Assembly: GCA_943736015.1 (NCBI GenBank)
Contig: OX031069.1
Location: forward strand, 23,317,235 to 23,381,234
From: Tridacna crocea
Taxonomy: Eukaryota; Mollusca; Bivalvia; Cardiida; Cardiidae
DNA: 64,000 nt
Reading direction: 5' to 3'
The first letter of the stretch is position 1. Each line of letters begins with the position of its first letter. Positions 1 through 64,000 of the stretch are shown here, one piece after another. A model generated the notes under the pieces. That model had not been told where the DNA came from. It ran no database searches and saw only the letters and a program-made list of their open reading frames with translations. Made by a program: the position numbers and the translations under genes.

Positions 1-101
1 ATCATATTGAGAAATCATCTTTTTAGCAACTGTTAATTTGTCATCTGCAAAATGCTTTCAATTTGGTCTGGTCCAAAATTTGCTGTTTGGGAAAGGGTTA
101 A
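1..101 (+). mobile_element. TTAA MITE fragment at window edge
   Basis: Right half only, ending GGGAAAGGGTTAA; the left half is outside the window. Confidence 0.8.
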
Positions 102-220
102 ACTAAACTAAACTAAATTCTGCTTTTTCAGTTGCATTTATTTTGTTCTCTGCTTTCAGTTTGGACTTGTTTATGATTTTTTGGTTTGGTAAAAAGTCCA
201 CTCTCTGACGTTCAGAATGT

Positions 221-449
221 TTAACCCTTTACCAGACAACAGAATTTTAGCCTTGACCAAATTGAGAGCATTTGCAGATGACAATTTCAGTGTGGCTCAA
301 ATGGTGTAATTTTTTTTTGATAGAGTAGAAAACATTGTGGGAAATGAAGAAAATGCTGGTTACCAGCATTTTCTTCTTTTCCCACGATGTTTTCAAAAGG
401 CTTCTTTTCCAGGAGAGTCAAAAGTCAGCATTGTGTGGTAAAGGGTTAA
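221..449 (-). mobile_element. TTAA MITE, type A
   Basis: Complete, 229 bp. Family features used throughout: ends TTAACCC(A/T)TTACCA and TGGTAA(A/T)GGGTTAA, and a central hairpin of GTGGGAAAAGGAGAAAATGC with its complement. TTAA target and CCC start are typical of piggyBac-type elements; there is no coding capacity. Plus orientation here means the ACACAATCCC end is on the left. Confidence 0.88.
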
Positions 450-535
450 CAAAAGAGGACAGTATAGATGAAGATCAGACTGTTCATTTCTGTACTTGCT
501 ACATAGGCAACTAGTTTTTCACTACCATTTTACAG

Positions 536-701
536 GAAGGATAAATATGTACCGCTGTTAGCTAAAAAGCGCCCAAGGAGCCAAAAGCCCAACCTGACGC
601 CACAGGAACAGAAAAGCTACCTAGATATGAAAAGAAAGTTTGCTAAATTAGACTTGTCTCAACTAAACCCACAGCAAGAGGCAGACTATGAAATATTCAA
701 G
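536..701 (+). CDS. ICE2: ICE2 exon a (first in window)
   Basis: Acceptor ccattttacag/G; the first base completes a split codon and the exon ends in phase 0 at AAG/gtaaac. It encodes KKRPRSQKPNLTPQEQKSYL and ends DYEIFK, matching the conserved region just after the ICE2 N-terminus. Confidence 0.85.
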
Positions 702-3700
702 GTAAACTTTTCTTTTGCTTCTATAACTCTTTACCAAATGACAAAATTGTAGACTGGCCCAAATTGAGAGCAATTGCAGACAACAAAATAAATGTGACTG
801 AAAAATTGAAATTTAGTTCGGGAAGCATAGAAAACACTGTGGGAAAAGGAGAAAATGCTGGTTACCAGTATTTTCTCCTTTTTCCTACAATGTTTTCTAA
901 AGGCTTCTTTCTCATTTCTCAGGGTCATTAAAAGTTGGGATTGTGTGGTAAAGAGTTAACCCATTACCACACAATCCCTACTGTAGACGCCCCTGAGAAA
1001 GAAGCCTTCAGAAAACATTGTAGAAAAAGGAGAAAATGCTGGTAACCAGCATTTTCTCCTTTTCCCACAATGTTTTTTACCCTTCACAAAACAAATTTCA
1101 AATTTTCAGTCACTTTTATTTTGTCGTCTGCAAATGCTCTCAATTTGGACCAGTCTAAAATATTGTCGTTTGGTAATAGGTTAATTGAACTTTCTTAGTT
1201 GCTCCCCCCCCCCCCACACACACACACACAAAAACTTTAAAAGTCTTTGTAAAATAAGGATTATTGATATGAAGAAGGTATAATTGGAGAATACAGTTGA
1301 AAACATTGTGGAGAAGGACTATCACAGCTGAACATTTTCATCATTTAATTTAAAATTGATTGATATTGTGAAGGCATCTGTAGAGAATGCAGTAAACTTG
1401 GCTTAACTTATTACCAAAAGACAATATTTTAGGCTTGTCCAAATCGAAAGCATTTGCAGACGACAACATAAACGTGACTGGAAATTTGAAGTTTGTTTGT
1501 GATGGGTAGAAAACATTGTGGGAAAAAAGGAGAAAATGCTGGTAACCAGCATTTTCTCCTTTTCCTACAATGTTTTCTTAATGCTTCTTTCTCAAAGTCG
1601 TCAAAAGTAAGGATTTTGTGGTAATGGGTTAAATGATTGGGTTTGCCTTTGAAAAGCATCTGATGGAAGGCTTTGTAGGGGAATGAGAAATTGATTGGCT
1701 CAAGCAAACTCTCACTTTTTTTCCCACAATGTTTTCAAAAAACCATCTCCCTCAGCATAGCCAAAACATGGGATAGCTTGGTGTAAGGTTAAGAAAAGAC
1801 ATTATCGGTAGAATTCAATCCCTTACTCAAATACTTAAAAATGGGAACATGGCGAATCACACTTGCTTAACCGTTTACCAGAAACAAAAGTTTAGCCTTG
1901 TCCAAATTGAAAGCATTTGCAGAAGACAATTATGGTATTGCTTAAATGGTGAAATTTTTCTTTGAAACATTGTGGGAAAAGGAGAAAATGCTGGTTACCA
2001 GCATTTTCTTCTTTTCCCACAATGTTTTCCTGAGGGTTTTTTTACAGGGACGTCAAAAGTTGGCATTGTGTGGTAAAGGGTTAACCCTTTACTTGACAAC
2101 AAAATTTTAGGCTTTTAGCCTTGTTCAAACTGAAAGCATTTACAGACAACAATTTTAACATGGCTCAAATGTCAAAAAATGTCTCTGATGGCATTGAAAG
2201 CATTGTTGGAAAAGGAGAAAATGCTGGTTACTAGCATTTTGTCCTTTTCCAACTGTTATTTCAAAAAGCTTCCTTCCCATTGTCATGAACGGTTGGCATT
2301 GTGCAGTAAAGGGTAAAGGGTTGCATACCAAGGATATAGGAGCATTTGTCACTGATGATTTGATTGATGTGTTGATTTATCGACTGATTTTCATTTTCAG
2401 GGGTTGTTGCACAGAGTGGAAGTAGAACAGCAGAAGTTTATGAAATTTTTACGCTATGCGTTTACTCAGTGTGAGGACGACTACAGATATATACATACAG
2501 AAGTAGAAAAGTACATCGGGGTATGTATGAAAAGAAATGAGCCGTGTGTGGTGAAAAGGGGACTTAATGTACATTCAAAAAGTTTTGACCCAACTCAGCC
2601 TGCACAGCCTGTGCGGGCTGGCCTCGGCCGAAACTTTTTTTTGCCTTTGATAAACTTTTTTGCATTTCAAAGGACAATACTGCACCTATGGATCCAGTCA
2701 GTTGTTATACAAAATGGTTTTACAAATCCATACTAATGTAACAACTTGCTTGGTATCATGCATCACAGTGATCAAGGACCAGTCTACCTCATAATATTCA
2801 GTAGGCTGTTAACCCTTTACTCCATAGATACTCATTTCGACACATTGCTTGTTGGAGCCTTTTGAAAACATTTTGACAAAAGGTGAAATTGCTCGTCACG
2901 AGCAATTTCACCTTTTGTCACAATGTTTTCTATGCTATCAAAAGGTGTCATATACACATAAGAAACGACTTCATCCTTGCTGTTATTTAGGGTCAATTAG
3001 AGATACCATAGAAATGTCTTATGGGGTAAAGGGTTAAACAAAATGGATTTTATGGATCCCTTATCATATGATATCTTGCTTGGTACAATGCTTTATGGAG
3101 AAACATGTACTTCAAACTTTTTTTATGCGCCCCAAAACATTTCAGGGGAGCATATAGTAGCCACGCTGTGCGTGAGTTCGTGCGTCTGTCCGAAGTCATT
3201 TCTCCACAACCACTGGACTAAATTTTATGAAACTTCATATCTGAACTCCTTGGAACAATGCGAAAATACCTCTTTCCCGTTTTCTCAATATGAGGCTGCG
3301 TCACGTAAAAAAGGGGGCTTCATGTAAAAAGTTGTTTTTCACTAATATGGTATTCCCTACATCAGTGCTCAAAACTTCCTGAATATCAAATCTAAACTCA
3401 TTGGAATGTTACCCAGATACCTCTTTCCCGGTTTCTCAATTACAGGCTGCGTCTTGGAAAAAGGGGGCTTCATGTAAAAAATTAGTTTTCTCTTAATATC
3501 TCCAACATTAGTGCTCAAAAGTTCATGAAATTTCAAATCTGAGCTCACTTGAACATTGCCTTTATACCTCTTTCCTGGTTTCTCAGTTTCAGGGGGCTTC
3601 ATGTAAAAAATCATTTTATGATACCTCTTTCCAGGTTTCTTAATAACAGCCTGCGTTATGGAAAAAGCAGGCTTCATGTGAAAAATTGTTTTTCTCTAAT

Positions 3701-6700
3701 ATCTCCAACATTAGTGCTCAAAAGTTCATGAAATTTCAAATCTGAGCTCACTTGAACATTGCCTTTATACCTCTTTCCTGGTTTCTCAGTTTCAGGCTGC
3801 ATTACGGAAAAAGGGGGCTTCATGTAAAAAATCATTTTATGATACCTCTTTCCAGGTTTCTTAATTACAGCCTGCGTTATGGAAAAAGCAGGCTTCATGT
3901 GAAAAATTGTTTTTCTCTAATATCTCCAACATTAGTGCTCAAAAGTTCATGAAATTTCAAATCTGAACTCGTTGGAACATTGCCCAGATACATGAGGCTG
4001 AAGGTTGAATGTGACATGCCTCTTTATAAGAATAGAAAACCTTTTTGGAGAAGGAGAAAATGCTGATATACCAGCATTCCCTCCATTTCCAACAATGTTT
4101 TTAAAAGCCTCCATCTGTAGGGTTGTTTAACCCTTTATCCCATAAGGCATTTCTATGGTATCTCTAATTGAACCTAAATAACATCAAGGATGAAGCCATT
4201 TCTTATGTGTATATGACACCTTTTGAAAGTGTAGAAAACATTGTGGCATAAAGTGAAATTGCTCGTCACGAGCAATTTCACCTTTTGCCACAATGATTTC
4301 CAAAGGCTCCAACAAGCAATGCATAGAAATGAGTATCTATGGAGTAAAGGGTTAACCCATTACCAGCTGACAAAATTGCAGCTTGTTCCAAATGGAAAGC
4401 TTTTGCAGACAACATTTTCATTGTGGTGCAAAGTGGGCAATTATTCTTTGATAGCTTAGAAAACAATGTGGGAAAAGGAGAAAATGCTGGTTACCAGCAT
4501 TTTCTCCTTTTCCCACAATCTTTTCTAAAGGGTTCTTTCACAGGGTCATTAAAATTTGGCATTGTGTGGTAAAGTATTAAAATCAGGATCATGTGGTAAA
4601 GGGTTATTAGATATATCTTACTTAATGAAACAGGAAAAGTTTCTAGTGAAGAAGAAAAGGGTCACACAGTTTCCGAGATTTTATCAACCAGTAAAGAGAG
4701 TCGATCTGACCGAGGGAAGTTGTTACAGCGCACCTCGTTTGGAATATGTTCAACCTTTATTGCAGCTGGTAAGTACAATTTCATCTTTATAAGGTAGAGT
4801 TTCGAATGGCTCTTTATATGTTTAAACTTTTTTGGAATCTAAAGTTTTAGAATTGAAAGCATTTGTGGACAAAAGATCAAAAGTAACCCTTTCCCAAACA
4901 ATCACTGATTTTTATGGGTCTGGAATAGTTGCCTTTTGAAAATATTGTGGGAAAAGGAGAAAATGCTGGTAACCAGCATTTTCTCCTTTTCCCACAATGT
5001 TTTCTACCCTATCATAGACAGAAATAATCTTTTCAGCAAGAGGTGAATTGTCATCTGCAAATGCTTTCAATTTGGTCTAGTCCAAAAGTTTGTCATTTGG
5101 GAAAGGGTTAATATGGCTCAGATAGTGGAATTTATTTTTGGAAAGGTAAAAGACATTGTAAGGAAAAGGAGAACGTGCTAGTAACCAACACTTTCTCCTT
5201 TCAAAAAGATTCCCTCTAATTTGGACATGTAGTTTCTAGTCTGAAATTACATTCAAATAAGACTAGTTTAACCCTTTCCCAAACAACAAATTTTAGACTC
5301 TTCCAAACCAAAAGAGTTTGCAGACGACAATTTTAAATTTGGAGGAAATGCCAGAAAGTTCTCAAACAGGGTAGAAAACACTGTGGGAAAAGGAGAAATT
5401 GCTCGTTACGAGCAATTTCTCCTTTTCCCGCAGTGTTTTCAAAAGACTTTTACTGCAGACACGTAAAAACCAGGGCTTGTTTGGGAAAGGGTTAATTTAT
5501 TGTTCGATAAATCTATTGATATGTCTTTCAGGGCACTGTTCCAAGAATGGTCCTTCCACAGGTTGTATCTGGGCTTCCACAGCCCTGCATACCCACAGAC
5601 AGCCAGAGAGTGACCAATGTGTGTCCAATAGTGAGGGATGTTGTCAAAGGTGTTTGTGTCTGGGATCATGAGGTATCAGCTTTCTATGCAGTGAAGAGTT
5701 TTGAGATGTTCCCTACCATGCAAGTCATATTCATCAGAAGAAAAATGATAGATTTCACTCCCTTGGGCAGCTAGCTCAGTAGTTAAGAGTATCTGTCTTG
5801 AGACTTGGTAGTTACAGTTTAATTACCTCATTACCAAACAACAAAATTTTAGGTTTGTCCAGATTGAAAGCATTTTGCCGATGACAAAATAAATGTGTCT
5901 GAAAATTTGAAATTTATTTTGTGAAGGGTAGAAAACATTGTGAGAAAAGGAGAAAATGCTGGTTACCAGCATTTTCTCCTTTTCCCACAATGTTTTCCAA
6001 AGGCTTCTTTCTCAGGGTCGTCAAAAGTAGGGATTGTGTGGTAATGGGTTACCCAGTTGAGGCAAACTTTCTTTTTGGCATTTTTTCGCCTCTCTCCTAA
6101 GATGTGATAAAAGTAGTCAAGGACCGGGAAAGAAATTTGTGTTAGTACTTTGTCAATTGAACAATTTTTGATACCATTTGAAATGGGAACATTAATGTTG
6201 CACAGATGTCTTAAATACACATTAGAACTCTCTCTCTTTCCATCTGCTTCCTCTCTCTCCCCTCTTCTCTCTCTCTCCAACTTCCCTTCACTTGGCTCCT
6301 TCTACCCTCTCATTCAAAATTCTCTTTTCTCTACATTATAACCAGTTCTAACTATATTAGTTTTATTTGTGTCTACATTGAACATTTAAGTACTGAGGCA
6401 TGTATCATGTATCTTTTTGTGAAAAAAAACCCTGCTCTGACTTCTTTTCCAGTTGCAACAGAACCACCTTTGAAAATACTATGACCATAAGGAATCATCT
6501 ACTGGTACTTACCCTTTTACTGCACTAATCTGACTTTTCATGACCCTGAAAAAGAAGGCTATTGAAAACATTGAGGGACAAGGATAAAATGCTGGTAACC
6601 AACATTTTCTCCTTTTCCCACAATGTCTTCTCCCCTATGAAAGACAAAAATCATCATTTCAGCACTATTTAATATGTGGTGTGCAAATGCGTTCAATTTG

Positions 6701-9700
6701 GTTCAGTCCAAAGTTTGGTCATTTGCTAAAATGTTGTGATTTCACACTTCTTCCATTTTGCTTATCAGCTCAGCTCTTCATTGAAGAAGTTTACCAACAT
6801 TTTCTCCTTTTCCCACAATGTTTTCAAAAGCTTTGTCATCAGGTTTGTTAAAAATTTGTCATTGTGTGGTAAAGGGTTGACTCTCTATGAGTGAGTTCTC
6901 TTGTTCCTATTTTACAGGAATGCAGTCAAGATTTAAATGCGGAACAACTTGCCGTGCCCAACAAGTGTGATTTCGTTTTCACCTCCTCAGCCATCAAACA
7001 TCTGGTAGAGCATCAAGCATTTCATGGTAAACTCTGGAATATGCCTGTTACAGTTAGAGACTATTGTGTTCAAGGTGAATTAAATCTTTCCCTAACAATC
7101 TGTGGTTCCATAATCAACTCATATCAGCACAACTCATATTTTATTCATGTAGAAGGCCATCTGCCTTTAACTCTTTACACACGACAATATTTTAGACTTG
7201 TCCAAATTGAAAGCATTTGCAGACGACAAAATAAAAGTGACTGAAAATTTGAATTTTTTTTTGTGAAGGGTAGAAAACATTGTGGGAAAAGGAGAAAATG
7301 CTGGTTACCAGCATTTTCTCCTTTTCCCACAATGTTTTCTAAAGGCTTCTTTCTCAGGGGCGCCAAAAGTAGGGATTGTGTGGTCATGGGTTAAAGCAAA
7401 TTATGGTATTGCATATTAAGGATAGATTCAAGATTTTTATCTAGCTGGGGGAGAGGGGGTTTTTGGAAAATCAAATAGATCATTTACATATTCAAATTTG
7501 CTACATAAAATGCTTGTATTTCCTGTCAGTGTGTATATCGGTGTAAACCAGTGCAAAAGTATGCCTGTGACACTGTCACTAGAAAACCTATTTCAAAGAA
7601 CTGTTCTTTGAGTAATTCAAGTCCTGGCTGGATGACTCGATGGTTAGCATATCTGACTTGTGAAATGAAGGTTGGGGGTTCGATACCCGGTTGCGGCAAA
7701 CTTTCTTTCAAGCGATTTTTTGCCTCTCAGCTCTGATGCTTTTGAGGAAAGCAGACAGTGGCTTTTGGAAAGAAAGTTGTGAAAAAGTCAGGAAGCACAT
7801 GGGTGTATCGCTGACTGCCATGATATGACCTAAGCTGTTAAAATGGCGTTAAACTTCATTATTGCACAAAACGTGCCTTTTCGGGCCGTTAAAAGCATGT
7901 ATTAACGGGTAAAAATCGGGCGGTTAACGGGAGAAAACGTGTATTAATCAGTAAATTCACGCGCCGTTAACGCCCAGGTTTGTACTATCATTATCCTTGA
8001 TTCGGGCCTACCTTGTAAACAACGTTTGTCCTTGTCAGATTTTCCCTAGACTCCGACCATCAAACTGTAGGAATTCGTACCATATTCGATCATTTCCATG
8101 GCATGTCTTTGATGATATTAGTACACCACAAACAAACCTTTGCACAGAATCTCAGTTTAATCGAGATCTGAACAAAAATTCACCCGTGAAATGTAGTCTA
8201 AACCAGCTACATCCCACCCACTTTTTAAATAATGTGATCGGTCCTCCTCGCTTGATGTATATCGAACCCTCTGTCGCCTTCAGTTACAGAAAATTATATC
8301 CACGCATTGATCCTAGTTGTAATCGTCCAAATGTGCGCAAGTTTATTCCACATAAGTCCAGTGTGTATTAAAAATCAATAATAGTGTATTTACAGTGAGA
8401 AAATCAAAACTGGCATACAGGACCGGTCTCCCTAAAAAGCGTCTACAAGTGTCTACAAGCGTCTACAAGCGTCTACAAGCCTCTAAAATGTTTTTTAAAC
8501 CAAATATTCATGAAATATATAAAAATACATGACTTTAATCAGTTTCTGTCCACTTCCAAATTATAATTTTACATTTAAATGGGCATTGTTCGTAAGATTA
8601 TTGGTCGCTGTGCGTACGCTTTACTATGAAGCAAAAACTACGAGTGTCTACAAGTGTCTATAACTGTCTACAAGCTTCCACAAGCATCTAGTAGATTTTT
8701 AAACCAAATTATCATAAAAAGTATAAAAATAAAAAAAAAATTATTAAATTCTGTCCACTTCAACAGTATATATTTTGACACTTAAATAGTAATAATTCAT
8801 AATGATATTGACCGGTGTGCGTACGTTTTACTATGAAGCAAAAGCTACGAGCGTCTACCAACGTGCACGACGTCTACAAAGCCTATATAGTTTTCTAAGC
8901 CAAATGTACATAAAAATACAAAAGTGTATGACCGAAATCAAATTTTGCCCTCCTTCTCCGTATATTTCGACACTTAAATGAGCATTTATAGTCGCAATAT
9001 TGGCCGGTGTGCGTACGTTTGTCAATGAAGCAAAAATACCAATGTCTTCCAGCGTCTACAAATACCTGCAAGCGTCTACAGGTGTACAAATTTCTTGAAG
9101 TAGGCCTATATGTACTTCGGAAGACTTTGGCTTAGACAACCATAGGCTTTGTAGACGTTGTGCACGTTGGTAGACGCTCGTAGTTTTTGCTTCATAGTAA
9201 AACGTACGCACACCGGTCAATATCGTTATGAATTATTACTATTTAAGTGTCAAAATATACAGTGGAAGTGGACAGAATTTAATAAAAGTTTTTTTTTTTA
9301 TTTTTATACTTTTTATGAGAATTTGGTTTAAAAACCTACTAGATGCTTGTGGAAGCTTGTAGACAGTTATAGACACTTGTAGACGCTCGTAGTTTTTGCT
9401 TCATAGTAAAACGTACGCACAGCGGCCAATAATCTTACAAACAATGCCCATTTAAATGTAAAATTATAATTTGGAAGTGGACAAAAACTGATTAAAGTCA
9501 TGTATTTTTATACTTTTAATGAAAATTTGGTTTAAAAAACATTCTAGAGGCTTGTAGACTCCTGTAGACACTTGTAGATGCTTGTAGACACTTGTAGACG
9601 CTTGTAGACGCTTTTTAGGGAGACCCTACAGGACTAACGGCCCTTTCCTAATCGTAACAAAAACTTCTTCGCCGACTTCCGGTTTTGACCCATTTGCGTA

Positions 9701-12700
9701 CAGTACATTTGAAATTCGCTTATTTGCATTTCTATGGAAATATTTTTGCTATCTGTGCAAATTATTGTTAGAATACCTTTACTTTATGCAAAAATAGCGT
9801 TAATTCACGTTTTTTTCGGTCGTTAACATTCGCAGAGGCCCTCAAAATACTTAAACACCCTCGTGCTTCTCACTCGGGCGTTAAAGCATTTTTCGGGCCT
9901 CTGCGAATGTTAACGACCTCAAAAACGTGAATTAACCCTATAATACAATACAAAAGAAGGAAATGTTGTTAATCAACATCTTCTCCTTTTCCCACAATGT
10001 TTTCTGTAGGCTTTTTTCTCAGGGTTGTTAAAAGTTGGGATTGTGTGATATAGATTTAAGTACCCTGAGGAGAGGTCTTGATCAGTAGGGATTCAGAGGC
10101 TTTTACACTTAAAGGAAGATTCAGGATCACTAGACGATTACTTGCGTTCAGCATGGATTCAGATCAGGCTGAAACAAAACACAACCAAGATGCTTGTGGA
10201 ACCTGAGAAGGAAAGCTTTTGAAAACATTGTGGGAAAAGAAGAAAATGCTTGGAACAAGCATTTTCTTCTCTTCCTACAATATTTTCTACCCTGATTGAG
10301 AGACAAATTCTTTAATTTGATCCTGGTTTATGTTGGTCATTTTAAAAATGCTTTCAAACTGGACAAGATTTTTTATACGCCCAAAGGGTCGTATTATGTT
10401 ATACCCCCGGTCGTCCGTCCGTCTGCCCGAACGTCCGTTAGCAATTTCTTGTGTGTGCAACTCCTCCTACAGTTTTCATCGGAATTATTTTAAACTTGCC
10501 ACAATGAATCTCCATGATGTCTAGTTGTGCACCTGGGTCTTAGAATTTTGATGGCTGTTTGCGTTCTAAAATTATCTGCCCTTGATTTCTGAAAATTACC
10601 AACTTTTCACTTTGAATTTTTCTTCAGGCCTTAACTTCCATACCATAAAAGGTATCAACTTGAAACTACATACACTGATAGAACACATTATGGAGAAGTG
10701 CAGTGCACATGAACCATAACTCTGTGACCTTTATTTTTTGAGTTATTGCCCTTTGTTAATTTTCAGTTTGAATTTTTGTCCAGGCCATAACTTCCAAATG
10801 ATAAAAGCTATTAACCTGAAACTTCATATGCTGATAGAACACATTATGGACAAGTGCAGTGCACATGAACCATAACTCTGCCCCCTTTATTTTTTGAGTT
10901 ATTGCCCTTTGTTAATTTTCAGTTTGAATTTTTGTCCAGGCCATAACTTCCAAACTTTAAAAGCTATTAACTTGGAACTTCATACACTGATAGAACCCAT
11001 TATGGACAAGTGCAGTGCCAATGAAATATAACTCTGCCACATTTATTTTTTTAGTTATTGCCCTTTGCCAATTTTTAGTTTTAATTTTTGTCCAGGCCAT
11101 AACTTCCAAACTATAAAAGCTATCAACTTGAAACTACATACACTGATAGAACACATTATGGAGAAGTGCAGTGCCCATGAACTATAACTCTGTGACCTTT
11201 ATTGTTTGAGTTATTGCCCTTTGTAAATTTTTTTAGTTTTAATTTTTGTCCAGGCCATAACTTCTAAACTTTAAAACCTATCATCTTGAAACTTCAAAGA
11301 CTAATAGAACACATTATGAAGAAGTGCACTGCACAAGAACCATAACTCTGCCATCCTTCTTTTTGAGTTATTGGCCTTTGTTAGTTTTCTCTTTGAATTT
11401 TCGTCTGGGCCATAATTTCTAATATATAAAAGCTATGATCTTGAACCTTTCAAGACTGATAGAACACCTTGTGGAGAACAGCAATTCACAAAATTTGTAA
11501 CTGTGCCACCCTTCTTTTTTTAGTTATTGCCCTTTAATATTTTTCACATATCATGGAGATTAACTACTCTTCATTCATGGCCCTTCCGTCATTTCAACTC
11601 ATTTCACTGACAAGCCCCTTCGGGCGTATATGCGCCGCTTTGCGAAGCTCTTCTTCTTATGGTAAAGATGACCCTTTTATTCTTGTCTCGTTGTTGTTCT
11701 TCTTCCTCTTCTTTTCCAAGAACTCCTTGTTGTTTTTCAGAAGGAGACAAGACAGTAATACACAAAATCATCTATGTGGACAAGCCATTGATAAAGACTA
11801 CACAGTACACTGTGCAGGACAGAAATAAACTTTATCAGAAATATGCTCTAAAGTCTGTTGCAATTCGGACAAAGAATAAGCCACATGTTTTCTCCAATAT
11901 AAAACCAAGCTCAGAGGTAGTGAAGTATGTGAAAATAGAAGATGTTAAAAAAGATGTTGAAGAATATGATCTGAAAGTCAAAGAAGACAAAGCAAACAGT
12001 GATGGGGCTAGGAAGGATTCAGACAATAAAGATTGGATGCTGACAAAGAAAAATAGAAAACCCAAGAAAAATACGCCATTTGACTATGAAGATATCGGAG
12101 AGGATAAAACAGGTGTTGGTGTGTTTGACCTTGAAAATGAAATTGATGACCTTGAAACTTTTGGAATGGAGAAGTCTGGGAGAATGCCTGCACGAGGAGA
12201 AAAAAATCCTGAAATTCTGTCACTAGGTAAAGATTTAGATTCCAGGATTGGCAGTAAAGGTAGAAAAACTCTTGAAACAGATTTGGAAATGTTTAAAGGA
12301 GAATTTGAGGGTTTGAATGCTAGGAAATTGGGGTCAGGTACAAAAGGTATAGAGGATCATCAAGAGATCACATTGTCAGGAACTGCTGGTTCAAAAATTC
12401 TCAGTAAGAAAGGTCTGCCATCATTATCAGAGAGACTAAGGCAGATGTCAAACATTCGCTCAAAGCTGAACATGAAACCCATTCAGAGTGATCTGTCAGC
12501 TTCAGCAGCCAATATCCCTGAAAATCTCAATGGTCAAACAGATAAAGATGTTCATGACGATGCCATTGAGTCAAACAAAAGTGTGGAAACAGAATCAGAC
12601 AGTGATCAGAGTGATGATGGACTGGTCATTGATGTACCAACTATACCAGAACCAAGAACAGAACAGGTTGAAATTAGTCCCAATTGCTCAGTAGTGACTC

Positions 12701-15700
12701 TTGGCTCAGGAGAAAATTCAAAGATCACTGAAGATGAGTATCCTTCCAGCCTGACACAGGAAACACCAGGAAGTCTGATGAAATCAGCTGAAAGTCAAGG
12801 TAATGATTCAAACTTTCATGTGACAACAGAAAGTGAAGATAAAATAGAAGCTGGAAATGTTAATAACAGTGATAGTAAAATTGACACTGTTGGCAAGACC
12901 AACACAGAAAAACCTGATGCCACAGTCACAAACACTGCTTATAAACCTGTAGAGGACAACTGTGACCAGCCACCAAACTTAGTTATAGACATGGAAACAA
13001 GTGGTATGAGCACTAGAGGTTCTAAACGTAGAAGTGTAGAAATACAGTCAGAAGAATCAACTCCAAAACGTAGGTCTTTGAGGAGCTATAACTCAGCTGG
13101 TGAATCAGAGGTTTTACAAACCGGGCATTATACCAGACAGTCAGTTAGAAAGAATACAGCTAAACTGGAGTGCCCTAATTCTAATGTCTCGTCTGAACAA
13201 ACTAAAGAATCAGAAAAGACAAGGACCGTTCCTACAGATAGGTAAGCTTTTTCTGTAGAATCCTGTTTACTGAATTATTTCTAAACAAATTGTTTGCAAA
13301 TTGGAAAAAATGATGAATGATTGATCACCATAGTGTGAACATTCTCAGTGTTCACACTCATTACATAAATCATGTTGCAGAAATAAAATTCACGTAACTA
13401 ATATTGGATACATGTGAGACCTTACGTAGGAGAATACATCGGTAAAAAAAGACCATTATCCACTTATCTTGCATAAAATGACAGGTTTTGAAGTTACTTG
13501 TAATCCTTATCAACAAATTTATGTCAAATCATGCGGAAATACCTATCCAGAAATTAACAGACATGAAAAAGTGAGTGATACAAAAAACACAGATACCCAT
13601 GACACAACAAAATGACTCCCATAATATTGTCCAATCAGAGTCAATTCAAACTGCCTCTTCAACTTTTTAATATAATAATTCCTTGAAAAAAACAGACTTC
13701 TTTGCTGCAAATCGTTAACCCTTTCCTCCATATTTACTCATTTTAACACAGTGAAGAAAAAACTTTAGGAAAACATTGTGGAAAAAGGTGAAATTGCTCA
13801 AATGAGCAATTTCACCTTTTTTTCACAATGTTTTCTATGGAATCTCTATCATAAAATCCCTTAATAGTCACATTTCAGTTGTTGTCTGCAGCTTCTTTGA
13901 ATTTGGGACAGTCTCAAAATGGTACATGTATATTAGGGAGTGGGTTAATATGGATTGCTTTACCTCTAGTTGGGAACTAGGTCTGGTTTAGAAGTCTTAC
14001 CCTGAGATTTTCAGCCCAGAGGGTAAGTGTACCCTTGAAATAAAAAGCTAGTTAGAACACTGATTCCTTCCTGAAAGAAATGGAAATGGGACCTGACTGC
14101 CTCAGTCAGTATACTAATATTATGATAAAAATCACAATGCAAATAATTATTAAAAACATTTTTTAATGTGCGAGTCAGTCATAAAATTTCCTGAAGTTTT
14201 ACACCGTCTGCAAATGCGTTAGATTTGGACAAATCTAAAATATTGTTGTTTTGTAATGAGTTAAGCCCCCTTGTCATAGAGCATGGTTTAATTTTGCCTA
14301 CAACAAATAAACAGTCACTCAAAATATGCTGTTTGTCAACTACCAACTTCTGTCTGGTCCTGTATATACTCTATGTAATCTTGTAGGATCACCAGAAGCA
14401 AGTCAGCATCAGCTGAAGTCACTGGTGCAGAGAACACAAGCCCTTTCAGAAGAGTCACAAGAAAAAGTCTTGGATCAGGTATCAACCCCTTACAACACTA
14501 TCCGGAGTTGTAATGCCCTTGAGTAAAAGAGCATTTTGAAAATATTGTTGGGAAAAGGAGAAAATGCTGGTATACCAGCATTTTCTCCTTCACTCACAAT
14601 GATTTTTACCCCTTTAAAGAGAAACTCAAACATTAACTCATTACCAAACGACAAAATTTTAGCTTGTCCAAATCGAAAGTATTTGCAGACAACAAAATAA
14701 AAGCGACTGAAAATTTGAAATTTGTTTCGTGAAGGGTAGAAAACATTGTGGGAAAAGGAGAAAATGCTGTTTACCAGCATTTTCCCCTTTTCCCACAATG
14801 TTTTCAAAAGGCTTCTTTTCCAGGGGCGTCAAAAGTAGGGATTGTGTGGTAATGGGTTAAAGACCTTCAGCGAAGAGCCTTTTGAAATATACTTCATTAA
14901 TAGGACATTTTGTTTGTTTTTTTGGTTAAAGATCTAAATTTGTTTCATTGAGTGAACATCATCATTAGTATTTTCACAAGTAGCTGTAAACAAATATTCT
15001 ATTTTTATCACGTTTTCTAAGCCTTATTTTTTGAGAATGCTGTGGGTGGTTGTGGGGACTTACATCAGAATCTAGTTCAATTCTTCTCAGTGATTCTTTA
15101 TGGCATACTCACTCCGCACAACATTGCATCACAATATTATGTAGAGCACGAGAAATGTACGGTAAATTATGTTGTATTTCCATCTGGTTGAGTGGCATTC
15201 TCATTTTACCTAGGTAACTACAGTGCCGGAGCAACTGTTTCTATCTTCAATTGAAGAGTTTGAAGTTGAAATTGGTATTTTTAACTGGTTGTAACCATGA
15301 AAGATAAAAAAAAAATGTTTGACTGTAATTTCTCTTTAACCCTTTCCCAAACATGCCCTTGTTTTTATGTGTCTGCAGTACAAGTCTTTTGAAAACACTG
15401 TGGGAAAAGGAGAAATTGCTCGTAATGAGCAATTTCTCCTTTTCCCACAGTGTTTTCTGCCCATTAGGAGAACTTTCTGCCATTTTTATCAAATTTGAAA
15501 TTGTCGTCTGCAAACTCTTTGAGTTTGGAAGAGTCTAAAATTTGTTGTTAGGGAAAGGGTTAAACTACTGAAAGCATGAAATATTAAATGCCATTGATTT
15601 TCGTCGGTCCAAGTAGAAGGGTGAACAGGCCTTTAACTCTTTACCCTCCAACAATAATTTAGACTGGTCTTAAATGAAAGCATTTGCAGACGACAAATCA

Positions 15701-18700
15701 AATGTTGCTCAAATGATGAGATTTGTTATTGAAAGCTTAGAAGATATTGTGGGAAAAGCAAAAAATGCTGGTTGCCAGCATTTTCTCCTTTTTCCACAAT
15801 GTTTTCACAGGTCTAGTTATCCAGGGTTGTCAAAACTTTGGTTTTAGTGGTAAAGTGTTAACTTGAAGAGTTCCACAAATGGAAGTACGGTAAGAAGCAT
15901 TGCCTTATCTCAACTGCAACTTGTCTTTTGGCAACAAAAGTCTTTGTGCATGTCCAAAATAAAAAAAAATGGTAGGTATATTAGCCAAAGTATCAAGTAT
16001 GGGACATTAAGAAAATCTTTTCTCTTTTGTTTGTTGCAGATGAAATTCACAATGATAGTGAGAAAATTATACCAAGAAAAAGAGGGAAAACATCCTCAAA
16101 GAATGTTGCAGAGACAAAGAAGGAAGAAGATGTAAAGGAAGCAAGAAAAATAAAAGAAATGGCAGAGACAATGAGGAAAAAGATTGGTGAGAAATGTGAA
16201 GAAAACTCGGAAAAAGATGGCACCCTGAGTTTTCAAAATTCTAAGACACTACAGACAAACAAAATGGAGCAGAAAAGTAAAATTGGGTGTAAGCAGGAAA
16301 CCAGACCAAAAACTAGCCATGGACAGTCTGGTTCTGGAGTTCTTAACCAAGAATATGAGAATGAAAAGGCAGAGGACATCACTGAAGCTGCAAATAATGC
16401 TGAAACCAGTCAGAAAGAAGAGAACCTTGGGATTGATAATATTCTCAATCTACAGGCAAAGTTATGGAAACCTGTGGAGAAAAAAGGAACTGCCAGTGGT
16501 TAGTGACATTACCTTTGAAAAATAGTCCTTTATCACAATCATGTATTTAACTCTTTCCCAAATGACAAAATGTTGGACTAGTCCAAATTGAAAGCATTTG
16601 CAGATGGCAAAATTAATGTGAATCAAAAATTGAAATTTGATTTGGAAAGGGTTGAAAACATTGTGGGAAAAGGAGAAAATGCTGATTACCAGCATTATCT
16701 CCTTTTCCCACAATGTTTTCAAAGGCTTTCTTTCTCATGGTCGTCAAAAGTCGGGATTGTGTGGTAAAGGGTTAAACATGTCTCCAGTGGAAACCTATGA
16801 TAAAAACAGTTGCTACAACTAATTTCTCTGTTTTCTACAATATTTTGTTATTTATAACAGAATTTCAGCTCAATTGCAACATTTAGATTTTATATTTTTC
16901 AGATGATTCCAAGTTTGATTTGGTAAACTAAATGTTGAGAATAGCTTGATTATCGAATAGTTTAAACTTAGTACATGTTTTACTTTTGCATTTCATAGTA
17001 TCTCTATCATCACTGTTAACCGTTTACCAGACGACAAAATTTTAGACTTGTCCAAATTGAAAGCACTTGCAGACGACAAAGTAAACGTAAATCAAAAATC
17101 AAAATTTGTTTCCAGCAGGGTAGAAAACATTGTGGGAAAAGGAGAAAATGCTGGTTACCAGCATTTTCTCCTTTTCTCACAATGTTTTCAAAAGGTATCT
17201 TTCTCAGGGTCTTAAAAACCAGGGGTTGTTTGTTAAAGGGTTAACATTCACTGCGATCTCTGACTGGTTCTTAAATTTCAAAATGGGAACCAGTACAATA
17301 GGGGTAGGTTACTATCAAAATATTTTTACACAGTTATGCCCCTTTTCTCATGCCGAGCCCACAGTGGCACAGTCGGTAGCACACAGGACTTGGGAACAAG
17401 GGTTCGTGGGTTTGATCCCTGGCTTAGCCGATTTCTTTCCGAGGATTGATAGTCATTTCGACAGGATTAATTCCTCTCCCAAGGCTGACCATTGTGTTGA
17501 TGATGGTTATGTGGGAAAGCAGCCAGTGGCATGGAAAGAAAAATTGTGAGGAGCATTGGTGAAATAGTTCCTTTGAAAGTATGGATAGGTGCACTGGCCA
17601 CCGTGATGTAATTGATATAATGTTGAAATCGGCGTTAAATACCATACAATCAGTCAAGCCTGTTTGAAACTGAAATTTCACTGAAAATAAGCAAGTGTAG
17701 CCAAACACCAGCATCTGCATACTTTGCTCTCATTTTTCATCAATTATAACACTTCTGTGTCTTTTACTTGGGTTCTGCGTTTTAATGTCTGTGTCCATTG
17801 ACATTTGTAGGTTCTTTTGCCGCCAAACATGGCATGAGCAAGGTGATGTTCCCCCTTACACACAATGTGACCTATCATCAATGGAAGTTTGGAGACTTTA
17901 ATCTTCTGATACGCTGCAGTTATCATGGCTATGCAAATCCACAGGTATGTTTGGTTGGTGGGTTTGCGTTGTTTTTCCTTTTTTATTCTAAGACTTTATT
18001 TTATGTTGATGACTTTGATAACAGTTTGGAATGCCAGGTTCATTGACCCCCTTACCATACAATCCCATATTTTGACAGACCTGAAGGAAAATTCTTTTGA
18101 AAAATATTGTAGGGAAAGATGAAAATGCTGGTACCAGCATTTTCTTCTTTCCCCACTATGTTTTTATACCCCCGCAAAACGAATATTTTTGGGTTATACT
18201 GGAATCAGCCTGTCTGTCTGTGTGTCCGTCTGTCTGTGTGTCCATCTGTGTACAAAATACTAATAACTTTGTGTCGCAATTTTCATGTGTCAATTCCTCC
18301 TGGTTGAGAAATTATCTCCCCTTGAACTTGACACTTTTTTTCTTCACATCCGTCTGTATATGAAGTACTAGTAATTTTGTGTCGCAAACTCCTCCAAGAG
18401 TTTTCCTTCCATTGTATTGAAACTTTGCATATATTTTGATCAAATTTTCAAGTGTCAATTCCTCATGGTTTAGGAATTATCTACCCTTGAACTTGACACT
18501 TTTTTAATCAACACCTATCTGTCTATGAAATACTACTAATTTTAAGTCGCAAACTCCTGGAGTTTTCCTCCAATTGTTTTGAAACTTTGCACATATACAG
18601 ATCATATATTGAAGATTTGCAAGACACACTTTTCAAGTGTCAACTCCTTGTGGTTTAGGAATTGAATTATCTCCCCTTGAACTTGACACTTTTTTCCCTT

Positions 18701-21700
18701 CACATCCATCTGTATGTGAAATACTAGTAATTGTGTTTCTCAAACTCCTCCAAGACTTTTTCTTCAATTGTATTGAAACTTTGCACATACATTGATTATG
18801 TATTTAAGGTTTGCAAAACTCAATTTTTAAGTGTCAACTCCTCTAGATTGAGGAATTATCTCTCTTGAACTTGACACTTTTGTTTTCTGACATCCATCAG
18901 TCTATAAAATACTAATAATTTTGTGTCGCAAATTTCACCTCCAGTTTCCTTTCAATTGTATTGAAACTTTGCACATAATTATATTGATCATATATTGAAA
19001 GTTTACAAGGCACAATTTTCAAGTGTCAGCTGTCGTGGTTGAGGAATTATCCCCTTTTGAAGTTGACACTTTTTATAATCCCGCAAAACGAATGCGGTTT
19101 TTTTTTTTGGTTTTTTTTTTTGGGGGGGGGGGTAAACTGGAATCAGCCTGTCTGTCCGTCTGTCCATACCTGTGTCCGTCTGTGTACAAAATACAAGTAA
19201 ATTTTGTGTCGCAAACTTCTCTTACAGTTTTGCTGCTAATGTATTGAAATTGAGTGCATACTGAAGTTGTGCAAGACACAGTTTTCAATCACCTTCTCTC
19301 TTTGATTCCCTTTAGGGGTTTGTCCATATTGCCACAAAGTTGGAATATCAACCATATTATGGGTTTGAGAAACAAGCAGTCAGTGATATAGCCAAGAATT
19401 GGATGTCGGCTTATATAAGACCTAAATGTACTTTGGTAAGAGGTAAGTATTTATAAGCATGTCTGCTATTTATTGTAGAATACATTTACTTCATCTTCCT
19501 CGCTGTTTTATAAGGCATGAAAAACTTGGGTCAGTGGGTTCAAAATTGTTTATTGGAAGTGCCAAGTTTTTCCTGTTTATTTATTTGTCATTTCCTTATC
19601 ATAATTTTTTTTGTATTGATATTTCCGGTCGACCTTTAAATATTGAAGGGGGGTATATTTAGCTTACTTTAGTATGAAGCCCTCAAGGTGAGCTTTTGTG
19701 ATCATGTTGTATTCCATGTATATTGCCTTTCATCATTTTCTACCTTGTATATGCCCCAGAGTCATTTTTTTAACCCTTTACCACACAATGACGACTTTAA
19801 ACGACACCAAGAAAGAAGCCTTTCGAAAACATTGTGGGAAAAGGAGAAAATGCTGGTAACTAGCATTTTCTCCTTTTGCCACAAAGTTTTCTACCCTATG
19901 GAAGAAAAATTGCATCATTAGAGCCACTATGAAATTGTCTTCTGCAAATGCTTTGAATTTGGATCCATTGAAGATTTTGCTGAGTGGGAAAGGGTTAAGT
20001 GGGATTGTCCTGAAACTTGGTCAGAATGTTGTCTTGATAGCATCTCATATGACTATGGAAATTGATTATCTCTTTACCTCACAATGCTGACTTTTGACGA
20101 CCCTGAGAAAGAAGCCTTTTGAAAACATTGTTTTCTCTCTTCTTCGATACAAATTTCGAATTTTCAGTTACTTTTATTTTAAAGTCTGCAAATGCCCCAA
20201 GTTGGATTAGTGTAAAATTTTTGTAGTTTGGTAAAGAGTTGTATTGGATCAAACACATAGAAGGTTGGGAATAAAAGATTTAACCCTTTACTCCATAGAT
20301 ACTCATTTCTACGCATTGCTGGTAGGAGCCTTTAGAAAACATTGTGGCAAAAGGTGAAATTGCTCGTCATGACGAGCAATTTCACCTTTTGCCACAATGT
20401 TTTCTATGCTATCAAAAGTTATCATATACACATAAGAAACAGCTTCATCCTTGCTGTTATTTAGGGTCAATTAGAGATACCATAGAAATGCCTTATGGGG
20501 TAAAGGGGTAACTCTTTATATAGAGTCCTATCTTCATTGACCCTCACGAAAATTGCTTTTGAAAACATTGAGGGACAAGGAGAAAATGCTGGTAACCAGC
20601 ATTGTTTCTTTTTCCACAATTTTTTTTACTCTTTCAAAGATGAATACATGAAACTAAATGTATGACTAACTGAGCCCCATTAATTTTGTTGTCTGTACAT
20701 GCTTTCATTTTGGACTAGGCTAAATTTTTGTAGTCCAAGTAAATTACATTTTCATTTTGTATTATCTGTTACAGCTAGGATTAACCCATATAACTCCGAG
20801 ATCATGATGATGGACAGTGTAGAGTTAAATGATCTGATTCCTCCAAATTGTGGATTCAGGCAAGTAAAGCCAGTACTTTTAGCTTAGCTGTATTAAAAAG
20901 AAAAGTTGAGATGAGCTTAGCCAGGGTATGCCTCATATATTTATTTACATACAATGTAAATCCAGATTGGAGTTGAAAATCAGTCTGATCTAATATCCAC
21001 TTTGCCAAATCCTGAATTCTGACTTGTCACAAAGGTATTTTTAACCCATTACCACAGATTCCTACATTTGACACCCCGGAGAAAGAAGCCCTTTGAAAAC
21101 ACTGTAGAAAATGGGAGAAAATGCCAGCATTTTCTCCTTTTCCCACAGTGTTTTCTATCCTTCCCAGAACAAATTTCAATTTTTCAGTCACCTTTATTTT
21201 GTCATCTGCAAATGCTTTCAATTTGAACCAGTCTAAAATTTTCTTTTGTGGTAAAGAGTTAAATAGCAATGATATTGTGTGATGATCGAAAAAGTCAAAA
21301 TTTGTTTGGCAATGAATGATTGACCCTTTACCACACAAGATAGCATTTGATAAGCTTGCAGTTTGACCATTTACAGCACAATGCAGACTTTTAGGGACAC
21401 TGAGAAAGGAGAAAATGCTGGTTACCAGCATTTTATCCTTTTCCTCCAATGTTTTGGTAAAGAGTTTAAGCTTAGGAAAATACTGTTGAAACAAGTCATA
21501 GCTCTTTTTTACACAGTATTTTCCAAAAAACACTATTTTTTAAGGCAATGCATACCAAGAAAAACAGAGTTTTCACACAAAGCTTCTGGTTAAAAAACAA
21601 TAATTTTCTTTCCTTCAAATTTTTCAAATCGTAAAATGGACTTAACCCATTACCACACAATTCCTACTTTTGACGACCTTGAGAAAGAAGCCTTTAGAAA

Positions 21701-24700
21701 ACAGAAAACATTGTGGGAAAAGGAGAAAATGCTGGTAACCAGCATTTTCTCCTTCTCCCACAAGGTTTTCTACCCTTCATGAAACAAATTTTAAATTTTC
21801 AGTCACTTTTATTTTGTCATCTGCAAATGCTTTCGATTTGGATAAACCTAAAATATTGTCATTTGGTAATGACTTGATGGATCTGTAATGTATTATAGTA
21901 TAATGACTTGCTTAGTATTTTGCCTGAAGAATATGTGTTGACTCATTACCACACAATCCCTACTTTTGACGCCCGTGAAAAAGAAGCATTTAGAAAGCAT
22001 TGTGGGAAAAGGAGAAAATGCTGGTAACCAGCATTTTCTCCTTTTCCCACAATGTTTTCTACCCTTCACGAAACAAATTTCAAATTTTCAGTCACTTTTA
22101 TTTTGTCATCTGCAAATGCTTTCAATTTGGACCAGTCTAAAATTTTGTTGTTTGGTAATGAGTTAAGACCCTTTTTGCCAGAGCATGGCTCAAATTTATT
22201 GTTCGGTTTAACCCTTATCCTGTTGAGTAACTGAGATGAAATTTTCAAGTTGATTGTACAACCCAAATGTTGCAATTTCAAGGGTATTTTTTAGGGAATA
22301 TATATCTACTTAGTGGAGAATGTAGATCCAAGATCAGACTGCATGTTCTGTGCAGTCTGATCTTGATCTACACTTTCCGCAAAAGGTCAGTGGATAAGGC
22401 TTAGCAGCCTTAGGGTTAAATGAACCAGAATTTACTAATCCTTTATCATTTTTTTTTTCTACATTTTAGGCCCACTAAAGCCATGGGAGATTTACAGTGT
22501 ATCTTAGAAGGATTAAAAGAGTAAGAAAATGGCTTTTTTTACCTGAAACTCTTTACAGTACGACAAAATATCATACTACTCCAAATTGAAAACATTTGCA
22601 GACGTCAAACTCAAGTATATTGAAACTTTTCAATTTTTTTGTCAAATTGCTGGTGGGGTATAAAGTCGCATTCAGTGACAGCTCTAGTTTCTTCTTCATT
22701 TAAGTAGTATTCAGGATTGTTTGGTAAATGTTTGACTTTCTTGGGGGCCTACATTAATGTAATCTTTTACCAAGCAAGAAAATTCCATACTTGTCCAATT
22801 TGAAAGCATTTGCAGATGATAATATAGAAGTAGTTAAAAGGATAATTTCTGTCTTTTTTATTTTGTTTCTTTTCACATTACCACAGAATCCCTACTTTTG
22901 ACGCCCCTAAGAAAGAAGCCTTTTGAAAACACTGTAGGAAAAGGAGAAAATGCTGGTAACCAGCATTTTCTCCTTTTCCCACAGTGTTTTCTATCCTTCC
23001 CAGAACAAATTTCAGTTTTTCAGTGACTTTTGTGTTGTTGTCTGCAAATGCTTTTGATTTGGACAAGTCTAAAATATTGTCGTTTGGTAAAGAGTTAAAA
23101 GGATTGGACTTGTCTTTGTAAGGTCAGAAAAAATTGTGAAAAAAAAAAAAGGAGAAAAACTCTGATGTCCAGCATTTTCTCCTTTTTCCGCAAAGTTTTC
23201 AGAAGCTTTGGACTTTGAGACTTATCCATATTTATAGCACCAGCTTTTTAGCTCACCTGAGCACGAAGTGCTCATGGTGAGCTATTGTGATCGTGCTGTG
23301 TCCGTCGTCTGTCGTCCGTCGTCAACTTTTTACCTTGTGTACGCTCTAGAGGCCACAGTTTTGGTCGGATACTCATGAAAGTTGGTCAGGATGTTTGTCT
23401 TGATGAAATCTCAGACGAGTTCGAAAATGGGTCATGTGGGGTCAAAAACTAGGTCACTAGGTCAAATCTTAGAAAAACCTTGTGTACGCTCTAGAGGCCA
23501 CATTTTGAGTCGGATACTCATGAAAGTTGGTTGGGATGTTTGTCTCGATGATATCTCGGACGACTTAGAAAACGGGTCACGTGGGGTCAAAAACTAGGTC
23601 ACTAGGTCAAATCTTAGAAAAACCTTGTGTATGCTCTAGAGGCCACATTTTGAGTCGGATACTCATGAAAGTTGGTTGGGATGTTTGTCTCGATGATATC
23701 TCGGACGACTTAGAAAACGGGTCACGTGGGGTCAAAAACTAGGTCACTAGGTCAAATCTTAGAAAAACCTTGTGTACGCTCTAGAGGCCGCATTTTGAGT
23801 CAAATACTCATGAAAGTTGGTCAGGATGTTTGTCTCGATGATATCTCGGACGAGTTCGAAAATGGGTCACGTGGGGTCAAAAACTAGGTCACCAGGTCAA
23901 ATCTTAGAAAAACCTTGTGTACGCTCTAGAGGCCGCATTTTCAGTTGGATGCTCATGAAAGTTGGTCAGGATGTTTGTCTGGATGATATCTCGGACAAGT
24001 TAGAAAATGGGTCACGTGGGGTCAAAAACTAGGTCACCAGGTCAAATCTTAGAAAAACCTTGTCTACGCTCTAGAGGCCGCATTTTCAGTCAGATACTCA
24101 TGAAAGTTGGTCAGGATGTTTGTCTGGATGATATCTCGGACGAGTTCGAAAGTGGGTTACGTGGGGTCAAAACTAGGTCACCAGGTCAAATCTTAGAAAA
24201 ACCTTGTGTACGCTCTAGAGGCCGCATTTTCAGTCAGATACTCATGAAAGTTGGTCAGGATGTTTGTCTGGATGATATCTCGGACGAGTTCGAAAGTGGG
24301 TTACGTGGGGTCAAAACTAGGTCACCAGGTCAAATCTTAGAAAAACCTTGTGTACGCTCTAGAGGCCACATTTTCAGTTGGATACTCATGAAAAATGGTC
24401 AGAATGTTTGTCTGGATGATATCTCGGACGAGTTTGAAAGTGGGTCACGTGGGGTCAAAAACTAGGTCACCAGGTCAAATTTTAGAAAAACCTTTTGTAG
24501 GGTCTAGAGGCCACATTTTCAGTCGGATACTCATGAAAGTTGGTCAGGATGTTTGTCTGGATGATATCTCGGACGAATTTGAAAATGGGTCATGTGGGGT
24601 CAAAAACTAGGTCACTAGGTTAAATCTTAGAAAAACCTTTTGTACGCTCTAGAGGCCACATTTTCAGTTGGATACTCATGAAAGTTGGTTGGGATGTTTG

Positions 24701-27700
24701 TCTGGATGATATCTCGGACGAGTTCGAAAATGGGTCACGTGGGGTCAAAAACTAGGTCACTAGGTCAAATCTTAGAAAAACCTTTTGTACGGTCTAGAGG
24801 CCACATTTTCAGTTGGATACTCATGAAAGTTGATCAGGATGTTTGCCTGGATGATATCTCGGACAAGAAAGAAAATGGGTCATGTGGGGTCAAAAACTAG
24901 GTCACTAGGTCAAATGTTAGAAAAACCTTTTGTAGGCTCTAGAGGCCACATTTTCAGTCCGAAACTCTTGTAAGTTGGTCAGAATGTTTGTCTTGATGAT
25001 ATCTCAGACAGGTTTGAAAATGGGTCATTGGGGGTTAAAAACTAGGTCACCAGGTCAAATCTTAGAAAAACCGTGTATATGCTCTGGATGCCACATTTTC
25101 AGTCCAACACTCTTGAAAATTAGTCAGAATGTTTGCCTTTATAATATCTTGGATGAGTTTGAAAATGGGTCATGTTGGGTCAGAAACTGGGTCAATAGGT
25201 CAAATGTTATAAACACCTTTTGTATGCTCTGGAGGACACATTTTCAGTCTGATACTCCTAAAACTTGTTCATAATATTTGTCCTGGTGATACCTTGAATG
25301 AGTTTGAAAATGGGTCATGTGGAGTCAAAAACTAGGTCAATGGGTCAAATATTAGAAAAACCTTGTGCACACACTCCAGAGGCTACATTTTCTGCCTGAT
25401 ACTCTTCAGACTTGGTCAGAATGTTTGTTTTGGTGATGTCTCAAAAGAGTTTGATAATGGGTATTTGTCGGGTCCAAAACTAGGTCACTTGATGAAATCT
25501 TAGAAAAACCTTTTGTACACTGTAAAGGCCACATTTTCAGTCCAATACTCATGAAACTTGGCCAGAATGTTTGTCTTATTGATATCTCAAAAGTGTTTGA
25601 TGATGGGTAATGTCTGATAAAAAACTAGGTCACTGGGAAACTAGATGGTGCATGTTTGGTCAATAAACTCAGGTGAGTGATTTCAGGGCCATCATGGCCC
25701 TCTTGTTTGATATATTTCTGCAAGGTTTTCAAGTCTTCTTCTTTAGGGTTGTTAACAATCGGATTCGTGTGGTAAAGGGTTAAAACCTGTTTATAATCAA
25801 TTCCTTTTCTAGAATATCTTTAACCTTTTAATATGGACAAAGCCTGAAAGGCTTTTGAAACATTGTTGGAAAATGAAATGCCTTAACATGTATCAAGCAT
25901 TGGTAAACAAATGAGTGAGTGAGTGAGTGAGTCAGTCAGTGAGTGGATGTGCAAGTGAGTGAGTGATTCGGTGGATGTGCAAGTGAGTGAGTGATTCGGT
26001 GGATGTGCAAGTGAGTTAGTGAGTGATTCGGTGGATATGCAAGTGAGTGAGTGAGAGAGTGACTGAAAATCATGCAACTTTATTATCTGATATCATTTCC
26101 CTAAACAGTTTGCCAGCAGGTCAATATTTAGTGAACAATCAGCCCAAGAGGGATCATGTGACTATCTTCAAAGCTGCTCCAGAAGGAGAGAGGTGAGTTT
26201 TAAACCTCTGTCTTGAAATGGTTTTGTTTTTCATTGTTGTATATTATGCATGCATTTTTGCTAGGAAAAATACTTCACTTACCTGTAGGAAGGGGAGCAG
26301 GGGACTTCCCTTGAACTGCAATTATCTCTTTGGTGCATGACCAAATCAAAGACTTATTTAAATTTAAAAATCTGCCTGAAACAAAGAAAGTATGGCTCAA
26401 ATATTAGCTAGTGTTTGTGATAAGGTGAAAAACATGGTGGGAAAAGAAGGCTGGCCCCTAGCATTTTCTGTTTTCAAAAGCCCTTTTCCTCTAGCATGTT
26501 CAAATCATTATCTGTAAATGCTTTCAACTTGGCCCAGTCTAAAATCTAGTTTTTTGATAAAGGATTGATGACACTGGTCACAACTCATCCTATTCGTGAA
26601 CTCTTTACCAGACAACCCTGAGTTTTCATGACTCCTTAAGATAGAAGCCTTTTGAAAAAAATGTTGGAAAAGGAGAAAATGCTGGTAACTAGCATTTTCC
26701 TCTTTTACCACAATGTTTTCTACCCTTCCCAAACCAAATTTTAATTTTTCAGTCACATTAATTTGCTGTCTGCTAATACTTTCAGTTTGGACTAGTCTAT
26801 AAATTTATCATTTGGTAAAGAGTTAATTGTTTTGTTTTGCTTCATTTTAAGCAGGATTTCCTCAGCATTATCAACCATGGATAACTTTACTCAGATAAGC
26901 ACTTTAACCCTTTACCACACAATCCCAACTTTCAACACCTCTGTGAAAGAAGCCCTTTGAAAACATTGTAGGAAAAGGAGAAAAAATGCTGGTCACCAGC
27001 ATTTTCTCCTTTTCCCACAATGTTTTCTTCCCTTCCTAAAATCTTCATCAAAAGACAAAACGTAAGGCTTGTCCAAATGAAAAGCATTTGCAGAGGTAAA
27101 GATAAATGTTATTCTAAAATTGAAACTTGACTTTAGAAGAGTTGAAAACATTGTGGGAAAAGGAGAAAATGCTGGTAACCAGCATTTTCTCCTTTCCCCA
27201 CAAGTTTTCAGAAGCCTTCTTCCTCTGGATGGTAAACACCAGGGATTGTTTGGAAAAGGTTTACATAAGTTTCAATTCTTTGGTCACATTTATTGTGTTG
27301 TCTGCAAATGCTTTCAGTTTGGACCAATCTAAAATTTTGACGTTTGGGAAAGCATAAAGGCTTATGGCTCACTAGCCTCTTTTCATGTATTATTGCAGGG
27401 GACCATTTTGTCAGATGAGCACTTAAAGGCCTATGGCTATCTAGCCTCTTTACATGTATTATTGCAGGGGACCATTTGTCAGATGAGCACTTTAAGGTCT
27501 AATCTCTCTTGTCTCTTGTGATGTATTATTGCAGGGGACTATTTTTTCAGATGAGCACTTTAAGGCCTTTGGCTCTCTTGCCTCTTTTCATATATTATTG
27601 CAGGGGACCATTTTGTCAGATGAGCACTTTAAGGTCTAATCTGTCTTGTCTCTTGTGATGTATTATTGCAGGGGACCATTTTTTCAGATGAGCCCTTTAA

Positions 27701-30700
27701 GGCCTATGGCTCTCTTGCCTCTTTTCATGTATTATTGCAGGGGACCATTTTTTCAGATGAGCCCTTTAAGGCCTATGGCTCTCTTGCCTCTTTTCATGTA
27801 TTATTGCAGGGGACCATTTTTTCAGATGAGCACTTTAAGGCCTATGTCTCTCTTGTCTCTTGTCATGAATTATTGCAGGGGTCCATTTTTTCAGATGAAC
27901 ACTGTAAGGCCTATGGCTCTCTTGTCTCTTGTCATGTATTATTGCAGGGGACCATTTTTTCAGATGAGCACTTTAAGGCCTATGGCTCTCTTGCCTCTTT
28001 TCATGTATTTTTTGCAGGGGACCATTTTGTCAGATGAGCACTTTAAGGCCTATGGCTCTCTTGTCTCTTTTCATGTATTATTGCAGGGGACCATTATGTC
28101 AGATGAGCACTTTAAGGCCTTAAGGCCTATGGCTCTCTTGTTTCTTTTCATGTATTATTGCAGGGGACCATTTTTTCAGATGAACACTTTAAGGCCTATG
28201 GCTCTTTTGTCTCTTGTGATGTATTATTGCAGGGGACCATTTTTTCAGATGAGCCCGTTAAGGCCTATGGCTCTCTTGCCTCTTTTCATGTATTATTGCA
28301 GGGGACCATTTTGTCAGATGAGCACTTTAAGGCCTATGGCTCTCTTGTCTCTTTTCATGTATTATTGAAGGGGACCATTTTGTCAGATGAGCACTTTAAG
28401 GCCTATGGCTCTCTTGTGTCTTTTCATGTATTATTGCAGGGGACCATTATGTCAGATGAGCACTTTAAGGCATTAAGGCCTATGGCTCTTTTGTTTCTTT
28501 TCATGTATTATTGCAGGGGACCATTTTGTCAGATGAGCACTTTAAGACCTATGGCTCTCTTGTTTCTTTTCATGTATTATTGCAGGGGACCATTTTTTCA
28601 GATGAACACTTTAAGGCCTATGGCTCTCATGCCTCTTTTTATATATTATTGCTAGGGACCATTTTTTCAGATGAGCACTTTAAGGTCTAATCTCTCTTGC
28701 CTCTTTCCATGTACTATTTCAGGGGACCATTTTGTCAGATGAGCACTTTAAAGCCTATGGATCTCATGCCTCTTTTCATGTATTATTGCAGGGGACCATT
28801 TTGTCAGATTAGCACTTTAAGGCCTATGGCTCTCTTGCCTCTTGTCATGTATTATTGCAGGGGACCATTTTGTCAGATGAGCACTTTAAGGCCTATGGCT
28901 CTCTTGTTTCTTGTCATGTATTATTGCAGGGGACCATTTTGTCAGATGAGCACTTTAAGGCCTATGGCTCTCTTGTTTCTTATGTATTATTGCAGGGGAC
29001 CATTTTGTCAGATGAGCACTTTAAGGCCTTAACTCTTTACCACATGAGAAAATTTTAGACTGGTTCAAATTGAAAGCATTTGCAGACGACAAAATAAAGG
29101 TGACTGAAAAATTGAAATTTGTTCTGGGAAGTGTAGAAAACACTGTGGGAAAAGGAGAAAATGCTGGTTACCAGCATTTTCTCCTTTTCCCACAGTGTTT
29201 TCAAAAGGCTTCTTTCTCAGGGGCGTCAAAAGTAGGGATTGTGTGGTAATGGGTTAAGGCCTATGGCTCTCTTGTTTCTTGTCATGTACTATTGCAGGGG
29301 ACCATTTTGTCAGATTTGCACTTTAAGGCCTATGGCTCTCTTGTCTCTTGTCATGTATTATTGCAGGGGACCATTTTGTCAGATGAGCACTTTAAGGCCT
29401 TTGGCTCTCTTGCCTCTTTTCATATATTATTGCAGGGGACCATTTTGTCAGATGAGCACTTTAAGGTCTAATCTGTCTTGTCTCTTGTGATGTATTATTG
29501 CAGGGGACCATTTTTTCAGATGAGCCCTTTAAGGCCTATGGCTCTCTTGCCTCTTTTCATGTATTATTGCAGGGGACCATTTTTTCAGATGAGCCCTTTA
29601 AGGCCTATGGCTCTCTTGCCTCTTTTCATGTATTATTGCAGGGGACCATTTTTTCAGATGAGCACTTTAAGGCCTATGGCTCTCTTGTCTCTTGTCATGA
29701 ATTATTGCAGGGGTCCATTTTTTCAGATGAACACTGTAAGGCCTATGGCTCTCTTGTCTCTTGTGATGTATTATTGCAGGGGACCATTTTTTCAGATGAG
29801 CACTTTAAGGCCTATGGCTCTCTTGCCTCTTTTCATGTATTTTTTGCAGGGGACCATTTTGTCAGATGAGCACTTTAAGGCCTATGGCTCTCTTGTCTCT
29901 TTTCATGTATTATTGAAGGGGACCATTTTGTCAGATGAGCACTTTAAGGCCTATGGCTCTCTTGTGTCTTTTCATGTATTATTGCAGGGGACCATTATGT
30001 CAGATGAGCACTTTAAGGCCTTAAGGCCTATGGCTCTCTTGTTTCTTTTCATGTATTATTGCAGGGGACCATTTTTTCAGATGAACACTTTAAGGCCTAT
30101 GGCTCTCTTGTCTCTTGTGATGTATTATTGCAGGGGACCATTTTTTCAGATGAGCCCGTTAAGGCCTATGGCTCTCTTGTCTCTTGTCATGTATTATTGC
30201 AGGGGACCATTTTTTCAGATGAGCACTTTAAGGCCTATGGCTCTCTTGTCTCTTTTCATGTATTATTGAAGGGGACCATTTTGTCAGATGAGCACTTTAA
30301 GGCCTATGGCTCTCTTGTGTCTTTTCATGTATTATTGCAGGGGACCATTATGTCAGATGAGCACTTTAAGGCCTTAAGGCCTATGGCTCTTTTGTTTCTT
30401 TTCATGTATTATTGCAGGGGACCATTTTGTCAGATGAGCACTTTAAGACCTATGGCTCTCTTGTTTCTTTTCATGTATTATTGCAGGGGACCATTTTTTC
30501 AGATGAACACTTTAAGACCTATGGCTCTCATGCCTCTTTTTATATATTATTGCTAGGGACCATTTTTTCAGATGAGCACTTTAAGGTCTAATCTCTCTTG
30601 CCTCTTTCCATGTACTATTGCAGGGGACCATTTTGTCAGATGAGCACTTTAAAGCCTATGGATCTCATGCCTCTTTTCATGTATTATTGCAGGGGACCAT

Positions 30701-33700
30701 TTTGTCAGATTAGCACTTAAAGGCCTATGGCTCTCCTGCCTCTTGTCATGTATTATTGCAGGGGACCATTTTGTCAGATGAGCACTTTAAGGCCTATGGC
30801 TCTCTTGTTTCTTGTCATGTATTATTGCAGGGGACCATTTTGTCAGATGAGCACTTTAAGGCCTTAACTCTTTACCACACGAGAAAATTTTAGACTGGTT
30901 CAAATTGAAAGCATTTGCAGACGACAAAATAAAGGTGACTGAAAAATTGAAATTTGTTCTGGGAAGGGTAGAAAACACTGTGGGAAAAGGAGAAAATGCT
31001 GGTTACCAGCATTTTCTCCTTTTCCCACAGTGTTTTCAAAAGGCTTCTTTCTCAGGGGCGTCAAAAGTAGGGATTGTGTGGTAATTGGTTAAGGCCTATG
31101 GCTCTCTTGTTTCTTGTCATGTATTATTGCAGGGGACCATTTTGTCAGATTTGCACTTTAAGGCCTTTGGCTCTCTTGTCTCTTGTCATGTATTATTGCA
31201 GGGGACCATTTTTTCAGATGAGCACTTTAAGGCCTTTGGCTCTCTTGCCTCTTTTCATATATTATTGCAGGGGACCATTTTGTCAGATGAGCACTTTAAG
31301 GTCTAATCTGTCTTGTCTCTTGTGATGTATTATTGCAGGGGACCATTTTTTCAGATGAGCCCTTTAAGGCCTATGGCTCTCTTGCCTCTTTTCATGTATT
31401 ATTGCAGGGGACCATTTTTTCAGATGAGCCCTTTAAGGCCTGTGGCTCTCTTGCCTCTTTTCATGTATTATTGCAGGGGACCATTTTTTCAGATGAGCAC
31501 TTTAAGGCCTATGTCTCTCTTGTCTCTTGTCATGAATAATTGCAGGGGTCCATTTTTTCAGATGAACACTGTAAGGCCTATGGCTCTCTTGTCTCTTGTG
31601 ATGTATTATTGCAGGGGACCATTTTTTCAGATGAGCACTTTAAGGCCTATGGCTCTCTTGTCTCTTGTCATGAATTATTGCAGGGGACCATTTTTTCAGA
31701 TGAGCCCTTTAAGGCCTATGGCTCTCTTGTCTCTTGTCATGTATTATTGCAGGGGACCATTTTTTCAGATGAGCACTTTAAGGCCTATGGCTCTCTTGCC
31801 TCTTTTCATGTATTTTTTGCAGGGGACCATTTTGTCAGATGAGCACTTTAAGGCCTTAAGGCCTATGGCTCTTTTGTTTCTTTTCATGTATTATTGCAGG
31901 GGACCATTTTGTCAGATGAGCACTATAAGACCTATGGCTCTCTTGTTTCTTTTCATGTATTATTGCAGGGGACCATTTTTTCAGATGAACACTTTAAGGC
32001 CTATGGCTCTCATGCCTCTTTTTATATATTATTGCTGGGGACCATTTTTTCAGATGAGCACTTTAAGGTCTAATCTCTCTTGCCTCTTTCTATGTACTAT
32101 TGCAGGGGACCATTTTGTCAGATGAGCACTTTAAAGCCTATGGATCTCATGCCTCTTTTCATGTATTATTGCAGGGGACCATTATGTCAGATTAGCACTT
32201 AAAGGCCTATGGCTCTCTTGCCTCTTGTCATGTATTATTGCAGGGGACCATTTTGTCAGATGAGCACTTTAAGGCCTATGGCTCTCTTGTTTCTTGTCAT
32301 GTATTATTGCAGGGGACCATTTTGTCAGATGAGCACTTTAAGGCTTATGTCTCTCTTGTTTCTTATCATGTATTATTGCAGGGGACCATTTTGTCAGATG
32401 AGCACTTTAAGGCCTTAAGGCCTATGGCTCTCTTGTTTCTTGTCATGTATAATTGTAGGGGACCATTTTGTCAGATGAGCACTTTAAGACCTATGGCTCT
32501 CTTGTTTCTTTTCATGTATTATTGCAGGGGACCATTTTGTCAGATTTGCACTTTAAGGCCTATGGCTCTCTTGTCTCTAGTCATGTATTATTGCAGGGGA
32601 CCATTTTGTCAGATGAGCACTTTAAGGCCTATGGCTCTCTTGTTTCTTGTCATGTATTATTGCAGGGGACCATTTTGTCAGATGAGCACTTTAAGGCCTA
32701 TGGCTCTCTTGTTTCTTATCATGTATTATTGCAGGGGACCATTTTGTCAGATGAGCACTTTAAGGCCTTAACTCTTTACCACACGAGAAAATTTTAGACT
32801 GGTTCAAATTGAAAGCATTTGCAGACGACAAAATAAAGGTGACTGAAAAATTGAAATTTGTTCTGGGAAGGGTAGAAAACACTGTGGGAAAAGGAGAAAA
32901 TGCTGGTTACCAGCATTTTCTCCTTTTCCCACAGTGTTTTCAAAAGGCTTCTTTCTCAGGGGCGTCAAAAGTAGGGATTGTGTGGTAATTGGTTAAGGCC
33001 TATGGCTCTCTTGTTTCTTGTCATGTATTATTGCAGGGGACCATTTTGTCAGATTTGCACTTTAAGGCCTTTGGCTCTCTTGTCTCTTGTCATGTATTAT
33101 TGCAGGGGACCATTTTTTCAGATGAGCACTTTAAGGCCTTTGGCTCTCTTGCCTCTTTTCATATATTATTGCAGGGGACCATTTTGTCAGATGAGCACTT
33201 TAAGGTCTAATCTGTCTTGTCTCTTGTGATGTATTATTGCAGGGGACCATTTTTTCAGATGAGCCCTTTAAGGCCTATGGCTCTCTTGCCTCTTTTCATG
33301 TATTATTGCAGGGGACCATTTTTTCAGATGAGCCCTTTAAGGCCTGTGGCTCTCTTGCCTCTTTTCATGTATTATTGCAGGGGACCATTTTTTCAGATGA
33401 GCACTTTAAGGCCTATGTCTCTCTTGTCTCTTGTCATGAATAATTGCAGGGGTCCATTTTTTCAGATGAACACTGTAAGGCCTATGGCTCTCTTGTCTCT
33501 TGTGATGTATTATTGCAGGGGACCATTTTTTCAGATGAGCACTTTAAGGCCTATGGCTCTCTTGTCTCTTGTCATGAATTATTGCAGGGGACCATTTTTT
33601 CAGATGAGCCCTTTAAGGCCTATGGCTCTCTTGTCTCTTGTCATGTATTATTGCAGGGGACCATTTTTTCAGATGAGCACTTTAAGGCCTATGGCTCTCT

Positions 33701-36508
33701 TGCCTCTTTTCATGTATTTTTTGCAGGGGACCATTTTGTCAGATGAGCACTTTAAGGCCTTAAGGCCTATGGCTCTTTTGTTTCTTTTCATGTATTATTG
33801 CAGGGGACCATTTTGTCAGATGAGCACTATAAGACCTATGGCTCTCTTGTTTCTTTTCATGTATTATTGCAGGGGACCATTTTTTCAGATGAACACTTTA
33901 AGGCCTATGGCTCTCATGCCTCTTTTTATATATTATTGCTGGGGACCATTTTTTCAGATGAGCACTTTAAGGTCTAATCTCTCTTGCCTCTTTCCATGTA
34001 CTATTGCAGGGGACCATTTTGTCAGATGAGCACTTTAAAGCCTATGGATCTCATGCCTCTTTTCATGTATTATTGCAGGGGACCATTATGTCAGATTAGC
34101 ACTTAAAGGCCTATGGCTCTCTTGCCTCTTGTCATGTATTATTGCAGGGGACCATTTTGTCAGATGAGCACTTTAAGGCCTATGGCTCTCTTGTTTCTTG
34201 TCATGTATTATTGCAGGGGACCATTTTGTCAGATGAGCACTTTAAGGCTTATGTCTCTCTTGTTTCTTATCATGTATTATTGCAGGGGACCATTTTGTCA
34301 GATGAGCACTTTAAGGCCTTAAGGCCTATGGCTCTCTTGTTTCTTGTCATGTATAATTGTAGGGGACCATTTTGTCAGATGAGCACTTTAAGACCTATGG
34401 CTCTCTTGTTTCTTTTCATGTATTATTGCAGGGGACCATTTTGTCAGATTTGCACTTTAAGGCCTATGGCTCTCTTGTCTCTTGTCATGTATTATTGCAG
34501 GGGACCATTTTTTCAGATGAGCACTTTAAGGCATATGGCTCTCTTGTTTCTTGTCATGTATTATTGCAGGGGACCATTTTGTCAGATGAGTACTTTAAGG
34601 TTTCATCTCTCTTTTCTCTTGTCATGTATTATTGCAGGGGACCATTTGACCTACACTACTATCATGCCACTCAGAAAATCTACCAGAAGGGAAAGGAGCC
34701 AATCCGAGCAAGATGGGTTCCCATAGATACAGAACTGCTGCTACAACATCAGAAGAGATTGAATCTCATACCGTGTACTTTTACTGTTAATGGTATGTGC
34801 TGTAACATGCTTGTTTACTAAACATTCTCTTCTAAACCTTTACTAGGTTTTGACCCTGAGAAGAAACCATCTGAAAGCATTGCGAGAAAAGAAGAAATAC
34901 TGCTAACCAGCATTTTCTTTTTTTTCCCACAATCTCTTTTTTATTCTTTCAGTAACAAAGTTTGTTACTGGAGCATTATTTAACTCATTACCAAACGACA
35001 AAATTTTAGGTTTGTCCAAGTCGAAAGCATTTGCAGACAACAAAATAAAAGTGACTGAAAATTTGAAATTTGTTTTGGGAAGGTAGAAAACATTGTTTTC
35101 TACAGGCTTCTTTCTCAGGGTCGTCAAAAGTAGGGCTTGTGTGGTTAATGGGTTAATGGATGTGTCGTCTGCAAATTCTTTCATTTCGGACAAGGCTATA
35201 ATTTTGTCATCTGGTAAAGGGTATATCTCATTACAAATGGACAAAAATTTGGATACACTGAAATTTAAAGAATACTAGTATACCTTTTAGTGTTGCACAG
35301 AACGGTTGCTATCTTTAAAAGAATAAAAACCACTGTTGGAAAAGAAGAAAAGGCTGAGTACTGATTACCAGCATTTCTTTTTTTTTTGTTTTTAAATGCC
35401 TCTCTCTGAAGATCCTGAAAACATGGGACTATTATATGATACTCCTATACCAAACAGGGTACAGGACAATTAGATAATAAAACTTAAGAATTATCCATAT
35501 TGACCATTTTCAGATGATGAATTTATTATTGCTAAATTGGTGGGACATTCCCTATAGTGGGTAGAAAACATTCTGAAAGAGAAGAAAAATGCTAGTTACC
35601 CTCCTTCTTACACATTGCTTTCAGTAGTTATACACTTGCAAAACAAATGTTTTCGGGGTATACTCGAATCAGCCTGTGTATCCGTCTGTGTGTCCGTCAG
35701 TGTACAAAATACTAGTAATTTTGTGTCGCCAACTCCTTCTTAGTTTTCCTTCAATTGCATTGAAACTTTTGAAATATACTGATCATAATTATATTGAAAC
35801 TTTACAATTTTTCTGTCAAATCACTGGCAGGGTATAAAGTTGCATTCAGTGACAGCTCTAGTTTATTTAAGAAATAATCTTCTTTATCGTAGTATATCGT
35901 TCAATAAACCACAGTTGTGAGTTATGGGGCACAATAAATAATCTACGAGGGCAATAGCTATCGCCCTCGTGGATTATTTATTGTGCCTTATAACTCACAA
36001 CTGTGGTTTATTGAATGATATACCACGATAGAAAGAAGATTATTTCGATTCTAACTTGGCCAATTCTTAATGAAAGGAAAACAAGTTCAAACTAAGAGAA
36101 AAAATGCAGATGAAGATTATGTTCCATTGAATAACTCACTCATTGAATGACGTCACTCTGCATGGATTGTTGTAGATTTTACCATGTTTTCCTTGCACTG
36201 TGTTTACAGAGCCAAAGTCACATGTCATGTTAGAATCTTCATTTAAATAGTATTCAGGATTGTTTGGTAAATGTTTGACTTTCTTGGGGGCCTACATTAA
36301 AGTAATCTTTTACCAAGCAAGAAAATTTCATACTTGTCCAATTTGAAAGCATTTGCAGATGATAATACAGAAGTAATTAAAATGATAATTTCTGTCTTTT
36401 TTTATTTTGTTTCTTTTCACAGAGGCTCAAGGAAAATCAGCCCAAGCAAAAGAACAGAAATCTGGAAAAAAGAAGAAAAAACGCAAGCAGAAAAAGAAAA
36501 AAGCTTAG
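536..36508 (+). CDS. ICE2: ICE2 (NARG2) orthologue, little elongation complex subunit 2; partial at the N-terminus, 17 exons in window
   Basis: Little elongation complex subunit 2 works with ICE1 and ELL in the nucleus to promote Pol II transcription of snRNA genes. Joining 17 exons by GT/AG (one GC/AG) sites with consistent phases gives about 1,187 residues ending at TAG 36506-36508; human ICE2 is 982 residues. From memory of the vertebrate protein, collinear matches include a FPRF segment and EQKSYLD (N-terminal part), VEQQKFMKFL, LWNMPVTV, IIYVDKPL, then after a long acidic/serine-rich disordered middle the C-terminal NARG2_C domain: WKFGDFNLLIRC, LEYQPYYG, LPAGQYLV, RWVPIDTELLL and IPCTF. 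The tail is lysine-rich (KKKKKRKQKKKKA). The first coding exon(s), perhaps 80-100 residues, lie left of base 1. Intron sizes range from about 0.15 to 8.4 kb and nearly all of that length is repeats. Family and domain order are well supported; exon 15869-15889 is tentative. Confidence 0.9.
724..1184. mobile_element. Two TTAA MITEs (type A) in opposite orientation sharing one TTAA
   Basis: 724-959 (minus) and 956-1184 (plus) abut at a single TTAA (956-959). The pair forms a head-to-head inverted repeat. A C/CA-rich microsatellite follows at 1203-1231. Confidence 0.85.
1403..1632 (-). mobile_element. TTAA MITE, type A
   Basis: Complete. Followed at 1633-1866 by unassigned intron sequence with a decayed hairpin half near 1715. 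Confidence 0.85.
1867..2320 (-). mobile_element. Two tandem TTAA MITEs, type A
   Basis: 1867-2084 and 2081-2320 share the TTAA at 2081-2084 and lie in the same orientation; the second has lost its right TTAA and sits 80 bp upstream of ICE2 exon b. Confidence 0.82.
2401..2520 (+). CDS. ICE2: ICE2 exon b
   Basis: tttcag/GGG to GGG/gtatgt, 40 codons, phase 0 at both ends. The peptide GLLHRVEVEQQKFMKFLRY corresponds to the EVTEFLKFL helix of vertebrate ICE2. Confidence 0.87.
2809..3037 (+). mobile_element. TTAA MITE, type B
   Basis: Subfamily B: left end TTAACCCTTTACTCCATAG, hairpin AAAGGTGAAATTGCTCGTCA, right end ATGGGGTAAAGGGTTAA. TTAA at both ends. Confidence 0.88.
3100..4010. repeat. Tandem units of about 150-225 bp from a dispersed repeat
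   Basis: Four units share CTCCAACATTAGTGCTCAAA, TACCTCTTTCC(C/T)GGTTTCTC and GGGGGCTTCATGTAAAAA. Units begin near 3329, 3481, 3686 and 3909. The region from 3100 to 3328 looks like the head of the same element. No conserved coding frame. Confidence 0.75.
4027..4130 (+). mobile_element. TTAA MITE fragment
   Basis: Hairpin and right flank only, ending at the TTAA shared with the next element. Confidence 0.6.
4127..4580 (-). mobile_element. Type B MITE followed by type A MITE, shared TTAA
   Basis: 4127-4355 is type B reversed; 4352-4580 is type A reversed. With the fragment at 4027-4130 and an end fragment at 4581-4612, this makes a run of four elements just upstream of ICE2 exon c. Confidence 0.83.
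4634..4768 (+). CDS. ICE2: ICE2 exon c
   Basis: aaacag/GAA to CTG/gtaagt, 45 codons, phase 0. It encodes TQFPRFYQPVKRVDL. The acceptor has almost no pyrimidine tract because a MITE end fragment (4581-4612) lies just upstream; the alternative acceptor ttattag at 4609 would hit an immediate stop in phase. Confidence 0.8.
4884..5111 (+). mobile_element. TTAA MITE, type A with C-like ends
   Basis: Ends CCCTTTCCCAAACAATC and GGGAAAGGGTTAA, but hairpin AAAATGCTGGT: a type C end with a type A core. A decayed copy follows near 5112-5220. Confidence 0.85.
5268..5495 (-). mobile_element. TTAA MITE, type C
   Basis: Subfamily C: ends TTAACCCTTTCCCAAACA / GGGAAAGGGTTAA, hairpin core GAGAAATTGCTCGTTACGAG. 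TTAA both ends; it ends 36 bp before ICE2 exon d. Confidence 0.88.
5532..5672 (+). CDS. ICE2: ICE2 exon d
   Basis: tctttcag/GGC to GAG/gtatca, 47 codons, phase 0. It encodes GTVPRMVLPQVVSGLPQPC and ends VWDHE. It is weakly conserved and was assigned from phase and position. Confidence 0.8.
5822..6052 (-). mobile_element. TTAA MITE, type A
   Basis: Right TTAA mutated to TTAC. A CT-rich stretch follows at 6225-6345; otherwise 6053-6500 shows nothing recognisable. Confidence 0.8.
6508..6878. mobile_element. Decayed TTAA MITE plus a second half copy
   Basis: 6508-6735 is plus and degenerate; 6787-6878 keeps one hairpin arm and the right end GGTAAAGGGTTGA. They end 40 bp before ICE2 exon e. Confidence 0.65.
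6918..7074 (+). CDS. ICE2: ICE2 exon e
   Basis: ttttacag/GAA to CAAG/gtgaat, ending in phase 1. It carries FVFTSSAIKHLVEH and KLWNMPVTVRDY, the clear counterpart of the vertebrate LTSQSLFTLL...EQWEIPVCI segment. Confidence 0.88.
7167..7394 (-). mobile_element. TTAA MITE, type A
   Basis: Complete, TTAA both ends, 93 bp past the donor of ICE2 exon e. Confidence 0.87.
7620..7860 (+). mobile_element. tRNA-derived SINE
   Basis: tRNA-like head with A-box-like GACTCGATGGTTAGCA and B box GGTTCGATACC (7677-7687), body with TTTCTTTC and GGAAAGAAA segments, and tail GTTAAAATGGCGTTAAAC. Same tail as copies near 17640 and 57715. Confidence 0.75.
7861..8421. other. Intron sequence with AACG/GTTAA-rich palindromic pieces, no gene recognised
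   Basis: 7865-7980 contains several GTTAACG motifs resembling the hairpin at 9792-9937. 7997-8371 is an open frame of 124 codons with no family I recognise and no splice context. Confidence 0.4.
8422..9637. repeat. 1.2-kb foldback element whose arms are tandem repeats
   Basis: Left arm from 8422 (CTCCCTAAAAAGCGTCTAC) is the reverse complement of the right arm ending about 9637 (GTAGACGCTTTTTAGGGAG). Arms are about 480 bp with a 220-bp spacer. Each arm holds two direct units of about 220 bp carrying GTGTGCGTACGTTTTACTAT and runs of GTCTACAAG; the spacer holds a fifth, diverged unit. No coding potential. Confidence 0.88.
9792..9937. repeat. Hairpin with about 42-bp arms
   Basis: TTAATTCACG at the left and CGTGAATTAA at the right; arms contain CGTTAACATTCGCAGAGGCC and its complement. 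MITE-like. Confidence 0.75.
9950..10060 (-). mobile_element. TTAA MITE fragment
   Basis: Partial hairpin (AAATGTTG/CAACATC) and right flank. Confidence 0.6.
10196..10370 (+). mobile_element. TTAA MITE fragment, degenerate
   Basis: Hairpin GAAGAAAATGCTTGGAACAA with its complement; right end cut by the next element. Confidence 0.6.
10375..11632. mobile_element. 1.26-kb element with short TIRs and internal tandem units of about 150 bp
   Basis: Starts ATACGCCCAAAGGG and ends CCCTTCGGGCGTAT, near-perfect 14-bp inverted ends. Inside, about six units of CCATAACTTCCAAACTATAA ... GAACACATTATGGAGAAGTG ... GAGTTATTGCCCTTTG. No transposase. It ends 108 bp before ICE2 exon f. Confidence 0.78.
11741..13241 (+). 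CDS. ICE2: ICE2 exon f, large central exon
   Basis: tgtttttcag/AAGG to ATAG/gtaagc, 1,501 nt, phase 1 in and phase 2 out. It opens with the conserved HKIIYVDKPLIKTTQYTV and DRNKLYQKYALKS, then about 450 residues rich in Ser, Glu, Asp and Lys without predicted folds, including an ESDSDQSDDGLVIDVP acidic patch (vertebrates have DTDEECLIIDTE here) and a basic KRRSVEI...PKRRSLRS stretch that could be a nuclear localisation signal. Confidence 0.92.
13715..13948 (+). mobile_element. TTAA MITE, type B-like variant
   Basis: Hairpin AAGGTGAAATTGCTCAAATG with its complement; right half diverged from other B copies. Confidence 0.8.
14163..14264 (+). mobile_element. TTAA MITE right-end fragment
   Basis: Keeps GTCTGCAAATGCGTTAGATT and TTGTAATGAGTTAA only. 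Confidence 0.6.
14387..14478 (+). CDS. ICE2: ICE2 exon g
   Basis: cttgtag/GATC to ATCAG/gtatca, phase 2 in and phase 1 out. In that phase it encodes RITRSKSASAEV and FRRVTRKSLGS, a basic serine-rich continuation of exon f. Another frame is also open, but only this one joins correctly. Confidence 0.75.
14486..14860. mobile_element. Truncated MITE followed by complete type A MITE
   Basis: 14486-14636 (plus, truncated) begins 7 bp past the donor of ICE2 exon g; 14633-14860 (minus) is complete with both TTAA. Confidence 0.82.
15224..15274 (+). CDS. ICE2: ICE2 exon h, short
   Basis: The acceptor chosen is aactacag/TGCC, because the upstream ctag/GTAA gives a stop in the required phase. 51 nt, ends ATTG/gtattt in phase 1, encoding VPEQLFLSSIEEFEVEI. 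Confidence 0.7.
15336..15563 (+). mobile_element. TTAA MITE, type C
   Basis: Complete, both TTAA, 61 bp past the donor of ICE2 exon h. Confidence 0.88.
15633..15861 (-). mobile_element. TTAA MITE, type A, abutting the candidate micro-exon
   Basis: Right end GGTAAAGTGTTAA is 7 bp before the putative 3' splice site at 15868/15869. Confidence 0.83.
15869..15889 (+). CDS. ICE2: ICE2 candidate 21-nt micro-exon
   Basis: cttgaag/AGTT to TACG/gtaaga; phase 1 on both sides, so inclusion adds EFHKWKY and skipping is also in frame. The acceptor has no pyrimidine tract and lies 8 bp past the TTAA end of a MITE (15633-15861). Confidence 0.35.
16040..16498 (+). CDS. ICE2: ICE2 exon i
   Basis: tttgttgcag/ATGA to CAGTG/gttagt, phase 1 both sides. 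It is charged and Lys/Glu-rich and ends NLQAKLWKPVEKKGTASG, leading into the NARG2_C domain. Confidence 0.88.
16547..16775 (-). mobile_element. TTAA MITE, type A
   Basis: Complete, 48 bp past the donor of ICE2 exon i. Confidence 0.87.
17016..17244 (-). mobile_element. TTAA MITE, type A
   Basis: Complete; left end reads TTAACCGTTTACC. Confidence 0.87.
17352..17655 (+). mobile_element. tRNA-derived SINE, full length
   Basis: Head CACAGTGGCACAGTCGGTAG, B box GGTTTGATCCC (17409-17419), tail GCGTTAAATACCATACAATC. It shows the uninterrupted tail that is split by a MITE at 57718. Confidence 0.78.
17811..17944 (+). CDS. ICE2: ICE2 exon j, start of NARG2_C domain
   Basis: atttgtag/GTTC to ACAG/gtatgt, phase 1 to 0. 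It encodes SKVMFPLTHNVTYHQWKFGD and FNLLIRCSYHG, the hallmark core of the C-terminal domain. Confidence 0.92.
18045..18168 (+). mobile_element. TTAA MITE fragment
   Basis: Left half and hairpin; the right half is replaced by the next repeat. Confidence 0.6.
18169..19310 (+). repeat. CCCCCGCAAAACGAA element with tandem units of about 150 bp
   Basis: Begins ATACCCCCGCAAAACGAA, then units of TTGTGTCGCAAACTCCTCC ... TTGTATTGAAACTTTGCACA ... GAACTTGACACTTTT. A second head starts at 19076 after T/G homopolymers (19093-19132). It runs to within 5 bp of ICE2 exon k. Confidence 0.7.
19316..19442 (+). CDS. ICE2: ICE2 exon k
   Basis: cctttag/GGG to AGAG/gtaagt, phase 0 to 1. It encodes ATKLEYQPYYGFEKQAVSDI. 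A second donor seven bases upstream (CTTTG/gtaaga) would frameshift the next exon. Confidence 0.9.
19655..19769 (+). mobile_element. Fragment of the AGCTCACCTGAG-type element
   Basis: GGTGAGCTTTTGTGATCATG and ACCTTGTATATGCCCCAGAG resemble the head at 23250, then it is cut by a MITE. Confidence 0.5.
19770..19997 (+). mobile_element. TTAA MITE, type A
   Basis: Complete, both TTAA; right end of the GGGAAAGGGTTAA form. Confidence 0.85.
20070..20735 (+). mobile_element. Run of three MITEs (A without hairpin, B, degenerate A)
   Basis: 20070-20240 lacks the hairpin core (AACATTGTTTTCTCTC joins the arms); 20280-20512 is type B with an extra copy of the loop bases; 20509-20735 is degenerate and ends 40 bp before ICE2 exon l. 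Confidence 0.75.
20775..20859 (+). CDS. ICE2: ICE2 exon l, with GC donor
   Basis: gttacag/CTAG to TTCAG/gcaagt, phase 1 to 2. It encodes ARINPYNSEIMMMDSVELND. The donor is GC rather than GT but otherwise perfect consensus (CAG/GCAAGT), and the join to the next exon restores CGFRPTKAMG. Confidence 0.85.
21041..21262 (+). mobile_element. TTAA MITE, type A, asymmetric hairpin
   Basis: Hairpin shortened to GGAGAAAATGCCAGCATTTT; both TTAA kept. Confidence 0.82.
21357..21470 (+). mobile_element. Internally deleted TTAA MITE
   Basis: Hairpin joined directly to GGTAAAGAGTTTAA. Confidence 0.6.
21642..22166 (+). mobile_element. Two TTAA MITEs, type A
   Basis: 21642-21875 and 21938-22166, same orientation, 62 bp apart; the first contains a duplicated AGAAAACA before the hairpin. 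Confidence 0.83.
22208..22419. mobile_element. TTAA MITE, type D
   Basis: Different core: GATCAAGATCAGACTGC-type hairpin between TTAACCCTTATCC and CCTTAGGGTTAA. It ends 50 bp before ICE2 exon m. Confidence 0.8.
22470..22520 (+). CDS. ICE2: ICE2 exon m
   Basis: acattttag/GCCC to AAAGA/gtaaga, 51 nt, phase 2 both sides. It encodes PTKAMGDLQCILEGLKE, matching the helix before the LPxGxYL motif. Confidence 0.87.
22600..22873 (+). repeat. Duplicate of the 3' end of ICE2's last intron
   Basis: Matches 35795-35872 plus 36234-36420 in order and orientation, from TATTGAAACTTTTCAATTTT through GACTTTCTTGGGGGCCTACA to the tract TTTTGTTTCTTTTCAC. It stops where the real acceptor AG would be and is joined there to a MITE. 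Confidence 0.85.
22874..23098 (+). mobile_element. TTAA MITE, type A, left TTAA missing
   Basis: Left end begins ATTACCACAGAATCC directly after the duplicated pyrimidine tract. A decayed copy follows at 23100-23235. Confidence 0.8.
23250..25711 (+). mobile_element. AGCTCACCTGAGCAC element with about 16 tandem 145-bp units
   Basis: Head hairpin TAGCTCACCTGAGCACGAAG ... CATGGTGAGCT; units with GGTCAGGATGTTTGTCTGGA, GATATCTCGGACGAG and GGTCAAAAACTAGGTCAC; tail ACTCAGGTGAGTG and the hairpin GGGCCATCATGGCCCTCTTG. Terminal hairpin plus internal satellites suggest a Helitron/Helentron-derived non-autonomous element. Frames inside are short and not conserved. Confidence 0.8.
25715..25785 (-). mobile_element. 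TTAA MITE right-end fragment
   Basis: Ends GTGTGGTAAAGGGTTAA. Confidence 0.55.
25911..26065 (+). repeat. 28-bp minisatellite of GAGT type
   Basis: GTGAGTGATTCGGTGGATGT repeated about four times between plain GTGA repeats; it ends 43 bp before ICE2 exon n. Confidence 0.85.
26109..26192 (+). CDS. ICE2: ICE2 exon n
   Basis: ctaaacag/TTTG to AGAG/gtgagt, phase 2 both sides. It encodes LPAGQYLVNN and HVTIFKAAPEGE (vertebrate LQEGSYLLSH...LLIYKASDG). A 28-bp minisatellite ends about 43 bp upstream. Confidence 0.92.
26193..26598. other. Intron with one degenerate MITE
   Basis: 26390-26560 holds decayed MITE sequence (GGTGGGAAAAGAAGGCTGGC and TTTCAACTTGGCCCAGTCTA); the rest shows nothing. Confidence 0.45.
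26599..26826 (+). mobile_element. TTAA MITE, type A
   Basis: Left TTAA degraded (GTGAACTCTTTACC), right TTAA present. Confidence 0.8.
26904..27354 (+). mobile_element. TTAA MITE with a second MITE nested in it
   Basis: Left half 26904-27040 and right end 27269-27354 belong to one plus-oriented element; 27041-27268 is a minus-oriented copy inserted between them. The 69-bp array starts directly after. Confidence 0.7.
29029..29257 (-). mobile_element. TTAA MITE, type A, inside the 69-bp array (copy 1)
   Basis: Inserted at the TTAA of a GGCCTTAAGGCC junction; the same junction without insert occurs elsewhere in the array (for example near 28118 and 33757). Confidence 0.92.
30864..31092 (-). mobile_element. 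TTAA MITE, type A, inside the array (copy 2)
   Basis: Same insertion point as copy 1 relative to the units; right end GGTAATTGGTTAA is shared with copy 3 but not copy 1 (GGTAATGGGTTAA), so it spread with the higher-order unit rather than by transposition. Confidence 0.92.
32768..32996 (-). mobile_element. TTAA MITE, type A, inside the array (copy 3)
   Basis: Near-identical to copy 2, exactly 1,904 bp downstream of it. Confidence 0.92.
34638..34792 (+). CDS. ICE2: ICE2 exon o, preceded by the decoy-acceptor array
   Basis: attgcag/GGGACC to AATG/gtatgt, phase 2 to 1. It encodes GPFDLHYYHATQKIYQ, RARWVPIDTELLLQH and IPCTF, the most conserved end of NARG2_C. Its acceptor and first ten bases match every unit of the 69-bp array at 27356-34637. 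Confidence 0.92.
34793..35230. mobile_element. MITE fragments in ICE2's last intron
   Basis: 34838-34950 is a degenerate plus copy; 34980-35156 is a minus copy with the hairpin deleted; 35157-35225 is another right-end fragment. Confidence 0.65.
35636..35870 (+). repeat. Fragment of the CCCCCGCAAAACGAA-type element
   Basis: ACTTGCAAAACAAATGTTTT, ACTAGTAATTTTGTGTCGCC and CAGTGACAGCTCTAGTTT, the last being the element's usual end. Confidence 0.65.
35872..36055. repeat. Near-perfect inverted repeat, arms about 85 bp
   Basis: AAATAATCTTCTTTATCGTA at the left and its near-complement at the right, meeting at CGAGGGCAATAGCTATCGCC. It and the following sequence to 36233 are missing from the duplicate at 22600-22873. 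Confidence 0.85.
36423..36508 (+). CDS. ICE2: ICE2 last exon
   Basis: cttttcacag/AGGC, phase 1, to TAG at 36506-36508. It encodes EAQGKSAQAKEQKSGK followed by a run of Lys and Arg. A possible ATTAAA polyadenylation signal lies at 36556-36561. Confidence 0.88.
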
Positions 36509-38143
36509 ATGGATTTATTAAAATCTGTTTACCTACTTCTGTTACTATAAAATACATTAAACATTATGTTACAGTTTCTCCATTTGTCATACTAATTAAG
36601 GGTCCAGAAAATGGAACCATAATCAAAATGTTAAAGGCCCATTAGAGGCCAAATGCATCAAACTGGGAAACTTTAAGTTTTTTTGTTGGCTTTATTCTTC
36701 TGCTTGTAACAAGAATTTTGACCATCTGTACCGGCCTTACCGAACCATTTTTAATTTTTTCCTCACTGTTTATGGTACCAGAAGCTTTTGTGGACAGTGT
36801 AGATCAAGATCAGGTTGCACAATACAAGCAGTCTGATTTCTGATCTGCACAGTCCACTGCTATATCTTAATTTATGACAAAACTGTTTCTGGATCTTGTA
36901 GAGCACATGCATTTCTAGCTTTTTCAAAAATGCAGTTTATTCATTCAGTAAAAGGGTTATGGAAATTTTAGGTCTTATTTTCAGGAATTTTCAAAATCTA
37001 AAAATAATACCATTGGGGCTAAACCCAATGGTTTAGCCAATCAAGCCGTGTTACTTTCTATGTCTTAAGTTCGACTGTGAGTGAAACTCTGAGTGGTTGG
37101 TGAAAACATTAATTCTTCATCAGACAACAAAATTCAAGACATGTGCAATGTTACAGAAGATCTCACTCCTTTCTTACTGCATAGCTTTGTTCTGTATAAA
37201 GTCAGTACCTAACAACAGTGTTGCGGAGAATTCTCTTCAGCTTAGTTGTTATGGTGTTGGTCTTATAACTCTTCAAAATTTTAAACCCATCCAAATTGAA
37301 AGCATTTGTTGACAACAAATTAAACATGACTCACAAATTTAAACTTATTTTGGGAAGGGTAAAAAACATTGTAGGAAAAGGAGAAAATGCTGGTTACCAG
37401 CATTTTGTCCTTTTTCTACAATATTTTCAGAAAGCTTCTTTCTCGAGGTTGTTAAAAGCCGGGGTTGTGTGGTAAATGCACAGGTTCAAATCCTACCAGG
37501 TGTGGTTTGTTTCTGAGCTATGCATTTCTTGTCAACTCTTATGTTGGTAAGAGCAGATTGAAAGCATTTATAAATGACAAATCAAATTTGGTGCAGATGT
37601 TGAAGTTTGTCTTGAAAAGGTTACAAAACTGTGTGGAAAAAAAAAAAGGAGAAAATTGTGGTCACTAGCATTTTCTTTTTTCCCCAAAATGTTTTCTACT
37701 CTTCCAAAGTAAAGTTTATATTTTTGAGTCACTTTAATTTTGTCGTCTGCAAATGCTTTCAATTTGGACCAGTCTAAAATGTTTTTGTTTGGTAAAGGGT
37801 TTAGAGCATCAGACTCACAATAACTGCAATACTTTGAAGTGTATGAATTTAATTGACCTTTCTGTAAACGCGAGTTATGGCACGTGCCCCCTGAGTAACT
37901 GGCTTTATTGGCTGTCAAGCCTGACAAGCAAAAGAGATTGCGTCAAACTTTTTTATTTGCATGATGCCCAAGGCTGTGTTTTCATTGGCCGATAAGACGT
38001 TGGTAGACCTGTCAATGAAAATTGGCTGAAATGTCAATTTAGCTGTATTTTATACATATGATGCTAACATTTAGCCAGTATTGAGCCTTTGACTGTCTGA
38101 AACTGAAAAAAATATGTTCAGCTCTTGGTCACAGTCCATGATG
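36509..38143. other. Intergenic region between convergent ICE2 and acyl-CoA synthetase genes
   Basis: Contains ATTAAA at 36556, a type D MITE remnant (36775-36870), type A copies at 37262-37478 (minus) and 37552-37801 (composite), and a short inverted repeat around 37008-37036 (CCATTGGGGCTAAACCCAAT). No gene seen. Confidence 0.6.
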
Positions 38144-38271
38144 TTATAATTTAGACATATGACTTTGTTTTTCTTGAAGCACTCTACGAAGAATTTTGCC
38201 CGACAGCGTTCGCGGAATTTCATCGATGAATTCTACACCTCCTCGAAGCTGCATGTGAGGTGCCACTTTAC
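38144..38271 (-). CDS. Acyl-CoA synthetase last exon with SKL terminus
   Basis: Minus-strand ccttttcag/GTAAAG at 38271 to TAA at 38144-38146. It encodes KVAPHMQLRGGVEFIDEIPR then TLSGKILRRVLQ; the lysine of SGKILRR is the A10 catalytic lysine. It ends SHMSKL. Confidence 0.95.
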
Positions 38272-41200
38272 CTGAAAAGGACAAAACAAACCATTTCTCT
38301 TTATGACACAATCCCGAAAAGTTATGTACAGCTGTAAACCCTTTGTCACACAATCACAAATTTTAATGAAACCTGTTGAAAACATTATGGATTAAGAAGA
38401 AAATGCTTGTTACCAGAATGTTTTTTAACCTATTATAGACAAATTCCATAAGTTTAGCCATATCTAACTCTTTACCAAACAACAAAATTGTAGACTTTTC
38501 CAAATCATCCAAATCAAGCAAATGTCAGATTCTTTTTATCATATATCAATGTCTCATGATTAAAACCCAATCCACTTCTCTTAACTCTTTACCAAACAAT
38601 CCCTGGTTTTAACAACCCTGAGATAGTAGCTTTTAAAAAAAAAAACACTTTGGGACAAGGAGAAAATGCTGGTAACCAGCTTGTTTTCATTTTCCCACAA
38701 TGTTTTCTACCTTTCCCAAAGCACATTTCAATATTTTGGTCACATTAATTTTGTCATCTTGGACTAGTCTTTCTTTTTGTCATTTGGCAAAGAGTTAAAA
38801 ACTATGAGATGACGTCAAATATGACAACACACATTTCTTTATTCAAATGTGTGAAAGACAATTCTGTTAGTGGGTAATAATAAACTGAAAATAGGGGAGG
38901 TTATGTGCTACTGCAAGTTATTATTAGTTTCTAGTCGTTGGAGTCACTTCTTTGTCCCACACTTTTTTCCATCTTATCCAAATCAGATCACCCAAAACTT
39001 GGTGGGAAAAGGAGAAAACGCTGGTAACCAGCATTTTCTCCTTTTCCCACAATGTTTTCAAAAGGCTTCATCCTCAGGGTCATAAAAAGTGGTCATTGTG
39101 TGATAAAGGGTTAACTCTTTACCAAATGACAAAATTGTGGACTAGTCCAAACTCAAAGCATTTGCCGAAGACAAAGTAAATGTGACTGAAAAATTATAGT
39201 TTGGTTGGTGAAGGGTAGAAAACATTGTGGGAAAAAAAGGAGAAAATGCTTGTTACCAGCATTTTCTCCTTTTTCCCACAATGTTTTCTAAAGGCTTTAT
39301 CTCAGGTTCGTTAAAGGTCGGGATTGTGTGGGAATGGATTAAAAGTAAAAGCTTACAACCATACCTGCAACGTAATCTATTAATTCTCTTGGTGTAACAT
39401 TTTTTCCCGCTCTTTTGACCACAAAGGCTTTAGGTAATTCTCCCGCCCTTTCATCGGGGATTCCGATCACGCCACAATCAGCAACTGCAGCATGGGTCAA
39501 CAGGACATCTTCCAGAGAGGCTGGCGCTACCTGTAGTCCTTTAAACTTGATCAGTTCTTTCAGCCGGCCCACAATGTATAAATACCCATCTTGGTCCTCC
39601 ATTCCTAGATCACCTGCAAAAATGTATCTTGGAAATCTTCACTTAATCTTAACCCTTAGGCTGCTAAGGGCGACTCACTGACCTTTTGCAGACAGTGTAG
39701 ATCAAGATCAGACTGCACAGAATGTGCAGTCTGATCTTGAATCTACACTGTCCCATAAGGCAATACTTTTTCATAAAAAAGAAAGTTTGAAGAACCATTG
39801 TTCGATTTTTTTACTTTTGGTTTGAAAGTTTCATTCGATAAGGGTTAATGCAGACTGTAAATCAATCCTTTACCCTTGACTAAACATGGTGGCAAGAGAA
39901 AAAAATAATGATAATTTCCCTACAAAAACTTTTCTGCCTATTCTTAAACAAATTTCTGTTTTTGAGTTACAAACCCTTTCCCAAACAGTTACAAACCCTT
40001 TCCCAAACAAGCCCTGGTTTTTACATGTAGACCTGCAGTAAAAGTCTTTTGAAAACACTGAGGGAAAAGGAGAAATTGCTCGTAACAAGCAATTTCTTCT
40101 TTTCCCACAGTGTTTTCTACCCTGTTTGAGAACTTTCTGGCATTTTCTCCAAATCTAAAATTGTCATCTGCAAACTCTTTTGGTTTGGAAGAGTCCAAAA
40201 TTTGTCACTTGGGAAAGGGTTAATGTTTCTTTCTCCAAATGCTTTACATTTAGACTAGTCTGAGGTTTTGTGAATTGGTATAGAATTAACTCTTTACCAC
40301 AAGAGAAAATTTTAGACTGGTCCAAATTGAAAGCATTTGCAGACGACAAAGGTGACTAAAAATAGAAATTTGTTCTGGGAAGGGAAGAAAACACTGTGGG
40401 AAAAGGAGAAAATGCTGGTTACCAGCATTTTCTCCTTTTCCTACAGTGTTTTCAAAAGGCTTCTTTCTCAGGGGCTTCAAAAGTAGGGATTGTGTGGTAA
40501 TGGGTTATTGAGACATGTAACCAGATTTTGACCAAAAAGGTCACCTGTAGTCATTATCAACATGATTATGTTCATGTGTTGCAAACGTTTGTTTTTTTTT
40601 AACCAGACCTGAAATTTTAACCCTTTACCACACAATCCTGAAAGACACGGCTTTTGAAAACATTTTGGGAAAAGGAGAAAATTTTCACCTTTTCCCACAT
40701 TGTTTTCTACTTTGATGGAAATCATCACTCGAGCTACGTTTAAGCGTTTACCAAACAATCCCTATTTTTACGACCCTAAGAAAGAAACCTTTGGAAAATA
40801 TTGAGGGAAAAGGAGAAAATGCTGGTAACCAGCATTTTCTCCTTTTATTATAATGTTTTCTACCCTGCTGGAAACCAATTTCAGTTTTTGAGATATGTCT
40901 ATTTTGTCATCTGCAGGTGCTTCCAATTTGGACGAGTGTAAGATTTTATCGTCTGGTAAAGAGTTAATTTGTCGACTGAAACTGCTGTTGACATCAGTGC
41001 CATTTGTGTGTTGCAAGAAAGAAATTGTCATCTACATGGGTTAAACATATTTATTTTACATCGATTGAGAAACAAGTTCTAACAACTTGTACTAATCTCT
41101 CTCAATTCTGCTTCCTGGGGACTACACCAGTACTCGTGCCGAATGTGTGGGCCCATGAAAAATCCCGAAGTTGACACCCTCTCCGGGGTATTGAACTCAG

Positions 41201-43935
41201 GACCTTATGGTTATGAGACCGATGCTCTACCTCACAGGAAAGGACACTACTACATGTGGTAGATTTATATGTAAAAGTTGACCAGCATACCAGTTCTAAC
41301 CCAGCCTTCTGGGAGGAACATCTCTGTTGTGGCTTCAGGTAGGTTCAAGTACCCCTTAGCTACCTGTGGACCTTTCACCCAGATTTCCCCTTGTTCTCCC
41401 CTTTTAACAGGCTTCAGTGTTGTGGCATCCACAATCTGTTAAAAAAAAAAAAATTATGTCTTCTTAGTAAATACATGACTTATTTATCAAATGATTTCTT
41501 ATGCTGTTTGCAACATTACTTCATTTATAGTAAGTATTGCGTAGCAAGTTCACCTGTAGGTGCTTTAAGTGGTGATGAATTTGCATTTACTTATCGTCGC
41601 CACCGGTTGCCCATATGGTCAACGCCCCCTGAAGGCTGTTAGTATTGTTACGGGGGATAGTGCAGATACAGGACAAAACCCATCCTAAGTTTCGGCTGGT
41701 TCCTTAACATGCTTGGTGCATAGCACCGTCACACGGGACCTCGATTTAATGTCTCATCGGAAAGACTCTTAGTAATTTCAGATGGCATACCTTGGGGATC
41801 GAACCCACGCCCTAATGATCACGAGTCTAATGCTCTACCAACTGAGCTATGCGGGCTGGTCAGTGCTTTAACCCTTTACTCCATAGATACTCATTTGTAC
41901 GCATTGCTTGTAGGAGCCTTTGGAAAAACATTGTGGCAAAAGGTGAAATTGCTCGTGACGAGCAATTTCACCTTTTGCCACAATGTTTTCTACACTATCA
42001 AAAGTTGTCATATACACAAAAGAAATGGCGTTATCCTTGCTGTAATTTAGGGTCAATTAGTGATACCATAGAAATGCTGTATGGGGTAAAGGGTTAAGTA
42101 CTGTGCATAGCTTCTTTTACTGGTGCTTCCTACTTAACTCTTTACCCCTTGGCAATTCTATGCTATCTCTAATTGACACTGAATGACAGCAAGGATGAAG
42201 CCGTTTCTTATGTGTAAATGACACCTTTTGATAGCATAGAAAACATTGTGACAAAAGGTTAAATTGCTCGTCACGAGCAATTTCACTCTTTGCCACAATG
42301 TTTTCCAAAGGCTCCTACAAGTATTGTGTAGAAATGGGTATCAATGGAGTAAAGGGTTAAAAGCATTTGCAGACGACAAATTAAATGTGGGTCAAATGAC
42401 GAACTTTGCCTTTCACAGAGCAGAAAACATTGCGGGAAAAGGAGAAAACGCTGGTTCTTAGCATTTTCTCATGTTCCCACAATGTTTTCAAGAGGCTTTT
42501 CCTAAGGGTCGTTAAAACGTGCGATTGAGTTGTCGTCGCCGAGTAGACTGCAAACTAAATTGCCCCCTGAGGACCATTCCCACAGGACCATTGCCCGCGA
42601 GGACAACCCCCACCCCCGACTATTGCCCCCGAGGACAATTCCCCCGGACCATTGACTCCCAAGGACAAGGAATTGTCCTCGGAGGCATCAGTTCGGGGGC
42701 GGGGGATTTCCTCGGGGGGGGGGGGGAATGGTCCTGTGGGAATGGTCCTCGGGGGGGCAATAGTCCGGGGGGATTGTCCTCGGGGGGGGGGGCGCAAAAA
42801 AAAATTGTCGGGGGGGGGGGGGGCAATTGTCCTGATATGAACTTTTGCAGATGCATCAAGGCCCCTTCTTACAGAGCAGATCATTTCTTAAGTACAATTG
42901 CAGACACTGAAGATTCAAGATCAGACTGCACATGTGCAGTCTCATCTTTGATCTACAATGACCCAGAAAGCTCTTTATCAGGCAATTAGAACTATGTTTG
43001 TAGGTGTAGATCTACTAAGGCCAATAAGGGTAACCTCTGAATCGATCTGTTCAAATAAAGTAGAATGTCCATTTATCGCCGAGTAGACTACAAACAAACT
43101 GGGTACATTTTTCGGTGTGCATGCATTCTCATGAATCTAGCCAGATGGATTTATGCTATGTACATCAACGATCAGTTTGCACAATAATTGCAGTCTGACT
43201 GTCGTGACTGATATTCATTCCACAGGAAATTGAGAAAGGGTAAGAACTTCGAGGAGGCGTCCTTTTCTAAAAATAGACAAGATGTGAGGCATGCGCAGTA
43301 AACGTACACAATGTAGGACAAAACACAAAAACTATGGCGGATAACACCGAAAACGTGAATCTACTCGGAACAAAAAAGACTTCCCAGGGAGCTACCCGGC
43401 ATTGCTGTTACGGACCTTGCAATAGCGACAGCCGTTACAAAGACAGGGAACATATGCAAGGTGTCTGGTGGATACCATTCCCAAAGCCGACGAAAGAGAT
43501 CGCAAAATGTAGGCGATGGGTTCAAGCTTGTGGTCGGGAGAATTTCACGGTGGAAAAAGTCAGTCGATGGACCTATATCTGTAGTAGACACTTTGTCGGT
43601 GGAGATGGGCCCACTCCCGAAAATCCAGACCCAATTCCTGCCCAGGTGAAAATAACCGTTTGACTTGAAACCTTTGTTAACCTGTTGTAAATTTAATCCA
43701 TTACATGTACCACCCAATCCCTACCCTACCTTCAGTCAGAAGGGTTTGCTCCGATGCTAGCTTTGTTACTGGTTGGTTGGTTATTTCCATTTATTTATCG
43801 TCGCTACCGGTTGCCCATCTGAGCGACGCCCCCAGAAGACGTTTAGTTGTTACGGGGGATAGTGCAAGGATACAGGTCGAAACTACTTCGAGCTTCGCAC
43901 GGTTCTTTAACATGCTCTGCGTATAGCACTGTCAC

Positions 43936-43966
<31 letters not shown>

Positions 43967-46900
43967 AACTATTAGAAATTTTAGTTGGCCAGCAGGGGAT
44001 TCGAACCCACATCCTGTAGTGACCCGAAACAATGTGTCCTACGCTCTACCTACTGAGCTATATCAGCTGGTAAAATTTGTGACTGGTCTTTGCAGACCAG
44101 CCACAAAAATAGTATTGGAGCACACCCTTCAGACTGAAGGTATCCCTACCCACTTTTGATGACCCTGAGAAAGAAGCAATTAGAAAACATTGTGGTAAAA
44201 GGAGATACTGCTGGTAACCAGCATTTTCTCCTTTACACACAATGTTTTTTACCCTTCACAAAAGAAATTTAAATTTTCAGGCACTTTGTCGTATGCAATT
44301 GATTTCGATTTGATTTTAGGACAAGCCTAAAGTTTGTTGTTTGGTAATGAGTTAAGATGTTTGGTAATGAGTTCACCCTTTACCACACGTGAAATTTTAG
44401 ACTGGTCCAAATTGAAAGCATTTGCAGACGACAAAGGTGACTAAAAATGGAAATTTGTTCTGAAAAGGGTAGAAAAAACAGTGGGAAAAGGAGAAAATGC
44501 TGGTTACCAGCATTTTCTCCTTTTCCCATAGTGTTTTCAAAAGGCTTCTTTCTCAGGGGCATCAAAAGTAGGGATTGTGTGGCAATGGGTTAAGATGTAA
44601 AACAAGGACAAAACAAAAAATGCAATCCAGCCAGTGGCATGATAAAATCGGGGTCAACAAAACTTTGCTACAGATGATTTTTGATACAGCTGGATCATTC
44701 AGCTTGATGTTTATTTATGGTTTAGTCGTTAAGCAAACAACAGTTTCAGACTCAACTAATTTGAAGTTAACGACCATTGTCTCCTTTTCCCACATGTGAT
44801 TTATCAAGTTACAACAAGAGTATGGGAGACAGTGTTATAATAGTAAAGCATGTTCTGCATCTCGCATGATTGGTCCTGGGTTAATTCATTACCAAACGAC
44901 AAAATTTTAGTTTTGTCGAAAATTGGAAGCATTTGCAGAAGACTAAATAAAAATGACAGAAAATTTGAAATTTGTTTTGTGAAGGGTAGAAAACATTGTG
45001 GAAAAGGAGAAAATGCTGGTTATCAGCATTTTCTCCTTTTCCAATAATGTTTTCTGAAGGCTTTTTCCTCGGGGTCATCAAAAGTAGAGATTGTGTGGTA
45101 ATGGGTTAAACCCTAGATGATTGCAGTCAACCTTGGTAACTGTCAATTAATGTCGACCCCAAAAGTACCTTCTATCGGAAAGGGGCGGGAGCTCTGATGT
45201 TATTGTTTATTGTTTCTCCAGTCCACTTGCAGAGACACAAAAAAAATAACATCGCAGTAAGCCTCCGCCAGTACTCCTTTACCAGTACTCCACACAACTT
45301 TCTTTTCAAGCTCTTGGCTACTTTTCCACAGTTACATAGTTGTAAATAGGGTAGATATATGAAATTACAACAACCATATTCCCTTTACTACACAATCCCG
45401 AGTTCTAAAGATCCCATGCAGCTTTAATATGTATAATATTGTGGGGGAAGGAGAAAATGCTAATTACTAGCATTTTTTCCTTTACCTACAATGATTTCTA
45501 CCCTTTAAAAGAGAATTTCAGTTTTTGAGTCTTATTTTACTTTGTGGTTTAATTTGGACATATCTAAAATTTGGTTATTTGATAAAAATTTAACTCTTTA
45601 CTCCGTGAAGAAATTCAAGACTCATCTGCATTGAAAACACAGGTAGAAGAAAACAAACTTGCCTCAAATGTGGAATTGTGGAACCAGTATTTTCTTCTCT
45701 TCGCACAATGTGTTCCAGGGCCTCTTTCTTGGGGTCATTAAAAGTATGGATTGTGTGGTAGAGAATTATGAGATTAGCATGTTCTAACCTGATTCTTTTT
45801 ATTCCAAATTATTGCAGGTCAGTCAAATTTCACAAAAGAGAAAGCTAGAAGCACCAGATGTTAACAATGATTCCAAAAAACTAATCCTAGATGCTTCTGA
45901 AGGGCTAATGCTGCTAAAAGAGTCCCTCACACAATCCCTCCACCAAGTGTTGCAGAAAAGATCAATGCTACAAGAACTAAAACAAGAGTCAACCATGCAG
46001 TCACTGAACCAAGGCTTAGTGTCACCAACAGAGTCAAAGAATCAAGTGTCACTTGGGCATTCATTGAAACAAGAGTCTACTTTACAACCATTACAACAAA
46101 GTGCAACCGAACAATCATTGAAACACACATCACCTGAACAGTCAGTGAACCAAGTGTTGGAGACTGGCACAATGAATCAAGCATCATACACTCAGCCATC
46201 GAACCAAGTCAAACAAAACCCATATATACTATCACTGAACCAAGTGTCACCATCACAGTCATTAGATCACCAAGTGTCAACCACACCATCATTGAACCAA
46301 GTGTCACCTACATATTCATTGACTCAAGTGTCATCACCACAGCCATTGAACCAATTGTCACCCCAACATTTATTGAATCAAGTGTCACTGATAAAAACAT
46401 TGAAACAAGAGCCTCTAGGAGAGGAATTAAACCAGAAGTCATCCATAGAGTCATTTAAGCAGACATCACAGGTACAGTCTGTGAAACAAGAGTCAACTTT
46501 ACAAACACAGGAGTCCCCTACACAGTCATTTAACCATGTTTCACTGTTAGGGTCTGTGAACCCAGAGCCATCCAATGGGTCATTATGCCAGATTGCACAT
46601 GTGAAGTCATTGAGAGACGAGCCATCTATGCTGTCATCAAAACCTGTATCACAGATAGTAACAACAAACCATGTGTCACAGACAGGATCATTCAATCATA
46701 TGTCACAGATAGGGTCAGCAAACCACCTGTCACAGATAGGGTCAGAAAACCATGTATCACAGATAGAGCCAGCTAATCATGTGTCACAGATAGGGTCAGC
46801 AAACCACCTGTTACAGATAGGGTCAGCAAACCATGTGTCACAGATAGAGCCAGCTAATCATGTGTCACAGATAGAGCCAGCTAATCATGTGTCACAGATA

Positions 46901-49900
46901 GTGCCTGCTAATCATATGTCACAGATAGTGCCAGCTAATCATGTGTTGCAAATAGTGCCACAGATGGTGCCAGCTAATCATATGTCACATATAGTGACAG
47001 TTAATAATGTGTCACAGATAGAGCCAACAAACAATATGTCACAGACAGTGCCAGCAAACAGTATGTCCCAGACAATGCCAGCAAACAATGTGTCACAGAT
47101 AGGGTCTGAGAAGGAAGAATCGCCAAAGGGGTCAGAGCTCTTTATGTCACAAAACCAAGTGTTGTTCCTACATGCCTGGAATCAAGCATCTCGTGTACAA
47201 TCAAGGAATGAAGTATTGCCCATAGGCTCACTGACACAAGAACCCTCAATACAGCCATCAAACTGTCAGGCACTAGAAGAGTCGCAGGAACATTCTATAG
47301 AACAGCAATTAAACCAAGAGCTGCTCAGACCATCAAGCGTGCAAATGTTACCGAAACAAAACTCTTTGAAATCATCAACCTTTGATCAACAACAAATGAC
47401 TGCGCGTTCACCAGATGTTGTAAGTATTTGTAGGTCAAAAGTTGGGAAGTTTACTCCCTCTTGTTCACATAAGAACTACTTTCATAATCCATTTTTCTGC
47501 CACAGACTTAGATTTAGACCAAGCATGCATCAGCAGAGAATCACCCTCACAATAATATCTATACTTTTAAATGGTATGATTTGACCCTTTCCCACAAAAT
47601 GACAATTTTGATGACCCTTGGAAAAAAGTCTTTTGAAAACATTGTGGGAAAAGGAGAAAATGCTGGTAACCAGCATTTTTTCCTTTTCCCACAATGTTTT
47701 CTACCCTGTCAATAAATATTATTGTACCATTTTGAGCCACATTGAAATTGTCTTCCGCAAATGCTGTCGATTTGGACAAGGCTAAAATTTTGTCGTCTGG
47801 TAAAGGGTTAAACTTAAATGCATTTAAGCAGTTGCATTGTTTACTTTTCACTGCATTTGCAGAGACAGAGATTACCAGCCCAGTTAGAGAGGGGAAGATC
47901 AAGATCAGAAACATCTGAGAATCTTAGGAAAGAGATAAGCTCCCAAAAGGAGCACATACAGGTGAGTTGATATTTAACTCTTTACCACATGATCCGGAGT
48001 TTTTTGGACAGCCTTGTAAAATAGCTACATTGAAAATATTGTGGTAGAAAGAAAATGCTGGTAACCGTCATTTTCTCTTCCCCCCCCTCCAAGGAAGTGG
48101 AAGGGGGTATACTAGAATTGCCATGGCTGGCTGCCTGTCCGTCCATCTGTCAGTAGACACAAATTTGTGCGGCAAAACACTGACAGTTTTTCAGGTACTG
48201 AAATCAAATTTACACACACTATTCCTATATATATGTAGTTGTGCATGCGCAATTTCATGACCCTGCTGGGATTTTTATTTGTGGAATTATCTCCCCTTGA
48301 AGTTTTTCAACTTTAAGTCTTACAAGTGTACTAAACCATTCTACATTATGTGACAAAGATCTGTTTTGTAACAAGGAGCTGGTGGTGGGTGTGATCACGT
48401 TTCGTGACAGCTCTAGTTCTTTCTGACAGAAAGTAGGGTATGGTGCATGAGATCAGTGGGTTGCTAATTTAAATCCCCAGCTTGGCAGATTTCTTTATAA
48501 TAACCCTTTCCCAAGCAGTCTGTGGTTTTAACAACCCTGAGATAGAAACCTTTTGAAAACATTGTGGGAAAAGGAGAAAATGCTGGTAACCAGCATTTTC
48601 TCCTTTTCCCACATTTTTTTTCTACCCTGCTGGAAACAAATTTCAATTTTTGAATTAGGTTTATTTTGTTGTCTGCAAGTGCTTTCATTTTGGACCAGTC
48701 TAAATTTTGTCATTTGGTTAAGAGTTTAAGAGGATTAATGATAGTCATTGTGATAGGATTCTATCCTTTCCCTTGGCTTATCATTACTATAACAATGGTT
48801 ACATGGGAATGGAAATAGTGTCATAAATTAAGACTGGATATTGCAATGTCAAGGTTATGAAGGGCATTGTGCCAATTATGCGCGATATGCACATGGGTAT
48901 AAGAAAAATCCGCTACCAGAGTTATTGATGATAATATCGTGTACATGATTTTGTTTTTTTGTTTTTGTTTTTTTAGCTCACCTAAGCACATAGTACTCAG
49001 GGTGAGTTATTGTGATCGATCATTTTCCACATTTTCTTGTTTACTCACAAGCATCTACAAATATCAACCAGTCAGCGCCAAACTTGCTTAACCCTTTCCC
49101 TAACAATCTCTGGTTTTTAGGGGTCTGGAACAGTAGCCTTTTGAAAACATTGTGGGAAAAGGAGAAAATGCTGGTAACCAGCATTTTCTCCTTGTCCCAC
49201 AATGTTTTCTACCCTATCATAGACAGAAATCATCTTTTCAGCAAGAGTTGAATTGTCGTCTGCAAATGCTTTCAATTTGGTGTAGTCCAAAAGTTTGTCA
49301 TTTGGGAAAGGGTTAAAATATATATGACCATAGGATCTCAGATGAGTTTGATTATGGGTCTAATAGGACCAGAACATCTGGAGTTATTTGCCCTTGAATT
49401 GGAAAAATTGCTATATTCCACTTTGTTTATACTCTAGCATCTACAAATATCAACCAATTAGTTCCAAACTTGGTCAAAAGATATATGATTCTAAGATCTC
49501 AGATGAGTGCGATTATGGGTGTAATCAGACCAGAACAACTGGAGTTATTTGCCCTTGAATTAGAAAGTTCTTTAGAATAGTTCTTAATCCGGAGCATAAC
49601 TTTGTCATCTCCAGTCCAATTGACTTGAAACTTGGCATTTGTGTTTGTTGCAATAATACGATGTAGAGTGTGAAAGAACCATAACTCTACTTCATACTGT
49701 CTATGAGTTATTTCCCTTTGATTGAAATTTTTACAGCATTTTCTGCTTGTCTGGAATATAATTTTGTGATCTACAGCCTGAACATCTTCAAATTTGATAT
49801 GCATGATTGTTGAAAAATTATGGAGAGCATTGCACAAGAACCATAACTTCTTATTTTGAGTTATTCCCCCTTTGACCTTCATTTGTATAGCATTTCTTGC

Positions 49901-52900
49901 TTGTCCGGAGCAAAACTTTGTCATCTTAAGGAGGTTGAAATTTGGTATGCTTATTTGTTGCAATTTTTGGAAGTGCAGTGCCTAAGAATTGTAACTGTAC
50001 CTTCTGATGTCTTTAAGTTATTTCCCTTTGAATGTCATTTTTACAGCATTTAGTGCCTGCCCTGAATATGACTGTCATCTGAAGTCAGAACAACTTCAAA
50101 CTTGGTATGCATGTTTGTTGCAATATTACGGATTACAGTACGCAAGAACAATAACTCTACCTAGTGCGAATTTTGAGTAATTCCACTTTGATCTTCATTT
50201 TTACAGTATTTCTTGCTTGTAGGGAATGGAACTTTAAAGTCTCAAGTTAAATTGCAACAATTTGCTGCTCTTGTTTCATTATCATTTGGCCTATATCTTT
50301 ATTTTATATCTGTGCTGCTTGGTACTCAGGTGAGCGATATAGGACCATCATGGTCCTCTTGTTTTCATTTACAGGTCTACTTAGAGACAATAAATAGACT
50401 GGTGATTGAAAAATCGAACCTTAAAGGTGAGTATTTAGATCTTTCACATCACACCAAATCAAAAAATATATATAGCACCGAAATTTATATGAAAAAAACA
50501 ATGCAAATCATCAATAATTAAGAATAATAAAACTACAAAAAAATTTTTTTTTGGTGGTATTCCCTTAAAAGGCTACATAGCCTCTTAAGGGTATTTTTAT
50601 ATTTCCTGCCAAAAATATTAAAAAAAAGCATTGTGGGAGCGTTAAGTGACTGGCACATGACTAATGACTCTTAAATTCCATAAAATAACAAACATGTAAT
50701 TATTTTTCATAATGCCTAGAACTTCAGATGTTATGTTTGAAGCTCCGTCTGTATATTTCTGGTATGGAAATAGCGAGTTGCTGATGTAAAAACAGACTGT
50801 GTTTCCCTACATTGTCGACCCGGGCTGTTGTAAATCTCTAATTTCTCTTGTTGTCAGATGGTTTTCAATTACCAGGGTTTTATGAATAATTATTATAAGG
50901 CTTTGGGAGTATAAGGATGATTTTTTTTTTGTATGTTTGTGAAATTTTCGTCCCAAAATGTGAAGGGCCACCTTTAAGAGGTAGAGACTCGTTCAGTACT
51001 TTAAATTATTACCAAACGATAAAATTTTAGGTTTGTCCAAATCAAAAGCATTTGCACATGACAAAAGTGACCGAAAATTTGAAATTTGTTTTGTGAAGGG
51101 TAGAAAACATTGTGGGAAAAGGAGAAAATGCTGGTTACCAGCATTTTCTCCTTTTTCCACAATGTTTTTTAATGTCTGCTTTCTCAGGGTCATCAAAGGT
51201 AGGGAATGTGTGGTAATGGGTTAATACATACTCGGCAAATGTGCAGTTTGTTTTCTGTTACATGAAAATGTAGATATTTTTTCTTGAATCAGGTAGTATT
51301 CTCGGTGTTCACTTTTAGCCCTTTACCACACTACTTCTATTTTCAATGACACTGAGAAAGACACCTTTTGACAACATTGTGGGAAAAGGAATTAAAGCTG
51401 ATAATCACTATTTTTTTTCCTTTTCCTTCCCTTACCTAACTAAATTTCAGTATGCCTGTCATATTTATGTTGTCGTCTGGTAAAGCCTATAATTTGGACA
51501 TGTCCAAACTTTTGTTGTTTGGTAGACTTCTGTTTAATGATTTGTGAACTATTGAAGTGCAATAACCATTGGAATATATACTACTGTAATTTACCAATGT
51601 ATTTGGACACCCACAGTGCTTTGACACATTATTTCTAAAATATTTTATTTACCGGTACTTATTTTTAAGTCCTAACTTGGAGCAGTCCAAAAAATTAGTT
51701 TTCCTACAAGTAGGGACAACCAACTTCTTAGAAAATGTTTCCAATGACGATTATCTGCCTAGACCTGTGCACATTTCTGTGTAGTTTTCATTCATTATAA
51801 CATGAATCCTTTGAGAGCCAATATACTCTTCGGTAATTTTATGTCTTATAATTAGACCATAATCATTGCACACTAACTTTGTTTTACCTTAAAACTTCTG
51901 ACCAAAGCAAACAGTGTAGATTTAGATCAAAGATCAGACCAAACATACTGTCTGCAATCTGAAATTGACCCGCACAGGCTGTGTATAATCAACAAGTTTT
52001 GAAAGGTGCTTGATAGGCTTTTTGATAAAAAATAAGCATATTTCCCTATTCTCGTAAATTTTTCAAAGGTCGCCTTCTGCAGAAGCGTGAAAAATTGTAC
52101 CTGTGATCATGAATTGGTTTAACCCATTATCACACAATCCCTACTTTTCATGAGCCTGAGAAAGAAGCCTTTAGAAAACATTGTGGGAAAAGGAGAAAAC
52201 GCTGGTAACCAGCATTTTCTCCATTTCCCACAATGTTTTCTTCACAAAACAAATTTCAAATTTTCAGTCATTTTTATTTTGTCGTCTGCAAATGCTTTTG
52301 ATTTGGAGAAGTCTAAAATATTGTCATTTGGTAAGGAGTTAAACTATAACTCTGCTTGCCCTCTATATACAATAGATTTATTACAGAAGTCATAAATACC
52401 AAATGTCATTATCTCTTTCCTTTATTCATCATTAGTCCATTTACATCTGTCTGTTGGCTATTTTTTATTTCAAACATCTACTCTGAAACTATCCATTTCA
52501 AACATCTACTCTGAAACTATCCATCCAAATTTGATGAAACTTCACAGAAATTATCCTGCCATTGTCCTCTTCAGAATGTCTTGAAAGAATTTGATTCCTT
52601 CAAAAACTTTGGTTGTCATGACAACAAAACTTTAAAAAAAAACCACCTTTTTTTAAAAACCTACCCAGGTAGCTCATTCAGTAGCATCGACTTGAAGACA
52701 TGGGGTCCAAGGTTCGATCCCTGGCTATGACCACTGGCTTGGCCAGTTTCTTTCCCTGGATTGGTGATAGTCACTGCAATAGGATTCATTCCTCTTCCAC
52801 CGCTGATAATTGTTGGGAAAGTAGCCAGTGGCTTGGAAAGAAAATTGTATGAAGTACATGCACTGGTAAAAGATAACTCGAATAATGTTGAAAGCTGCTC

Positions 52901-55900
52901 TAAGCACAATACAATCAATCACTCATCTGGGAGATTGATTCATTTTGTTACTAATAGTTATGCTCACATGAATGGAACATTAAATTCTAAGTAAGTTTGC
53001 CATCATTCAGGGTTTTTTTTTCCAAGAACTTTACTTTTCATGCAAATGAATAAAGCTGCATGTACATGTATTGCCTGACAGTGTTCATTGTTTTCGAAAG
53101 CCTTCTTTTTCAGAGTCATGAACACTTCAATTTGTGTGTTACAGGGTTCAAAAGCCAGTTGAGCGATACAGGGCCATGATTGGCCCTCTTGTTTTTTTTT
53201 TTTAATCATATCTTTTTTTCCAACTGTAGAGGAGGTAAAAGATTTAACACGTAGATTGAAAACTTCTGAACGAAGAGTATCCAAATTAGATTCCAAGTTA
53301 ACCTGGGCAATTGAATCTCTACAGAATCTGAAACAGGTAACAACTTAATCATATTTAACAAGTGATGGTAACTGTTGGCCAAATAATTATGAGTTTTAAA
53401 ATGCATTGTGAAAGAAAGCTTTTGAAAATACCAGGGGAAGAAGAGAAAATGCTGGCATGCGCTTGGCTATATTTCAAGTCCTGAACTAAACTTGGTCTCA
53501 ATAATGAGACACTCCTGTGATCTTTTTCATATTTGGACATTTATTGTACACCGTACCATCTGAAATTATAAGAGTTCAAACTTGTGCACAAAATCTGTGC
53601 GGAACTTTCAACTGATTTTGTCCGGATTGTCTCTGTACCCAGAGGCGACCAGTCAAAAAGTAACATCGCCTTTGGGGAAAGTTATCTGTACTAAACTAAA
53701 CTCTTTGTCACAGGACAAAACTTTGCCTGGTTCAAATGCAAAGCACTCTCAGCCGACATACTAAATTTCAACTTGAAAAAAAGATTTATTAATGGAAAAT
53801 TAGAAAAACATTTTAGAAAAAGAAGAAAATAATGTTTAACATTCTTGTTTATCTCTTCAATTTCATCAAAGTACTAGTTAGATTTGTAAAGATACAAGAA
53901 AAGGGTATAAAAGTCAAAAGTGTGTTACTTCATAACATTGGTACCCACTACCACACAATCTCTACTTTTGACAACCTTGAGAAAGAAGACTTTAGAAAAC
54001 ACTGGGGGAAAAGGAGAAAATGCTGGAAACAGCATTTTCTCCTTTTCCCACAATGTTTTGTACCCTTCACAAAACAAATTTCAAAATTTTCAGTCACTTT
54101 TTTTTGGATGACTTCAAATGCTTTCAATTTGGACAAGCCTAATAATGACTTATGCCCATTGACAATATCTCTAAATGACATTTAACAATGACATGCAGCA
54201 TTCGTTTTACTGAAAACACTTCTACTTGGTAAATGGGTTATAATGTTTGAAAACTCTCCGTCTCAAATTTCTGTGTACATAGATTTAGGTATACTTATAC
54301 CCCTGCAAAACGAATGTTTTCCAGTCTATACTACAATCAGCCTGCCTGTCAATATGTCCGTCTGTTTGTGTACAAAATACTACTAATTTTGTATTTCAAA
54401 CTCCTCCTACAGTTTTCCTTCAATTGTATTTAAACTTTGCACATGTACTGATCATACATTGAAGATTTGCAAGATGCAATTTTGAAGTGTTAACTCTCTC
54501 AGGTTAAGGAATTATCTCCCCTTGAACTTGACACTTTATTTTTTTCACGTCCATCTGTCTATGAAATATTAGTAACTTTGCTTCGCAAACTCCTCCAAGA
54601 GCTTTCCTTCAATTGTATTGAAACTTTACCTGTATTTTTATCATAATTTATATTAACCCATTACCACTCAATCCCTACTTTTGACACCCCTGAGAATGAA
54701 GCCTTTAGAAAACATTGTGGTAAAAGGAGAAAATGCTGGTAACCAGCATTTTCTCCTTTTCCCATAATGTTTTCTACCCTTCACAAAACAGATTTCAAAT
54801 TTTCAGTCATTATTATTTTGTCGTCTGCAAATGCTTTCAATTTGGAACAGTCTAGAATATTGTCGTTTGGTAATGGGTTATGGTTTGCAAGACACAATTC
54901 TCAAGGTCAATTCCTCGTAGTTCAGGAATTGTCTATCTCTTGTCATTTTCTTATTTGATTGGTCATTTTGTTTTATGCAATAGCAGCAATATAATCATTT
55001 TATTTCACCTAAAATTTTGTTGTTTGGTAAAGAAATAACTAGCATTATCTCCTTGTACGAAAATGGTTTCAAAAGTCATCTCTATCAAGGTAGAAATGTT
55101 TTATAAAGCAAAAGCTGGTTCATTCTCATTCAATTCAGAATCCTACAATTGAGGGACTGCAGGCCTATCAAAGGCATCTGCAGAAAGAGGCTGGAGTGCA
55201 GACTTTCTCAAAACCAGTTCGTTCGCAGGAAGTTCAGACATCATTTCTATGTTCCAGCGCTTTGGCCAATAAGATTTATCAGACAGTCAATAAAAGTGAA
55301 GTACAGAAGGTACAGATTAAAGAGGATTTAGATCGAATTAAACAAATTGACTGTTTCCTCTATGAGAAGATTTCTAAAAAAGGGGCTCTGTTCGAGTTTT
55401 ATACTGGATTGACCGTTAAACAATTTGACCATTTATTCAGCTTTGTAGGACCACGGGTAAGTAAAATGCCAGACATAGATGGGAACGGGACAAGCTCAAA
55501 ACCAGAGAAAAAGCTTTGTTTACAGGACCAGATGTTTTTGATGATGATGAAGTTACGACATGGGTTTCCTAATAGAGATCTTGCCTACAGGTTTGGAGTA
55601 AGTTCAAACACAGTGTCCTGTATCTTGAATAGGTGGATTGAAATTTTACACTACCAGATAATGTTCCTGAAAAAGATGTTTCCTTCTAGAGAACTGATAA
55701 GACAGAATATGCCGGAATATTTACAGTCTTTCAGAAAGCTTCGAATAGTGCTCAATTGTTTAGTGATTCTTACTGAGCAGCCAATTGACTTAAGTGAAGA
55801 CGAAAATATGTTTTTGTGTGATAGATACCCTGAAACTATCAAGGTTGTGATTGGGATAACTCCCTCAGGGGCAGTTTCGTTTATATCAGATGCATATGAA

Positions 55901-58900
55901 GGGAATGTCATGGAAAAAGACATTGTCTTAAATTCAGGACTTATAGATCTCCTTGAGGCTGGAGATTTAGTGGTAGCAGAACATGATTTTTTCATCAGCG
56001 AGGCGCTACAGGCCAAACATTGTGATCTCATTAAACCGCCTTTTGTTGCCAAGTGGGAAAAACTTACACCACAGAAAGAAATACAGATAAAAAATATAAA
56101 CCGTGTCCGTGCTCATTCTGAAAGGGTAATTGACAGGATGAAAAGGTTCAAAATTATTGGTGGTATCCTGCCACATGGACTGAAACCAGTCATATCCAAG
56201 GTAGTCCATATAGTTGGATTTCTAGTCAACTATCAACCACCTTTTGATGATTGATTTCCAACTGCAAAATCTGATAAGTCAAAAGAATCTGCAGACTTGA
56301 AAGAACATGTGGCTCAAATGACGGAATTTTAACCTTTTTCCAAACAACAAAATTTTATACTCGTCTAAACTGAAAGCACTTGCAGACAACAAAATAAATG
56401 CAAGTCAAAAATTTAGATTTGTTTCCAGTAGGGTAGAAAAAATTGTGGGAAAAGGAGAAAATGCTGGTTCTCAGCATTTTTACCTTTTCACACAAAGTTT
56501 TCAAAAGGTCTTTTCATTAGGATCATGAAAATGTGGGATTGTGTGAAGGGTGAAACGATTTCTTGGAAAAAAATAAATGTCTTGTAATTATGAGTATTAT
56601 CTGATTTCACTTTAAGAGTGATCCTATGTTTTCATAGCTCACTGGACTAAACTGAAAACATTGTGGAGAAAGAGGAAAATGTTGATTTCCAGATACAATA
56701 TTTTTTACTCTTCAGAAACATAAATCCATCATGCGGGCCACATCTAATCTGTTATTATTGAAACTTTTGATTTTGAACCATCTATAATTTTGCCTTCTTT
56801 TAACCCTTTCCCAAACAATCCCTGGTTTTTATGGGTCTGGAATAGTAGCCTTTTGAAAACATTGTTGGAAAAATGTAGAATATTATGCAATTGTTTTTCT
56901 CGTGGAGTCTATCAGAATGATTTGTATGGTTTTGATAAACAATTCTCCAATAAACTGTGTTTGTTATTTTCATTTTGAAAACAAACATGAAATATGCTAC
57001 CCAAAATTTGCAAGTGATCAGCATCTTAGATTCAATCGGTATGTATGTATGGCACTTACCAGGTATGGTTTGTCAATATGGAACACTGTCATGCTGACGA
57101 ATTAAACCATCTAGGGAAATTAATGTCTTTTAACTCATTACCAAACAACAAAGTTTTAGGTTAGCCCAAATCGAAAGCATTTGCAGACGGCAAAATAAAA
57201 TTGACTGAAAATTTGAAATTTATTTTTATATTTGATATTTCTAGGCATAATTAATCGGTTGCCTGCAAGTGCTTTCAACTTTGACCCGTCCTAAGTGTTG
57301 CCATTTGGTACGGAGTTTAGGCATAATTTTGTTTAAAAAAGATGATATGATTAGTATTTTTCATTGCACTTTGAATTCAACTTTTTCATCAATTTCACTT
57401 TCAATGGCTGAGAGATTCAACCCACTGAAACTACGAGCCACACAGTAGCTCAGTCGGTGGCATCCAGGACTTGAGAACAGGGAGTCGTGGGTTCGATCAC
57501 TGGCTCAGCCAATTTCTTTCCGAGGATTGATGATAGTCATTGCAACAGGATTGATTCCTCTCCAATTGCTGATATTGGTCTCGATGATGGTAATGAGGGA
57601 AAGCAGCCTGTGGCATAGGAAGAAAATTGTGCAAAGTACTGGTAAAGGAGACTACAGGAAAGCATGGATAGGTGCACTGGCTGCCGCAATATAGCTGAAA
57701 TAATGTTGAAAATAGCGTTAACCCTTTACCAAATGACAAACTTTTGGACAAGTCCAAATTGAAAGCATTTGCAGACGACAAAATAATAGTGAATCAAACA
57801 CTGAAATTTGATTTGGAAAGGGTAGAAAACATTGTGGGAAAAGGAGAAAATGCTGGTTACCAGCATTTTCTCCTTTTCCCACAATGTTTTCTATAGACTT
57901 CTTTCTCAGGGTCGTTAAAAGTCGGGATTGTGTGGTAAAGAGTTAAACACCATACATTTGATCAATCAAACCATAGAAAAAGCATCTGTTTTTTTGCCTT
58001 TGGCTAACCCTTTATCACACAATCTGGACTTTTAACACCCCTGTGAAAGAAGCCTTTTGAAAACATTGTTGGAAAAGGAGAAAATGCTGGTAACCAGCAT
58101 TTTTAGCTCACCTGAGCACGAAGTGCTCATGGTGAGCTATTGTGATCATGCTGTGTCCGTCATCCGTCGTGCATCGTCCGTCGTCAGTCGTCCATCGTCA
58201 ACTTTTTACCTTGTGTACGCTCTAGAGGCCACATTTTCGGTCCGATACTCATGAAAGTTGGTCAGGATGTTTATTCATCTTTTGGATCAACATGAGACAA
58301 AATTTCTATCAGTGTAGATTGCATATGTTTGTATCCATGTGTAGCTATAATATGCTAGTACATGTGTTTTAAATCTTTACCAAACGACAAAATTATAGAC
58401 TGGTCCAAATTGAAAGCATTTACAGATGACAAAATAAAATTGACCGAAAATTGGAAATTTGTTTTGTTAAGGGTAGAAAACATTGTGGGAAAAGGAGAAA
58501 ATGCTGGTTATTAGCATTTTTTCCTTTTTCCACAATGTTTTCAAAAGCTGTTTACTCAGGGTTGTTAACTGTCAGGATTGTGTGGTAAAGAGTTAAAATT
58601 CTTAGATTGAGGGGGCAGCATGTTGTCTAAAATCTCTTTGTTTGGTAAAGGGTTTATGGATTTTTTTTGCTTCACTAAATGACACAGTCATACAGTTACC
58701 TTCATGTAGACTAGGGGTACAAGCATTAACACAGATTTATAATTCTGGTTTTCATCTGTGTTTAAAAGGTTTAACCCTTTACCACACAATCCAGTTTTAA
58801 CAAAACAAAGGAAGAAGACTTTTGAAAACATTGTGGGAAATGGAGAAAATGCTGGTAAGCAGCATTTTCTCCTTTTTCTACAATGTTTTCTAACCTTCCA

Positions 58901-61900
58901 AAGAGAAATTTCAGGTTGAAACTCGCATTTGAATAATGTCAGTAAAATGCTTTCCCTTTGGACAGGTCTTAAATTTTGTTGTCTGGTAAAAAGCTAATGA
59001 TTTTTTCGCTGCTCTAAGGGACACAGACTACTCTACATTTACCTTGTGTGGTGTCCCTGGCTGTGAGGTAGAGCGTTGGCCTCATAACCATAAGGCCCTG
59101 AGTTTGATACCAGGGAGCATGTGTCAACTTTGGAATTTTTCATAGGCCCACACATTCAGTGCGAGTACTGGTGTACTTTCCACATAGCAGAATTGAGAGA
59201 GATTATCATAAGTTGTCAGAACTTGTTTCTCAATCGATGTAAAATAGATATGTTTAGACTTCATTTACCTTCATTTCAACCAGGGGCACCAGCTTTCCCA
59301 CTGATTTATACCGGTATTCTTCATCTGTGTTTAAATGCGTTACTCCTACCTCAGTCATTCCATATCCTGTAATTGTATAGTACATGCACCACCTTCTTCT
59401 CCCTTGTATGACATTGTTTTCGAAGAAAACTCCTTTAACCCATTACCAAACGACAATATTTTAGACTGGTCAAAATTGAAAGCATTTGCAGACGACAAAA
59501 TAAAAGTGACTGAAAATTTGAAATTTGTTTTGTAAAGGGTAGAAAACATTGTGGGAAAAGGAGAAAATGCTGGTTACCAGCATTTTCTCCTTTTCCCACA
59601 ATGTTTTCAAAAGGCTTTATTCTGAGGGGCGTCAAAAGTAGGGATTGTGTGGTAATGGGTTAAACTAGAGTCAGATTCAGCCTTTTTTGTATGCAGCAGT
59701 TATTTCTTTTAGTTTTGAGAAGTCTAAAATGTACATGTATTTATTATACACCTAGCAGTGAAATCCTGGAATTTCCCAGTGTAATAAATTTTGATATCGT
59801 CACTAGTGACGATATCAACTTTCACTTTCACCTCCTGCCGTAATTTAGGAACTACTTTTTTGTCATTAAGCACTCATTATCTCCCACTAGATGGCATTCT
59901 ATAAATACTCATCTATCTAATTTAGGCATCCTGGGTACAGAACCAAACCACTTTCCTACGCGACAACTGTTACTTTGAATTTCAAACTAAAATAAACGTT
60001 TACTCAATAAAACGCTACCTCGTGTAATTCACTCAGCTATGATCAGCAGTCTAGAGAAATCTGGAGCTAAAGTAGGTCTCATTTCTCCTCAAACGTATTG
60101 ATAAAAGCTATTTTCTACATTACTGCTTTATACAGCGTAATATTACAGTCGGCCCGCTTTTGGGGCTAGTGATGTGTCATATAAGACAGTCGAATCTTTG
60201 AAGAATATGACATGTGCAGACAACATTAAGCACTTATAAATAGTGTTACTTGTAAGTTCTATATTTTCAACCAGACAATCCATCTACTTTTCTCAGTCTT
60301 ATGTATTCATCCGCACTATCTCCCTATTTTCTTCTCTCTATCCAAAGTATTGATTTTGACTTTCAAACGAATTAAAAATAGTAATGTTAATAAGGTATAT
60401 AATAAATAGAATAATCAACTGGTTATTTTTTATATGAAAAATATCTCACTCGGATGCGTCGTAAGGCGTTAAAAAAACCTTGTTTTTTCAATGCCTAACA
60501 ACTCATCCTCAGGAGATATTTTTCTTATCAAAAATAACCAGTTGATTATCCTCTATTTCTCCCATACAAAAAAACTGGGTTGCCTGGGATTTGTAAGAGT
60601 CATTGTCGGAGAAATCATCTATATCAGCCATTTATTTTTAAAAATGATGGTGGTAACTGTGTTGGTAGTTTGCTGATTAACCCTTTACAAAACAACAACA
60701 TTTTAAACTTACCCAAATCGAAAGCATTTGCAGACAACAAAATAAAGGTGAATGGAAATTTGAAATTGTTTTGGGAAGGGAAGAAAATTGTGGGAAATGG
60801 AGAAAATGCTGAATACCAGCGTTTTCTCCTGTTTTCAGAGGGCTTCTTTTTCAGAGTAGGTAAAAGTCGGGATTGTGTGTTTAATAGTTAATACATTTAT
60901 CAACATTATTCAGTTATATCAAGGCTGTCAGTATGCCTTCCATGCTATCCCGAAGTTTCTTGATAAGCACTTTGCACAACATTTTTCCAGGCTTCTTGCT
61001 TATATCTCAAATGAACATTGAAACAATCTTCAGCACTGTAAGAAGAAGGAATCTTGTCACAGTGACTCATTAGAATTTGAGAAGAATTTTGTGGATTTGG
61101 GAATCAAACCAGTGACTCGTGGGTTTCAAGCTTTGTATGTTGCCCACTGGGTTGCTGGGCTGTGTGTGGGAGCTTTAAGTCTTTACCAAATGACAATATT
61201 TTAGGTTTAACCAAATCAAAAGCATTTGCAGATGACAAAATAAAAGTAACTGAAAATTTGAAATTTGTTTTGTGAAGGGTAGAAAACATTGTGGGAAAAG
61301 GAGAAAATGCTGGTTACCAGCATTTTCTCCTTTTCCCACAATGTTTTCAAAAGGCTTCTTTCTCAGGGGCGTCAAAAGTAGGGATTGTGTGGTAATGGGT
61401 TAACCAAATCAAAAGCATTTGCAGATGACAAAAGTGACTAAAAATTTGAAATTTGTTTTGTGAAGGGTAGAAAACATTGTGGGAAGAGGAGAATCTTAAC
61501 CAGCATATTCTCCTTTTCCCACAATATTTTCTAAAGCCTTCTCTTTCAGGGTTGTCAAAAGTAGGGATTGAGTGGTGATGGGTTACAAAATTTGAATTGC
61601 CAAAGTAAAACTAAACTCATTAGCAAACAACAGCATTTTAGGTTTGTCCAAAACGAAAGCATTTGCAGACAACAAAGTAAAAGTGACTGAGAATTTGGAA
61701 TTTGTTTTGTAAAGGGTAGAAAACACCGTGGGAAAAGGAGAAAATGCTGTTTACCAGCATTATTCCCTTTTCCCAAAATTTCTAACGGCTTCTTTCTCAG
61801 AGTCGTCAAAAGGAGGGATTGTGTGGTAATGGGTTAAAGAAAACATACTATCCAAAAACCTCTGCACAAACCTTGATCAATATGTTGTAAATTAAGTCGC

Positions 61901-63322
61901 TTCAAACACACATCTTCTATCTCTTGGCTTAATGGTGCTGCCCCACAGAGTATCTTTTTGACAGAAGAAAGGTCATACTGTGATACTTTAGGGTATTTTG
62001 CAAACATCACCATCACAAAGGGAATCACATGTAGTTGGGTGGGCTGAAATACACAAATACGCAGTGCCCTTGCCAATTATGACACTCCTTCACCTTTGGT
62101 AATGAATCGATATATTTTACACATACATTTTCATAGGATGAAGTTGATTTTAATGCACCAATCGGATAGCTTGTTACAGCAGTTATTGTTCAAAATGTTT
62201 TAAAAGACTTTTGGATGAATATGCAGCTTTTTCCATAAATATTCAGATCTACCTGTTCAAAAGACAAATAACATCAAGTTACATTTCATGTTGTTGTCAA
62301 CAAATGCTCACAATTTGAACAAGTCTACAATTTTATCATCTGGTGAAGATTTACAAGAATTCTAGGTATGAAATTGTACCATATTACCACCATATGTCAA
62401 GTTATGTTTAGTTATCAGTATACATCCTAAAATGTGATCCTCGTTGACCCAGTTTCAATTCATACTGTAGTCGACCCTGGGTTACCGGGTATTTGGTTGG
62501 CGTTTTCTCCTTCTCATGAATTATTCATGAAGCATTTTGATTGGTAATCTCAATTTTTCTTTGAGAAAATTCAAACTACTTTTATCACAAATATACTGTC
62601 ATTTCTATTTTTAGTCACTGACAAAATGAAATTGCCCTCCCTACAAGAGAGATTGAATATTTTATCAATCTTTCGATTGGCTATTAGGGTACTTTCCGAC
62701 CATATGAATATTCATAGGAAACGAAGATTTGCTAGTCAATTTTCCCAGGGGTAATGCATGGAGAGAAACGTAATGCTTAAACCTGGGTTCAGAGGATGTC
62801 AGTAAACAGCTTAGAGACAACCTGGGTAGAAAGGGTAGAAAACACTGTGGGAAAAGAAGAAATTGCTCGTTACGAGCAATTTCTTCTTTTCCCTCAGTGT
62901 TTTCAAAAGACTTCTACTGCAGACACATAAAAACCAGGGCTTGTTTGGGAAAGGGTTAACACAGATATGCGATATGCTAAATGACCGAAGCTGTTGATGC
63001 GCCATAAAACAACATTCATTCATTCATTCATTCATTTATCAAATACATGTATATCATTCAAATATATCAATGCAAAGAAATAAGTCAAAAGCTAGCACAT
63101 TCAGTTTTGCCCCCAAAAAATGTTACAAGAACTGCAAAATATCAAAGACAAACCTTATACTTTTGAATTAACTCGAGAAATGAGTCGGGAGTAAATTTAC
63201 TCATCACGACCACATTGGCACCCATTGAGTGTCCATTAGCCGTCAGCAAGTACAAGCCGTAGGCGTGAAACATGGGCAGCATCAGCACCAAGGTTGCATT
63301 CTTCTTGACAGCATCCATTGCA
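38144..63322 (-). CDS. Peroxisomal 4-coumarate-CoA-ligase/luciferase-like acyl-CoA synthetase, C-terminal six exons
   Basis: ANL-superfamily enzymes activate a carboxylic acid with ATP and pass it to CoA. Six minus-strand exons join in phase to give about 319 residues, against about 540 for the full family; the ATP P-loop exon (SSGTTGLPKG) should lie beyond base 64000. Visible in order: LPMFHAYGL (luciferase His motif region), KILCGAAPLSQEI, QGYGMTE (core motif A5), GEIWVKGPQVAKGYLN, GWVRTGD (A7), GYLYIVGRLKELIKFKG (A8 hinge) and PRTLSGKILRR with the catalytic lysine (A10). All expected residues are intact. The C-terminus SKL is a type 1 peroxisome signal. The substrate cannot be read from the sequence: medium- or long-chain fatty acid or an aromatic acid are all possible. 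One 17.8-kb intron contains the THAP-DDE gene on the other strand. Confidence 0.92.
38336..38798 (+). mobile_element. Two TTAA MITEs, first degenerate
   Basis: 38336-38500 decayed; 38581-38798 retains both TTAA with an imperfect hairpin. Confidence 0.7.
38985..39342 (-). mobile_element. Truncated MITE and complete type A MITE sharing a TTAA
   Basis: 38985-39113 lacks its left arm; 39111-39342 is complete and ends 22 bp beyond the donor of the 39365-39613 exon. Confidence 0.82.
39365..39613 (-). CDS. Acyl-CoA synthetase exon, A8 hinge
   Basis: Minus-strand tttgcag/GTGATC at 39613 to TTGCAG/gtatgg at 39365, phase 1 both sides. It encodes GDLGMEDQDGYLYIVGRLKE, FKGLQVAPASLEDVLL and GIPDERAGELPKAFVV. 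Confidence 0.95.
39649..39848. mobile_element. TTAA MITE, type D
   Basis: Complete: TTAACCCTTAGGCTGCTAAG ... hairpin GATCAAGATCAGACTGCACA ... GATAAGGGTTAA, 35 bp from the acyl-CoA synthetase exon acceptor. Confidence 0.85.
39971..40223 (+). mobile_element. TTAA MITE, type C, duplicated left end
   Basis: GTTACAAACCCTTTCCCAAA occurs twice in tandem at the left end; hairpin AGGAGAAATTGCTCGTAACA. Confidence 0.82.
40286..40507 (-). mobile_element. TTAA MITE, type A
   Basis: Right TTAA mutated to TTAT; a small end fragment lies at 40224-40285. Confidence 0.82.
40619..40967 (+). mobile_element. Truncated MITE then complete type A MITE
   Basis: 40619-40745 has a shortened hairpin (GGAGAAAATTTTCACC); 40740-40967 is complete. 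Confidence 0.78.
41045..41240 (-). mobile_element. SINE with CTCATAACCATAAGG head
   Basis: Reverse complement of the element at 59045-59257 over its full length: head GAGGTAGAGC...CTCATAACCATAAGG, B-box-like GAGTTCAATACC, tail TTCTCAATCGATGTAAAATA. Confidence 0.8.
41291..41435 (-). CDS. Acyl-CoA synthetase exon, GEIWVKGP and TGD motifs
   Basis: Minus-strand ttaacag/ATTG at 41435 to GAACTG/gtatgc at 41291, phase 0 to 1. It encodes TLKPVKRGEQGEIWVKGPQ and EGWVRTG; the D of TGD starts the next exon. Confidence 0.92.
41585..41860 (-). mobile_element. tRNA-derived SINE (family 2)
   Basis: Minus strand head GCATAGCTCAGTTGGTAGAG with B box GGGTTCGATCCCC, body with TACGGGGGATAGTGC complement, end at GCGACGATAA. 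Copy at 43785-44070 is collinear. Confidence 0.78.
41868..42525. mobile_element. Type B MITE pair in inverted order plus truncated type A
   Basis: 41868-42097 (B, plus), 42134-42360 (B, minus), then 42360-42525 (A, minus, left end lost). Confidence 0.83.
42555..42835. repeat. C-rich/G-rich inverted block upstream of the THAP gene
   Basis: Left part is rich in CCCCCGAGGACAATTCCCCC-type motifs; right part has the complements (GGAATTGTCCTCGG, AATGGTCCTCGGGGGG) and G runs up to twelve. It can fold as an imperfect hairpin, and the runs fit G-quadruplex sequence rules. Confidence 0.8.
42836..43333 (+). promoter_or_regulatory. Probable promoter region of the THAP-DDE gene
   Basis: 498 bp before ATG 43334. 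It holds a type D MITE remnant (42885-42985) and a direct repeat of GCCGAGTAGACTGCAAACTA (42538) as CGCCGAGTAGACTACAAACA (43079). No convincing TATA box; the assignment rests on position. Confidence 0.35.
43334..43645 (+). CDS. THAP exon
   Basis: ATG at 43334 begins MADNTENVNLLG; the finger is CCYGPCNSD...KCRRWVQACGREN...RWTYICSRHF, with Cys-Cys-Cys-His ligands and a PDPIPAQ end. Donor CCCAG/gtgaaa, phase 0. Confidence 0.88.
43334..56254 (+). CDS. THAP zinc-finger / DDE_Tnp_4 transposase-derived gene, six exons, probably domesticated
   Basis: Six exons join with matching phases to about 1,095 residues. Order: THAP C2CH zinc finger (residues 1-104), a 534-residue exon built largely of a 9-residue Gln/Ser/Asn repeat, a short basic exon, two coiled-coil exons, then helix-turn-helix (LMMMKLRHGFPNRDLAYRFG) and a DDE_Tnp_4 nuclease fold. 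This architecture matches ISL2EU/Harbinger-like transposases and their descendants. At the three catalytic positions by family alignment from memory I see Asn (LNCLVIL, family DCTEI), Glu (VVAEHDF, family LADRGF) and Glu (AHSERVI, retained), so nuclease activity is doubtful. I see no terminal inverted repeats bounding the gene, and it has five introns. It lies in an intron of the opposite-strand acyl-CoA synthetase gene. Likely a nuclear DNA-binding protein; biological role unknown. Confidence 0.82.
43785..44070 (-). mobile_element. tRNA-derived SINE (family 2)
   Basis: Shares TCGTCGC(C/T)ACCGGTTGCCCAT and GTTACGGGGGATAGTGCA with 41585-41860; B box complement GGATTCGAACCC. Confidence 0.78.
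44134..44593. mobile_element. Two type A MITEs in inverted orientation
   Basis: 44134-44355 (plus) and 44371-44593 (minus), separated by a repeat of ATGTTTGGTAATGAGTT. Confidence 0.8.
44594..45817. other. THAP-DDE intron 1 remainder with three MITEs
   Basis: 44881-45109 type A minus (complete); 45378-45593 plus and 45590-45768 minus, both degenerate. 45110-45377 shows nothing. Confidence 0.7.
45818..47419 (+). CDS. 9-residue-repeat exon of the THAP-DDE gene
   Basis: ttattgcag/GTC to GATGTT/gtaagt, 534 codons, phase 0. It begins VSQISQKRKLEAP, then repeats of the type SLNQVSPTY and, from about 46660 to 47110, a more regular ANHVSQIGS (27-bp unit, often with GTGTCACAGATA). No fold is expected; Q/N/S-rich low complexity. 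Confidence 0.82.
47581..47811 (+). mobile_element. TTAA MITE, type A
   Basis: Left TTAA changed to TTGA; it ends 51 bp before THAP-DDE exon 3. Confidence 0.82.
47863..47961 (+). CDS. THAP-DDE exon 3
   Basis: catttgcag/AGACAG to ACAG/gtgagt, 33 codons, phase 0. It encodes RQRLPAQLERGRSRSETSEN and SSQKEHIQ; basic, helix-prone. Confidence 0.7.
47972..48420 (+). repeat. MITE left half joined to a CCCCC-type element
   Basis: 47972-48080 MITE; 48084-48420 starts CCCCCCCTCC, contains GGGGGTATACTAGAATTGCC and ends CGTGACAGCTCTAGTT, as in other elements of that type. A SINE scrap follows at 48440-48500. Confidence 0.6.
48499..48726 (+). mobile_element. TTAA MITE, type A
   Basis: Right end GGTTAAGAGTTTAA; hairpin intact. 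Confidence 0.8.
48974..50363 (+). mobile_element. AGCTCACCTAAGCAC element interrupted by a MITE
   Basis: Head TTTAGCTCACCTAAGCACAT, internal units with ATAACTCTAC...GAGTTATTTCCCTTTGA, tail ACTCAGGTGAGCGATATAGG and hairpin GGACCATCATGGTCCTCTTG ending 11 bp before THAP-DDE exon 4. Confidence 0.75.
49088..49316 (+). mobile_element. TTAA MITE inside the previous element
   Basis: Both TTAA; it interrupts the head-proximal part (GCCAAACTTGC/TTAA ... TTAA/AATATATATGACC). Confidence 0.87.
50375..50426 (+). CDS. THAP-DDE exon 4
   Basis: catttacag/GTCTAC to TTAAAG/gtgagt, phase 0 to 1. It encodes VYLETINRLVIEKSNLK, coiled coil. Its pyrimidine tract coincides with the 3' end of a repeat element (48974-50363). 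Confidence 0.72.
52668..52920 (+). mobile_element. tRNA-derived SINE
   Basis: Same family as 17352-17655: B box GGTTCGATCCC (52711-52721), then TTTCTTTCC, GGATTCATTCCTCTTCC and tail ending ACAATACAATCAATCACT. Confidence 0.78.
53150..53200 (+). mobile_element. 3' terminal fragment of an AGCTCACCTGAG element
   Basis: TTGAGCGATACAGGGCCATG then TTGGCCCTCTTGTTTT; its T-rich end leads into the acceptor of THAP-DDE exon 5. Confidence 0.65.
53230..53336 (+). CDS. THAP-DDE exon 5, coiled coil
   Basis: caactgtag/AGGAG to AAACAG/gtaaca, phase 1 to 0. It encodes EEVKDLTRRLKTSERRVSKL and LTWAIESLQNLKQ in heptad pattern. Confidence 0.78.
53942..54150 (+). mobile_element. TTAA MITE, type A, degenerate ends
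   Basis: Hairpin with reduced loop (GCTGGAAACAGC). Confidence 0.72.
54300..54960 (+). repeat. CCCCCGCAAAACGAA-type element interrupted by a MITE
   Basis: Begins ACCCCTGCAAAACGAATG; continues AACTCCTCCTACAGTTTTCC; interrupted at 54653-54890 by a type A MITE (plus), then resumes TTTGCAAGACACAATTCTC. Confidence 0.7.
55139..56254 (+). CDS. THAP-DDE last exon, HTH and DDE_Tnp_4 domain
   Basis: tcaattcag/AATCCT, phase 0, to TGA at 56252-56254, 371 codons. HTH near residues 120-165 of the exon. The DDE-like core has Asn at codon 55754-55756, Glu at 55979-55981 and Glu at 56120-56122, where active relatives have Asp, Asp and Glu. Possible AATAAA signals follow at 56393 (inside a MITE) and 56572. 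Confidence 0.88.
   Translation, partial: NPTIEGLQAYQRHLQKEAGVQTFSKPVRSQEVQTSFLCSSALANKIYQTVNKSEVQKVQIKEDLDRIKQIDCFLYEKISKKGALFEFYTGLTVKQFDHLFSFVGPRVSKMPDIDGNGTSSKPEKKLCLQDQMFLMMMKLRHGFPNRDLAYRFGVSSNTVSCILNRWIEILHYQIMFLKKMFPSRELIRQNMPEYLQSFRKLRIVLNCLVILTEQPIDLSEDENMFLCDRYPETIKVVIGITPSGAVSFISDAYEGNVMEKDIVLNSGLIDLLEAGDLVVAEHDFFISEALQAKHCDLIKPPFVAKWEKLTPQKEIQIKNINRVRAHSERVIDRMKRFKIIGGILPHGLKPVISKVVHIVGFLVNYQPPFDD
56329..56880. mobile_element. Three MITE remnants downstream of the THAP-DDE stop
   Basis: 56329-56550 minus, degenerate ends; 56630-56800 decayed; 56799-56880 left arm only. Confidence 0.65.
57130..57317 (-). mobile_element. TTAA MITE with hairpin replaced
   Basis: Left arm to 57230, then right-end type sequence TGCAAGTGCTTTCAACTTTG; hairpin absent. 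Confidence 0.6.
57437..57968 (+). mobile_element. tRNA-derived SINE split by a MITE at TTAA
   Basis: SINE 57437-57717 (B box GGTTCGATCAC, 57490-57500) ends AATAGCG; MITE 57718-57948 (type A, minus) occupies its TTAA; the SINE resumes ACACCATACATTTGATCAAT. Confidence 0.85.
58005..58275 (+). mobile_element. Half MITE fused to half AGCTCACCTGAG element
   Basis: MITE left arm through GGTAACCAGCATTTTT (58005-58104) joins directly TAGCTCACCTGAGCACGAAG; that element stops after one partial unit (GGTCAGGATGTTTATT). Confidence 0.75.
58369..58998. mobile_element. Two TTAA MITEs, opposite orientation
   Basis: 58369-58596 (minus, both TTAA) and 58771-58998 (plus, right end GGTAAAAAGCTAA). Confidence 0.8.
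59045..59257 (+). mobile_element. SINE with CTCATAACCATAAGG head
   Basis: Inverted partner of 41045-41240; its tail ends 11 bp from the acyl-CoA synthetase exon at 59269. Confidence 0.8.
59269..59366 (-). CDS. Acyl-CoA synthetase exon, YGMTE motif
   Basis: Minus-strand attacag/GATATG at 59366 to ATGAAG/gtaaat at 59269, 98 nt, phase 1 to 0. It encodes GYGMTEVGVTHLNTDEEYRY and SVGKLVPLVEMK. It is not an ATG-initiated reading frame and was found by looking for the A5 motif in the gap. A SINE abuts it at 59257. Confidence 0.88.
59435..59663 (-). mobile_element. TTAA MITE, type A
   Basis: Complete, one of the least diverged copies, 68 bp outside the 59269-59366 exon. Confidence 0.9.
59664..60676. 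other. Intron: 28-bp palindrome and a hairpin MITE, otherwise empty
   Basis: Perfect palindrome at 59791-59818 (half-site TTGATATCGTCACT). Hairpin at 60406-60560 with arms AATCAACTGGTTATTTTT and complement, both containing AAATATCTC/GAGATATTT. No exon recognised. Confidence 0.6.
60677..60891 (-). mobile_element. TTAA MITE, type A, asymmetric hairpin
   Basis: Both TTAA; the second hairpin arm is shortened (GCGTTTTCTCCTGTTTTC). Confidence 0.78.
61175..61837 (-). mobile_element. Three type A MITEs in tandem, same orientation
   Basis: 61175-61403 complete; 61404-61585 lacks its left end and follows directly; 61610-61837 complete on the right. They end 34 bp from the exon at 61872. Confidence 0.83.
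61872..62043 (-). CDS. Acyl-CoA synthetase exon, CGAAPL region
   Basis: Minus-strand tttcag/CCC at 62043 to ATCAAG/gtttgt at 61872, phase 0 to 1. It encodes PTQLHVIPFVMVMFAKYP and YDLSSVKKILCGAAPLSQEI. Confidence 0.9.
62044..62825. other. Intron sequence, nothing recognised
   Basis: AT-rich; a worn MITE end may lie at 62285-62350 (CAACAAATGCTCACAATTTG). No reading frame with splice context. Confidence 0.4.
62826..62959 (-). mobile_element. TTAA MITE, type C, left half missing
   Basis: Hairpin GAAATTGCTCGTTACGAGCA and right arm to GGGAAAGGGTTAA. A CATT microsatellite lies at 63015-63036. Confidence 0.8.
63154..63322 (-). CDS. Acyl-CoA synthetase exon, LPMFHAYGL region
   Basis: Minus-strand acceptor attttag/TGCA at 63322, donor AAG/gtttgt at 63154, ending phase 0. 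It encodes KKNATLVLMLPMFHAYGLYL and SKFTPDSFLELIQKYK. Confidence 0.9.
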
Positions 63323-63380
63323 CTAAAATAGTAAAACGAAATGCACTAGTTATTCACATATTATCAAACAGTCCTCAGTT

Positions 63381-63795
63381 TTAATTACACTGAAAGTAGG
63401 ATTTTGAAAACATTGTGGGAAATGGAGAAAAATGATTGTCACCACCACTTTCTCCTTTTCCCTCTTTCTGTTTACTCTTAACTCATTACCAAACAACAAT
63501 ATTTTAGACTGGTTCAAAGTGAAAGCATTTGCAGAAGACAAAGGTGACTGAAAAATTGAAATTTGATCTGGGTAGAAAACACTGTGGAAAAAGGAGAAAA
63601 TGCTGGTTACCAGCATTTTCTCCTTTTCCTACAGTGTTTTCAAAAGGCTTTTTTTCTCAGGGGCGTCAAAAAGAGGGATTAAGTGGTAATGGGTTAATTA
63701 CACGGAAAGTAGGATTTTGAACACATTGGGAAATGGAGAAAAATGATGGTCACCACCATTTTCTCCTTTTCCCTCTTTCTGTTCACTCTTAAAAG
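63381..63795. mobile_element. Type A MITE between two direct copies of a 100-bp decayed MITE
   Basis: 63381-63480 and 63697-63795 both read GAAAGTAGGATTTTGAA ... TTTCTCCTTTTCCCTCTTTC; the intact element 63478-63697 with both TTAA sits between them. Confidence 0.75.
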
Positions 63796-63844
63796 ACATC
63801 TTATTTGAGTCTTTAAGGTACTGCCCGCAAATTACATGTATTTC

Positions 63845-64000
63845 GTTATACTGGTACCCCTGCAAAACGAATGTTTTCGGGGATATACTGGAAACAGCCC
63901 ATCCGTCCATGTAACAAGTTTAGCAATTACACTAACCACAATACATGTTGCTTAATCATCACGGGGAAATACATCAAACTGTATCGCTGTGAAAGCTTGC
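63845..64000 (+). repeat. CCCCTGCAAAACGAA-type element, start
   Basis: GGTACCCCTGCAAAACGAAT and GGATATACTGGAAACAGCCC match the head at 18169; it continues past the window. Confidence 0.6.

What the first reader, a model, noticed from the sequence alone, without database searches (positions are those of the whole stretch)
27356..34637. A train of about 95 decoy 3' splice sites in front of a real ICE2 exon
Each 69-bp unit carries a pyrimidine-rich tract, ATTATTGCAG and the first bases of the exon (GGGACCATT). The genuine acceptor at 34637/34638 is the terminal unit. So the intron-exon junction of a conserved gene has itself been amplified into satellite DNA. The spliceosome must pick the last of about 95 near-identical acceptors, or use some of the others. 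I know of no described system of this kind; it could act as a splicing sink, a source of variable in-frame insertions, or be neutral.
Basis: partly seen in the sequence, partly recalled or inferred. Interest (0 to 1): 0.9.

Follow-up and report, generated by a model that had tools for sequence, protein, structure and literature searches.

The report
Splice-site junction amplified into minisatellite
In one intron of an animal gene, the stretch where the intron ends and the next exon begins has been copied about 95 times in a row, leaving about 90 look-alike splice sites before the real one; small arrays of this kind were known in amphioxus, and this is an unusually large one.

Summary
Observation confirmed. 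The intron before an ICE2 (Pfam NARG2_C) exon holds 95 copies of a 69-bp unit carrying the intron end and the first 10 exon bases; 91 keep AG: 90 decoys plus the genuine acceptor at 34637. The direction of origin is visible. The array ends in the conserved exon. Its 5' flank, behind a nested MITE, matches the unit only from TCAGAT onward, and upstream of that resembles it no more than background does. A duplication between two TTT triplets would give the period. The exact 19-mer occurs 72 times in the 1.05-Gb assembly, all in this array. 'Variable in-frame insertions' fail: all 90 decoys meet a premature stop. [quoted passage not shown] I file this as a very large mirage with higher-order repeats and co-amplified MITEs. 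Most likely it is near-neutral, exon definition from the donor at 34793 selecting the last acceptor. Site scores alone do not single that acceptor out, and no RNA evidence was available.

The parts
19316..19442 (+). ICE2 exon (NARG2_C profile 46-87)
   Evidence: Pfam 36 bits; AG/GT borders; genome match
22470..22520 (+). probable ICE2 exon
   Evidence: adding its peptide raises the domain match from 55.2 to 65.7 bits and extends it to profile 119; the ORF around it has no match on its own
26109..26192 (+). ICE2 exon upstream of the array; donor GAG|GTGAGT at 26193
   Evidence: NARG2_C 17.1 bits for the ORF alone, below the cut-off; donor 11.47 bits on a recalled matrix
26886..26907 (+). 5' flank of the array: TTT, then ACTCAGATAAGCACTTTAA, without exon bases; read as the pre-amplification intron
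   Evidence: only match to TCAGATGAGCACTTTAA (up to 2 mismatches, both strands) outside the array in 64 kb; the 52 bases upstream of 26891 align to the unit no better than background
26908..27353 (.). nested pair of palindromic MITEs at the TTAA of the first unit
   Evidence: two palindrome cores at 26982 and 27165; termini and nesting read by eye from the sequence
27354..34637 (+). junction minisatellite: 95 copies, period 69, ~1.9-kb higher-order blocks; 90 AG decoys at 27398..34569
29029..29257 (.). MITE copy 1 inside the array (TTAA at both ends), donor-like AAG|GTGACT at 29100
30864..31092 (.). MITE copy 2 inside the array, donor-like site at 30935
32768..32996 (.). MITE copy 3 inside the array, identical to copy 2, donor-like site at 32839
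34570..34637 (+). terminal 68-bp unit with the genuine acceptor; 15-nt pyrimidine run, branch-like TTCAT at -33
34638..34792 (+). ICE2 exon GPFDLHYYH...TVN, donor ATG|GTATGT at 34793

Best explanation
A mirage-type minisatellite. A ~69-bp segment running from just after TTT (ACTCAGAT...) in the intron to GGGACCATTT in the exon was duplicated in tandem once, probably through the shared TTT. It then grew by unequal exchange, unit by unit and later in ~1.9-kb blocks that carried along a MITE inserted at the unit's TTAA. Splicing most likely still joins 26192 to the last acceptor, 34637: the donor at 34793 defines the 155-nt exon, the repeat units carry no donor of 6 bits or more, and the terminal unit keeps the longest pyrimidine run. 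Stray use of any decoy gives a premature stop and so at best lowers ICE2 output. The array is therefore mostly neutral, with a possible small cost. Shown: array, flanks, frame outcome, confinement of the exact 19-mer to this locus. Inferred: the duplication step, the acceptor choice, near-neutrality.
For: Array and counts. 5' flank match at 26891 with 1 mismatch, none other outside the array in the window, and no GGGACCATTT (up to 1 mismatch) outside the array; upstream of 26891 no similarity to the unit (global score -10.0, 55% of 4000 background segments as high; a real unit scores 40). Flank-to-exon segment matches the period. Exon border conserved from F on: F->A costs 4.9 bits, D->A 2.6, L->A 5.1, H->A 3.6. 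NARG2_C found only in this gene. Block identity 98.2% (blocks 0-1), 94.2% (1-2), 99.2% (2-3); exact 1276-bp repeat at lag 1904. All 90 AG decoys give a premature stop, 86 in the array and 4 in the exon. Only 12 of 91 AG acceptors have a donor of 6 bits or more within 300 nt: nine before MITEs, plus two decoys and the terminal one before 34793. Precedent: amphioxus mirages were reported not to interfere with regular splicing.
Against: Decoys are not clearly weaker than genuine acceptors: on a recalled matrix 64 of 90 score at least as high as the terminal one, 5 higher. Of three other acceptors compared, one has a pyrimidine run of 21 but two have only 7 and 8; the one with 8, at 45817, is not proven to belong to ICE2. 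Four repeat units carry ACT|GTAAGG at 5.52 bits, and at a 5-bit threshold 32 of 91 acceptors have a donor within 300 nt, so the donor argument depends on the cut-off. Local RNA folding does not favour the terminal site: 84 of 90 decoys are more open. A run of 15 arises in 1-3% of random mutation trials, so it is a modest outlier. G->A costs only 0.2 bit and P->A gains 1.0, so of GPF only F is family-conserved. No RNA data, no second individual or species.
Confidence: 0.8

Rival explanations
1. Regulatory splicing sink: decoy acceptors, together with MITE-borne donors, form three decoy exons of 104 nt that hold the intron back or divert transcripts to decay, so ICE2 output depends on array length.
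For: Every AG decoy leads to a premature stop 69 nt or more before the donor; three MITE donors AAG|GTGACT (8.27 bits) lie 104 nt after decoy acceptors; decoy exons are described as mediating intron retention in OGT and other genes (passages of PMC12017769).
Against: The 20 bases around the AG are only slightly more uniform than the rest of the unit (0.973 vs 0.923; 3 of 69 circular shifts as high); the amphioxus arrays were reported not to interfere with regular splicing. No expression data.
Confidence: 0.1
2. The array predates the exon border: a satellite supplied the acceptor and the exon start came to resemble it.
For: The shared exon stretch is only 10 bp, and G and P of GPF are not family-conserved.
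Against: The exact 19-mer occurs nowhere else in the assembly (diverged copies elsewhere were not searched, the calls did not complete); the 5' flank lacks the exon bases and matches the unit only on its intron side; F and the following residues score as conserved at this border.
Confidence: 0.05
3. Assembly error: copy number or the near-identical 1.9-kb blocks are inflated or collapsed.
For: Two blocks share 1276 exact bases; the amphioxus paper notes that one mirage appears aberrantly assembled in the draft genome.
Against: Blocks differ from one another by 0.8-9%, and the contig is at least 23 Mb long in an assembly of 31 contigs.
Confidence: 0.05

Closest known systems
Mirage minisatellites of amphioxus (Adh3; globins BflGb6, BflGb9); PMC3087553, passages seen
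   Same: Tandem duplications spanning an intron-exon boundary; BflGb6 repeats the 3' intron end plus the 5' part of exon 2; many units keep AG/GT signals; concerted turnover
   Different: 3 and 6 units in the two BflGb6 haplotypes against 95 here; no higher-order blocks or co-amplified MITE in the passages seen; the host here is unidentified
ABCA7 intron 18 VNTR (human); PMC5954066, passages seen
   Same: A 25-bp VNTR whose first two bases are the exon 18 donor GT; about 12 to 427 units; one-unit cryptic donor use gives an out-of-frame transcript
   Different: Donor side; the VNTR is described as starting with the donor GT, so no exon bases in the unit; known polymorphism and RNA effects
IFI6 (6-16) minisatellite with multiple splice donors (Turri et al. 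1995; paper not held; title in two reference lists and one citing sentence seen)
   Same: Repeat units carry splice sites
   Different: Donor side; alternative donors give different protein isoforms
Decoy exons of retained introns (OGT, SF3B1, ARGLU1); PMC12017769, passages seen
   Same: Non-productive splice sites inside a long intron
   Different: The OGT decoy has two predicted 3' and two predicted 5' splice sites; not a repeat array
Internal tandem repeats at exon-intron boundaries in human segmental duplications; PMC2812944, passages seen
   Same: Repeat variation at an exon-intron boundary can change splicing
   Different: Exonic repeats leading to novel introns, in recent paralogs

Membership tests
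Mirage minisatellite | Repeat unit spans an intron-exon boundary of the host gene | tested here: met
   unit = intron end + 10 exon bases; flanks fit
Mirage minisatellite | Many units keep the splice signal | tested here: met
   90 of 94 non-terminal units keep AG
Mirage minisatellite | Unit length in the reported range (10-72 bp in Adh3, 150-160 bp in globins) | tested here: met
   69 bp; range
Mirage minisatellite | Concerted evolution within the cluster | tested here: met
   blocks 0-1 98.2% and 2-3 99.2% identical, blocks 1-2 94.2%; mean unit identity 0.89
Mirage minisatellite | Boundary units escape homogenisation | tested here: inconclusive
   9 of the other 90 units compared are more diverged from the consensus than the terminal unit
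Mirage minisatellite | Length polymorphism between haplotypes | not testable with these tools
   one assembly only
Mirage minisatellite | Regular splicing undisturbed | not testable with these tools
   no RNA data
Donor-type splice VNTR (ABCA7, IFI6) | Each unit carries a usable 5' splice site | tested here: not met
   commonest GT of the unit scores 0.43 bits against 11.47 and 7.28 for the authentic donors; four units have one of 5.52
Decoy exon | Paired 3' and 5' splice sites inside the intron | tested here: inconclusive
   three 104-nt candidates with a MITE donor, sequence only
Decoy exon | Promotes intron retention | not testable with these tools
   no RNA data

The most novel reading that the evidence does not exclude
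ICE2 is a core subunit of the little elongation complex, which supports expression of a subset of snRNA genes, and several snRNAs are spliceosome parts. The ~90 decoy acceptors could titrate early spliceosome components, so that productive ICE2 splicing, and hence snRNA supply, responds to splicing capacity: a repeat-encoded sensor whose gain is set by array length.
Probability: 0.02. Interest if true: 0.85.

Novelty: new member of a known kind. Interest (0 to 1): 0.45.

Why it matters
It is a natural experiment on 3' splice-site choice: one intron offers 91 AG acceptors in nearly the same context, and only the last keeps the ICE2 frame open. Sequencing cDNA from one animal would measure how strictly exon definition and proximity act. 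It is also much larger than the 3- and 6-unit amphioxus array in the passages seen, and shows how a splice junction can seed a minisatellite in a conserved gene.

Tried and rejected
In-frame variable insertions: rejected, 0 of 90 AG decoys open. The first version of that calculation used a wrong downstream exon start (its string search failed and gave position 9); it was redone without a downstream exon. The exon after 34792 was not settled: the ORF at 45788-47581 has an acceptor-like ATTATTGCAG ending at 45817, but its frame there (phase 0) does not fit the phase-1 donor at 34792, so an intermediate exon or another join is needed.

Array as one long exon: rejected, use of the first acceptor also meets a stop. 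RNA structure hiding the decoys: not supported; an earlier version gave pairing sums above 1 and is discarded. Selection on the decoy core: weak. Other tandem arrays of the window as junction arrays: longest strings shared with five exon or ORF stretches were 12 bases or fewer in the four arrays compared. Protein relatives: 85 candidates, none at E 0.01 or below. Viral contigs: 0 hits for the junction 21-mer and for the MITE core. PDB: one chance-level hit, E 0.58. Rfam: 0 matches. DDX3Y minisatellite: start sites, not splice repeats, in the passages seen. The taxon was not identified. The splice-site matrices are recalled human-like frequencies, not fitted to this species. Genome searches for diverged units and for a processed ICE2 copy did not complete.

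Full report
What is there. Between two exons of an ICE2 gene lies an intron of 8445 bases (26193-34637), most of it a tandem array of period 69. The unit consensus is GGGACCATTTTGTCAGATGAGCACTTTAAGGCCTATGGCTCTCTTGTCTCTTTTCATGTATTATTGCAG. Of 95 copies of the junction motif (up to 5 substitutions), 91 keep AG; the last, at 34637, is the genuine acceptor. Among 91 units of ordinary length (three that contain a MITE were left out of 94) there are 49 distinct aligned sequences and a mean pairwise identity of 0.89.

The gene. The exon after the array matches Pfam NARG2_C (31.2 bits). Joined to the exon before the array it gives one continuous match, profile 135-210, 55.2 bits, and with a probable 51-base exon upstream 65.7 bits. 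In the 1.05-Gb assembly the family search scored 4 candidates and reported three matches, all in this gene, one of them over the cut-off by itself. Replacing single residues by alanine shows that the border region is conserved from F on (F -4.9, D -2.6, L -5.1, H -3.6 bits), while R (-1.0), G (-0.2) and P (+1.0) matter little. That this family is ICE2, formerly NARG2, is recalled; Pfam calls it NMDA receptor-regulated gene protein 2 C-terminus.

Direction of origin. The unit shares 10 bases with the exon start and then departs from it. On the 5' side, TCAGATAAGCACTTTAA at 26891 is the only place in the 64 kb outside the array that matches the unit there (up to 2 mismatches, both strands), and GGGACCATTT (up to 1 mismatch) has no match outside the array. 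The flank is followed at its TTAA by a nested MITE pair, then by the first unit. Its 52 bases upstream of 26891 align to the unit with a score of -10.0; 55% of 4000 background segments and 69% of 4000 shuffles do as well, and a real unit scores 40. So it is not a decayed unit. The array begins in single-copy intron and ends in the exon, as expected if a segment between two TTT triplets was duplicated. The flank joined to the terminal unit gives 68 bases once a MITE base included by mistake is removed (printed as 69); the terminal unit is itself 68. The exact 19-mer across the junction occurs 72 times in the assembly, all here.

Growth. The array is organised in blocks of about 1.9 kb, separated by three MITE copies of 229 bases that differ by 0 or 3 positions. 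Blocks 0-1 are 98.2% identical, 1-2 94.2% and 2-3 99.2%; two blocks share 1276 exact bases. This points to recent exchange in large steps.

Consequences of decoy use. With the reading frame set by the NARG2_C exons, all 90 AG decoys run into a stop before 34792, 86 in the array and 4 in the exon, each 69 or more bases before the donor. This holds although 36 of 90 offsets are multiples of three. The consensus unit itself is open in the ICE2 phase (seen in the ORFs), but the 68-base terminal unit shifts a simple one-unit insertion out of frame. The isoform from the last decoy keeps only profile 119-164 (22.9 bits against 65.7).

Which acceptor wins. No RNA is available. The terminal unit has a 15-nt pyrimidine run; no decoy exceeds 9. 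It also has a branch-like TTCAT at -33; 16 of 90 decoys have such a motif at 18-44. The commonest GT of the units scores 0.43 bits, and no repeat unit has a donor of 6 bits or more. Only 12 of 91 AG acceptors have a donor of 6 bits or more within 300 nt, and nine of these depend on the MITE donors. Against this: four units have a 5.52-bit donor, and at a 5-bit threshold 32 of 91 acceptors have one within 300 nt. Further, 64 of 90 decoys score at least as well as the terminal acceptor on a recalled matrix, 5 of them better. Of three other acceptors compared, two are no stronger than decoys and one is stronger. Local folding favours the decoys (84 of 90 more open). Exon definition from the donor at 34793 is therefore my main argument, by inference.

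Known kind. [quoted passage not shown] The human ABCA7 VNTR starts with the exon 18 donor (passages of PMC5954066). In the ten answered paper searches I saw no 3' array of similar copy number, but the library is partial, I read passages only, and the original Adh3 paper is not held. The copy number, the higher-order blocks and the MITE-borne donors are what I did not find described.

Regulatory reading. [quoted passage not shown] A feedback from splicing capacity on ICE2 through the decoys is possible, but nothing here supports it beyond the coincidence.

Noticed in passing
window, e.g. 349, 851, 26982, 29157, 63739: 56 cores of one palindromic MITE (GAAAATGCTGGTNACCAGCATTTTC, up to 3 substitutions) in 64 kb, about one per 1.1 kb; the three array copies are flanked by TTAA.
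   Followed up: partly
28996-29099, 30831-30934, 32735-32838: Three possible 104-nt pseudo-exons: decoy acceptor plus MITE donor AAG|GTGACT.
   Followed up: partly
45788-47581: 598-codon open frame with 27-bp coding repeats; acceptor-like ATTATTGCAG ending at 45817; relation to ICE2 unclear because its phase does not fit the donor at 34792.
   Followed up: partly
43277-43660: THAP domain open frame, 36.6 bits.
   Followed up: partly
55094-56251: DDE_Tnp_4 transposase domain with HTH_Tnp_4 (84.5 and 65.6 bits).
   Followed up: partly
39342-39638 and 61837-62076 (minus strand): Pieces of AMP-binding enzyme sequence on the other strand (AMP-binding_C 49.8 bits; AMP-binding 24.0 bits, below its cut-off).
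   Followed up: partly
23332-25634 and 10604-11546: Further tandem arrays (145 bp x 15.9 and 156 bp x 6.0) near other probable exons of the same gene; no junction-type sharing found.
   Followed up: partly
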